Source: Coriolopsis trogii (Eukaryota > Basidiomycota > Agaricomycetes > Polyporales > Polyporaceae). Taken from it: 64,000 bases of DNA. The stretch spans positions 1,337,001 through 1,401,000 of the forward strand of contig JAHYIO010000005.1 of NCBI GenBank assembly GCA_020543525.1, in the 5' to 3' direction. The notes beneath the pieces are model-generated. The model worked only from the letters and a program-made list of their open reading frames with translations, ran no database searches and had not been told where the DNA came from. The position numbers and the translations under genes are program-made. Shown here in pieces: positions 1 through 64,000 of this stretch; positions within the stretch are counted from its first letter, which is position 1, and each line of letters opens with the position of its first letter.

Positions 1-544
1 ATGACGACCGAGAACGACCGAGGGAAACAGAGCAGCGATGAGGTGCTTAGACAACACGCAGCGCTCAGGTAATGAGATGCGTGCCGTCCACGGCAGGTTC
101 ATGCAGAGGGGGGTGTCTGCATTGTACCTGAGGCTTCGCCAGTGGTGTTTAGTCCTCTGGCGGCCTGGGGTTTGTTGTCCGTGGTCGATGGACCTTGTGG
201 ACCTGCCTCTGTCTCCTCGTCGCCGGCCAGGGGGTCAACCTAGTCGTCGGTCATCTGGATGTCCTGCGCGGCGAGTCCCAACACCGTAAGCCTTATGTCT
301 GCCTCACTAGGGACATTCTGTGGAATGTCCTGGAGGGAGACAGGGAGCTCCGGCCATGCCTTGAAGGCGTGAGGGTCGCGCCCATACCCTTGGTTGCGGT
401 ACATGCGTGCGACGGCCTCCATCAACGAGATGGTCCGTGTGGTGATGCCGCAATGCGCGATCCACCACATGATACTGGCCTCGGTCGCGTTGGTGGGGCT
501 GGCCGGGTATGGTTGGATGTTTTCATGAGGCAGCATACGACTAC
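1..544 (-). other. Unassigned sequence left of the gypsy remnant
   Basis: The longest open stretch is on the minus strand at about 240-536. It has protein-like composition (for example the stretch MWWIAHCGITTRT) but I do not recognise it. It abuts the gypsy integrase remnant at about 545, where the integrase frame ends in TAG after the residues GFDYS and similarity stops, so a deletion or rearrangement breakpoint lies near 545-550. No LTR of the gypsy element is visible here. It could be part of another element or of a host gene that continues off the left edge. Confidence 0.3.
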
Positions 545-638
545 CTATGAGTAGTCGAACCCGTTAGCCCTTGGGAATGGACCGACGAAGTCCATTCCTA
601 TGGATATCCATGGCAGCAGCGGTATTGGTAGCAAGTGG
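545..638 (-). pseudogene. Gypsy integrase fragment, continuation beyond Copia-1
   Basis: The minus-strand translation gives HLLPIPLLPWISIGMDFVG followed by PFPRANGFDYS and a TAG stop. The segment W-SIGMDFVGPFP is the start of the integrase catalytic core in Ty3/gypsy elements, with the first catalytic aspartate in MDF. It joins directly to the zinc-binding part of integrase at 7,147 once Copia-1 and one AGTGG are removed. After the stop no further integrase similarity is visible, so the remainder of the core is missing. Confidence 0.75.
634..638. repeat. Copia-1 target-site duplication, left copy
   Basis: AGTGG immediately precedes the TGTTGACA end of the 5' LTR and is repeated directly after the 3' LTR at 7,142-7,146. 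Five bp is the usual Ty1/copia target duplication length. Confidence 0.9.
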
Positions 639-1205
639 TGTTGACATTCTGGATTTACGGCTCTACCGGTCCGGAGTTGTGCACACAACCTTTGTATGGT
701 CATGTTTACCTATGTTTAGATAGCGCTTACTATAGGCTGTGTTTCTACTTACCATATACGGTTTTCTCTACGAAACTACTGTACATTCCCATGACCATAT
801 GGTTCCCTTGTCTTCCTGTGCATTCTACAATGCACCGGAACATTCTAGACCTTATGTCTTACTCAGAATACTCTCGGCTCTTACTCATATGCCGAGTACG
901 GACTCTTACTCATCGCTCTATGGTTAACATGTGACTGCTTCATTCGCTTACTCATGCACTCCTCTCTCCAGTATATAAGGCAGTCTGTTTGCCCCTCTGC
1001 TCTTCAGTCGTTCGCTCACTGACTGAAGAGTAAGTCTCACTCATTACTTATGCTCTACTACACTTTACTTACTAGTACTTGTAGTCTCTCTTTGTGTGAC
1101 TTACAGGTACTAAACTATGCAATATAGTCGTTCGCTCACTGACTGAAGATCTCTCTTTGTGTGACTTACAGGTCGCTCCAAGCCTTCCAGGTTCAGAGTT
1201 CATCA
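639..1205 (+). repeat. Copia-1 5' LTR
   Basis: 567 bp, TG...CA ends (TGTTGACA...TTCATCA), same length as the 3' LTR and read as identical. A TATATAA box lies at 972-978. The R/U5 part contains two pairs of internal direct repeats: a 24-bp unit at 1,006-1,029 and 1,126-1,149, and a 24-bp unit ending in TTACAGGT at 1,085-1,108 and 1,150-1,173. These give a GTAAGT donor-like site at 1,030 and two acceptor-like TTACAG sites. Confidence 0.95.
972..978 (+). promoter_or_regulatory. TATA box of Copia-1 LTR promoter
   Basis: TATATAA in the 5' LTR; the same box is at 6,908-6,914 in the 3' LTR and is conserved in the solo LTR near 19,708. It is followed about 35 bp later by the repeated CAGTCGTTCGCTCACT block, where transcription probably starts. 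Confidence 0.7.
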
Positions 1206-1221
1206 GGTTATGAGCCCTGCG
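1206..1221 (+). other. Copia-1 primer binding site (half-tRNA initiator-Met type)
   Basis: GGTTATGAGCCCTGCG starts at the base after the LTR. Its complement CGCAGGGCTCATAACC matches the anticodon arm of initiator tRNA-Met (loop CTCATAA with the CAT anticodon) rather than a tRNA 3' end. Drosophila copia is known to prime with a tRNA-iMet fragment cut in the anticodon region. The same 16 bases follow the Copia-2 5' LTR. Confidence 0.8.
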
Positions 1222-2258
1222 CTCTAATCGGTTGCTTCTCTGTCGACACCTCTGCGCGCAACTCTTTGTACGTCGACTCTCTGCCCGTGCATCCCACTTT
1301 CCTACTCTCTTGACTGTGCCCGCCGACACTGCTGCCAGGGGGACATTACTGCGCTCGTGACGCAGCCCTGAGCGCTTCGTAGTCAGTCTCTAGTCTACTA
1401 TCATTGTAACACCTGTTGTGCTCTCGAGGCACCTGGGTGATTCAGGCATCCCTCAGCCAGGCCACGCACTTGCGCCCGCCAGCTGTTGTACCCGGGGTGG
1501 TTAGCACCTTTGGACCGGAGGACAACCGTTCGGACCCTCCTTACGATACCTTTTTGCCTCGGTAGTTACTATAGCGTTTCTTGGGCACAGTTGGCGACTT
1601 CTACCCGGATTGTCGGTAATTTCGGCTTACTGGCTCTCTGGTTCACCTCAAAAGGTGCCCCTGTCCACCTTCCTCGCACGTGGCACGTCAATCATCGCGT
1701 ATACTTTGAACCACCGTTCTGGAGCCGACTCTTCCAGCATCTCCTCATTCCTCTGAGTCTGAAGTCGAGGACATCGTTGATACTTCGACAGAAGCATCCT
1801 CTGACAGCTCAGGCAACGAGGAATCCTGCGAGGATCTTCCACACGTTTGGGACTCTGACGAACAAGTCGACGCCCACCTTCAAAGCGACGGTTGGTACAA
1901 TTGTGCCGTGAGCCCCTGTCCTCATCGGTACAACAACGTTGCTTTACCGGAAGATCCCACATCGTTCGCTTGGCAACCTATCTCTCCCTACCAAGCAGAC
2001 GAGGAGTTTCTTGCTGGAGTCAACACAGCTCTTCCAGTCGCATCCGATACACCCTACGACACACCACTTGTCGTAGCGCTTCCTCTCGCCTCTAACACCC
2101 CATACGACACCCCTCTCGTCGCATCTCCGCATCTCTCTCCAATCGAAACTCTTCCTCCTCCTCTCGTCACTGCGCTTCCATCTGTTGCGCCTATATCCTT
2201 CACTCTAGACTTCGACGACGAGGATTATCTCCACTCTTCTCAGTACCTGCTTTCAATC
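1222..2258 (+). other. Long Copia-1 leader with an ATG-less open frame
   Basis: Just over 1 kb separates the primer site from the first in-frame ATG of gag-pol. From 1,710 the gag-pol frame is open without interruption but has no ATG before 2,259, giving 183 sense codons rich in Ser, Pro, Thr and acidic residues, including a repeated NTPYDTPLV-like motif around 2,040-2,110. Short upstream ORFs also occur. The segment may be untranslated, translated from a non-AUG start, or joined by splicing. Confidence 0.5.
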
Positions 2259-5200
2259 ATGGGAGACGTCAAGATCGACTCGATCCCTATCCTTTCTTCG
2301 GCGAACCAGTACAATGACTGGGCTGCAAAGCTCAAGGGGTACTTCATCTTCATGGGCTGTTGGGAGATTGTCGAAGGCACCAAGACTGAGCCCTCTCCTG
2401 CCGGTACTACTGCCACTGCGGCGGAGTTAGTCGCCATAGAGGCATGGCAGAAGCTCAATGGGCAGGCTCGCGGCATGATGTATATGCGGGTCTCACCGAA
2501 CTTCCACTACGTCCTCGATGCGAAGGTTCTGGGTCAAGGTGGTGCTGCTCCTCGTACCATGACAGCCGCTGAGACCTGGGCCGCCATCAAGACGAAGTTT
2601 GGCACGCCCAACAGTGCTCACGTCTGGGGCATGTTCGAGTCGCTCGTTGCAGAGCCTCGCATGAACGATTCGAAGCCTCTCCAGGACCAGATGATGAAGA
2701 TCATCAACCGCCTTCGCGACATCGATAGCAACGGCGTCAAGCTCAGCGAGACCATGCAGGCTCTCCTGTTGCTGTCGAAGGTCCCCGAGTCCTACCAGTC
2801 CATGGTTTCTGCGCTAATGGCTATTACGGACATCGACAAGGTCACCCTCGACGACATCCAGTCGAAGACCTTGGCCGAGGAGTCATTGCGCAAGAACGGA
2901 CAGTCCGCCAACAAGGTCTCCCAGACCAAGCCGAAGCCTAAGGGTCCTTGCTCCTTCTGTGGCGGTAGTTCTCACCACGAGTCCAACTGCTACAAGAAGC
3001 ACCCAGACAAGCGTCCCAAGGGCAAGAAGAAGGAGAAGGAGAGGGATAAGGACAAGGACAAGGGGAAGAACAAGGACACTACTTCTCATAGCCATGCACA
3101 TGTCGTCTCTGAGTCTGTATCTGCTGTAAACGTACTTTCGGGTCCCTTGAACATCGCTGCTTCTTTCTATGATGAGGCTATGGCCTCGGACAGCTCGAAG
3201 TGGACCATGTGGCTTATGGACTCAGGAGCCTCTCAACATATCACCGGCGACATGTCTGACTTTTCTACCTACCAGCCTTTCGAGACCACTGTTCCCTTTG
3301 GAACGGCTGCGTCAGGTGAAAGTAGTGTTATCCATGCGCTTGGATCGGGAACGGTTGAAGGGATCGCGTACATCGATAATCAGAGCGTCCCAGTCACCTT
3401 CAACAACGTCTACTACATCCCGCATGTGGAAGGTCGTCTTTTCTCGACGGGCTCCATCGAGCGCAATGGTTATTCCTTGTTCCAAGGCGAAGGTCGCATG
3501 TGTATCTTTGACAAGCTACCTGATGGTGCTGTCAAACATGGTTCGATGATTCGTATCATGGGTCGAAAGATCCTTGAGGCGAGGTACAACCCGAATAGCA
3601 ACACGTACTGGACGCTCCTCGAACTCCGTAATGGTCAGCGTGTCCACCTCAATGTCCGTCGCTTCAAGACCTGGCATCGTCGCTTTGGTCATGCGGGCAA
3701 GGATGTGGTACGTCATCTTCCTAAGAACACCAAGGGAGTTGATGCCGTTGATCATGCGGATGAAGAGCCATGTGACGGATGTGCCTTTGGCAAATCCACT
3801 CGCGCCCCCTTTCCACCTTCTGAGAAGCGTGCGACTGAAGTTCTCGAGCTCATCCATACAGATCTCGATGGACCGATGCGTACTCAGGCTATCGGAGGAT
3901 GGAAGTATTTTGCTGGTTTCATTGACGATTACTCTGGTCTTGCTCGCGCCTATTACCTTAAGCACAAGTCGGATGCTATCAAAGCATTCCTCGACTATAA
4001 GGCATGGGCTGAGACTCAGACCGGTAAAAAGATCAAGAAAGTCCGCTCTGATCGAGGGGGGGAATACACGTCTAGCGAGTTCAGCGAGCTTCTTCGTTCG
4101 CATGGCATCGAGCACCAGAAGACAGTTGCGGGTTCACCTCAACAGAATGGACGTGCTGAACGCTGGAACCGTACCATCACCGAGAAGGCTTTGTGTATGT
4201 TACATCAGGCTGGACTTAGTCACGGTTTCTGGCAACTTGCCATCGATGCAGCCGTTCATATCTACAATCGTCAACCTATGCGACGACACAAATGGCAATG
4301 CCCTATCACGTTGTGGGACGGCACCATACCGGACGTTTCCTACTTCCGCGTGTTTGGGTGCAAAGCCTTTGTGCATGTGCAGAAGGCGAAGCGCGAAGGG
4401 AAGCTCGACAAGAAGGCAGTCGAGATGATCTTCGTGGGGTATGAGCAGGGTTCCAAGGGGTATCGTTTTTGGAATCCGGCCACCCGCTCTATCGTCGTGT
4501 CCCGCGATGTGACATTCGATGAAGAGTCTTTCCCTGCACGAAAACTTCCTGGCAATCAACCTGTCGCCCCCAGTGATAATCCGTTTGTGAATGACCAGTC
4601 GGATGAGTCCTCGAACGACGACTCTGACTCGGTCGATCCCAACGACATCCTGGACATTCCCCTTCCCATTCCGCTTGATGTCCCACCACCGCTTGATCAC
4701 TCTGTAGACGATGATGCGCCTGAAGCACCTGCTCCAGCTAATGCCCCTGATCGTCCTCCAACACCACCGCCTGTTCCTGCTCCTCATCCTCCTCACCGTC
4801 GTGGTCGTAACAGACCAGTGGGAGATAATCAGCCTAGCATTGCTCGTGACCGTCCTCGTCGTGACAAAGCAGGCATTCCCCACCCGAGTAGGATTCAGGA
4901 CAACATCTACGGTGACGAGAACCCGGTTCATGTCGACGCTCGGACAGATCCGGATGGAGATCAGTGGGAGGCAGAGACTTTCCTCGCTTTTCTCGCTGCT
5001 GCTCAGTCGAAAGCTGGTATTCCTCAATCCCACAAGGAGGCCATGTGATCGCCTGATGCTCCTAAGTGGCGCGAAGCTGAGAAGTCGGAGTATGACTCGC
5101 TCATCGAGAACAGGACCTGGGTACTTGTTCCTCGTCCTAAAGGTCGACACGTCGTCTCAAACCGCTGGGTTTATGACATTAAACATGATGGGCGGTATAA

Positions 5201-6563
5201 AGCTCGTCTTGTTGCTCGCGGTTTTACTCAAGTATGGGGTGAGGACTATCACGAGACGTTCTCTCCGGTTGCGCGGTTCGAGTCTATCCGGTATCTTCTT
5301 GCGCATGCTGCGCTTGAGGACTGGGACATCGAATCTATGGATGTCAAGACCGCGTTTCTGAATGGCGATCTCGAAGAGGAGATCTACATGGAACAGCCCG
5401 AAGGCTGGGTCGTTCCTGGGAAGGAAGACCACGTCTGTCTGCTCAAAAAGGCTATCTATGGTCTTAAACAGGCGTCGCGTCAATGGAATGCGAAGATTCA
5501 TCAGTCGCTTCTTGACTTGGGATTCCAACGGACCTATTCTGATGCCGGGATCTACGTATATCGGCGACAAGGGGGGGAACACGTAACAATTGTCGTACTC
5601 TATGTCGACGATCTACTTCTCATTGGCGATCAGTCTAGTCACATCAAGCACGTCAAGCGCTCTCTCTCTAAGCAGTACAAGATGACGGACTTGGGACCAG
5701 TCAAGCGCTTCCTTGGTCTTCGCATCACTCGAGATCGTTCTACTCGAACACTCGACATCGACCAGGAAGAGTATATCCAGTCTGTCCTTGAGCGTTTCCA
5801 GATGGCTGACTGTAAACCGTCGCGTACTCCTCTCCCTGCTGGTGCTGTTTTGGTGAAAACCGATCAGCCCGCTTCCGATTCATTCAGGCAACGCTACCAG
5901 AGTCTTATTGGCAGTCTTTTGTACGCCATGCTCGGGACGCGCCCTGATATTGCTTTCGCTGTCACACGGTTATCCAAGTACAATGCCAATCCCTCTGAAG
6001 CGCACATGAACTATGCCAAGTATGTCCTGCGTTACCTTCAGGGAACAAAGGCGTACCGGCTGCGCTACAAGGGAGCGTCTAATGACGGTCTGATTTCGTA
6101 CTCAGATTCGGACTGGGCGGAAGACCGTGATGATCGGCACTCAACCTCTGGCTTTGTCTTCTTGATGGCAGGTGGTGCTGTATCGTGGGCATCGAGGCGT
6201 CAGCCTACCATTTTGCTCTCCTCGACCGAGGCGGAATATAAAGCGGCCTCCGACACTTGTCGTCAGTTGGCATGGCTGAGGACCTTCGGCAATGAACTCG
6301 GAGATGACGTGACTGATCTGACGCCTTTGTGTCTCGACAACCAAGGCTCGATCTTCTTGTCTGTCAATCCAGTCATTGACCGTCGTACCAAGCACATAGA
6401 GATCCGTTATCACTTCATTCGTGAACAGGTCGAGATGGGATCTGTCGAGATCTACTATGTCGCTTCTGAGGACCAATTGGCCGACCCCCTCACGAAGAAC
6501 GTGCCTTACTCCAATCAGGCCAAATTCGTTGAGGAGATAGGTCTTGTGTCCGTTGCATCTTGA
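2259..6563 (+). pseudogene. Copia-1 gag-pol polyprotein, one in-frame TGA
   Basis: One frame of about 1,434 codons from ATG 2,259, the first in-frame ATG. Visible domains in order: gag; zinc knuckle C-x2-C-x9-C type CSFCGGSSHHESNC near residue 231; aspartic protease DSGAS near 321; GAG-pre-integrase with WHRRFGHAG near 470; integrase core with HTDLDG, FIDDYSG and NGRAERWNR (about 533-632); reverse transcriptase with YVDD near 1,115; RNase H with SDSDWAED, STEAEY and DIRYH-like EIRYHFI. The frame is broken once, by TGA at 5,046-5,048 (codon 930) between integrase and reverse transcriptase, with normal coding sequence right after it. With matching LTRs this is either one recent inactivating mutation or a read-through stop. 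All catalytic motifs are present. Confidence 0.93.
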
Positions 6564-6565
6564 AC

Positions 6566-6574
6566 GAGTGGGAG
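6566..6574 (+). other. Copia-1 polypurine tract
   Basis: GAGTGGGAG lies directly before the 3' LTR, two bases after the gag-pol stop codon. This is where plus-strand priming is expected, although the tract is short and interrupted by one T. Confidence 0.6.
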
Positions 6575-7141
6575 TGTTGACATTCTGGATTTACGGCTCT
6601 ACCGGTCCGGAGTTGTGCACACAACCTTTGTATGGTCATGTTTACCTATGTTTAGATAGCGCTTACTATAGGCTGTGTTTCTACTTACCATATACGGTTT
6701 TCTCTACGAAACTACTGTACATTCCCATGACCATATGGTTCCCTTGTCTTCCTGTGCATTCTACAATGCACCGGAACATTCTAGACCTTATGTCTTACTC
6801 AGAATACTCTCGGCTCTTACTCATATGCCGAGTACGGACTCTTACTCATCGCTCTATGGTTAACATGTGACTGCTTCATTCGCTTACTCATGCACTCCTC
6901 TCTCCAGTATATAAGGCAGTCTGTTTGCCCCTCTGCTCTTCAGTCGTTCGCTCACTGACTGAAGAGTAAGTCTCACTCATTACTTATGCTCTACTACACT
7001 TTACTTACTAGTACTTGTAGTCTCTCTTTGTGTGACTTACAGGTACTAAACTATGCAATATAGTCGTTCGCTCACTGACTGAAGATCTCTCTTTGTGTGA
7101 CTTACAGGTCGCTCCAAGCCTTCCAGGTTCAGAGTTCATCA
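6575..7141 (+). repeat. Copia-1 3' LTR
   Basis: 567 bp, read as identical to the 5' LTR at 639-1,205, with the same TATA box (6,908-6,914) and internal duplications. It is followed by AGTGG (7,142-7,146), the right copy of the target duplication. Confidence 0.95.
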
Positions 7142-7146
7142 AGTGG

Positions 7147-9675
7147 AGAAGGCCGGCTTTTAGCTTGTTCCAAGGTTTCGCGGACTGGCACTTCACACAC
7201 GAAATGCAGAACCGCTCGACCTCGATGCCGAGCTTTGGCCACCAAAACCACTGGCGGATGTATTCCGAAGTGCATTGGGACCTGTAGTGTCCAATAGACT
7301 CGTGGCTCTGATCTATTATAATCTGAGTCGTGGTCCGTTTATTGAATTTGGCTCGAGGTACACATAGTACCTCATTGCCCCTATGGTTGACGGTATATAT
7401 GTACCTGTCCCAAACACAAAACGTCTTGTGCTGCTTGGGGGCCTTCAGTATCTTGCTGAAGGTCGGGTCTTTGTCGTAGTTCTTCCTGATGAAGTTTATA
7501 AACCCATTGGTTCCCTCGACGAATTGTCGAAGGGATGGTCCGCTAGCCAAGGCATCCCATACCGTAGGCATTGGCTCATTTGCCTCCTCAGGAACATTTC
7601 GTTCTTGATTTGGAAGGGTGGTACGGGCAGTCACTTTCTTGACTGCCTCTGCCATGGCATTTGCCTCCGTGGTACGCTCCTTGACCTTCATGCACAACTC
7701 TCGTTGCGCATCTCGCTTTTTGGGATCGAGACCTTCAGGATTGAGGCGCATTACACATCCGGCATGCAACTCGAGGATGCGGTTATTCGGGAGGTCATCC
7801 CACCCGGGGTCAAGCCGTACGTCTGCATTGACGTACTCCTGTATCGGATGGAACTTGTCGGCGTTGTCATTCTCGTAGTAGCGAGACAAACAGTCCGCTA
7901 CTTTGTTGTCCTTACCTGGTACTTGTACCGTGCAATCGAATCGTGCCATGCATTCGAGCCATCGAATCCGCTGATTGTTCGGGCTGGTTGCTCCCTTGAA
8001 GAACTCCAAGGCCTTGTGATCTGTTACTATGGTGAACTTGCGCCTGAGGAGCTTGTCTTCCCACTTCTTGAGGCCCTCCAGTATCACGAGTGCCTCCTGC
8101 TCGTACGTATGGTACAAGCGTTGCGCACTCGTGAACTTCTTAGATAGAAAGCCCGTGGGTCGACAAGTCTTCCACTTGGGGCTCTGACCGTACAGGGCTC
8201 CTATACCATAGATGGATGTGTCGCAAATCAGCCAGATGGGTCCCTCTTTTCGAGGATCAATCGGCTTCAGGATGAGAGCCTTGCACGCTAATGCTTTGAT
8301 CATGTCGAAGCACTTCTGGTGCAATGGACACCAGACGAATGGTCTGTCATTGTGCTCCATGTCCGAGAGTGGGGTGGTGTACGCGGTGACGTTCGGCATG
8401 AACAGCGCAAGGTAATTCACCAACCCAAGGAACCGTTGGATTTTGTGGTATGAACGGGGAGTTCGCCACTCACAAATCCTGGTCATCTTGTCTGCGTTGG
8501 CGTGGAGACCGGTGTCGTCCACAATATGCCCTAGGCAATCCATCCTCTTCAAATACAGGTCGCACTTAGCCTTGCTCAAATAGAGCTTGGCCTCCTGAAG
8601 CTTGTCAAATACAAGCTTCAGGTGCTTCTCGTGATCCTGTATTGTGTCCGAGTACATGAAGATGTCGTCCAGGTAGACATGGACAAATTGTCCAATAAAA
8701 TCCCGGAAAATTGTAGCATCAGCTGCTGAAAGGTGGCTGGCGCATTACAATCCCCTTGTTGCATGACAAGACTGACATATGTCCCAAAGGTGTAGCGAAG
8801 GTCGTCTTCCAGATGTCCTCAAGCTTGATGCATACACGTCTGACAGATCTATTTTGGATCTGTACTTGGCTCGAGCCACATCCATGTGGATTTGATCTTG
8901 GTCTGGAAGTGGGGTAACATCCTTGACAGTATTGTCGTTTTGCTGCCTGGCGTTGACTACTATTCGTAGCTTGCCATTCTTCTTCGCTACACATAGTAGC
9001 GGAGCAGCTTGAGCGGCGCTCTGCGCTTTCCACCATATCACATTGGTGTACTTCTTGATCTTCTCGAGCAACTCGGTTTTGACTGCTTTAGGGCATTGAG
9101 GCAGTTGGTACTTATACTGTTTGCTCTCGTCAATGAGGGGAATCTTGTGATTCACCTCTCGCCATGATGGTAGAATGGGTGGTGGTGGGCAAAGCATATC
9201 GTTGTACTCTGCAAACCACTTGTCCCTCAGCTTCTGAAGGTTTTCTTCATCACTTCCGGGCTTGGGCGGCTCTCTATGAGTCTTCCGAATCTGCTCGTCG
9301 TTGAGGTAATCTTGAATAATGCCTACGAACATCTGGTGTAGTCCCATAAGGTCAGGTAGACCCGACAGTCCTAGTCCAGGACCCTTTGAAGAATGAAGGG
9401 TTAGCAATGATTTTTCTGAAATGTTTGGCACGCTGACATTCACAGCGTGCCCCTGGTGTCTAACAGGTCAAGTACTTGGCTCGGCGGTCGATATAGACCT
9501 CCGAGTGTCCGGAATACTGAACGAAACGGCGCATGCACCATTCCCCTCCCCTCCCAAAGACACTAAGGACTTCGCATAGCGGGAGTGGGGAGGCTCCACA
9601 ACGAGACATTCCGCCGCAGTCCCCTATGCGCTCGGCGTGGGTTTTTTGCCTTTGCGACAAATTTGTCGCTACAGT
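7147..9675 (-). pseudogene. Gypsy pol: reverse transcriptase, RNase H and integrase N-terminus
   Basis: Minus-strand frames at 8,745-9,443 and 7,142-8,657 encode Ty3/gypsy pol. The first contains the RT fingers/palm start (CVAKKNGKLRIVVNARQ, then DQDQIHMDVARAKYRSKIDL). The active-site YLDD lies near 8,666-8,677 (VHVYLDDIF), followed by GHIVDD and FLGLVNYLALFMP of the RT connection. RNase H follows with CDTSIYGIGA, YEQEALVI and TDHKALEFF, then the integrase zinc-binding HHCC region ending CVKCQSAKPWNKLKAGLLH at the Copia-1 insertion point. A frameshift lies between 8,680 and 8,745 and stops occur upstream of 9,443. It is a dead copy. Confidence 0.88.
9668..9675. repeat. Direct repeat flanking the giant palindrome, left copy
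   Basis: GCTACAGT precedes the left end of the palindrome and recurs at 15,925-15,932 just after its right end. If one mismatch is allowed the repeat is 9 bp (GCTACAGTC/GCTACAGTG) and the two arms then start at the same relative position. This length suits an 8-9 bp target-site duplication of a DNA transposon. Confidence 0.75.
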
Positions 9676-10402
9676 CACTCGATTCAATAGGAATATACTA
9701 TATGCTGTGTCCCTCGGCGGTGCTAATGCACTGTGTGGGCGTGGCACGCGGTGCCGCACAGTCGGGTCGTGGGAACCTGTGGGGTGTTCCGCGCGGGTGG
9801 TCGGCCGGGAGGCATAGTGGTGAGCCGCGCGGACCGGGTATGGGTGAGTGATCGGGTGGTGGTCTGGGGTAGGGGTACCAGGTTATCATTGATATAGACC
9901 TGTTCTGACGACTCGGACTATCTGTAGATATCTGTACAGTGTATGTAGATATTGTAAATAGTAATCAACCATTTATTGCGCATTTTGAAGAGACACAAGG
10001 GCAGGAAAGGTGCGCCAGAGCGGTCCGGGTAGGAGGTCCGGGTGGCGGCTGGTGGTCCGGGTGACATAGGGATGCCTGCGGACACCTTGGGCGAGTTGTG
10101 GGAGCTGATTATGTTCTGGGAAACATGGTTTGAATGGCTTTTGTGGCCTGGGTAAGTAGTTCCAGCCAGCAGGAGGTGGGGGAAAGGGGTTAGCTTACCC
10201 TTGGCCAGCCGGCTTATTTGGCGGCTCGGATGGATAGCTGATATTTCTACGAGCTTATTGGATTTGGCATGGCATTCTGCAGCTGTAGAAGTGCATCTGC
10301 AAGCCAGAATGAAATGTAGTGGTGTGCGGAATAGTGAACCGAGCGGTGTTGGACCAGTGCTGTCTGATGTTCCGCGCGGTGTTTGCCAGCCAGTATAAGC
10401 AG

Positions 10403-10670
10403 TGCAGCGCGGCTGGTTGATGTATATGGTAGTGTGTACCGCGCGGGTAGTTAATGTATATAATAAGGTGTACCACGCGGCTGGCTGATATATATGATGA
10501 GGTGTACCGCGCGGCTGGCTGATGTATATGATGAGGTGTACCGCGCGGCTGGCTGATGTATATGATGAGGTGTACTGCGCGGCTGGCTGATATATATAAT
10601 ACAGTGTACCGCGCGGTTGGTTGAAGTACATGATCCGGTGTTCTGCGCGGCCAGTTGGCATACAGACTGT
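10403..10670 (+). repeat. 34-bp tandem array, left arm
   Basis: About eight units of roughly 34 bp built on ACCGCGCGGCTGGCTGAT followed by GTATATGATGAGGTGT, with a few substitutions each. The core CCGCGCGG is itself palindromic. The inverted counterpart is at 14,931-15,198. Confidence 0.85.
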
Positions 10671-11346
10671 GTAGATGGCTCAGTGGTAGTGGAACACGGC
10701 CAGTCCGCCCATAACTGATGCAATTCCTGACCCGACGGTCTGTAAGTTGGCACACATACGTCCGAATATGATCCGGACCGGTGTGCAAATTTTGGTGGTG
10801 GACCGACATGTTCTGATGGAGATGCGGCTGCTGGACCGAGCGGATGGCTCAGCAGTAGCGGGACATGGCTGGTCCGCCCATAACTACTGCAATTCCTGAC
10901 CGGATGGTCTGTAAGTTGGTATATATATGTCCAAGTATGATCCGAACCGGTGTACAAATCTTGGCGGTGGACCGACATGTTCTGATGGAGATGCGGCTGC
11001 TGGACCGAGCAGATGGCTCAGCAGTAGTGGGACATGGCCGGTCCGCTTATAACTAATGCAATTCCTGACCCGACGGTCTGTAAGTTGGCACACATACGTC
11101 CGAGTATGATCCAGACCGGTGTACAAATTCTGGCGGTGGACCGAGATGTTCTGGGCAAGATGCGGCTGCCGGACCGAGCGGGTGGCTCAGCGGTAGCGAG
11201 ACATGGCCGGTCCGCCCATAACTACTGCAATTCCTGACCGGATGGTCTGTAAGTTGGTATATATATGTCCAAGTATGATCCGAACCGGTGTACAAGTTTT
11301 GGTGGTGGACCGAAGTAGTTCGGTAGAGATGCGGCTGCCAGACCAT
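10671..11346 (+). repeat. 169-bp tandem array, four copies (left arm)
   Basis: The marker ATTCCTGAC recurs at 10,723, 10,892, 11,061 and 11,230, exactly 169 bp apart. Units alternate between two subtypes, one with ...TATATATATGTCC... and one with ...CACACATACGTCC..., so the array has a two-unit higher-order pattern. Confidence 0.93.
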
Positions 11347-12405
11347 GCGGTCGGCTCAGCCTTGGCTGGACAATCTAATCTGGCAATCTGGCGCTTATCT
11401 GACAGTCTAGATGAGCGCTTTGTAGTCACTGTATATGGTATATGCCTGTATATGTAGTGATGTCATTACTTATGAGCGCCTTTTCAACACCCAAATGCGG
11501 TAGGCCCCCAATTTGGGTGCATTCTTGGGTACTTCATAACTTTCTTAGTTCTTGGCCGATTGCCATGGTTGTGAGTGTATCAGGTGTGTAATTGGATGCC
11601 CTTTCGTATGATATACCTTGCCAGCATGTAGTGCAAAAATCTGTGGTAGATATGTGCAAATAGTATGCCAAACCACTATAAGCAGGTACCTGCTTGCTTT
11701 ACTACATGCAAGATGGGGCATAGAGCTCCATGAGCACAATACCATTATATAGTATATTACTAGGGCTTTCCAGTGCATGTTTTTGCATTGTGATACCTGT
11801 AGTATTGAGCAAGATATGGCTACTTCACATTTGGCAAGAAATGGGAGCTCTGTTTGGCTGATTATGGAAGGTAAACTAGATATTCTGCTGTTCCCCATAC
11901 ACAAACACACTTGCATAATCCAGAGCTCTCAGATTATACACATTTTGTGGCAATCTATGAAGGTTCACACACCCCCTCCTCCTCCCTCCCTTCCCATCAA
12001 ATACATCATGGTGTCCGAATTTGGCAAGATATCCCAAAACTACTCGGCACATCTTTAGATATTATACACACCCATTACTGTACAAAATTGCAGAGCTCTA
12101 ACATCTCTGCCCACAATGCTGTGTTGCATGCAATATTGTAAGAGACCAAATATTCTCAAGAGGATAGCATTACAACCAGTGCATATATTCACATGGTTCT
12201 TTTTGCACTATTTCTATATACTATGCGGCTATGTGACTCCTGATTTTTGGAGGCTTATGTGCACCCGATCTCTTAGCCATCCCTTATCTGTGTTCGCAAT
12301 AGATTGTACTATAGTATTAGATCGGGGCGGCTGATAGGTTCATATGTCTCAGATAGAGCACTCCTAGCATAGTACTACAAGATGCAAAAAACCGCCAGGG
12401 AATAG

Positions 12406-12519
12406 GGGAAGTATTTGTGAAGGTGCGTCAAATTGGTGGTTTAGCAAGGGTAGGTTTGCCATTGTGCATGTCAAAGAGCATTCGAAACACCTTTTCTCAT
12501 ATCTCCATAACCACATCAT
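12406..12519. other. Spacer at the centre of the palindrome
   Basis: 114 bp with no inverted match, between GGGAATAG of the left arm and CTATTCCC of the right arm. It contains no gene-like sequence. Confidence 0.85.
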
Positions 12520-13578
12520 CTATTCCCTGGCGGTTTTTTGCATCTTGTAGTACTATGCTAGGAGTGCTCTATCTGAGACATATGAACCTATCAGCCGCCC
12601 CGATCTAATACTATAGTACAATCTATTGCGAACACAGATAAGGGATGGCTAAGAGATCGGGTGCACATAAGCCTCCAAAAATCAGGAGTCACATAGCCGC
12701 ATAGTATATAGAAATAGTGCAAAAAGAACCATGTGAATATATGCACTGGTTGTAATGCTATCCTCTTGAGAATATTTGGTCTCTTACAATATTGCATGCA
12801 ACACAGCATTGTGGGCAGAGATGTTAGAGCTCTGCAATTTTGTACAGTAATGGGTGTGTATAATATCTAAAGATGTGCCGAGTAGTTTTGGGATATCTTG
12901 CCAAATTCGGACACCATGATGTATTTGATGGGAAGGGAGGGAGGAGGAGGGGGTGTGTGAACCTTCATAGATTGCCACAAAATGTGTATAATCTGAGAGC
13001 TCTGGATTATGCAAGTGTGTTTGTGTATGGGGAACAGCAGAATATCTAGTTTACCTTCCATAATCAGCCAAACAGAGCTCCCATTTCTTGCCAAATGTGA
13101 AGTAGCCATATCTTGCTCAATACTACAGGTATCACAATGCAAAAACATGCACTGGAAAGCCCTAGTAATATACTATATAATGGTATTGTGCTCATGGAGC
13201 TCTATGCCCCATCTTGCATGTAGTAAAGCAAGCAGGTACCTGCTTATAGTGGTTTGGCATACTATTTGCACATATCTACCACAGATTTTTGCACTACATG
13301 CTGGCAAGGTATATCATACGAAAGGGCATCCAATTACACACCTGATACACTCACAACCATGGCAATCGGCCAAGAACTAAGAAAGTTATGAAGTACCCAA
13401 GAATGCACCCAAATTGGGGGCCTACCGCATTTGGGTGTTGAAAAGGCGCTCATAAGTAATGACATCACTACATATACAGGCATATACCATATACAGTGAC
13501 TACAAAGCGCTCATCTAGACTGTCAGATAAGCGCCAGATTGCCAGATTAGATTGTCCAGCCAAGGCTGAGCCGACCGC

Positions 13579-14930
13579 ATGGTCTGGCAGCCGCATCTCT
13601 ACCGAACTACTTCGGTCCACCACCAAAACTTGTACACCGGTTCGGATCATACTTGGACATATATATACCAACTTACAGACCATCCGGTCAGGAATTGCAG
13701 TAGTTATGGGCGGACCGGCCATGTCTCGCTACCGCTGAGCCACCCGCTCGGTCCGGCAGCCGCATCTTGCCCAGAACATCTCGGTCCACCGCCAGAATTT
13801 GTACACCGGTCTGGATCATACTCGGACGTATGTGTGCCAACTTACAGACCGTCGGGTCAGGAATTGCATTAGTTATAAGCGGACCGGCCATGTCCCACTA
13901 CTGCTGAGCCATCTGCTCGGTCCAGCAGCCGCATCTCCATCAGAACATGTCGGTCCACCGCCAAGATTTGTACACCGGTTCGGATCATACTTGGACATAT
14001 ATATACCAACTTACAGACCATCCGGTCAGGAATTGCAGTAGTTATGGGCGGACCGGCCATGTCCCACTACTGCTGAGCCATCTGCTCGGTCCAGCAGCCG
14101 CATCTCCATCAGAACGTGTCGGTCCACCGCCAAAATTTGTACACCGGTTCGGATCATACTTGAACATATATGCACCAATTTACAGACCATCCGGTCAGGA
14201 ATTGCAGTAGGTATGGGCAGACCGGCCATGTCTCGCTACCGCTGAGCCACCCACTCGGTCCGGCAGCCGCATCTTGCCCAGAACATCTCGGTCCACCGCC
14301 AAGATTTGTACACCGGTCTGGATCATACTCGGACGTATGTGTGCCAACTTACAGACCGTCGGGTCAGAAATCGCACTACTTATGAGCCGACCGGCCATGT
14401 CTCGCTACTGCTGAGCTACCCCCTCGGTCCGGCAGCCGCATCTCTGCCAAAACACCTCGGTCCACCACCAAAATCTGTACACCGGTTCGGATCATACTTG
14501 AACATATATGCACCAATTTACAGACCATCCGGTCAGGAATTGCAGTAGTTATGGGCGGACCGGCCATGTCTCGCTACCGCTGAGCCACCCGCTCGGTCCG
14601 GCAGCCGCATCTTGCCCAGAACATCTCGGTCCACCGCCAGAATTTGTACACCGGTCCGGATCATACTCGGACGTATGTGTGCCAACTTACAGACCGTCGG
14701 GTCAGGAATTGCATTAGTTATAAGCGGACCGGCCATGTCCCACTACTGCTGAGCCATCTGCTCGGTCCAGCAGCCGCATCTCCATCAGAACATGTCGGTC
14801 CACCGCCAAGATTTGTACACCGGTCCGGATCATACTCGGACGTATGTGTGCCAACTTACAGACCGTCGGGTCAGGAATTGCATCAGTTATGGGCGGACTG
14901 GCCGTGTTCCACTACCACTGAGCCATCTAC
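13579..14930 (-). repeat. 169-bp tandem array, eight copies (right arm)
   Basis: The marker GAATTGC (or its variant) recurs at 13,692, 13,861, 14,030, 14,199, 14,368, 14,537, 14,706 and 14,875, always 169 bp apart; 8 x 169 equals the interval length. Subtype order from the inside is 1,2,1,1',2,1',2,2 against 1,2,1,2 in the left arm, which fits insertion or loss of one four-unit block. Confidence 0.93.
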
Positions 14931-15198
14931 ACAGTCTGTATGCCAACTGGCCGCGCAGAACACCGGATCATGTACTTCAACCAACCGCGCGGTACACTGT
15001 ATTATATATATCAGCCAGCCGCGCAGTACACCTCATCATATACATCAGCCAGCCGCGCGGTACACCTCATCATATACATCAGCCAGCCGCACGGTACACC
15101 TCATCATATATATCAGCCAGCCGCGTGGTACACCTTATTATATACATTAACTACCCGCGCGGTACACACTACCATATACATCAACCAGCCACGCTGCA
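14931..15198 (-). repeat. 34-bp tandem array, right arm
   Basis: Inverted counterpart of the array at 10,403-10,670, about eight units built on ACCTCATCATATACATCAGC and CAGCCGCGCGGT. Confidence 0.85.
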
Positions 15199-15932
15199 CT
15201 GCTTATACTGGCTGGCAAACACCGCGCGGAACATCAGACAGCACTGGTCCAACACCGCTCGGTTCACTATTCCGCACACCACTACATTTCATTCTGGCTT
15301 GCAGATGCACTTCTACAGCTGCAGAATGCCATGCCAAATCCAATAAGCTCGTAGAAATATCAGCTATCCATCCGAGCCGCCAAATAAGCCGGCTGGCCAA
15401 GGGTAAGCTAACCTCTTTCCCCCACCTCCTGCTGGCTGGAACTACTTACCCAGGCCACAAAAGCCATTCAAACCATGTTTCCCAGAACATAATCAGCTCC
15501 CACAACTCGCCCAAGGTGTCCGCAGGCATCCCTATGTCACCCGGACCACCAGCCGCCACCCGGACCTCCTACCCGGACCGCTCTGGCGCACCTTTCCTGC
15601 CCTTGTGTCTCTTCAAAATGCGCAATAAATGGTTGATTACTATTTACAATATCTACATACACTGTACAGATATCTACAGATAGTCCGAGTCGTCAGAACA
15701 GGTCTATATCAATGATAACCTGGTACCCCTACCCCAGACCACCACCCGATCACTCACCCATACCCGGTCCGCGCGGCTCACCACTATGCCTCCCGGCCGA
15801 CCACCCGCGCGGAACACCCCACAGGTTCCCACGACCCGACCGCGCGGCGCCGCGTGCCACGCCCACACAGTGCATTAGCACCGCCGAGGGACACAGCATA
15901 CAGTGTATTCTTACTGAATGGGCTGCTACAGT

Positions 15933-16675
15933 GCACCCTTGTATCTCTCCAGTCAACTACTTTCTATTTCGGCTTCGTCGACCTTTGTGTACACGGGGAT
16001 GTCGTGCTTTCCCGCGACCAATATCCGATTGTTATCCATGTCCAATATGATCTTGTTTGCGATAATGAACAGCGAACCCAGTACTATGTCGTACCGGTCG
16101 CAGTCCACTATGTTGGAGTAGTGGCAGGTCTTGATAGGTCCAACTTCAACTTGTACTTTTGTACCGTAGTTGATGTTTGTATGACTGCCCTTCGCGCCAA
16201 GCTGTAGCCCAATACGGTGCGCCAGATCTATTCGATCCGCCGCCGTGATGTACGCTACCATTGGGGATATGGCGTCCGTCGTACATCCCGAGTTGAAGAG
16301 GGCCCAAACCGGAACACCGTTAATCAAGACCTCCGCCGACAGCATTCGCTGAAGGTTCGGGTCCCAATGAGGCTGGTCCTTAGGGTCGACTAATCGTCGT
16401 ACCCGGGAATCATACAGCCACGCGTTCTTCATTGAACGCGTCGGTGTCTTCGTCGACATCATGAATGAGTGCAGTATCTTCTCTTGAGCCTCCACCTGCG
16501 CATCAACCCCGAGTCCCAGGTTGAAGAGCTCGGCATTCTCGTCGACGCACACGCGCATAGCTCCTGAGTACAATTTGTACTCGTTGTCGCCCTGGTCAGC
16601 ACCTTGTTCGACATCCTCCATGGACTCAGCATAAAGTCCGTCGTAGTTGTCGAGGTCTGAATGTGGTGGTTCCAT
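15933..16675 (-). pseudogene. Gypsy aspartic protease region
   Basis: The minus-strand frame contains VLINGVPVWALFNSGCTTDA, which aligns with the retropepsin-like active site of Ty3/gypsy elements (usually ALIDSGCTTD). The catalytic aspartate is replaced by asparagine (a G-to-A change), so this protease is predicted to be inactive. The second half IVLGSLFIIANKIILDMDNN is the usual flap/C-terminal part. The frame ends in TGA at 15,953, and normal-looking sequence continues past it across the palindrome insertion site. Confidence 0.82.
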
Positions 16676-19370
16676 CTCGTCTTGTACAGCTTCGTCTTTC
16701 GCGGAGGTTATCTCACCTCCTCCTTCGTCGTCTGCCTCCTCGCCTTCAATGCCGTCATCCCCAACAACTCATTGGGCATGGAAATGGGGCTTGAAGGGCT
16801 TCGGCTTCCCGTACATGGGACACTTTGGATCGCTCGCGAAGTGGCCCAATCCATTGCACGCGAAGCATTGGGATTGACTCATGCTGGCGCTTGGACCAGC
16901 ATAGCTGGTCGCTGTGCCGGTTGTTGTGGCCGAGGGTTTGGTTTAAACTCTCGTTTCTGTCCCTCAGGTCTCTTGATGAACGCCATCTTGGTCAGCGCGC
17001 CTTGGAATCAACGTGGAGGCGGGCGGCTAATGTGACTAGTTTGGCTGATGGGTCGATGCGCCGTGGGTCCTTGACTGTTGAAACCCTGCTGGCCCAATGG
17101 ACCGTCTCTATGCGACGACGTGCTCATTGTCGGTTGAGAGCTGACTTCCGCCGTCTTTCGTCGATACTCCATGGCCGATAGAGTCCCTTCTAAGTGAAGG
17201 GCCTCCTCGTAGATCTCTTCCAATGTCACCATGTAGGGGTCGATGTCCTTGTTGATCATGAGTGTCCTCTCAAAGTCCTTGGGCAAACACGTGAGGAATT
17301 GGTCTTGGATGACTGCTGGCATTGGAGGCTCCAGCATGCGCTAGGCATGACAATTGAGTTCCTGGTACAATCCAGCGACGCCCGTCTGAACGTCGAACTT
17401 GATATTCTGGAATTGGAACGCTGCTTGTTGGAAGGTGTCGGTGATGACAAAGCGTCAGTTCACGACTGCCTCCTCGAAGCCCTAGTATTTCTGGGGCCTG
17501 TAGGGGAACGTGACGTTGTCGTAGTACCATTCGCTGGCCTTGCCTTCCAGTGCCATTCCCAATAGATCCAGCCAGTCAGGATCCAGGTCGGGACCGACTA
17601 CACGTAACCTACAAAAGTAGGTTAACAGTTGGCTCAACCAAACATTGAATGCCGTGTCATTGTCCTTCCCGTTGTACTTGGACGGCTCGCCAGGACAGAT
17701 TCTCTTCAGGTACTCTGGTAGAGTAGGATCATCTCCTACCTCTGTTCTGATCATCATGAAGATGGTCGCGACACTGATCGTGTCACGCAAGTTGGACAGT
17801 CGTCCCCTCGGCATGGGAGGGGCTCCGTGACCAGTTGCAGTCGATATAGACTGCATCTGTTGGTTCAACCTTGCGGCAGTGGCAGCCGCATAGAATCCTG
17901 CGATCGTCGTGTGCGAGTGCGTTGGCGGTATATACGGCTGCAACGCATACATATTCGGCAGGGGCGACTGTGGATAGTATGCTTGAGCTGCCAACGCTGA
18001 TGTCGGCGACGGCTGACACGCAGTGTTTCCTGCATGTGCCGGTGGCCCTTGACTTGGTGCGGTTCTTGCGCTCATTGTCAAAGGAGTGGGCGCGGGTGGC
18101 GCAAAGCTCACCCTAGGTCGAGCCGCTCCCTGCGACTGCCCCGGTGAGCCGGCCTTGCGGGTGTCGGTGTCATGGAACCCACACTATGCGGAAGAGGCAC
18201 TAGGTGAGGGGGTGTGGGCCTCTGATCAAGGATACTCAGAGCACTCTGAGCATGTCGAGGAATGGGCTGTCGAGGGGACATGCGCTGCTGGACGGTGCTA
18301 GCCACAGACTCGTTGGCATGCCTCTGGTTATGTGAACCTTGAGGTTGTGTGAGCGCCTGGGGTCCTGGCGAAATATGAGGTCATGATGCCTCGGCCCCGT
18401 GAGATGGGTGGCTCGTCTCTTGACGAGCGGGCGCACACGTCATTGGTCTGAATTGATCTTGTTAAAGAGCTACTAGTGGTGGCTCCTATCCCGGGTGAGC
18501 CGGTCCACCTCTCGTTGGGGTCACAGGTGCACTGTGCTCTGGTCGGCCCATGCGATCCTGCGCGTCCGCAAGGTACGAACGTGGGTCAATGTCATTGGAG
18601 TGAGGAGGAAGGAGTCCTCCGTGTCGTAGGCAGTCTGCGCGCGTTGCTTCCAGAGCGCCATCCCAACCTATTTCTTGCTCGACTTCCGCTTCGTTGTCCG
18701 AGTCATCACCTTCGAACTGGATGGACTGCAACGGTTGAGCATCCTCTATTTAAGGCGCACTGATCTCGTCGTGCGGGGTGACCTCCACTTCCACTCCTTC
18801 GTGGTCGGGGTTCTCGCGCGTACTGATGTTGTAGCTGTAATGCTCCGCCAGCGACCTCAACAGCCCCTCATGATACTCGGAGCCTGCATTGTCTCTCTCG
18901 AGCACGCATTGTTGGGTCAGCGAGATCTGGAGTAGCTCGTGCAGCTGTTCCTCAGGTATGGTAACAGCTCGGCTATTAGCCGACTGGCGCTGTCTGCCAC
19001 GTCGCTCGGTGACGAACGGTGCATTTGTGGGGCCCACGGGCCTGTCCTCTGTTCGAGGCATGGCCCCAGGAAATTCCCTATGGTCCTCAGATTGTTCAGC
19101 GGAGATATTGGGGATCTGTTGAGTGTAAGGGGTCGACTGGGCGACTATGCTAAATGTCACATTACTTGCAGCGACCGCTAAGGATGGTTGTGCAGGGGAA
19201 TTAGTTCTGAACTGTAGCGTTGGAAGCCTTGAATCTTGTTCGCGCAGTTGTAGACCGGGCAAGTGCGACATGGGGGCCGTCCGCTCAGTCCGAGCGGACA
19301 CCGGTCTCGTCGCGCTGCCTTGTTGGCTAGGTGGTCTTGACATTCACACTCCTTTGGTATAGAAGTCCAC
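16676..19370 (-). pseudogene. Gypsy gag with zinc knuckle, several stops
   Basis: Minus-strand frames at 18,750-19,343, 18,486-18,731, 17,482-18,111 and 17,008-17,337 together look like one gag. The N-terminal part is rich in Gln, Ser and Thr. The capsid-like part contains PSKYNGKDNDTAFNVWLSQL and GKASEWYYDNV, the usual fungal gypsy capsid signature. A CCHC-like knuckle CFACNGLGHFASDPKC lies at about 16,820-16,867. Several in-frame stops and at least one frameshift separate the pieces. The probable start is near 19,343, just inside the candidate 5' LTR. Confidence 0.75.
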
Positions 19371-19378
19371 TGATTGTG

Positions 19379-19941
19379 TGTTGACATTCCAGATTTACTG
19401 CTCTACCGGTCCGGAGTTGTGCACACAACCTTTGTATGGTCATATTTACTTATGTTTTAGTTAGCGCTTACTATAGGCTGTGTTTCTACTTATCATGTTC
19501 TCTCTATGAAACTACTGTACGTTCCCATGACCATATGGTTCCCTTGTCTTCCTGTGCATTCTACAATGCACCGGAACATTCTAGACCTTATGTCTTACTC
19601 AGAATACTCTCAGCTCTTACTCATACGCCGAGTACAGACTCTTACTTATTGTCTTATGGTTAACATGTGACTGCTTCATTCGCTTACTCATGCACTTCTC
19701 TCTCCAGTATATAAGGCAGTCTGTTTGCCCCTCTGCTCTTCAGTCGTTCGCTCACTAACTGAAGAGTAAGTCCCACTCATTACTTATGCTCTACTACACT
19801 TTACTTACTAGTACTTGTAGTCTCTCTTTGTGTGACTTACAGGTACTGAACTATGTAATATAGTCATTCGCTCACTAACTGAAGATCTCTCTTTGTGTGA
19901 CTTACAGGTCACTCCAAGCCTTCCAGGTTCAGAGTTCATCA
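19379..19941 (+). repeat. Solo LTR of the Copia-1 family
   Basis: 563 bp aligning end to end with the Copia-1 LTRs (TGTTGACATT...TTCATCA), with many substitutions and small indels. No internal region follows. It is flanked by TTGTG (19,374-19,378) and TTATG (19,942-19,946), a 5-bp target duplication with one mismatch. It is therefore an older insertion that lost its body by recombination between its LTRs. Confidence 0.9.
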
Positions 19942-20041
19942 TTATGGAGGAGCATAAAAAAGTGTAATAAATCTTGAGGTTAGCCTGGTTCATGCACGCC
20001 CAGTATACGCTGCACCAGTCTTTATATCGAGAAGTGCGGTA

Positions 20042-20115
20042 TATGATGGACGTGGTGAAAGGCTGAGTGCCATCACCACGTTGGCGCGCATCAAATAGAT
20101 GCGCGCTCCATCATA
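20042..20115. repeat. Perfect three-way-junction inverted repeat, 74 nt
   Basis: An outer 9-bp stem (TATGATGGA with TCCATCATA) encloses two hairpins: CGTGGTGA/TCACCACG (8 bp, 14-nt loop, 20,051-20,080) and GCGCGCATC/GATGCGCGC (9 bp, AAATA loop, 20,084-20,106). All 26 pairs are Watson-Crick and only two bases plus a G are unpaired at the junction. It lies in the candidate gypsy LTR. It is not a tRNA: no anticodon arm or tRNA box sequences are present. Confidence 0.8.
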
Positions 20116-20183
20116 CCCGATATGGTAATATACATGTGTATCTGATCTAATCTCATCCTGAATTATCCATACGCCTTACAACA

Positions 20184-20443
20184 CGGTACCTTTCAGAGCT
20201 GTCAGCTCGTCTTGCACTTCCTACGCAACCAGCTCACGTTCAGAACGTGCATGTCTAGTACCCCATTCTGGGTTCTCATTCACGTTCTCAAGGTGGGCAT
20301 CACCAGTGCCGGCAGCTTGCCCAGTCACTTAAGGAGGGGTTCCCTTGCCTCCAGGCTTGCCAACATGGGATGTGAACGATTGTTCTTGTTATTTCCCAGG
20401 GTGCTTGGAGCAGGCTCTGAACCTTGCGAGGCTTCGGAGGGCC
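20184..20443 (-). pseudogene. Distal part of the H3-tail-like gene remnant
   Basis: Read on the minus strand and joined across Copia-2 to 31,157-31,418, this stretch gives a Ser/Pro-rich piece (GPSEASQGSEPAPSTLGNNK) and then, in another frame, an amphipathic segment ARSERELVA-stop-EVQDELTALKGT. The latter resembles a coiled-coil end with one TAG. Similarity is broken at 20,183 by the candidate gypsy LTR, so the gene was hit twice. The assignment is tentative. Confidence 0.35.
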
Positions 20444-20448
20444 CTTAT

Positions 20449-20668
20449 TGTTGGAGTATGACGCTTTGACGTGTCTGCTCCCTTTCGGAGTTTGTACTCC
20501 CGCTTTGTCTGCTTTAGCATGATTTCACGCTCCGCTTGTCTTCTTGTCATAGTTACGTCCCTTTGTCACTCTTGTCCTGTCTACCTAGCTTCGGTGCTTT
20601 GACCTCACACATGTACTTATACCCGTCCGGCGAGTCCTCTAATGACATCTGCATTCCCATCTCCAACA
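20449..20668 (+). repeat. Copia-2 5' LTR
   Basis: 220 bp. Differs from the 3' LTR by T/C at GACGYGTCTG and T/C at GACATYYGCATT, about 99% identity. No clear TATA box was seen; ACTTATACCC near 20,614 is the closest match. Confidence 0.92.
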
Positions 20669-20684
20669 GGTTATGAGCCCTGCG
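20669..20684 (+). other. Copia-2 primer binding site (half-tRNA initiator-Met type)
   Basis: GGTTATGAGCCCTGCG, identical to the Copia-1 site and directly adjacent to the LTR. It is complementary to the anticodon arm of initiator tRNA-Met. Confidence 0.8.
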
Positions 20685-20746
20685 TTGTTCTGACTCAGAC
20701 TAGTCTTCGCTCAGCTACTATCACCCCCTCGAATCTTATCTCCATT

Positions 20747-23224
20747 ATGTCTGCTTCTGATCTTATCTCGCGCGTCAAGATCGACCCTTTGAACGACATC
20801 AGCAATTGGCCGATATGGCAAATCAAGATATCCGATCTGCTGTGGGAGGCCGGCCTCTCGTCACTCGTCACCGGCACGAAGAAGCGCCCGGAACCGGCAT
20901 CCAAGAATGAGGATGAAAAGGTCCAGAAGGCCAGGAACAACGAGATCGAGAAGTGGGATCGTGATGATCGGACGGCGCTTATCGGCATTCGGCGGCGACT
21001 CGGCATGCGCGCGATCAAGCTCATTCAGAATTGTAAGACAAGTCACGATGCGTGGGAAAAGCTACGCAAGAACTACGAGACCCGAGGACTAAGCAAGATC
21101 ATCGAGATCCGGCGGAAGCTGCTAACGGCGATATACTCGGAGGAGGAGGAATTGGATGTGTGGCTACAGCAAATGGTGGAGTGGCGGAAGGACCTTGTGG
21201 CGCTTGGGCACGAAATACCCGACGATGAGTTCTCCATCACTCTATTGGCTGCTCTACCAGAAACGTGGCGCGCATTCACTGATGGCATTCAAGACTCCGA
21301 GATCGGAGACTGCGATAAGCTCCAAGGGAAGATCCGAGAGCACGCGCGACGCGTCAAGGCGTCTAGCGAGACGGCACTTGTGATGAAGACTCGGGGCAAA
21401 GGTCCGAAGTGCTACAGCTGCGGGAAACTCAGACATAAGAAGTACGACTGTCTGGAAAGGGACAGGGATGATAAAGGGAAGGGTCAGGGCCAAGGGCAAT
21501 TACAAGAGAAGCGCAGGGATGATCGGAACGGGAAGGGGCAAGGCGCCAAGGCCATGGTTGCCGAGGAGTCCGACAAGGACTCGGACTCGGACTACGCCTA
21601 CGCGTCCATCGAACCCGTAGACGACGCCAGCGAGGTAGCACTCACACTCCTGGCCACTGACGCCTGGTTAGCCGACTCCGCAACAACCTCCCACATCGCG
21701 CGAGAAAGACGCATGTTCTCCGACTACACGCCAACGCCGGGACGAACCCTGAATGGAGCAGGGACCACACCCATTCTGGGACGAGGAACGGTGACGTACC
21801 ATTTCAGGCACAACGACAAGGACACGACCATAACCCTACGTGACGTCATACACGCGCCGGGAGTGCCGCACAATCTTATCACTACTGGACGCGTCGAGGC
21901 CAGCGGTCACAAGATCGAACAGCGTGACGGGGCAATATTTTTCATCAATCACAAGGGGCGCCCGTACGCATCCGGCAAGCGCGTAGCCAACTTCCTATAT
22001 CATATGGACGGTGAGGTCGTATTACCTAATACAGAGGTAACCTATGCCGCCGCGGTAAGCCACCCGAGACGGAAACGGACGCTGAATGAATGGCACCGTG
22101 CTCTAGGTCACCCGGGCATGAAGGCAGTGGTGATGATGTGGCGGAAGGGTCTGGTTGTGGGAATGGAAGTCGATGAATCGGAGGTGCCGGCAGAGCAGTG
22201 CGAGGCGTGCGTATAGGGGAAGCAGGTGGTGACGTCATATCCGAAGAAGTCGGAGACCGAAGTCGAGACCATCGGAGATCTTACCGTGTTAGATACATGG
22301 GGACCAGCGTCAACTATGGGTATTCGGGGTGAGCGCTATTTTTGGGCATTCACCGACGGTCACTCCAGGCGGTCCGAGGCAGCTTTTGGGAAGCACAAGT
22401 CAGAGGCGCTCGAATACTTCAAAGCCTACAAAGCACACGTCGAGAACAAATTTGACATCAAATTGAAGAAACTTCGCTGCGACAATGGCGGCGAGTTCAT
22501 CAACGATAAGTTCCTAACGTTCTTACGTAACGAGGGCATCAAGCTCGAGACCACGGCGCCTAAGTCTTCGGCCCAGAACGGGATCGCTGAAAGGCTGTGC
22601 CGGACCCTGATGGACCGGGCCCGGACCCTCCTGATTGCTGCACAGCTTCCAAAATCCCTATGGCCGGAAGCAGTCGCTTACCTAACACATCTCAAGAATC
22701 GGCTTCCAACTAGAGCGCTCAAGGATAAGACGCCGGAAGAAGTCTGGAGCGGCCGTAAGCCAGATGTGTCAGACATCCAGGAATGGGGCTGCCGGTGCTG
22801 GGTGCTTACATCATCCGAGAAGCGGACCAAACTCGACCCTCGATCCCAGCCCATGTACTTCGTCGGCATGGCGGAAGGTAGCAAGGCCTGGCGCTACTAT
22901 GATCCCAAGGCACGTCGCATCGGAAAATCACGTAATGTCATCTTCGCCATCCCTCAGCGCGTGACGGGTGACGATGACGACGAGGACGCTCCCTCTCCAC
23001 GGCTCGACGGGGAGGGTGGCACATCAGCCCAGATCGAGCGCGAGGAGAAGGAGGCACAGCCACAGGCACCAGATGCAGGGGGAGCACCGGCATCAGCACA
23101 GCCACAGGAACCCAAGAAGCTCATGCAGGGACCAGACGCCATTGGATCTGAGATCAGCAGGCCAAGACGGAAGGCAGTAGCCGTCAGGATCAACTACAAG
23201 ACCCAAGGGGGTCGCGGGATTTAA
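20747..23224 (+). pseudogene. Copia-2 gag, protease and integrase
   Basis: Frame from ATG 20,747 (MSASDLISRVKIDPL...). Gag is followed by a CCHC knuckle CYSCGKLRHKKYDC, a protease with WLADSATTSHIA (DSA in place of the usual DSG/DTG), a GAG-pre-integrase (EWHRALGHPGMK) and an integrase core with DTWGPAS, FTDGHSRR, LRCDNGGEF and SAQNGIAERL. A TAG at 22,214 interrupts the integrase zinc-binding motif (CEACV-stop-GKQ), probably from CAG. The frame ends at 23,224 where the P-like transposon sequence begins. Confidence 0.9.
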
Positions 23225-26200
23225 GCGCTTGACCGTGGGTACATACCTACCCCCGCATGGCTGGGCTGACTTCGAAATATTCACCACCCATGTAAGCGCC
23301 AACGTGTCTGGTAGACGCCCACGCAGAGGAAGGGGAGAACGGGGAAAGCAAGGTCTCGAACTGGACCCAACATCCGTATATCAGCGCGCTTCGGGTCTCT
23401 ACTCAGTATAGATCATATTTACATGTGTGTGGACCATATAGTGGTGACTGTACGGCCCATAGATGCTATAGAATGTGAACACTTGATCAATAGAGTGAAT
23501 GTGTATATTTCCTGCTGGGTGCCGGACCACGATAGGAGCGATTTGGTGGCACAGTGCTCTCTCATCTTGTCACGACACACCGCATCACCTCGCCGACTTG
23601 TCTTGTTGTCTTGCCCGCTACTTCCACCGAGTTTGCATGGATGTATGTCATATAATCTCTCGCATTCATAAAAACCACTAATCAGGTCGCCTTACCGCCC
23701 ATTATCGCGCTCGTTGTCTAGGACCCGTCAGGGCTTGACACCCCTCATAACGGGCTCGAAGTCGATGAGGACGGCCGCATTGTCTGCCCGGATTGCAAAG
23801 TGTCAATATCAGTAGGAAAAGGCGGTGTCAATACTCTCCGCAAGCAACATATGGACTCAGAAAAATGTCGGAAGGCTCAAGCTAAGTACAATCTAGCTGC
23901 GAAGAGAGATCTACAAGCAATTCAGTTTGCTGCGTTTTTCAGCTCGTCAGCAAAGACGAGAGACGTGATCTCACCAAATGTTCGTCCATCCACTCCTATA
24001 GTCCCTGTCACTCCTTCGGGCCCTTCTGCCGTCAATCTGTCACAAACCCGGGGAAGCATCGAAGTGTCAGGGGTTTCGGAGCCATCACATACCCCCCATA
24101 TCCTCCGAGGCCTACGGAAGACTATCGAGGCAATCCCATTGTCTGTTCCCGAAGCCACGGATGGCAATCTCTTTTTTCCATTTGCGAATGCAGAGCCTCA
24201 GGCCGGTCTCACTGATGATGAAGCTTGGGAGACCCTCGATCCGATCCTCAACCGGGTGATTGGCTACAATACAACAGTGGACACTCTGGTGGATAGTGTG
24301 CAGTGAGGGGAGAAGGGGGTCATGGCAATCTGCGAGTATATAGAGAGATGGGTTGAGCGGTATCAAGTCGACGAGTGCTTGTTGGAAGGAAAAGTGAACA
24401 GACTTATCGCGGCTATCCATGTTGTGTGAGTACTCCACATCTCATCGAAAGAATACCACTTAGCAAAGGTATCTAGCTGTGCACAATGCGGAGATCGCGC
24501 ATTGTCGGAACAGCATTGTACATCCTTGCCCTCGAAAGACTTCCCGGCCGTCACAGCTGTCCGCGCTCCAAACACTACATCCCAACATGTTTATCAGAAT
24601 ACGACGAGGGTGCCCTGCCAGGGATTCAGTCTTACCTTTCCTCCTGGATGCACAGCCAACTCCGCGTACCCCTTCTTACTTCATGATCTACGTGCACTGC
24701 CTTGGGACTACGAGCTATGCAACGGCACATTCGCGATCTGCTCACACGAGTGCTCTGGGACTATCAGCAAAACTCAAGGCTCTGGGACGTCCTGTCTGTC
24801 GTGTATGTCGCTATAGAACAACAGCCTTCTCGATGGTATCCTACAACGCATCAAAGATGGTGTACACCAGAACACCCCGTATGCCTACTATGGGATAGGA
24901 GGGCTCGCACAGGTTGCTCGTCACAAGACAGACATCATTGACGTCCTTCGCCTTGCCAAGCTGAACATCGCACGAAAGGTTGTGCGTCTCGAGGGCTCCC
25001 TTGATGCGCACAAACAGGTCGTCTCAGCGATTGCATCCAATCGCATACCTCGAGTGGATCGAGTCCTGCGCGCAAGCTTTAGGCGTGGCTCGGGGATGTA
25101 CGGAACGCTCTTGCTCCTCCAGAAGGCCATGGTTGGGACATACAAGCCGAAGAGCTTTAACGAGCAAGACGAGATGCAAGCCCTCCTCTTCCTCCGCCTA
25201 GGCAGTGCACGAGTAGCTGAGATAGCTCACCGAATGTTTGGTACACCAGCTGCCTCCACTGTTCGACGCCATGCTGCCACCCTTATCCTCCATCCCTCCT
25301 CGGCCTTCCCAACCTTTGCTGAGGTAGTAGCGAACATCGATGCTAGTTTCCATCCTCTCGAGGGTGCGCTTCTAGGTGTGCTATCGGGACAGCGCAGCGA
25401 GAAGTACCACGCGGTTGCTATGTTCGATGAGATTGCAGTGGAGAAACGGCCGAGGTGGGACGACAAGTCGAACAAGCTTCTAGGCTTCGGGCGAGAGTGT
25501 GTGTCCAAAAAGAGGACCCAGTTAGAGTTCTCAAGTATGCAGGATCTTGATATAATATTCGAGGAGTTGGACGGAGGAGAGATACACCTCGCTTCAGAGG
25601 TGAGTGTTGTACGCGTTTAGCCGCAGAAACCTTCTCATCACGTGTATGCAGGCAACTGTGGGCGCCATTGGATTGCTCACCTCCAATGCGCGACTCTACG
25701 CTGCTCGTCCTGTGTTACTTTCAGGCAGCTGCAAGCACGAAAGTGCCAGTGAGCATGCCCAGCTCCTGCGAGTCTTTCTCAATGCCACATCCTCCCGTCA
25801 GAGCCTCACGCATGCCCGAATTGTCTCGATTGCCTCGGACGGTAAAGCAAGGCGAGGTAAGGCCCTCGTTGAGCTCACATATAAGCAGCCACTGCATGTC
25901 ACATCTCCACTCTATGCGTATCTGTCACCACTCTCTCTTATGGACCTATGGGTCGGAGACGACGATCTGACCGCAGACAAGGACTACAAACATGTCATCT
26001 TCAAGCGCATACGAAATTCGCTCCTCCGAGAAAAGGGAGTTGAAGTCAATGGAGTCCTCCTAACTCCCGCACGTATCCGTCGCCATCTTCGTGACTCAGG
26101 ACATCCTGCTGAGCACCTTCGTTCACTCTTCAAGCCAGATGACAAGCAGGACGTCGAGCTCTCATACTTATTCCTCCGTGATCTCTGGTCTCTGGGTCCG

Positions 26201-29200
26201 GCTGCTGGCAGTACACCACAACTAGAGACCTACGTTCAGACCCGTGACGCTCTTCGAACTTTTGGTGCGCTAGGCTATCATGTAGTCATCCCCTATCTAT
26301 GCGTTCATGCATCGTTGTCCAACCAACTCGTCCACTTGAGCAGTGCCGCACATCTCGCACTGGCACTGTACACTGTCCGGGAGGCAAAGGGACGATTTCT
26401 ACCATCTACCCTCTATATCGACATCATGATCATGATCAAGAACGTGTTCTTCTGCATTGCCAAGGCAAAAGTCGAACGTCCCGACACTCCGTTCTACATT
26501 ATCCAACTTGGCACCGACCGTCTCGAGTCACTCTTCGGGATCCTGCGCACAATGGTCGGGTCCGACACGAACCTCGACATGCTGCAAATCGGACTACGAA
26601 TCTCAGCGACGACTGAGGTCGCAAACATTCTAGCGAAGCATCCCGAATGGGATAAAAGCCCCCGACGCCTCCGTCTACCGATGCTTGACCAGGAGTCTAT
26701 GCCTATCCGAGGGGCCGACCACATCAATCCAGCCTCATGGCAATCTACGACCTCTCTCTTGCCTCGTGATGTTACGCTGGCTACATGCTGGAAACGCGGG
26801 CGGATCAATATCGAGAGGGACTACAACTGGGTGTCTGCGCAGCTCAACGCGATTGAGGCAACTGACAAGGCAACCATCCTGGCACCATTCGGCACCTCTC
26901 TCTTCGACCTCCCATCAGATCCCGAATACGAGGAATCGGAGCCTAATTGTGCAGGACAAGATACCTTGGCAGACGATCACAACCACGGCGGCACTAGTAG
27001 CGACGGACCACTTAGCGAGATGGATGGCATATGTCGATTGGAGGATGAGGCCGCGGCTGGTGAGACGTCCTGGCTCGCTTAGAACCTACCTGGCACACCC
27101 TTATCCACATTCTCGCATCACGTTGACTTTGATGGACGTGGTACACACATGGGAAAAGCACACGCCCTTGCACTCTACGCCAAGAAGGACACACGAAAGC
27201 AGTTACCCGCCTCTACAGATCGCCTCCGCCGCATAGCAGACGAAGCCCGCTATCGCACAGGCACATCCCACCATGATCCCCAAGGCTCCCTCTTCGAGGA
27301 CTCCCCTTCTTTGTCCGTGACCGACCCTATCGCCTCTCTTGTCTGTTGTGAAGGCGCGAACTTCCTCACAATAGGTGAAGTTATAAGTATCCAACATCAC
27401 TCTGCATATCTCGACGACATTCCCCTTCCTGTTCTCCCGGAGGCGAGCGTGTATGTGTCGTATCAGATTATCAAGTTGTCGCCTGCATGCCTCGACGACG
27501 ATCCCTCTGCTAGCCATGACTGGCGATCCGCTACTCTCCTGCTGACTGTCATAGGCAACGCTCCAGGAGCCATTGTCTGGCCCCTCAATCCTGAGCAAGT
27601 TGTGCCTGCATCTGGCCTGCCATTCTATCTATTCGACAGTACCACTCTCGTGAACCTCGCAGCGGACCTCCATGGCGAGCTCCTTCGCAATTCAGCGGTT
27701 CCAAAGGTAAAGCGTCACCAAAGCTTTCCATACCGTGAATCGTCTGGTGAGTACCAGGAATGATTATGTGGATTAGCTGGCCCTCGCTAATGCATCAACG
27801 CTGTGACAGGACATGCATGCTTTCTTATAGAAGGATGCCACGATGTCAGAGACACCATGGCTCTCTGTTGTCCAAAGTGCGTGCCGGAGCGACTCTTTGA
27901 CAACACAAATGGGCAGCGGATTCTTGAACACATTGGCGCACACATCCTATACGACAAATCCATAGACCGCTCCACAGAGCCATGCGGTTTATACCTCCGA
28001 CCTTATCCTCATTGCCAGGTCTTCCTGCGGAAGAATCGAGGCCGCGCAGGAAACTGGGCGGTCAATACTCAGCGTACAACTTGTTCTAACAACATGAAAT
28101 TCTCCTATGGGACTGCTTCGAAGTCAACAACAGCCTCACCTTGCAGTAACGTCCCTATCCCATGTCCTCTGTGCCGACCCGACGCTCCTGTGATATGGAG
28201 GTACAACATTTCCGCTCACCTTGTCCGAGCGCATCCCTCGGTCTCCTCTCTTCACTTACAGGACCAAGCAATGGTGACAGAAGCTGAGAAGGATGATATG
28301 AAGCAGATATGGATGAAACGACATACGCAGTTGAAACCACGCCGTAAAGCGACCGACTCACAACCCGCCTTGATAATCTCGGAAGCGCACTCCTCTCGTG
28401 CTGCAGGAGGGTACGTGTATCCTACTTTCATTGTACTGTACATACTAAATCATATAATAGGAATCTGTCAGCAGAGACTCATCAAAGCAGAGATGAAGAT
28501 AGAGCTGGTGAAAGCGATGAGTCCTGTACAAGGATCCGGAGTGACTCAGAGGAACGTAGCGACGGAGGAAGCAATGAAGATGATGACGAGGAAGACACTC
28601 TCATATCTGAGATGTCGAGAGACTGTGGCATGACTGATGTGGGTGAGGGCGGCAGGACGTCTCTCAACAACAGTCTCGCAGTGCCCACGACCGAGTCTCA
28701 ACAGCAGCCTGGCATAGTGCAACTGGCGAGCGAAGGTATGAGAACTCAAACTCACCTATGCGTCTTATCTAAACCTTGTTCAACAGCAATCCAAACACCT
28801 TCGTCGACTTCTTCTGACTCCATACTGCCCCCTGCCAGTCCACCTCCGCCGGATGAGACGTATATCGAGGGTCAGCCGACGCGAATTGGCCGTAAGCGGA
28901 AAGCACGGGATCTTGCTGGCCTCTCAAATTGTCTGTGCGGGGTCCAGGCGGCGGAGGGCGAGTCTGGTATAATTGGATGCAGCGTGACAGGTTGCGAGAC
29001 ACGTCGAGTCAGTGCATTCTCATGTATACTTGAACCCGCAGTACTGACCGACCATGGCACCCTAGTTCCATCTTGATTGTGTAGGCCTCGAGCGAGTGAC
29101 GAAGAATTGGATATGTGAAGCATGTAAAACGACGAAACGGAAGAGGAGATGAAAGATGGTTGGATGTTGGTTGGATGGCGACTCCGAATGGTATCTTATG

Positions 29201-29246
29201 ACATCATTATGTCCTTTTTAGGATAGGCGCTCGCTTACATACCTAC
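23225..29246 (+). mobile_element. P-element/THAP9-like DNA transposon inside Copia-2
   Basis: The segment between the two halves of Copia-2 carries one multi-exon transposase gene. Candidate boundaries are marked by an 11-bp direct repeat TACATACCTAC at 23,240-23,250 and 29,236-29,246. The two ends can also be paired as imperfect inverted repeats (GTGGGTACATA with GTAGGTATGTA). Neither option gives a clean target duplication that restores the Copia-2 frame, so the exact termini remain open. The flanks 23,251-23,636 and 29,153-29,235 hold no other gene that I can recognise. Confidence 0.65.
23637..29152 (+). pseudogene. P/THAP9-like transposase with BED-like and PHD fingers, four nonsense codons
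   Basis: A continuous frame emerges once short introns are removed (23,643-23,685; 24,426-24,476; 25,600-25,651; 27,747-27,809; then near 28,411-28,460, 28,736-28,791 and 29,009-29,077), each in phase. Visible: a BED-like finger (CPDC...H...C) near the start; the P/THAP9-type motif AVAMFDEIAVEKRPRW with its aspartate-glutamate pair; a second acidic site IASDGKARRG; and GTDRLESLFGILRT with the late glutamate. C-terminal zinc fingers (CCPKC; CPLC...H...H) follow, then an acidic linker and an ING-like PHD finger (CLCG, IIGC...C, FHLDCVGL, WICEAC) before a basic tail. In-frame stops at 23,719, 24,304, 24,814 and 27,080 inactivate it. The superfamily assignment is by motif only. Confidence 0.7.
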
Positions 29247-30931
29247 CTACCTCGAGCTCTAAGCCCGCTATGAGAAATATCGACCCGCGTTATCCTTCGA
29301 CATCCCGCGACCCCCTTGACAAGACCCTGCACGAAAGCAGCGAAAGGGTCCCCTGCGACGAAGCACACGTGCTGTGCCTGTTGACCCTGATAGGCACCGA
29401 CAGTGCGGATGAACCCCGGAACATACATGAAGCACGTGCCGCCCCTGATGCGCCGCAATGGGATGACGCAATGGACAACGAAGTCGATCAACTTGAAGAT
29501 CTGGGCGTCTGGGAAAAGGTCGACCTCCCACCGGGCAGAAAGGCGATCGGCAGCATCTGGGTCTACCGTAAGAAATTCCACACGGACGGCGAACTCATAC
29601 GTCGCAAGGCACGTTTAGTCGCCCAAGGTTTCACCCAGGTGCCTGGCCTAGACTACTTCGAGACCTTCGCACCGGTAATTTGGATGGACTCTTTACGCAC
29701 CCTGCTCGCCATCGCCGCCGAACGAGGAATGGTATTGCGACAATTCGATGTCGTCGGCGCTTATCTCAATGCCGAACTCGACGAAGAAATCTATATGCGC
29801 CAGCCTCCAGAGTACGATAACGGGACCGGAAAGGTATTGCGCTTACGTAAGGCACTCTACGGCCTAAAACAGGCAGGAAGGGTCTGGAACCAACACTTCA
29901 ATCAGACAATGGTCGAGATCCTGCGATTCCGGCGCCTAGATCATGAGATGTGCCTATATATCAAATCCGATGATCGCGGACTGGTAATGATCGGACTACA
30001 CGTGGACGATATGATCGCGGCCGGGGACACTGACGCGCTGTTGGATGACGTCGAAAAGGGACTTAACAAGTGCTACAAGATCACCAGCTTAGGCACGCCT
30101 CAGCTCCTGCTCGGACTGGAAGTCACGCACCACCCGCACAAGCGGTTACTCACTCTCCGGCAAACGCAATTCATTCGGCGGGTACTCGAACGATACGAAA
30201 TGGCAGACTGTGCTCCAGTCTCGACCCCGATGGAACCGAATATCAAATTGATGAAGGAACCGGACAATGCCGACCTATCCGAAATGAAAGACGTCCCTTA
30301 CCAGGCAGCGATCGGGACGCTTATGTACGCAGCTCTAGGCACCCGGCCTGACATTAGCTACGCAGTCCAGGCACTTTCCCAATTCAGCTCCCGTCCTGGT
30401 CCGGCCCACTGGACAGCAGTCAAGCGCGTGTTTCGCTATCTCAAGGGAACACTTGATTATGGTGTCACCTACGGGCGAAAGGGGGAGTCACAAACGCGCG
30501 CCTATTACGAGAACTATTGTCTCGAGGGGTACACCGACGCAGACTGGGGAGCAAATCCGATTGATCAGAAATCCATTTCGGGATATGCGTTCCTGATCGG
30601 GAATGGGGTCGTCACGTGGAACTCGAAGAAGCAAGCGGTGGTCGCTCTGTCCTCGACCGAGGCCGAGTACATGGCCATCTCCCACGCCGCCAGGCACGCC
30701 ATCTGGATGTGATCGCTCCTGGCCGAACTGACCTTCGCGCAAGAATCAGCCACGCAGTTGAACGCCGACAACATGTCTGCCATCGCGTTGTCCAAGGACA
30801 ACTATCTACCTCGCGTACGTCCCGACCAACGACAATCTTGCCGATCTCTTCACCAAGGCGCTCCCGCGCGAGCGTTTCCACATGCTCCGGCAACAACTCG
30901 GCATCTTGTCCGATGCGGAGTTGAGGGGGAG
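29247..30931 (+). pseudogene. Copia-2 reverse transcriptase and RNase H
   Basis: Continuation of Copia-2 pol. RT motifs include KARLVAQGFTQVPGLDY, DVVGAYLNAELDEEIYM and the active site LHVDDMIAAG. RNase H follows with YTDADWGANP and LSSTEAEYMA. A TGA at 30,710 breaks RNase H (HAIWM-stop-SLLAEL, probably from CGA). About 60-70 bp including the KHIDIRYH region is then missing: the frame jumps from ALSKDNY to LAYVPTNDNLADLFTKALP. The element's C-terminus ends just before the purine tract. Confidence 0.9.
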
Positions 30932-31151
30932 TGTTGGAGTATGACGCTTTGACGCGTCTGCTCCCTTTCGGAGTTTGTACTCCCGCTTTGTCTGCTTTAG
31001 CATGATTTCACGCTCCGCTTGTCTTCTTGTCATAGTTACGTCCCTTTGTCACTCTTGTCCTGTCTACCTAGCTTCGGTGCTTTGACCTCACACATGTACT
31101 TATACCCGTCCGGCGAGTCCTCTAATGACATCCGCATTCCCATCTCCAACA
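30932..31151 (+). repeat. Copia-2 3' LTR
   Basis: 220 bp, about 99% identical to the 5' LTR; preceded by the purine tract TTGAGGGGGAG and followed by the CTTAT target duplication at 31,152-31,156. Confidence 0.92.
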
Positions 31152-31156
31152 CTTAT

Positions 31157-31418
31157 TGGCGGCTCTGCCACGACTCCATCCTGAGAAGGCGGCGGCAAGA
31201 TACAACACAGATCATCCATACTGCACTACTGTTTCATTACTTCCATAACTGCGTACCTTTGGGTCGTCATTCACCTTTCTTCTAGTCTTCCTGGCCTTTT
31301 TCTGACCCTGTCCATCCGTAGGTATACTTTTCTCCTTTGCAGCGGTAGTTGCCTTCTTGGTGGGAGGTTTACCGCCTTTGGGACCTGTCTGTCTGTTTTC
31401 CTAGTTGGTACGAGCCAT
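31157..31418 (-). pseudogene. Gene remnant starting like a histone H3 tail
   Basis: Minus-strand ATG at 31,418-31,416 opens a frame reading MARTN, a TAG at codon 6, then ENRQTGPKGGKPPTKKATT, AAKEKS and KKARKTRRK. Against canonical H3 (MARTKQTARKSTGGKAPRK...) the MART start, an Arg at position 8, the GGK-P spacing, the ATxAA motif and the later basic KK cluster agree, and TAG replaces what would be Gln5. It is followed by intron-like sequence and then Copia-2. No histone fold is visible. It could be a decayed H3-like paralog or a protein with an H3-mimic N-terminus; a chance match to a Lys-rich protein is possible. Confidence 0.45.
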
Positions 31419-31766
31419 GGAAACGAGAGCACGTCGAGGATATGATTTAGAGGAATGTCCGTTCGCTCATAGACGTGCCTGCTTTGTTTACTGCCGCAGT
31501 CGCATATATGGCACTCGCTAGTCGCAACTCTAGGGATCCTGTATAATCATCGTACATCAATTAGAGCGTTCACTCACAAAGTGAGCGCCACACGGCAATC
31601 TAACAGATTGAAACGACACAGACTTGGTCGAACCACATGAGCGTCATCCTGCCCGAATACCTCAGAGTCAGAGCCAAAAAGCGCAACATGCCTGCACGTG
31701 TCGCCGCAAAGGTTCCCGTCCGTGCATTCGCTCCATCGATCCATAAATACACAATACAGCCGTCGT
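31419..31766. other. Intergenic segment
   Basis: Between the H3-tail-like remnant and the 3' end of SEC13. I see no gene, repeat or RNA in it. It should hold the promoter of the remnant and the SEC13 3' untranslated region. Confidence 0.5.
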
Positions 31767-33218
31767 TCAGCTCGTCATATCGCTCACGCACTCCCAGACG
31801 CCCTTCAGGTTCTCCTTCCAGAGGGTGACTTTGCCGTCACCACAACTGACGGCGAGAATGTTCCCTGCGAGCGACCAGGACACGCGCCAGACGACGTCCG
31901 GGAACTTGCCTGCCGGGGCAGCAGCAGCGGCCCCAGTCCCAGTGGGGGACACGGACGCAGAGGAAGAGGGATCGAGCGCGGTCTTGACCCACGACGCGTT
32001 CGGCGAGTCTTTTGTCCAGATCAACACCGTCTTGTCCTGCGCGAACACGTTTCGTTCAATCCGCCTGTCCCCTGGTCGCTCGACGACAAGACTCATCCAC
32101 ACTCACCTGGGACGCGGTCGCGATGTAGCTCCGGGGGAGACCAATGTTGGGCGCCCACGCGACGTCACGGACCCAGTCTGCGTGGCCCTCGAGGACGACC
32201 TCCTCCTCCCACGCCTGCGTGTCGTCGCGGAAGCCCCAGATTTTGACCAGATTGTCGCAGCCTGCGCTCGCGAAGCGCTTCACGCTCTGCACCGCTGGGG
32301 GTGCTTGGCCCGGCACGATGTTGGACGGTTGGGGAACGAGGAGGGAGCCGGGCTGGACGGCAGGGGCCCAGGAGACGGCGTTGCAGCCGATGGCGTGGCC
32401 TTCGAAGACGGCTGCGTCCCACTGGCCGTCGTCTACAACAGGTCGGGCAGTGATTTATTCGAGTTGAGGAACGAAAGGGTTGGAGAATGAGTACAGTGTT
32501 TGGATGTATGCAGTCACAACCAGGGCTATGTCAGTAAAGGTGTGGAAGGACGGGGAAGATGAGACGCACTTTTGAAGGTGAGGACGGAGATGGTGCCGTC
32601 AGAGGACGCGCAGGCGAGGATAGCACCAAGCTCATGAGGAGCCCAGGACACCGAGTTGACTGGAGGAGGGTTCAGGAGGATAGGTCACATTGGTGAGAGG
32701 CATACTGACCTGAAGCTTTGTGGAGAGAATGCTCTTTAATCTTAGTCCATCCACCAGCACCCGGACCTTGGCCTTGCTGCTCTTTCCAGATGATGACCTT
32801 GCCGTCGTAGGAGCATGAAGCGAGGATCTGACCAAACTTGGGGTGTGCCCAGGCTACTTGCCAGACGGGGCCGGTGTGTCTGAAGTCTGCGAGTTGATGT
32901 GGGGGAAAGGGAGCAGCGGATAGCATGGCACTGACCCTTTGAGAGTGTGTCCGCCGTTTCGCTGCGGTTCGCCGTCAACGACATCGAATACTTTGACTGT
33001 CCTGTCGGATGAGCACGTAGCGAGGCGTTTCCCGTAGAAGTCTAGTTGCGCATCGTGCTACAAGGGAGTCAAGTGGGAGCATCGCGGAACGAGGGCGAGG
33101 ACGTACAATCATGTCCTCATGAGAGGTCTCAATGGGTATCAGCTCTGATACTGTTGCGGACGGCTGGGGAAGAGAGTGGGTGAGAGTACGCGCTGCAATA
33201 TCAAAACTGGCGCACCAT
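31767..33218 (-). CDS. SEC13: Sec13, COPII coat and nuclear-pore WD40 protein
   Basis: Sec13 is a six-bladed beta-propeller that pairs with Sec31 in the COPII outer coat at the ER and with the Nup84 complex at the nuclear pore. Removing six introns (33,164-33,215; 33,058-33,106; 32,880-32,935; 32,660-32,709; 32,433-32,569; 32,037-32,106) gives about 345 residues with all phases consistent. Diagnostic stretches are [73 protein letters not shown] and [14 protein letters not shown] near the C-terminus. An Ala/Ser/Pro-rich insertion ([20 protein letters not shown]) sits in the last blade. The start is tentative: the best model has a first exon of only the ATG at 33,218-33,216. It is head-to-head with the gene starting at 33,370. 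Confidence 0.93.
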
Positions 33219-33369
33219 GGCGGGAGATGGTCGAGCACGACGAATTGGAAGGCGTTGACGCTGCGAATGGACCGTTGGCCGCCGTCCGAGTCCACGTCCA
33301 CGACACGTGACACGCGCAGGCGCGGTCATGCCAGTTCGTTGGAGTTGGACGGCGACAACCATCCTCCTC
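33219..33369. promoter_or_regulatory. Short bidirectional promoter, SEC13 and the 12-exon gene
   Basis: About 150 bp separates the proposed start codons of two divergent genes, so they must share or interleave promoter elements. No obvious TATA box is visible. It contains CACGTG-like words (ACACGTGACACG near 33,302). Confidence 0.45.
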
Positions 33370-36300
33370 ATGACCTCCTTCGTCCAGCCAACGACCATAC
33401 ACGTTCACGAACACGTCGTACACGCGCCTCAGGACTGGCCCGACACCGTGAAAGACGTCGTCGACGCGCTCAAACTCTGCGCGGACGATAGTGCGTGCCA
33501 AACACCGGTACGCGCATGCCAGATAGTGTCTATCCAGTGGTTGACGGAGCTCTCTAGCACACCTCCAATAATGCGAGTGGCGAGCCCCAGAAAACACTTC
33601 AATTAGACGAACCGCTCACGAACGAGCTGGTCTCTGCTGCATCCCGGCTTGCGGCATGCCTTGCGGTGTTGGATAGGCTTGACCAGTCGCATGCCACGCA
33701 TGGATTGATATGGCCGTACATATGCAAACTACTGGACATAATTTGGCCGCACGATAGTTCCAAGTAAGTCTGGCTCTTACACGCAGAGTGTCAATGCTGA
33801 CGTACTATGATAGCGTCGGTGCACCATTTGTACTGCCTGTCGATCCTTGTCACTTTGACGACCCGAACGCTCGTTTCACTCCTCCCTACATGCACGCTGA
33901 TGCGATTCTCACAAGGCAACTCACCGTGCCACCACCGGAGACGGCCTCTCCAGCTTCTTCAAGCTGGGTCAACATCACACCCCCGGGAGAAACGGCTTGC
34001 CTTCACACACCTTCCAGCCATTCCCACTCGCAAGATATCGAAGAGACCAGTATTACTCGCGATCCAAGCGAACGTGCGTCGTCCTCTGCAATATCGCAAG
34101 ATGTCCAAGCTGGGGACAAACGCCCCCGGGCAAGCTCAGAAGGCTCTTCATGCGAGGTCTGTGATGATGTCGCAGAACACTCTGACGAATCAATGTCTGC
34201 AGACTCTCAGGCTGCGGGTCAGGAAAGCCACCGGCATGAAGCTTCCGGTATGGCGGATGTATATTACGAAGGGAACGGTGACGCAGAGGATGTTGACATG
34301 GCCGGATATGGCGCCACAGGGCACGACGAACAATCATGGTGCGTTGACGAAGGGACTGACGATGGCGACGACTATCCGCCTATCTGTCAGATGCAACTCC
34401 TCTTGAACACAAGCCAGTCCTGCGTCGACTTTCCTCTGCTCTGCGCTGCCTCTCCCCGTAAGCTGTATCATGTCATGACAAGTGCACTTCTACAGCGACG
34501 CACCATGGGCGTGGACGATCCCTTGGTTGGCGTCGTGTACGATACCACTCCTTTTGTGCGACTTGCTTTGGGCTGGACAGCTGTATCCGAGAACAAAAAT
34601 TGCGTAGGTATTTCCATGCTTCGTGGTTCCTCCTGATTTCCAATGCTCAACAACGTCCAGGTCGACGTTCATATTGCATGTGCTTCCTTGGCCTCTCCAT
34701 CCTCTCGTGCAATCGCGAAGTTCGACGTACGCCGGCCTGCTGAGGCGCTGCAAACAGCATACTGTCTTGCATTGCTCCGTGACCATACATACAGTATCTT
34801 CCAACGAGCAGAACAACTTTTCCCTTCAGCATTGAACGGACGCCCACTGCGTTGGAGACTGGATCTAGCCGGGCGCCAACACGCGGACCCGGATTTCCCA
34901 GCCCTGCGAGATCGGATAGAAGCATGGCGTGCTGCGATTGCTCACACCTGCTCTTGTTCCCGTACCACCATCGAGTCTGCCGTTGCTCTTAACGATATCG
35001 CCAACGCATCGGAACCTTTGGACAAGATGAGCGGGTCGCGTAAGCAAACCACCGATGGTTCATGTACTACAAGCACAGGCACAACACGGGGGCCGAAGAT
35101 TCCTGAGTGAGTGTTCTCAACTATTGTGATATAGTCACTGTGGCTCATTGCATTTGAAGGCGTGCGTTTAGCAATGAAGGTGTATATTTCAAAGACAAGA
35201 TATTCCGGGATGACCCTGCAATTCGACCTCTTATGTACGTTGCCTCGTTTCTACTGTATCGCTCGCGCTCAAATCGATGCAGATTCTATGGTGCGAACAC
35301 GTGGTCCAAGGACGGCCCTAAGGTGTATCCGGCATCACAGTAAGCACTATAATGTCTCGCGTGGTACTCGAGGCTCACTGTCCTCAGATATGCCAAGTTA
35401 CCCGCCCAAGATCGGCTGTATGGTCTCACTCCATCTCAAGTCATGTTTTGTACGAGAGGCGTCATCCAGACTTTCTACCCTCGCTCGGAAGAGGAGCTTC
35501 GGGTGGTGCCGCACCTTGCACCTTTACGTAGTGTATTGAGCTACTTCCAGCCGCTAGAGGTGAGTATCCTGTATCATGGACAGCAACGATGTCTGGATGA
35601 CGCATATGAGTAGTTGCCAGTATTGCCCAATAACGACAATGACAACGATGAAGTCCTGGTGAGTCGCGTGCTAATCCAAGGCTTCAGTGTGGCTCATACT
35701 AGGAGAACAGGCGACGCTGGTTCGAGAATACAACCTTTATGTCCGGAAGCTGCAGGAGGTTGCCGAGGCAACCCGTATTGGTGATTTCCCGCAGTCTAAC
35801 GTTAGCCTCGATCCTGCTGCGAAGCAGTGTATTGTGGAGGATATCTTGACTTCGTTACGCGTTCTTTCCGACGTCGCTCTCTTGGCTGCTAATGTGGCAT
35901 GGGAGGACCTTCTCGAATCGGAAGGTCGAATGGTGTGCTGGGACCCCTTGCATTCAAAATATCTCGGACTCAAGACGAGATATGTGTCGGCGTCTCCGAC
36001 AGGCGAATTCTACATGCGGTGAGCACTGGCCTGAATTATGCATGTCTGCGTGACTCATTTCCATGACCGCTAGAATGGAGCATCAGATCAAGCTCCCGCG
36101 TAACGTGGCCTTGGACATCAATCCAGCACGTATGCAGTTCTGGATCCAGTCCAGGGTGGGGCTGGTGACGGACAACTTCCCTGTGACAATGGAGATGGCC
36201 CCGTACTGGGAGAAGAGGAAGGAGACGATTTTGAGGTCGAAGCTCAAGAAGATATTCCCAGAGAAGCTGCAGAAATCCTTCATCGAGGCTGACAATTCCT

Positions 36301-37852
36301 TCGGTAACAAGCTGATCGACCACAATGAGACGCAGGATGGGCTCTACAAGAAGTGGCGCAGATGCATGAGTGACGAAGACGCGCGCCTTTCGTGCTGTCA
36401 AGAAGAGCCCGACCGCGCAAAGTGTGACGTGATCGCGGGGATCAAGGTCGTGGATATTCTGACTGCAGATCAGGCCAAGGTCCTGAATGCGCTTTGCGAG
36501 TCCTCGGGCAAGAAACCACCACCGGACCCCGAGCACACACTGGCGTCGCTTTTCGAGACCACGCAAAAACGAAGCAACCCCTCAACATCAGACCCCACAT
36601 GTGGCCTTGGTGTTCCCGACATCAAGGACATCGCTCAACTCCTCGTCGACGTCAAGGCCGAGCCCCATGTACCATTCGAAGACAAGCCCTACGCACGGCA
36701 AGACAGTGAATCAGATGTGGAATCTATGGACTGGTCAATGCGCGCGGAGGCGTCGACAACAATGCAGGAACCCATCAATCCTTACGTCGGTACGTTTCTT
36801 GCTCCGTGAGTGTCGATGTCGAGCTCATTGACTGTAGAGGACGATATCATCATATATGCTGGCGAGTACAAGCGCAAGAACGAAGATTTCTCCACCCAGT
36901 GTACTGTGCAAGCCTTCATGTATCTTCAGGCGGCAGTATACAAACTAGCAGCTCTCGGCATCTACGAATTCCCTGTCTTTGCCACCGCGACCGATGGCGC
37001 CACAGGACTTGTCTACACGGCATGGGGTATGAGGCCCAACAGCGCGATCCCAAAGGTACGTCTCGATCCGCCATCCTGTTCCCCCATGTGCTGTTTACTG
37101 ATAACTCGTCCCTGTAGCCGCAGAAAGGACCGGCGGTCCACGTCTACATTGCGTCCCGCAACCCTCCGAAATTCGACATTAGGAACGTGAACCAAGCCAT
37201 CCAATTCGCCATCTTCCTCCTTCATATCCGACACGTTCATGCGCAGAGAGCTGCAGCAAAGTTTGAGGAATTGCGCGTAGCGTTCGTCGAGAGGTTGAAG
37301 AGGCAGGACCCAACGCTGGAGTGGGCGCTCGAACAGCAGCGCGCGGAGCTGAAAGAGCAGCTAGACGATCTGTGGGCGCGCCAGGAGGCAGCCTTTGATG
37401 CTGTCACGAAGCTCACAAGTAAGCTCGGTTTCGCATCAGCGCCCAAGAGTGGACACAAACCTTCCCCTCTCGGAAGTGATAGGCTGCTTGCCCCTGTTGC
37501 ATCCAGCCGGCCTGCGTCGTCGCGTTCGCCGTCCCCTGCTATATCCATCGGAAGCTCAAGTGGCCGGGCGCCGGACGGCAGGGTAACATCGTCATCGGAC
37601 ATTCGCCCCCAGACCCGCCCAACTAGGCGAACTGAGGTAGCACACACCACCGAGCTATGGTCTGCACCGCGACCTAGTCACGTCGATTCTGGACGAGAGT
37701 CCTCGCCAGCCGCAGTGCCGTCCAAGTCATCCCGCCGTAAGGCTACGGCGTCGCAATCTTCTCAGCCAACTGACGTGAGCGGTCCACCAAGTTCGTCGGC
37801 TGCCGCCCCTGGTGCAACGCGCAAGCCTCGTCCCAAACCCTCTGCCGGCTGA
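33370..37852 (+). CDS. Large protein of unknown function, 12 exons (copy A)
   Basis: Twelve exons with GT-AG introns of 48-62 bp, all in phase, encode about 1,301 residues from ATG 33,370 (MTSFVQPTTIHVHEH). The first third is acidic and low complexity (about 150-290). The centre has recognisable blocks shared with copies B and C: FYGANTW, MFCTRGVIQTFYPRSEEEL, MVCWDPLHSKYLGLKTRY, EHQIKLPRNVALDI, NETQDGLYKKWRR. A compact block IIIYAGEYKRKNEDFSTQ then QAFMYLQAAVYKLAALGI resembles the sheet-helix order of PD-(D/E)xK nuclease-like folds, with E-x-K in GEYK, but this is only a suggestion. A helical, probably coiled-coil stretch (HVHAQRAAAKFEELRVAFVE) and a Ser/Pro/Arg-rich tail follow. I do not recognise the family and propose no function. 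It is the only complete member of a local tandem array. Confidence 0.85.
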
Positions 37853-38160
37853 GCACGGTACGTGGGCAGGGGCGCCGGCGCGTTGTGTGCCTAGGTAGTG
37901 CACCTCATTCACGGCAGGAGGTTGTTATCGGGATCGAAGATTCCAGAGCACGGGTGCTGTTGGCTCGTTGAAATGAGTTTCGGTCGGCCTCTCGAGATAT
38001 AGGCCTAAGTAGTAGTTGCTGCTAACGTTGATGCTGATTCCTATCACGACAAGTCGCCTGTGGCCGTGTGTGTATGCAATCAGCTGCGTGGTCAGTACAA
38101 CGCTATGCAGAGGCGCATGTGAGTTGGAGCGAAGACGAGGAGACAAGAGGAAGCTCACCT
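37853..38160. other. Spacer duplicated with the gene array
   Basis: Downstream of copy A. The sequence (GCAGGGGCGCCGGCGC..., GTAGTGCA, TGATGCTGAYTCCTATCACG) recurs in diverged form at about 42,030-42,230 after copy C. The duplication unit therefore included this 3' flank. Confidence 0.65.
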
Positions 38161-39150
38161 CCTCCAATGCTCAACAACGTCGAAGTTCAAATCATATCGC
38201 GTGCGCTTTCTCGGCCTCTCCTGGATCTCGCCGGGCGCCAACACGCCGACCCGCCTCCTCTCGTTCCTGTACCACCGTCAAGTCTGTGGCTGCTCTTGAC
38301 GATATTGCCAACACATCGGAACTCTTCGACAACAAGAGCAGATTGCGAAAGCCCACGACCGGTACTTCGAGCGCTACTACGGGAAGACGACACGTACGCA
38401 GAGGGTTTCAAAGTAAGTAATTGTTGCTGTCCGCGACAATCTCGTCATTCATACAAAAGAGAGGCGTGTGTGATGGCCAAAGTGTACCACGATTTGAGGA
38501 TGAAGCAATCCGAGATAATCCAATATTTGAACCCCTCCTGTGTGTTGCCTCAATGTTGCGACTAGGCTTGCACTGAACGTTACTGAACTCCCTTCAGGTT
38601 CTGTGGGTCCAACAGGCTTGATAAGGGAGTCAACAAGATGCATTCAGCATCGGAGTGAGGGCCATTTGCGTAATGATTGTGCTTCGAGACTAACTATTCT
38701 CAGGTTTGCCAAGTTACCCGTCATAGCTCCAGACTTTCTCACCCCGGTTAAAGTCATGGTCTGTACTCGAGGCGTCATTGAGACCTTATTCCCTCGTTCG
38801 GAAGAAGAGTTTAAAATCATGCCGCATATCAGGCCTCTTCGGGAGGTATTACATTATTTCCAGCCGTTAGAGGTAGGCCTGTCCTTTAGGTGATCCATAC
38901 GTTCTGACGCACATAATCAGCTCACGGCAGAACACGGTATCGACAATGATATGATCGTAAGTCGCACGCACCAGGTTGAGCTCAAATTGGGTTAAACAGG
39001 AGAATAGGGGACGTTGGTCCAGCCATACACTGATGACTATGTCCATATGCTCAAGAGAGTCGCCGAGGCGATAGATACTGGGCTATTTTCAGAAGTCAAG
39101 GTGGAACCCCAACCCTCCACTGAGTTTTGGACGGCTCGCCGTGGTGGATA
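38161..39150 (+). pseudogene. Truncated tandem copy B of the 12-exon gene
   Basis: Pieces matching copy A exons 4-9 occur in order with their introns: a shortened exon 4 (LDLAGRQHADPP), exon 5 (RFEDEAIRDNPIFEPLL), exon 6, exon 7 (FAKLPVIAPDFLTP... MVCTRGVIETLFPRSEEEF), exon 8 and the start of exon 9 (GTLVQPYTDDYVHMLKRVAE), which ends in a premature TAG at about 39,148-39,150. Exons 1-3 and 10-12 are absent. It is most likely a relic. Confidence 0.7.
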
Positions 39151-39361
39151 GCAGTGTATGTACATATTGTTCGATGCCAATGTCCTGCTATGGACTGGTG
39201 CGGCAGGTGACTCTCAGTCACGTGACTAAGTAGCGCGTACGACATCGTGATATCAGATATGGTTGATCTCCCATCTCCTCGGGTTCGAATTCGTCTGCTT
39301 CAACTTACTACCAGGTTGTCGCCTCCAAACTTTGAAGAGATTGCCAACACATCATAGCAGC
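39151..39361. other. Junction between copies B and C
   Basis: No clear homology to the upstream exons of copy A until about 39,300, where a fragment of exon 4 (the IANTS-like stretch) begins. It may contain the breakpoint of the duplication. Confidence 0.4.
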
Positions 39362-41920
39362 ATGCAAAGCGTCACACAAAGGTGCATTCCTTCGAATGCT
39401 ACCATAGAAAGCACAGGGACGCCCACACGTGTACAGAACATCCCCGAGTGAGTATCTCAGTTGTACAGGTCAATCTTTCACTGAATTACCAGTTCTCAAG
39501 GCGCGAATTTGATGATTGGCAGGGTGTGCGATTCAAAGAGAAGAGGCTACAAGAAAACCCTTTGCTTCGACCTCTACTGTGCGTTGCCGCCGCTTTGTTT
39601 GCGCGACTGCTCGACTAGCACTCAACTTGATCCATGGCCCCGGCCAGGTTCTATGGAGCTGATGAGCTGGAAAAGGGAGCCAACAACTCCTATTCAGCAT
39701 CAGAGTGAGTTTCGTTTGCGTCTTGACTGACCTTCGAGAGACCAACCTCTGCAGGTTTGCCAAGTTACCCGCCATAGCTCCTGGTTTTCTCACCCCTGCT
39801 CAAGTCATGTTCTGTACAAGAGGCGTGATCCAAACCTTTTACCCCCGTTCAGAAGAAGAAATGAACACAGTCCCGCACCTCGAACCTTTACAGACTGTAT
39901 TGAGCTATCTCCAGCCGTTAGAGGTATGTCTCTCTATATATCATAGCACGACGCTGACGCATGTGGGTAGTTACCTAAGCTCGACATCGACGAGGATTTG
40001 CTGGTAAGTCGCACGCTATCCGAGCCGAATATGACCTGATCTGAATTCGATTTGAGAACAGGGGACGGTTGTAAGGCCATACAATGACTATATCGAGAAG
40101 CTGAAGGAGGTCGCGGAGGCCACCCATATCGGCCTCTTCCCCGGAACCAAGAATGTCATTGAAGCTGCTACGAAGGAGTGCATTCTGGAGGACGTCTTGA
40201 CCTCATTACCATTCCTTTCCGACGTCGCCGCCCTGGCTGCCAATGTGCCATGGCGGGACCTTCTGACATCCGAAGGTCAGATGGTTTGCTGGGATTCTCT
40301 GCATTCCAGATATCTCGGACTCAAGACGAGCCGCACGTCAGTAACAACGGCCGAGTTCTACATGAGGTGAGGCGTCAGCTATGCATACGTGAATAACCCA
40401 CCCTATGACCGTCAGGTTGGAACATCAGATCAAGCTCCCACGGAATGTAGCCCTGGACATTAGCCCAAGACGCTTCAATGGCTGGCTCCTGCACAGGACC
40501 ACCCTGGCAGAGAGTAGCTTCCCTGCCGTGAAACTGAACGATTACTTCGAGACCAGGCAGGAAATGATGGAGAGGCCGGAGCTGGAGAAAGTCTTCCAGA
40601 AAGAGGAGCTGCGGAATTCGTTCATCAAGGCTGACAATTTCTTCGGCAACCAGCTGATTGACCACAATGAGACGCAGGATGGGCTCTATAAGAAGTGGCG
40701 CAGATACATGAGGGACGAAGACGCGCGCCTTTCCTGCTGTCAAGAAGAGCCCGACCGCGCAAAGTCTGACGTGATCGCGGGGATCAAGGTCGTGGACATC
40801 CTGACTGCAGATCAGGCCAAGGTCCTGAATGCGCTCTGCGAGTCTTCGGGAAAGGGACCACAATCGGACCCCGAGCACACACTGGCGTTGCTGTTCGAGA
40901 CCACGCAGAAACGGAGCAGTACCTCACCTTCAGATCCGACGTGTGGCCTTGGTATTCCTGACATCCTGGACATCGCCCAACTCCTTGTCGACAGCGAGGC
41001 GAACACCCCTGCACAGTCCGAGGATAACCACAGGCAAACGGATGCAGAGCCAGATAAACCTATCGACAAGTCACCACCCGTGCACCCGTCGACTTCGGCA
41101 CAGGACATATCAAACTCCCTACTCGGTACGCTCTGTGTTTGATGAGTGTGAAGTCGGGCTCATTGGCCGCAGCGGACGATATCGTGATATACGCTGGTGC
41201 ATATAAGCGCACGAACGATGAATCCTCAACGCAGCAGTCCACTACACAAGCCTTCATGTATCTCCAGGCGGCGGTGTACAAGCTGGCTGCTCTTGGCATC
41301 TACGACTTTCCTGTCTTTGCCACTGCCACCGATGGTTCCATCGCAGTCGTCTACACTGCATGGGGTATGAGGCCGGAAACCTTCGCCCCGCAAGTACGTC
41401 CAGATCGGACATCCCGGTGTGCTCGTGTGCTGATCACCTGCCTCTCTAGCCGCAGAAAGGACCAGCGGTCGACGTATACATTGCGTCCCGTAACCCTCCG
41501 AAATTTGACATCAGGAACGTCAACCAGGTGATCCAGTTCGCGACCTTCCTCCTCCATCTCCGACACGTCCACGCGCAGCGAGCTGCAGCACGATTCGAGG
41601 AAGTGCGTGGAGCGTTCGTCGAGAGGTTGGAGAGGAACGATCCAACACTCGAGTGGACGTTCGAACAGCAGCGCGAGGAGCTGAGAGAGCTGCTGGACGA
41701 CTTCGAGGCGCGCCAGCATGCAGCTTTGAATGCTCTCGCGAAGCTCCATGGAGAATGCGCATCAGAGCAGGGAGATCGGAACCGAACGTCTAGTGACGAT
41801 GGCGGCAGTCTGACGCTTGCGTCCGATTCCTCCGGGCAGGCCTCTCCACGCTCCCTATCACACACACCCTCAAGAGCCAGTTCGTTGATGGAGCCTGACA
41901 GCGATGGGTCAGATTACTGA
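39362..41920 (+). CDS. 5'-truncated tandem copy C of the 12-exon gene
   Basis: From the first in-frame ATG at 39,362 the exons equivalent to A exons 4(end)-12 are present with conserved intron positions and open frames to a TGA at 41,918-41,920. Shared blocks include MFCTRGVIQTFYPRSEEEM, MVCWDSLHSRYLGLKT, EHQIKLPRNVALDIS, NETQDGLYKKWRR, VYIASRNPPKFDIRNVNQ and HVHAQRAAARFEEVRGAFVE. The acidic N-terminal third of A is missing and the Ser-rich tail is much shorter. In the block GEYKR of A the glutamate is alanine here (GAYKR). No inner stop was seen, so it may still make a shorter protein. Expression is unknown, and it could equally be a recent pseudogene. Confidence 0.6.
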
Positions 41921-42577
41921 GTCGCGGCTAACGTCACGTCAGGTACTGGCCTTGCATTCCTCGTATTACTTGGTTCACGCTCGCCGTAGTCCCGAGAGTG
42001 CTTATGTGCGTTGTTCTTTGCTAGCTGAGCATGATACGTGCGCAGGGGCGCCGGCGCATGATACGCCCGGGTAGTGCATCTCATACATAGCAGGAGATTC
42101 TGTTTGTGATCCGGGTTGAACGTTCGAGTAGTAGCCGCTGTTATAGTTGATGCTGACTCCTATCACGACAAACCGTGCGCGTATGGCAACAACTATGTGA
42201 GCAGTGCAACACTATGCAGAGGTACGTGTAGTTTATTGTTGGACCCGCCTGACATATCGTCGACAGAAGCTGCGCGAGTTTCTTGAGTAACTCAACTACA
42301 GGGTGCAAAATGCTCAACACGTGGACTCCAAGTTGTATCGCGTGCCGCGGTTCCTCACCCCGCCTCTCGAAGAATGCTGGTCCGCTGAAAATCGCGGATA
42401 ATCTTGTCTCGATTGGTGACAATCCTTTCACAATGCAGTAGTAGCATACAGCGGTCTTTCGACGCGCAGAACGACTTGTGTCCTAGGCTCTCAACCAGTG
42501 AAGTCGCAATTGCGCCGGATATCAATGACTGTCGCTCGAGTTGGCACGAACCGTACGAGCTTCGTCATCGGCCTAAG
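41921..42577 (+). pseudogene. Fourth, highly decayed remnant (copy D) of the array
   Basis: Bases 42,025-42,230 match the 3' flank of copy A (37,855-38,130). Bases from about 42,305 (ATGCTCAACA...TATCGCGTGC) match the start of copy B. Further scraps resemble exon 4 of A (CGACGCGCAGAACGACTTGT). No open frame remains. Confidence 0.5.
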
Positions 42578-44914
42578 TCAAGCGCAGAGACGTAGCACGA
42601 CGGTCCATAAAACGAACACAGCGAGCTGCATCGCTGCGGGAACGAGCGGTCTCTGACCCGACCCCGACCTCGCCCCTCCGTTCTTCAGCTTGGCAGACAC
42701 CGGCACGCCGCCCGTGACGAGCGCAAGCAGTCTGTCGTACGCGGGTGTCCCCAGACCGGTCACCTTCGTACACAGATTCCCAGAAGGCACAGAAGACGGT
42801 AAAGCAAAGCCGCGGGAAGGTGAGTTAGGGCGAAGACGAAGAGACAGGAGGAAGCTTACCGGGTCCCACCCGGGCGCGGCAGAGAAGCCCTGGCTGCCGC
42901 ACCCGGGGTTGCTCCCTTGCGTGACGTCTGTGAAGAGCCCCGTGCCCGCGCCTGAGCTGTAGACAAGCGGGTTGAGGAACCCGAGCGGGGGCTGGCCTGC
43001 ACGGAGACGGGCATCGTTGAGGAGGGCAACGATAGAAGCGAGGGTGGGGGCGGAGGCGGAGGTGCCGTTGATGGCATAGTAGTTGGAAAAGTCGGGAGAT
43101 GATGTAGAGGACGAGGACGGTGAGGAAGAGGAGGTTGGGGGAGAGGAGGCGACAACGACAAAGGACGTGGAGAGGATGGAGAGGTCGGGGAAGGCACGTC
43201 CGGAGGCGTTGAACCGACCGCTTGGAGAGTCTGAGGTCGCGTTGGAGGACGAGGATGAGTAGAGGGAGAGGTAAGAGGATACGGCCGAGTCTTGGTATGA
43301 CGGACGGGGGAAGATGTTCGAGAAGCCCCCGGCAGAGAAGGGCGCGGCTGTCTCAGGCGACTTGCCCGTCGTCCCTCCGACAGAGGTCACACTGGCTCCT
43401 GCGTGAGCGACCGGGGCGAGAAGAGCGGGAAGAGGACGAAGACATACTAGGGACAAGTGCTGGGGAAGGTGGGGATGAACTGCCTGCCGGAGTCGCAAGC
43501 GGGGCTTGTGGACGGCTTGTGCCCCGCGACACCGCCGTCCCCGGACGAGAAGATGACGGTGGTGCCACGGGCGCCGAGTTGTGCGTACGCGTTGCAAAGC
43601 GTGCTGTTCCCGGCGTCAGCTCTCTGGCACGTTGTCTCTACAGAGCGGTCGGTACTCACTGGGCCATCTCCGGGTATTGGGCAAAGAGGGGCTCGTCATA
43701 GCCATAGCTGGTGGTGAGCACGAGAGGGAGCTCGTCCTGGGCGAGGAGGAAGTTGGTGAGGTCGAGGAGGCCTTTGTATGTGGAGTCTCCTACGGACAAG
43801 AACTGGACAGGGACGTCAGTGGCTAGACCGACGGTGTAGTCGATGTCCAAGCTCTGTTCGGACATTAAGCTTTGTGTGGTGGGGGAAACGGGTCAGTGAG
43901 ACTTACGGCCTCGCGAGTTGCTGGTCCGCTTGTGGCCCCATTGTCAATAGACAGGGCGGAGAAGGTGGGGTCTTCGATGTCTGGCCTGAATGTGGAGGAG
44001 AATTCCTAAAAAGTAGAAGTTGAGCAACAGGAGAGGTCGGGAAATCTGCAAACTCACTCGGAGGTCATCCAGAGTGGCGATGTCATCGAGAAATCCGCTC
44101 ACGGCGATGCTATTCCGCGAGGCAGTGGCGGGGGCAGAAGAGATGGCGTATATGGCTTGGAGGCAGTCGGGAGTGGTGTATTGTGCACATTTGTCAGGAA
44201 TGTCTGCCCTCTTGCTATGATATGGCGCTTTTGAGCGAGATATGCTCTTCGATGCTAGAAGTCCGCGCGAAGGAGGAGGGATGAATCTGAGAGGAGTGAG
44301 TAGTGCCCTCGTCGTCCGAGTAAATTGACAGTACAGACTGAGTGGTTGGGTACACGAATGCGACATGAGGTGCTACATGATCGGGTAGTGAGTACGAGAG
44401 AGTACGGGTCATGGTGGAATTTGAAGGCGCGTGCAAGAAATGTGCAAAGGAGGCATTGAAGAGGGTGTTCGCGTGCAGTATAGGCATGGATACACGGAGC
44501 ATGTCTCCGGACGGAGAGACGACTCGGGGAGTATAGTTGGCGTTGGTGAGCCATTCGAGGACAATCCTAGAATTGTGGGCGTCTGGAGAGACAAAGCGGT
44601 GCACCTGGCGAAATGCGGGTCAGGAGTATAGGTCAGAAAGAGGAAACACAGAAACGCGCCTCTGGTTTGGAGAGATGCTTGCCATAGCGAGCACTCGCCG
44701 GATCGCTGACCTGGAAGAGCGCGTCGTGAAGGCCTCCGATGTCGGCAGGGGGTAGAACGAGAGTGAAGTCGATCGACGCGTCAGGCGAGGCGGGTCGTAG
44801 AAAACCGAAGCCAGCACGTGCGAGGTCAACATGAGGCTGAGTGATCCAACGAGCCAGGGAAGGAGTGAGGAAGGAATGGAGGACGAGAAGGAGGGAGAGG
44901 CCAGCGGGGGTCAT
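42578..44914 (-). CDS. Secreted sedolisin-type serine peptidase (S53), copy 1
   Basis: Family S53 peptidases (sedolisin/tripeptidyl-peptidase-I type) are acid serine-carboxyl proteases made as secreted proenzymes. The start [20 protein letters not shown] at 44,914 is a signal peptide. The prodomain follows ([15 protein letters not shown], then [15 protein letters not shown] and VAFVYPTTQ). Catalytic features are EQSLDIDYT (Glu and Asp), [10 protein letters not shown] (oxyanion Asp) and [12 protein letters not shown] (nucleophile Ser). The calcium-site region is [14 protein letters not shown]. About ten short introns split the gene; one is 42,764-42,859. A Ser/Pro-rich insert precedes the catalytic serine, and the C-terminus ends in a hydrophobic tail ([17 protein letters not shown]) that could be a GPI-attachment signal. 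It is paralogous to the peptidase at 59,377. Confidence 0.9.
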
Positions 44915-45439
44915 GGCTTCCTGGACTGGCAGAGGGCCAGAGGACGAGTCCAGGAGGCAACGAGAGGGAATTCATGGCGACGAAATGAGCCTGCGAACCC
45001 CCTGCGAACTCGCACACGCCGCCCCTCTTCCCGAAGCAGGGCAAAGCGTGAAGTAGCGAGGGAGATGCTATTCCTGTCGGCACATCGCACGCAGCGCCGC
45101 CGTCCATCGCAGTCTGCTGTCCTCTTGTGCAAGCTATCATGCTGTGAGTCGAGCAGCGTCCATTCATGCACTGACAACCGCCGACGCCGTGAGGCTGAAG
45201 CAGCGAATGGACGTCGAGGCCATATGGGTCTGTCGGAGCTGATGGCGAGGAACTGTCAAGTAAGCTATCGTTCATCACGGCATCCCCCAACCACGCTCAC
45301 CGGCATGACATCTTCAGCCCGAGCTGGTCGTGACATTGAGCCAAAAGATCATAAGACAAACTCGTACACTACAACACTCGCGATGAGCTCAACGACCAAG
45401 ACGGTAGATCGACGCACGCAGCCAACCCTCGTCGACGTC
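44915..45439. other. Intergenic region between S53 copy 1 and PRP43
   Basis: About 525 bp without a convincing gene. It holds the upstream region of the peptidase and the 3' end of PRP43. No TATA box or repeat stood out. Confidence 0.5.
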
Positions 45440-48874
<3,435 letters not shown>

Positions 48875-49057
48875 CACGACAAGGGGAACAGTGTGTAGAG
48901 ATGAGGAGAAGACAGGGAGAAGGGGAGAGAGAGGTACGCTGCTGCTGCAGTTGACCGAAAATGTAGACGCGGAGGTCACGTGTAGGAAGGCGTAGGACGC
49001 GTGTGCGGAGAGTCCGAGTACGCGTCTTCGCCTCTCTCCTCCGCGCATTCACTCGCC
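48875..49057. promoter_or_regulatory. Bidirectional promoter, PRP43 and PRE4
   Basis: 183 bp between the two divergent start codons. It contains CACGTG-like sequence (GGTCACGTGTAGG near 48,975-48,987) and pyrimidine-rich tracts on each side, but no TATA box. Confidence 0.55.
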
Positions 49058-50416
49058 ATGGACCACTTTCCGACAAATTGGGGCCGTCCTGTATGTTGCG
49101 TATGCATCTGCCGAGGCTCTGGTGACCTGACAACATTGTCCACAGCGCAACGATGCATTTGACCCGTATGGCACCTATCCTATCCACCAACGTCCAGCCA
49201 CAAAGGATACTTTCGCGGACGGAGTGCAACACACACAGTCTGTCCTCGACATAAACTCCAAAGCACCTCGAAATACTCATATACTAACAGACAACCCATT
49301 GTGACCGGTACTTCAGTCCTCGCCATCCAGTTCAAGGATGGCATCATGATGGCTGCAGACAACCTCGGTGCGTCCTCCTCCACCCTCTTCTGTCCTCTCC
49401 CACTCATATCGAATTAGCATCCTATGGCTCGCTCGCTCGTTTCAAGGACATTCAGCGTCTACACAAAGTGGGCAACTCGACCGTCATCGGTGCCTCCGGC
49501 GACATGTCCGACTTCCAGGCCATCCAATCCATGCTCGACGAAATCGTCATAGACGAGTTCACACAGGGAGACGGCCATGATCTCGGCCCTGCTGAAGTAC
49601 ACGAGTACCTCTCTCGCGTCATGTACGCCCGCCGTTCGAAGATCAACCCGCTATGGAACTCCATCCTCGTCGGTGGTTTCCGCGATGGCAAGCGGTACGT
49701 CTCTCCGATGCTCTTCCCCTACATCGTCTTCTCCTTCTTTCCGACATCGGCTTTTCCGTCTTTTCTTGGCCCATCTTCTCGCTTGCAATGCATGCAGACT
49801 TACGGGGGTATCTGAGCACACGTTCATCGTCCTCGTTCACAAGCACTCGTCCATGTGTGCATCCCGCCATCTTTCTCTCGTTGCACGTTCTGTTCCGCGT
49901 ACTAAGAATACAAACATTCCCCGCCGGCATCTGTAAACACGCCTACATCCTCTTCCTACTAGCTGCGCTCGAGTGTCCTCCGTACCCACACTGCTGTGCT
50001 CATGCTGTCATACTGACAACCCCCACCTCGCAGCTTCCTTGGCTACGTCGACCTGCTCGGCACGACCTATTCATCACCTTCGATCGCGACCGGGTACGGT
50101 GCCTACATCGCCGTCCCTCTTCTCCGCGCCGCCGTCGACGGCAAGCAAGACCAGCTCACCGAGGAGGCTGCGCGTGCGCTCCTCCACGACTGCATGCGCG
50201 TCCTCTTCTACCGCGACGCGCGCAGCTTGGACAAGGTCAGCCGTCTTCGTGCTCCTCCAACGGTCCGCCTCTCAATCACTCACCGGTTCTTTCTGTGGAC
50301 AGTACCAACTCGCGACCGTCACGGCGGCCGGCGTGACGATCTCTGACCAGATCAAGCTCGACACCTCTTGGGGCTTCGCGGAGGGCATCCGGGGCTACGG
50401 TGCGCAGACGCAGTAG
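49058..50416 (+). CDS. PRE4: 20S proteasome beta subunit Pre4 (PSMB4 family)
   Basis: This is the non-catalytic beta-7 subunit in yeast numbering (PSMB4 in animals). The protein starts [11 protein letters not shown] with a short propeptide, and the mature part begins near [17 protein letters not shown]. The usual TT-G start is replaced by VTGTSVLA, as in this inactive subunit. Other family features are [70 protein letters not shown] and LLRAAVDG. At least five introns are present, including 49,091-49,145 and one of about 330 bp from about 49,694 to 50,034 after GGFRDGKR. The stop TAG is at 50,414. Confidence 0.93.
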
Positions 50417-50808
50417 AACGGTGTCGTTGTATCATGTATTGTAGTCGGAACGAACGCTCTGAAGGGACAATCAACTTGTATCAGTCTCCAGCCGGCGGGA
50501 CACAGAGCACCCATCGAGGTTCGGTGGAGAGTCGCTTGGCGACAGGTGGGTATTAGGGTGCGGGTCGTAATGATATAGTGTGTATGTGTGTACTCCAGGG
50601 CGACTATGTCAACAGCTAGGTCTACATGGACGAGACGGGAGAGTTTGGCTAGGATTACGGATTGACTGTGCGTGTGCCCTGGTGCGAGTACTAAGAAATA
50701 TGCTATGCTACAGGGGGATGGCGGGGATGGCTGCTCAAGATGTCGGGGTATGTTTGAGATAGAAACCAGTGTACCAGTCGAGGAGCCGTCGACGACCTCG
50801 CTGATGTC
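50417..50808. other. Convergent 3' intergenic region
   Basis: Between the stops of PRE4 and of the minus-strand gene ending at 50,809. It contains 3' untranslated sequence of both; I see no gene. Confidence 0.5.
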
Positions 50809-53800
50809 CTACGCCGATGACGCAGGCGTTGGCAAGCCTCGCGGGAACGGCGGTGGGGGCACGACGAGCTTCCGTAGGTGCAGCGGCAACAGCGCCCCTC
50901 GCTCCTCACGCTCGTTCTGCCACTCCCGCAGTCGCTCGGCGGCCCTGTCCTGCGCGGAGACCTTGCCCGCCTTGGATTTCGACTTCGACTTTCGTGGCGG
51001 GGGCGGAGGCGGGGCGCAGATGGCCATGAAGGCGGCCTTCCTGGCGGACACGCCCGTGACACGCTCGAGGACGTCTGCTCGGACCGCCGCGTGGCTGAAC
51101 CACGGGCTCAGCCCGCGCCGGACGGTGCTCCCGAGCGTACCCTCGGGCACACGAGGCGCGGGCGGCGGCGGCGGCTTGTATGGCGAGGGGAGGGCGCGGA
51201 AAGGGAGCTGCGAGGTGGATGCTGCTGGTGGCGCTGAGGCGGGCTTCGTGTAGCTGGCACCGTTGGCGGCGGGACCGGCCGTCGTCAATGGCGGTTTCGC
51301 GGGTGAGACATGAGGGAGAGCAGGCTTCGGGGACGCGGGAGGTGTGTTCGGCCCAGATCCACTGGCAGGGTGTGGCGGTTGCTTGGGTGGGGGAGGCGGG
51401 GCTGGAATGCGCAGTTAGCGTTCCGTTCTCGCGTCATCCTCTAACGGCTCCGAACGAAGTGAACAGAACCCATACCTTTTCCTGGCCAGATCCCAGCGAG
51501 CGTCGCTGGCAGCTTCGCCCGACGGCTCGCGAGAACCTCCTCTGAGACCTTCCCGTCGCGGCTGCGCCCGAGACCGGCCGCAATCCACGCGTTCTCAGAC
51601 GTGAGATGGTTCATGCGCGCGAAGGACACCATGCCTGGGCGCGGATCGTATCCCCCAACGAGGACGTGCTGCACGCCAGGCACATCGGGATACGTCCCCG
51701 GGACGGGGCGATACTCGAACCCGCGCGTCTGGGTGATCCACGTCCCGCACGGCAGCCCGAGGTTGCCTGCGAGGTAGTCGAACACGATCGGTGGCTTGTC
51801 CGTCCTGTCGCCCGCCGGCTGCTCCTGCACGATCCACGGCGTGCACCAGCGGTGCCAGCAGTCCCAGGCGGTGCGCGCAGGGAAGCGGCTCCCGCTCGCG
51901 GCGTAGAGGGTGTACATCACGGAGCGGGACTCCGCCGAGGCTACAGGCCCACGCACGGCAGAGGCGGCCGTTTGCATGACCTGCGAAAACGCCTTCGCGT
52001 CCTCCGAAGGTAGGCCAAGTGGCGGGCGACGTCGACGAAAAGGCAGGACCCGCTGGGCTGGCGGAGGCGCGGCGGAAGCATTGTCTGCAGGGCCCTTGAC
52101 GAGAGGATGCGGGAGCCGGGTCACGATGTGGGCGTCCTTCTCGGAACTGCTCTGCGTCGTCGAGGGCCCTGCTCCTGCGGGCGGAGGCTTCCTCTCACGG
52201 GCATTAGCCTCAGCGTGTGCTTCCGCGCTGCCAAACGGGGCCGCCTTACCACGTTCACCCGCTTGGGTCGATTTCGGGGCCGGTGTGCCCTTCGCCGCCG
52301 GGCCCGGTGTCCCGCGAGAACGGAGCTGTCGCGTCTCGGCATTCATCTGTTGGAGGATCGTCTTCATCTTCATTTCTTCCTCGTTGCCCTGAGCGAACTG
52401 TTTGCTCAACCATTCTTGGAGCGGACGGGTGATGAGGAGGTTGTTGTACACCTCGGTGATGAAGAGCCAACCGTGCTCGGCCGGCGGGAAATGGGCGACG
52501 ATCTCGAGAAGGAAGAGCACCTCGACCATCGTCCAGGGGTTATCTTTCAGATGCTCGACGGGGTTGTCTGGAGGCGTGGGCGGAACATTGTGATTCCGTG
52601 ACGCTAACGTGTGCACGGTCGCAAAGCGTACGCCGACAGTAGTACCAGCGGGTGGGGCAGCGGGTGGGAGAGCAGACGAAGGAGATCCTGGCAACTCATG
52701 CGCGAGGCTGGAGCCGACTCTGGACTTCACTTGCAGCAAAGTGGCATCAGATACCTTGGCGGGAGGTCCTGCTTGTGGTGAGCGGCCGCCCCCAGTGTCG
52801 GTATCCGAAGGATATGCATTGCTCTCTGTAGCACTATTAGCTACAATGTCCGCATCGTCACTGTCCTCTTCTCTCGCACCTGCAATCAGCGTCCCACCAA
52901 CTGTAACTTCATCATGGGAGCTCGCCACCTCGACCTGTAGAGCAGGCTGCACTCTGCCGTGAAGCCTGTTGTTCACTTCCACCACCGAACGCACGTGTGT
53001 CTCCAGGCGGCGAGTCTCCTGCCTGAACGCTTCGATCTCGCTCGGTTCAACGTCTGGCTGCCACATCTCCATCCGCCTCAGCATGTCATCCATCCGCTGC
53101 ACGCTGTGCAGCACTTCTTCCCGCCACTCGGCTGGAGAGACCGGTTTGCCCTCGACAAGAAACGCGTCGCGCATGCGTTCAAACAGTTCGTCCGTGTCCT
53201 CCTGCCGTGCGTCCGTGTTGAGAGTACTGACCAGCTTGGCGATGCGCGACATGGCCGCGAGCACGTCCTGCGGTGGCTTGGGCAGCAAGGGGTGGAGAAC
53301 GGGCAGAAGACCGTTCTTGTCCTTTGCTTTCGCTCGCGCCTTGGCCTTCTTCTTCTTGTTCTTCTCGCGCTTCTTGGCGGCGGCGTCATCGGAGGGAGGT
53401 GGTCCAGAGGACGGCGGCGGGCGGTCACGCGTAGGGGGTTCAGACGATTCAGAACTGGAACCGTCCTCCTGCCCGCCTGTCTCGTCCGCCCTACCTGATC
53501 CCGACTGTCTCCTGACCTGATGTGGCACAGGCGCGGCCATGGGAGCTCCCCGCCAATCCTCTTCCTCTGTCTCGTCGTCCGAGCCCGGCTCGGAGGACGC
53601 GTCTGCCCCCAGCTCCGGTGAATCGCTCTCTCTCTGCTCTGAGGACGGCAATTTGGACGCTGCGCGATGGCCAGAGGCGTATGGGACCCTCGCACTGCGC
53701 CCGAACCATTTTGGGCGGGAGCCAGACCGATGGGTGCGGGTGAGAAGTTCGTCCGGCGGGTCGAATGCGCCGCTAGAGTGGTTAGAGGAACCTTCGCCAC

Positions 53801-53933
53801 GTACGTTGGGCTCGTTGCGCGCCGCCGTGTGTGTGTGCCAGGCCCGTGAGCTGGTTGGGACATTGTCGGACAGTGTGTGGTTGGGGTTATGTCGCCGGGA
53901 TGATGAAGTGGACTCGTTACCTAACTTTGGCAT
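50809..53933 (-). CDS. Large low-complexity protein of unknown function
   Basis: Two exons (53,933-51,476 and 51,401-50,809) joined by a 74-bp intron with GTATGG...TTCCAG borders give exactly 1,016 residues in frame. From MPKLGNESTSSS the protein is Ser/acidic rich, with a Lys cluster at KKREKNKKKKAKARAKAK that suits nuclear localisation. A helical region (about 215-335, DVLAAMSRIAKLVSTL, MDDMLRRMEMWQ) follows, and a block WTMVEVLFLLEIVAHFPP that looks folded. A Trp/aromatic-rich domain is at 660-800 (RTAWDCWHRWCTPWI, FDYLAGNLGLPCGTWI, SENAWIAAGLG). The C-terminal part is Pro-rich. I do not recognise a family. Convergent with PRE4. Confidence 0.75.
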
Positions 53934-56346
53934 GGTCCAGGTTGCATGACACGGTGTGTAGAGAACGCCAGGAGGATACGTCTAAAGCCGTGCACGAGCA
54001 GTTGCAGAAGATGCTGTCCTCGAGCTGATGAGTGAGATATATCGCGTGCGCGCGTGCAAGGTTAAGACGACGTCCGGGTCGGATTCAGCGTAAAACGGAT
54101 TGAAAGAGGCCAATTCGCTGGCGCTGTTCAAGAGCTAGACTGAGTGATGGCGAGAGGCGGGCGGAGTAGATGGGAGTAGAGAAGAGAGCGAGGATGAGGT
54201 TGCAGCCACCGCGACACACCAGTTTGGACGCGTGCCGTTACGCGTGGGCGGCCACGCTTTCCTCTCTCCGCCAATTGTCCTCTTTCGCTCTTTCTCCCGC
54301 CCACTCATCCAATCCCTACCAAGTCGTTCAACACATGCAGAAAGACAGCGCAACAATGCAGGATGGCTTGAGCTTGATGGTGCGGGAACAAGATCCATTC
54401 ACGCCAGTGACATCCACAATCGTCGACCATTTCTCTCCGCCTACGTCGCGTACATCTTGCTCACTGCGGTCTAGCCTGCCTAGCTAAGTCTATGCGTCAA
54501 TGCCTCGTCATATGCCTTGCAGAAGTACCAACTAGACAGAGATGTGAGCAATTTGGTAACGTGCTTGCCAAGAGCATCGACCAGTCGAGCGTTGAAGCTC
54601 GGAGCCATATCCTATGCCGTGAGTTTCTTTCAACAGCAGAGCGCATCGGTGGTCTAGTTCCTTTGTTTGCACTGGATGAAAGCATCATCTGCGAGGGCGG
54701 CGAATCCGGAATGCTTCCGTGTCAACCTAGCTCGACTCTACATCTGATATCCCTAGTCCCTTGCAAGTGCATAGACGTCATGCCGTCTTGGACCTGAACC
54801 ATACCTGCACTTCGTACAGCAGACATGTGCACCTCGTTCCTATACCCAGGTGGCTATATGGTGCGTATACCCACCTTTTGGTTCGGCTAGGATGTTGTTG
54901 ACGCCTCATGGACAGATCTTCCAGGTTTGTTGCTCGTCTCTCGAGAAAGATGAGTGGAGCCGTGCCTGGATCAACCTATGTTAATATACTCGTATGCCTC
55001 AGGTTGAAGCACCCGTGTACTCGTGAGTACTTATACAGATCCTCTTTTGCAAAACCCTCAACGTCACAGGAGATGTAATTGAGCTCGGCAGAACCACCCG
55101 ATTCCACATTACCCTTCGTGTGATCGTATGATATTCCAGGGTACTCACCAGTACAGCCTTTTAGTTCTTGCGTCCCGCGAGAGCTGTTCACGGATTCTTC
55201 TTCCTTTCTCAAGATGCGATATGTTTACTCCAAGTCTCACACACTACCGACATGTGTTCGTTACGCCCGAGAACAACGTGCAATATATCCAGGTTGTGCT
55301 TGCCAACCTGCTTCGTTGGGTCACCGCTATCGTGCTCCGGACTTCTTGCTTCGGGAACGCGGTGGAAACCTTTGTCTACAAATGCGGAACAATCTTACTG
55401 TGAGTGTGCGCCAGTATTATCGAGTGGCACTATGTCCGTGGCAATCATCAACGTGGCAAGTCATAGCGGAATAGACGTAACATATTCTACTCTCAGACCT
55501 CACTACATCTGTGAGTCGTTCAACTTATCGGTGGCTCAAATACGCACAATACTCACCTCTATGTTCACACACAGTACACGCCGATGTTACGGCTGGGAAG
55601 ATCGAGAACAGTACATTCGCCGATCAGCTACCCTTATACCGACAGTATGCCAATGAAGTGTGCCCGTGACGCAATGGTTCATCTGCACTTTTGTGGAAAA
55701 GGCCGATCATTGCGCTTGAAACACGCACCCGCGCGTCTGTTCTTCCTATTCCTGAGCACTCGGGTCCGAGACTTGCTAATCCTGACTAGGATATTCGAAT
55801 ACCCTGCAGTCACAGCAAGTGCTGACATCTTCAGCACAGTTCAACGTCAGCCCATTGCCTCCGTACTGCTAAATGACTCCTTGGGCATTCCTTCCCATTT
55901 TTGTAGGTCTACTCACTGTTCGGTTGCAGATGCCATCATTGTGCGTGCACCACTCCTCAATGTATCTGTGACCAAACACGGACCTATTCAGGTCATGGTC
56001 TGTTCTCACACGACCGGTGCAGCATTGCATCTGAGTCCGGCGACTTCCAGCCTCCCATAAATTGAGCCCGCGCAGGCTCTTCAATTCAGTGCCCGCGACG
56101 TCGAAGGCAGGACTTCTACGTTTCCCGGTACGAGCTTTCCTCCTCCGCGAAGCATTTGTGGGAATGAAAGAAGCAGGATGACGATGGGCTGCTTCGTCGA
56201 AGTCTGCACCGACCACGAATGGGCCTCCGTGCCTTTGCTGAGGTTCGCGCCATCGTAGGAGGTCTGCTGCGCATTGGACGATTCGACCCACGAAAACTCA
56301 TATCTCGCATCAACGGGATCCGTGTGCTTTTCAGGTCATCGAGAGG
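53934..56346 (+). other. 2.4 kb without a recognisable gene; decayed exon-like pieces on +
   Basis: No long frame. Between about 54,990 and 56,060 short coding-like stretches bordered by GTGAGT and YAG occur on the plus strand, for example GDVIELGRTTRFHITL (55,070), SGIDVTYSTLRPHYI (55,465-55,515), ADVTAGKIENSTFADQLPLY (ending in TGA near 55,668) and FEYPAVTASADIFSTV (55,790). They suggest one or two broken intron-rich genes that I cannot assign. Bases 53,934-54,980 show nothing clear. Confidence 0.35.
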
Positions 56347-56354
56347 TATAAAAA
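56347..56354 (+). promoter_or_regulatory. TATA box of the secreted repeat protein gene
   Basis: TATAAAAA lies 93 bp upstream of ATG 56,447, after a GAGAGG tract, with a pyrimidine-rich leader between them. The spacing suits a strong basidiomycete promoter. Confidence 0.65.
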
Positions 56355-56446
56355 CGGCGAGGTCAATCGCTCTCATTCTTCAGTGTGGACACTCGCTACT
56401 CACTACCAGCCTCACCAGCGCACCTCTGCTCTTACACCAGCCCGCA

Positions 56447-57117
56447 ATGTTCTCCAAGCTCTCCGTCCTTATTGCTCTCGCCACCGTTGCTGTGGCCAAC
56501 CCAATTCCCCAGATCTCCATTCCGAGTCTTCCTTCCGTGTCTGTCCCTCTCCCGACGTCGCTCTCCGTCTCGATCCCCCTTGCCGTTCCCACTGATGGCC
56601 CCGGTGCATTGAGGTGAGAAAGGGAGGGATGATCCCATCCGCCCCATGTATGCTAATGCTGTGGTCTCCATCTTTCAGCAGCGTCGTGTCGAGCGTCGGT
56701 AACGCAGCTTTCTCTACACTTCACCTCAATCCCAACACTAATCCGCATTTCCCAGCGGGCGAGCTGAGCTCCATCCTCGCCGCCAGCCCCACCGCCGCCG
56801 CGTCCCCTACGGATCCGGCCATCTCTGTCTCCATCCCGGCCATTCCTACTGGCCTCCCGTCCATCTCTGTCCCGGCCATCCCGACGGTCTCCATCCCGGC
56901 CATTCCTACCGGCCTTCCGTCCATCTCTGTCCCGGCCCTCTCTATCCCGGCCCTCTCGACTGGCCTCCCGTCCATCTCTGTCCCGGCCATCCCGACGGTC
57001 TCCATCCCGGCCATTCCTACCGGCCTTCCGTCCATCTCTGTCCCGGCCCTCTCGATCCCGGCCCTCTCGACTGGCCTCCCTTCGATCTCTGTGCCCTCGC
57101 TTCCCACTATTCTCTAA
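56447..57117 (+). CDS. Small secreted protein with SIPAIPTGLPSISVPA-type repeats
   Basis: Two exons (56,447-56,613 and 56,679-57,117; 65-bp intron, in phase) give about 201 residues. The first 17 (MFSKLSVLIALATVAVA) form a signal peptide. After a Ser/Val/Pro stretch the C-terminal half is built of near-identical short repeats (AIPTGLPSISVPAIPTVS), including a 38-residue higher-order unit present twice. Residues are almost only Ile, Val, Leu, Ser, Pro, Thr and Ala; no cysteines are present, so it is not a hydrophobin. Such regular hydrophobic Ser/Pro repeats suggest a structural wall or surface protein, but this is inference. The strong TATA box suggests high expression. Confidence 0.8.
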
Positions 57118-57792
57118 GCGGTACGATAGCTTCGTCTTCGCGTTTGTATACCAATGCTGACATCGCAATACAGACAGGACAGATGATGACGGACCGTCGG
57201 CGGCGGATGGGACGGCTATAGAGGCGAAGGCGACTCGGTTGCGCTCCCGTTGATCTGCTCTATGAAGTTTACGAAGTTCTCGGCTCGGATGTATCTGAGT
57301 GGAAGATAGGCGTGGAATGTGTACGAGGCGAATGTAGTCAGTGTCAGTGCAGAATGTATCGAGCAATTGCTATAGTCGCATCCTCCTGATTCTCACGAGT
57401 TGGCATACGGAAGACGCGGTCTGCGTCCAGAGAAGGGAGAGCGCGGGAGCTGCCGAGACGTATATACAAGCCAAGATCGCATCGTAAACTCCTCTGTCTG
57501 ATCCGGGTGGGTGTGTCTTTGGTTCTGCGCACTGATTACGTCCTTTTAAGCTGTAGGTCGTAGCAGGCCTCCCGCTCAGTCTCTGTTCAACCATGGCATA
57601 CACGAGTTGTACTGATCCAATTGATTGAAACACACGTACTGGAAGATATACACGTAGTACAAAACATCGGACATGGAACAGTTAGAGTCTCAAGACACAT
57701 GCACCGAACCAGCGAATCGTTTTACCCCTGTCTGAGTCGTCTCCTGCGAAGCGACCGAGCAGCATCAAATTGGTACTGTGAATCACCCTTGA
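57118..57792. other. Intergenic region
   Basis: 3' flank of the secreted repeat protein and of the minus-strand small gene. I see no gene or repeat here. Confidence 0.45.
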
Positions 57793-58224
57793 CTATAAGT
57801 CCTTCCGGAGCGATATGCAGGGAGGGTGACACGCATCATTGAACGACAGTGAAGCCGATGCTCTCATGACTGCATTCTCCGCCATCCTTGCTGCGCGCTC
57901 CTCGGCTGCCACCTTTTGCGCCTCCACTTGCGTCTTAGTTGCACTCACCACCGCACCTTGGATCTTCTCTATCTCCTTGTCGAGCTTTGGCCTTAGGTCC
58001 ATGGCCTGACTGTCGATCGAGGAGTTCGTCACTGCTTGAAAGACGTTCTTCCATCTTCCCTGCAGGTCTCCACGCTTGATGTAATCGCAGGGAGACAAGG
58101 CAGTGTCCCCACTATCCCCTGCACCCTTCGGCGCCTGATCCATGTCGTCGCTGAACTGGAGACGGGTGCTGACAAGCGCGTCCATGTTGTCGACTTCGGA
58201 GCCTGCCACAAGGCGGAAGCGCAT
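57793..58224 (-). CDS. Possible small coiled-coil protein
   Basis: Minus-strand frame of 143 residues starting MRFRLVAGSEVDNMDAL. The centre (RPKLDKEIEKIQGAVVSATK through QVEAQKVAAEERAARMAENA) has the heptad-like, charged Ala-rich pattern of a coiled coil, and the start of the stretch has coding-like composition. No family is recognised. It may be one exon of a larger gene together with the frame at 58,344-58,751, from which it is separated by about 120 bp. Its reality is uncertain. Confidence 0.35.
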   Translation of the reverse strand: MRFRLVAGSEVDNMDALVSTRLQFSDDMDQAPKGAGDSGDTALSPCDYIKRGDLQGRWKNVFQAVTNSSIDSQAMDLRPKLDKEIEKIQGAVVSATKTQVEAQKVAAEERAARMAENAVMRASASLSFNDACHPPCISLRKDL

Positions 58225-58343
58225 GGCGGCAAACCTAGAACACTGTCTGTAAGGACTCGGTAGGGTGGTGCAGATTTGTACAGGGTTGCAACGGCGGCGA
58301 CAAGAACATCGAGGTGAGGACGCTGGTCTCGAGCCTGTGACTG

Positions 58344-58751
58344 CTAATGGTAGAGGTTGTCCTGGCCATCTTCACCTTGGGCAACAACCTCGACGACAAC
58401 GTATTCATGTTCGGGTCCTGTGGGCTCTTTGACGAGCTTGAGGGACTTGATAAAGCAACGCCTGATATGGGGTTGTTCTAGGGAGGGTGCAGCGCAGTCC
58501 GCCATACGAGCATGACGATGCTGCATGCCAGAGAATGAATAAACGTGCAGGCCAACGGTATTGCAGGTATGAAGGACATTCGGTAGGTGTTCTGCATGGT
58601 GAATTTGAGGATGAGGGTTCGAAGGGAGGAGAAAAGCTGGGATACCCGGATGGTATTGTAAGTGAGGAGTGTACTGACTCGGTGGCGGTGCCAGTGGATA
58701 GATGGCAGACATCACGTGAGACGACCGATAAGCTCTCGTGGCAGGCAACAT
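58344..58751 (-). CDS. Possible upstream exon of the small minus-strand gene
   Basis: A frame of 135 residues, His/Pro/Tyr-rich at first, whose last part (CFIKSLKLVKEPTGPEHEYV then VVEVVAQGEDGQDNLYH) reads like coding sequence. There is no convincing in-phase splice to 58,224 and no recognised family. It could be a shadow of non-coding DNA. Confidence 0.25.
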   Translation of the reverse strand: MLPATRAYRSSHVMSAIYPLAPPPSQYTPHLQYHPGIPAFLLPSNPHPQIHHAEHLPNVLHTCNTVGLHVYSFSGMQHRHARMADCAAPSLEQPHIRRCFIKSLKLVKEPTGPEHEYVVVEVVAQGEDGQDNLYH

Positions 58752-59376
58752 TCACAAGTTCGTACATACAACCATCATCGGGCTGTTCTAACCATCTCCC
58801 AGCCAGCCGACCTCTAGGTCACAGATGCGACTCATGAACAGGCACCGTGATCCGCATGTAGGTACCTGGACGCAATACCCAGACACAACACAGTAGTCAT
58901 CATCGTCTGCGTGTGCGCAGCCTCACGAATAAGATCCAGTGCTTCTGCAATGCTTCTGAACAGCAGATGCGATGAAATCCGTCGTCACCGTCGCTACCAT
59001 CTGCTTTTGCTGGTATGGAATGGGAATTGGGATCGGGTCAATACCCCTTCGCTTCGCCCGGGATGCTATCAGCCCACAATGTCAGTTCGGAACTCGAACG
59101 AACACTGGCGGCAGACAGCCAGCTATATCGGCGCATTCTGCCCACACCCTGCCAACCAGTACTGACAAGACCACAGGGTGAGTGCATCGATTTCTATGGC
59201 ACGGTTGCCTGAAGTCCCGCATAGGTTTCCCGGACGCAGCATAGAAGCAGATGCTCTGCTTCACTGGCAGCGCCGCCATCGGTCACGACAACTTATAAGC
59301 AGCAGATCGCGGGTGTGTGTTCTTGTGGCCTCTCTCTTCCGCCTTTTTCAACCCTATTTGTCCCCTTTCTGCCATA
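58752..59376. other. Upstream region of S53 copy 2
   Basis: No gene. It contains CTTATAAGC near 59,292-59,298, a possible TATA box about 80 bp before the ATG of the peptidase gene, followed by a pyrimidine-rich leader. Confidence 0.45.
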
Positions 59377-61500
59377 ATGGTTGCAGCAGGCCTGCTCTCA
59401 CTTTTCCTTCTCCCGCTAGTCTCGGGTCTACCTAGCCCCGCATCGCGGCCGGTCAAAAACAATCACAAACCTGCGCCCGCGGGCCTTCCCCTTCGGCCTG
59501 TCGGTCCAATTAGCATGGTGATCAACCTTGCATCGTCTAACTCCCCTGGTCTTCTGGACGCCGTCTCAGACAACAGTGATCCTCACAGCTCAAACTACGG
59601 CAAATTTCTGTCAAAGAACGAGGTGTGTTGTCACGCGCGTGCTGTCGGCCGTGCATATACTGACAGTGCATCATCAATATCCAGGTGGGGAATTTCCTGG
59701 CTCCCAACAACGCGAGCTTGACGGCGGTGTCGGGCTGGTTGGCCGAGAACAACATCACATATCGGTCCATCTCCCCTTTTGGACACATGCTGGAGATCCG
59801 GCCCACGGTCGACCAAGCGAACTCGTTGCTGCAGGCCGAATTCCTGGATTACCGTATGGAAGAATGGAACACGACGCTCACTCGGACGACCTCCCTCTCG
59901 TTACCGCCCCACGTCCAGGACCACATCGCATTTATATATCCTACTACTCAGTACGTTTCTCCGTAAATTCCGTTCAAAACGCAGTCTAACAGAATCAGGT
60001 TCTTCCCTCCCATCCTGAGCAAACCGAATATCCAATTAGTCCAGCGGTCCGGAAGGCGACAGTCAAGCGGAGGAGACATACCTGCCTCCTGCGCCGAGAA
60101 CATCACGCCCGAGTGCCTGCAACGCCTCTACAACCTACCTACTGCCCCTGCGACTGCCACCGCCAATAGTCTGGCCGTCAGTGGGTTTTTGAACGAGGTG
60201 GCGAACAGCGCGGACCTGCAGGTAGAGACACGATGTCATTCGCTTCGGATGGGTCACTGACGCATGATCATTGCAGCAATTCGTAGCTCAATTCCGCCCC
60301 GACGTCGCGAACGCAACGTTTGCAGTGCAGTCAGTTGACGGAGGTGCAGATGGTGGCCCGGGTACTGTCGAAGCGGTCTGTCATATCCTCTTGAAGAGGG
60401 TCCGCATGGGCACTGATCTCGTCTTCAACGCAGAGCCTCGACATTCAGTACACCGCGGGACTGGCCACGAACGTTCCGACCACGTTTGTGTCTGTCGGTA
60501 CGAACAATCCGGACGGCGTCAACGGCTTCCTCGACATTGTCAACTTCTTGCTCGGTCTTGACGACCCACCGCTTGTCCTCACCACCAGTTTCGGGTTCGA
60601 CGAAACGTTCTTGGAGCAAGCCCCGGAAATTGCTCAGTACGCTTCGCTCGTTGCCTAGACACCGACTTTCTCCCTGACGTGTCCATAGGACGTTGTGCGA
60701 TGCTTACGCAGCGTTGGGTGCGCGCGGTACGAGCGTGCTCTTTGCGTCTGGAGACGGCGGCGTCGCCGGTTCGCGGCCCAGCGACAGTTGCGACACGTTC
60801 GTGCCCACCTTCCCAGGCACATGTCCCTAGTGAGTCTCTCTCTCTCTCGCTCTCTCTCCGCCCACCAGACAGGCAACAGAACATTGACCCAACCGCACCC
60901 GCCCCCAGCATCACCTCCGTCGGCAGCACGCAAGGCATCAGCCCGGAAGTCGCCGCGCCCTTCTCCGCCGGCGGGTTCTCCAACATATTCCCCCGCCCGG
61001 CGTACCAGGACTCGGCGGTGCAGACGTACCTCGCCGGACTGGGCGGCGCCCACGCAGGCCTGTTCAACACCTCGGGGCGCGCGTACCCGGACGTGTCCAC
61101 CCAGGGCTCCAACTTCCTGGTGAACATCGCGGGGACGGTCCAGCCCGTGTCGGGGACGAGCGCGTCGAGCCCGACGTTTGCGAGCGTCGTCGCCCTCCTG
61201 AACGACCGGCGGCTCAGTGCGGGCCTGCCGCCCCTCGGGTTCCTCAACCCCTTGCTGTACTCGAGCGCGAGCACGGCGTTCAACGACATCACGTCTGGAA
61301 ACAATCCCGGATGCGGCACTCAAGGCTTCCCTGCGGCGCCCGGCTGGGATCCGGTGAGTGGCGACATCTCGTGCGAGCCCGTTTGTACGGGCGGGGTTGT
61401 TGACAGTTTCCGACAGGTCACTGGTTTGGGGACGCCAGACTTTGACAAGCTGTCCAGGGCCGTTGGCGGGGAAAGCGGGATTGGTGCGAGCGTGCGATGA
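59377..61500 (+). CDS. Secreted sedolisin-type serine peptidase (S53), copy 2
   Basis: Starts MVAAGLLSLFLLPLVSGLPS, a signal peptide; exons 59,377-59,622, 59,695-59,950, 59,999-60,221 and several more. Prodomain pieces are HSSNYGKFLSKNEVG, ISPFGHMLEIRPT and IAFIYPTTQ. After the activation region (CAENITPECLQRLYNLP) come the catalytic Glu/Asp in EASLDIQYT, oxyanion Asp in [10 protein letters not shown], and nucleophile Ser in SGTSASSPTFAS. Calcium-site residues lie in NDITSGNNPGCG...GWDPVTGLGTPDFD. It lacks the Ser-rich insert and hydrophobic tail of copy 1, so it is probably a soluble secreted enzyme. Domain order and introns match copy 1, indicating a duplication. Confidence 0.92.
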
Positions 61501-61993
61501 TAGTACCATCACTAGGCCAGCGCGAATTTTGACAGTTGGTCATGTCGAGTGTTGATGACCTCGGGATCTCAGGGCCCGACCACACAGCGCGTGATGGCGC
61601 GTGCTAAAGTACTCTCATGCCCCTCCGGATAACATACACTCTCGCTTCGCTACGGTACAGTAAGGCAATGAACGGTCGCAGCGTCGCCGATAACTACAAC
61701 AGCATGAACGGCGGTGCGAAGTCACACACAAAACGTCAGCCCGCCCTCATGGCAGAAGGGGTGGAAAAAAAGGGGGCCTGAGGCTAGCAGGTCGGGAGAA
61801 TGAAAGCAATGGTGGAAGCGTACCAAGTAAAAGCAACAGCAACCCCGATCCCCAATCTCTGGTGCACCACGGCGAACGTGACGCACCGAGAGTCCCACCC
61901 AACACAAGTCCTTGCAAGGGCTCACCGAAAGAAAAGAGAACGAGCACCTCTATTAAGTCTGGCACACTAGGGCTGATGATACGTTAAATGGCG
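61501..61993. other. Convergent 3' intergenic region
   Basis: About 490 bp between the stop of S53 copy 2 and the stop of the minus-strand membrane protein. No gene or repeat seen. Confidence 0.5.
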
Positions 61994-64000
61994 TCACGTC
62001 GGCGGCGGCGGGCCGGCCTCTGGCTCGCGTGCCTCGCCTGAGGAACGGGCAGAGCGCGGCGCGGGGGTCGTAGGATAGGGCGGCGGGAGCTCCTCGATGA
62101 TGCCCCCGTCCCTGTGCTGGATGATGATGTCCGGGCCGACCTGCTCGAAGGCCGACACGGGCGGCAGCCGCAATGACGAGCCCGCTCGTCTTGGCATGGG
62201 CTGCGCCGGGAAGGATCTGGAGACGGTCCGGACGGCTTCGGACTGCGACCGGTGCACGACGACCGGCCGCGGGGACGGGGATGAGGACGAGGACGGGCCT
62301 GCGATGGGCCCGGGGCTGCCGACGACGGAGCTGCCCGTCAGTGACCCGGACCTGGAGCCGGAAGTGGACGCGAGGCGGGCGGCGCGCGCGGCTTGCGCCT
62401 CGGCGTGCGCTTCGAGCACCTTGCGATACCGCTGCGCCGGGGTAAGTGTCGCGGCTGGAGACGTGGAGTTCGGCGTCGTCGCGGCGGGCACAGGCGGACT
62501 GAGGGGCGAGCGCGTGGCGTACGACAGCGTCCTCGACATGGGCGCCGACCCGGGGAGCTGAGAGACGGGCGAGGGCGCCATGGAGACGGACACGACGGAC
62601 GACTGGACGTGGGGAGAGGTGAGGAAGGGCGTCGGCACGGTGGAGGGCCGGATCTCCGTCGAGGTCATGTCGATCGACGTCGGGCTGTCCGAGCGGTGCA
62701 TCTGGTTGCCGTTGATGTCCATGACCCAGGACTGGGTGCGGCTCCGGCCAGGGTCGACGCGGACGACGTTGGTGTCGACGTTCAGGCTGGGCCGCTCGGG
62801 CGCGTGCTCTTGCATGCCCGAGTCCCACGGGCGAGGCTGTTGGGCGAGGAGCCTCCTGCGACGGCGCCACCACCAGAAGCCGACGCCCGCGAGCAACAAG
62901 GGTAGGACGAGACCGAAGACGATCCCGAGAGCGGTGGCGGTCTTCTTTGCCTGAGCAGCTTGTGCTTTCGCTGCGGCGTCGGCGGCCGCTTCCTCGGCCT
63001 GGATTTGCGCCTTAGTCTTGGAAGTCGAGCCTAGCCCGATGCAGGTCGTGTCCTTGGAGCCTGCGGTGTTTACGGCGATCGAGGAGACCCCCCATTGACC
63101 CGTGCTGTACAAGCGATGAGAGGGGAAGCAGTATCAGGCAATAGCGGTACTCACGCGTCTACGACAGCAGCTGAGATAAATGATCAGCGTTTTGCCAAAA
63201 ACACAAGTATGTTCACAGAGGCACTCACCCAGGATCTGGCTGCCCGGGTCGGCACGGTCGATGAACGTGAACACGTCATCCTCGGGACCCATGGTAACAT
63301 TTGTGACCACCGGAGAGGCGACGGCGGCGAGGGAAATGTTGTAGGGTTTTACGCCGCCGGTGATGGTGAGACCCCAGGGGTCACAAGTGTTGATTGTTGT
63401 CGTGACGTTTGGATGAACTACAGGGGCATTCGTGGGAGCCGGAGGCTGGCATGAGGTGTCACCATCTATTACGGGGAGATGAATGAGATGTACAGTAAGG
63501 TTTGGGAGAGCGATAGCGGGACATACCAACGATATCGAAGAATTGGCCCGCGAAGCCGCCCGTCTGGCCAACGGAGTCGATGACAATGGGGAGGACTGAT
63601 GAGCCTGCGCGACGGGAGGAGATGAGGACGAGAACTTTGAGAGTGTGATGGGTGAGAGACGATGCCTACCTTTGGGATGTTGTATCTGCCATGATAAACT
63701 TGAAGGATCGCTGCCGATGGAGGCGACGATGGTCGTGCCGCCGGGGGCGAAGGCCATCATATAGTACGGCGCCACACCCAGATCCGTGGTGGAGTCATTG
63801 AGAGGAATGAGATTTATGGGGCGTTTCTCGCATTCTCTGAAAGAGCTTTGGACAAACTAGGATGGAGGTCCGGTCAGGACTGCAGTCTCTTCGCGCGGAT
63901 AGGGGCGGGTGTTGGACGTACATTCGGCCCAAAGCCCCAGTTGAAAGCGTGGCCAGCGTGACAAGGAAGGACGAGGAGGGACGAGAGGAGGGAAAAGGCC
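61994..64000 (-). CDS. Single-pass membrane protein, N-terminus beyond the window
   Basis: Minus-strand exons show a secreted N-terminal domain, then one membrane helix, then a cytoplasmic tail. At the right edge the frame reads AFSLLSSLLVLPCHAGHAF, the end of a signal peptide, so only the first few codons are missing. The ectodomain includes FRECEKRPI, YYMMAFAPGGTTI, SVLPIVIDSVGQTGGFAGQF, CQPPAP, NTCDPWGLTITGG and a run DRADPGSQIL. The helix is ALGIVFGLVLPLLLAGVGFW followed by WWRRRRR. The tail is about 270 residues, Ser/Pro-rich, ending with PPPYP-like motifs (EELPPPYPTTPAP) that could bind WW domains. Introns of about 50-65 bp are present, one at about 63,858-63,922. I know such proteins as uncharacterised in Agaricomycetes; the function is unknown. 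Confidence 0.75.

Follow-up and report, generated by a model that had tools for sequence, protein, structure and literature searches.

A 6250-bp palindrome in the genome of Coriolopsis trogii (positions 9676 to 15925 of the window, the stretch of 64,000 nucleotides analysed here) is very probably a non-autonomous, gene-less derivative of a KDZ (Kyakuja) transposon that is mobilised in trans by a KDZ transposase and generates a 7-bp target site duplication (TSD); judging from sequence features, we put the probability of this reading at roughly 0.86. We read this foldback element as a Kyakuja derivative because the termini, the 7-bp TSD, the CA..TG ends, the asymmetry between an A-type and a B-type terminus and a ladder of the motif CCGCGCGG are common to both. 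It would be a cut-and-paste DNA transposon without genes, with two long inverted arms.

The element has the termini 5'-CACTCG...GGGCTG-3'. A preliminary description of this locus, made from the letters alone, had proposed inverted arms of ∼2.7 and 3.4 kb, and these are real: the left arm (9676-12422, plus strand) measures 2747 bp and the right arm (12503-15925, minus strand) 3423 bp, with 98% complementarity between 10665-12422 and 12503-14260 and 94% between 9682-11372 and 14229-15919. The centre, given there as 114 bp, is a loop of 80 bp (12423-12502). From the outside inwards, the left arm comprises the A-type terminus with a ∼195-bp terminal module common to Kyakuja copies (9676-9870, plus strand), 34-bp tandem repeats (10395-10666, plus strand), 4.1 copies of a 169-bp tandem repeat (10665-11372, plus strand) and an inner arm of ∼1.05 kb (11373-12422, plus strand). 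The right arm mirrors this order on the minus strand, with the B-type terminus, starting CAGCCCATTCAG, and its ∼195-bp module common to Kyakuja B ends (15731-15925), 34-bp repeats (14916-15221), 8.1 copies of the 169-bp unit (13553-14936) and the partner of the left inner arm (12503-13552). The arms are thus partly made of tandem subrepeats, as had been claimed: 34-bp units (7.2 copies per side) and, in unequal number, the 169-bp units, which accounts for their difference in length. The arms had also been described as free of protein-coding sequence. Two of the six stop-to-stop frames of at least 150 aa lying wholly inside the element were scanned against Pfam (E ≤ 0.01) without a match, and on this basis we rejected coding arms. 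Where foldback and Kyakuja ends diverge past 195 bp, the mismatched positions follow no codon phase, and no RNA family was detected in 9669-15932 at E ≤ 1.

The palindrome interrupts a single gypsy retrotransposon on the minus strand, whose reverse transcriptase, RNase H and integrase zinc-binding domains were found by domain scan at 7008-8744 and whose protease (RVP_2, 6.9e-05) lies at 15953-16768. The flanking sequences are contiguous in two gypsy paralogues, which constitute related empty sites, with a single stretch at C1:483498-483504 (CGACAGC) and at C1:760799-760805 (CAACAGC); the earlier view that the flanks rejoin into gypsy and that the palindrome is an insertion is therefore borne out. 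The 8-bp direct repeat GCTACAGT noted previously is present in the DNA, and the window copy taken alone, like the empty sites, can be read as having 7 or 8 bp. As a TSD, however, the repeat is the 7-bp CTACAGT (9669-9675 and 15926-15932), because the element itself ends with the G of GCTACAGT and other copies, delimited by the same termini, give 7 bp. Among the 10 copies with both ends, whether foldbacks or the long Kyakuja copies described below, the 7-bp TSD is exact in eight, has one mismatch in copy C30 and six in copy C4b; lengths of 4-6 and 8-10 bp fit none of them with the termini as set, where 8-9 bp had been expected. In a control, at most one mismatch occurred in 0 of 90 cross-element flank pairs.

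Copies with other flanks, which the preliminary description had proposed to look for, do exist. Taking all genome counts as lower bounds, the 38.8-Mb genome contains at least five foldback copies at different places (the window copy, C25, C4a, C4b and C9). Among genome matches, the 169-bp repeat and the inner arm occur only in these five copies, and neither had a counterpart in the pieces of long copies compared. Given this distribution of the 169-bp repeat, a satellite origin, in which all copies would be parts of one larger array, was rejected. In one foldback, C4a, one arm has given way to a duplicate of its partner together with 1197 bp of flank, and arms and flank show a single base of difference before the loop. 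C4a may be a snapshot of a foldback arm copying from the other. Library artefacts can create long palindromes, and an artefact could also explain the near identity of the two sides of C4a. That the palindrome at large is an assembly artefact or a local inversion, with no mobile element involved, is nevertheless hardly credible, since the arms of the window copy differ from each other in sequence and in repeat number and the five foldbacks lie at different places, four of them with 7-bp duplications, besides the related empty sites.

The same genome also harbours a protein-coding relative with the same terminal sequence, as had been anticipated. At least six long copies were found (C36, C30, C4c, C4d, C4e and C2), five of them with both ends and 19.9-34.5 kb in length, and KDZ and TET/JBP matches lie inside all six. 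In C36, a Pfam scan of 20 ORFs, in which three of 10 matched in one set and none of 10 exceeded the cut-off in the other, identified KDZ (PF18758, 4.1e-25), CxC2 (PF18803, 1e-22) and Tet_JBP (PF12851, 7.4e-12) domains; no Mutator match was present in these 20 ORFs, C36 being the one long copy scanned in this way. A protein search with the KDZ exon returned 31 PF18758 proteins, two of which are named Kyakuja-Dileera-Zisupton transposase. The long copies have terminal inverted repeats (TIRs) of ∼947 bp, with 95-96% identity between the A end of C36 and the B ends of five long copies, and we assign them to Kyakuja on the basis of TSD length, termini and TET/JBP content. The transposase thus resides in the coding copies and not in the foldback; the earlier proposal that another element must supply it is supported, and the KDZ-carrying long copies are its likely source.

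Foldbacks and long copies have in common both termini, 7-bp duplications, 5'-CA..TG-3' ends and the asymmetry of the termini. In all 10 copies with both ends, one outer end is of A type and the other of B type; the two differ at 5-9 positions in the first 24 bp and, in nine copies, at 1-17 in the next 576 (C4a has just 120 bp of B arm). Genome-wide, the terminal patterns matched at least 10 B and at least 14 A ends, and reversed controls none. A lone A terminus at C4:1438827 was discarded: it has only 29 bp in common with the family and its partner was not found. Over the first 195 bp, the B ends of four foldbacks show ∼10 differences from those of five long copies, against ∼11 among foldbacks, and the A ends show ∼18, a poorer match, so that the terminal module is ∼95% (B) or ∼91% (A) like the ends of KDZ copies. 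Farther in, between ∼196 and 600 bp, the divergence of foldbacks from Kyakuja copies reaches 34% (136 differences in 405 bp for the same B ends). Present long copies therefore need not be the parent. Constraint as the cause of this border in similarity at ∼195 bp is disfavoured, because the rate of difference between one foldback and another is much the same outside and inside this limit.

These ends also bear on whether the element is a foldback belonging to a different superfamily, be it Mutator-like (like Tm1), P-like (like Galileo) or hAT, that resembles Kyakuja ends by convergence. In the papers covered here, foldbacks with a known enzyme belong to Mutator (Tm1, PMC3169594) or P (Galileo, PMC3573991), and Galileo copies are likewise described as bounded by 7-bp sequences (PMC3573991). 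However, the likeness of the terminal 195 bp, the identical A/B asymmetry and the ladder in register make such convergence very improbable. Another view would make the foldback more than a passenger, namely a source of hairpin RNA silencing Kyakuja, with read-through giving a duplex in which the terminal 195 bp in common with Kyakuja would take part. The kilobase-long pairing of the arms and the closeness of this module to Kyakuja would suit it, whereas the sequence features of the foldback are equally those of a plain passenger, and we hold it to be quite unlikely. Silencing by hairpin RNA is compatible with the KDZ-foldback explanation.

The motif CCGCGCGG recurs about every 34 bp in both foldbacks and Kyakuja copies. 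It occurs 14 times in the window copy (0.10 expected) and nowhere in the remaining 57,736 bases of the window; in C4b and C9, only six exact sites are left per copy. C36 contains 17 and 19 in two subterminal stretches of ∼1.9 kb and six in the 15.5-kb interior. The positions in C25 (79, 114, 150, 697, 764, 832 and 866) agree with those in Kyakuja copy C4c (79, 114, 150, 696, 763, 832 and 866). In the window copy, the motif, exact or with one mismatch, lies in the A module near positions 114 and 150 of the element on the plus strand, the B module has three CCGCGCGG-like sites within 15731-15925 on the minus strand, and both 34-bp arrays bear the motif or near matches, forming a candidate transposase-binding ladder. 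CGCGCGG pairs 33-35 bp apart number at least 180 on the plus strand and at least 181 on the minus strand, mostly at the same sites, against 4 and 9 in the reversed control. The foldback motif count is in part a by-product of tandem duplication, as the ladder lies mostly inside the 34-bp repeats.

In the mechanism we propose, the foldback would have kept both Kyakuja termini and the subterminal ladder, and would be mobilised in trans by KDZ transposase from, for example, the long copies that bear TET/JBP, each insertion yielding a 7-bp target duplication. The KDZ protein may bind the termini and the ladder, with one A and one B terminus probably required. Gene conversion or template switching could keep the arms alike, with C4a as a caught example, and the ∼195-bp module may have been exchanged between the Kyakuja and foldback lineages. 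The absence of a matching TSD in C4b, the lack of TIRs reported for two Laccaria Kyakuja families, the 34% difference beyond ∼196 bp, the weaker A-end match, the share of tandem duplication in the motif count and the private 169-bp repeat and inner arm speak against the Kyakuja reading.

A gene-less palindrome and a probable source of its enzyme are found here in one genome; for some other foldbacks no enzyme has been assigned, Tetris (PMC4079207) being a published example. The unlike termini and the phased ladder also offer a concrete, testable guess at what a KDZ transposase might recognize, binding sites not being given in the portion of PMC12730594 covered here. Moreover, CpG-rich sites come to stand next to a TET/JBP enzyme that the transposon carries and for which, according to PMC12730594, the function is not experimentally validated. 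Differences between the copies of this genome tend towards CpG transitions, the pattern that methylated CpG would give. The CpG-rich, palindromic CCGCGCGG ladder might be a methylation-sensitive KDZ binding array unlocked by the TET/JBP dioxygenase; this is doubtful, and if true, it would describe a self-demethylating transposon whose switch its foldback relatives either exploit as well or vie for.

The foldback class is recognizable here by very long inverted repeats that form nearly the entire element, by tandem subrepeats of variable number within the arms and by dispersed insertions with target duplications (exact 7 bp in four of five foldbacks, C4b being the exception). To our knowledge, Galileo has no TET/JBP gene. 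In section 3.2.1 of PMC12730594, the Kyakuja signature is given as a 7-bp TSD and 5'-CA..TG-3' ends, and the TET+ Kyakuja (KDZ) elements of Agaricomycotina described there resemble ours in both and in the KDZ and TET/JBP genes of long copies. Two Laccaria Kyakuja families are reported there without TIRs, a feature not clearly defining, whereas we find TIRs of ∼950 bp and gene-less foldback derivatives. For Zisupton and Dileera (KDZ), the published TSD is 8 bp, a length that fits 0 of our 10 copies. No KDZ foldback appeared among the matches listed for the zisupton/Kyakuja/KDZ and foldback-transposon literature, where the sole match for foldback transposition in basidiomycetes dealt with hairpin small RNAs, nor in the main-text portions covered of PMC12730594, PMC3573991, PMC4079207, PMC12477816 and PMC3169594; the terms 'foldback' and 'subterminal' have no occurrence in the main text of PMC12730594. 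According to PMC4079207, Tetris of Drosophila virilis has outer, ∼220-bp tandem-repeat and inner domains comparable to our outer arm, 169-bp repeats and inner arm, but its TSD is 8-10 bp and that work identified no autonomous partner. Tetris repeats additionally make up satellite-like arrays; our 169-bp unit was found only inside foldbacks. Tm1 (Mutator/foldback) of root-knot nematodes is similar in its foldback-like composite TIRs and transposase-coding relatives, but has a Mutator-type transposase and a 9-bp TSD (PMC3169594), which again fits 0 of 10 copies. Galileo (P superfamily, Drosophila), although of another transposase superfamily and from an animal host, is likewise foldback-like, with long, internally repetitive TIRs, TIR-only copies, 7-bp target sequences and some copies without a matching TSD, and its tandem repeats have been proposed as additional transposase-binding sites (PMC3573991).

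The palindrome occupies positions 9676-15925 of the window (6250 bp). Its inverted arms measure 2747 and 3423 bp, with an 80-bp loop between them, which upholds the inverted arms of the preliminary description. From the outside in, each arm comprises an outer part of ~1 kb closing with a 34-bp tandem repeat, a block of 169-bp repeats (4.1 copies in the left arm, 8.1 in the right) and an inner arm of ~1.05 kb. The arms are unequal and 94-98% complementary, an argument against an assembly error that mirrored a single strand. The element interrupts a minus-strand gypsy retrotransposon between its protease (15953-16768, minus strand; RVP_2, 6.9e-05) and its reverse transcriptase (7008-8744, minus strand). 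Both flanks are joined without gap in two paralogous gypsy copies of contig C1, where the target stretch is present once, as CGACAGC (C1:483498-483504) or CAACAGC (C1:760799-760805), each two bases off the CTACAGT that surrounds the window element. Thus, the palindrome is an insertion, as had been proposed from the rejoining flanks. Its direct repeat is of 7 bp and not of 8 bp, since the other copies assign the eighth base to the element as its last G; the C1 empty sites alone do not discriminate between the two lengths. With this correction of the target site duplication (TSD), both the earlier observation and its foldback interpretation stand. The window also contains copia-type retrotransposon genes (gag, integrase, RVT_2) at 1710-6563 (+) and 20603-30712 (+), and a helicase piece (Helicase_C, HA2_N) at 46493-47731 (-), perhaps from a host gene.

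The outer arm matches at least 23 places in the 38.8-Mb genome. The search for copies with other flanks, which had been advised, resolved five foldbacks without genes, named after their contigs: the window copy, C25 (4165 bp), C4b (5154 bp), C9 (3936 bp) and C4a. It also revealed long copies in the same genome, with distances between ends of 19.9 kb (C36), 20.7 kb (C30), 20.8 kb (C4c), 27.25 kb (C4d) and 34.5 kb (C4e), together with C2, for which the A end alone was found, and a partial copy, C4f. Searches of this genome for the 169-bp repeat and for the inner arm located each in the five foldbacks only. An exact 7-bp TSD flanks eight of the ten copies with both ends (one mismatch in C30, six in C4b), and none of 90 cross-element flank pairs used as control had one mismatch or fewer over 7 bp. 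With the termini as set, no other TSD length from 4 to 10 bp fitted any of the ten copies.

All ten copies have unlike outer borders: one is an A end (CACTCGATTCAATAG..., with minor variation), the other a B end (CAGCCCATTCAGTAAG...). The two ends of the same copy show 5-9 differences in the first 24 bp and 1-17 in the following 576 (nine copies; C4a, with 120 bp of B arm, is left out). Any process that keeps the arms alike leaves the terminus untouched, and this suggests different jobs for the two ends. An exact A terminus at C4:1438808-1438827 (-) has no more than 29 bp in common with the family and lies ~5 kb from two CGCGCGG pairs (C4:1433513-1433587); it may belong to a further non-autonomous element that shares this minimal end.

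A candidate for the autonomous relative whose search had been advised is present in the same genome, as the long copies carry KDZ transposase and TET/JBP dioxygenase genes and have the same A and B termini (in C2, the A end alone). In C36, the KDZ exon (PF18758, 4.1e-25), the TET/JBP exon (PF12851, 7.4e-12) and, in a search covering this copy only, a CxC2 cysteine cluster (PF18803, 1e-22) are all on the minus strand. KDZ and TET/JBP matches lie inside all six long copies, always closer to the A terminus, and these copies hold six of the nine TET/JBP matches of the genome (6/7 of those over cut-off). The three other copies compared (C30, C4c and C2) share the 5.8-kb transposase region with C36 at 98-99% identity. 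Judged from sequence, the KDZ transposase of the long copies is a strong candidate for the foldback enzyme.

Other KDZ sequences were noted. C4e (C4:2136866-2171351) contains a second KDZ domain (C4:2143374-2143748) with the same scores as C6:736855-737229, so that an element of another KDZ family is probably nested within it and may account for its size of 34.5 kb. Seven further loci (C20:1117096, C25:400705, C3:2990866, C30:2257429, C7:469457, C36:462857 and C6:736855) fit PF18758 better than the family described here. A TET/JBP-like match slightly under cut-off adjoins another KDZ locus (C8:1024871-1025251 and C8:1027450-1027824), probably a second TET-carrying KDZ family. A degraded relative of the long copies lies upstream of C4a (C4:1390596-1405848), with end fragments (1390596-1390965), KDZ (1402844, two in-frame TGA) and TET/JBP (1405480, one TAG). 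Finally, a C36 open frame (L029:5941-7215) encodes a repetitive cargo protein with a 75-bp tandem repeat of 6.4 copies (L029:6253-6734) and no family match over cut-off.

Foldbacks and long copies resemble each other up to a border. In the outer 195 bp of the B ends (four foldbacks, C4a being omitted for its short B arm, and five long copies), foldback-long pairs show ~10 differences and foldback pairs ~11; at 196-600 bp the values are 136/405 and ~24/405. The A ends have the same border (outer 195 bp: ~18 and ~13 differences). Strong constraint as the sole cause is disfavoured, because foldback B ends diverge about equally on either side (6.2% and 5.9%); an exchange of terminal modules between the two lineages would explain the border.

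The window element has 14 occurrences of the CpG-rich palindrome CCGCGCGG, seven on each side in the outer arms; the remaining 57,736 bases of the window have none. C36 has 17 and 19 in two subterminal stretches of ~1.9 kb, three within the final 658 bp on the B side, and six in the 15.5-kb interior. Spacings of 32-36 bp make up 16/21 and 26/32 in C36, 12/20 in C25, 10/18 in C9 and 6/15 in C4b; C4b and C9 keep only six exact motifs each. Since the foldback ladder is mostly the 34-bp tandem repeat, motif counts are partly a by-product of duplication. Motif positions in C25 and C4c agree within one base, even though foldback and long-copy DNA at 196-600 bp differs by a third, in an alignment without indel and without codon phase. 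Genome-wide, CGCGCGG pairs 33-35 bp apart number 180 and 181 on the two strands, for the most part at shared sites, and 4 and 9 in the reversed control; of the 100 places that the listing gave contig by contig, 95 are inside the copies described. The ladder is proposed as a set of candidate binding sites for the transposase.

Foldback A ends differ by 324 transitions and 28 transversions (10 pairs, five copies); of 310 assignable transitions, 132 are at CpG, which makes up 20% of the C contexts, while CpA (28%) has 100. The A ends of the long copies show 234 transitions and 59 transversions (15 pairs, six copies; pairs in both sets are non-independent), with 146/206 at CpG (context share 26%), and 12 of 18 one-off CCGCGCGG variants are CpG transitions. 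This pattern agrees with deamination of methylated CpG.

C4a (B end C4:1411841, A end C4:1417987; TSD ATCCCAG) has a left arm that begins with 120 bp of B arm and continues as a duplicate, in inverse orientation, of the right arm and 1197 bp of right flank. The copied flank is identical at 1197/1197 bases, the arms have one mismatch over the first 2357 positions, and the break in the B arm falls within a CCGCGCGG motif. The structure suggests that, during repair or replication, copying of the right arm continued outward beyond its terminus; an assembly artefact is possible.

In the accessible part of Kojima 2025 (PMC12730594), Laccaria Kyakuja has a 7-bp TSD and 5'-CA..TG-3' termini without TIRs, and Zisupton and a Dileera have an 8-bp TSD; 'foldback' and 'subterminal' do not occur there. 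The long copies match Kyakuja save for their ~950-bp TIRs and are probable members of this group. Giant KDZ elements are known in Ectocarpus, according to the portion consulted of PMC12477816. We found no KDZ foldback in the literature searched, most subscription papers and supplements being outside reach. As far as the available sections of PMC4079207 and PMC3573991 go, the foldbacks have the same layout as Tetris and Galileo, respectively, but on present evidence differ from both in enzyme class.
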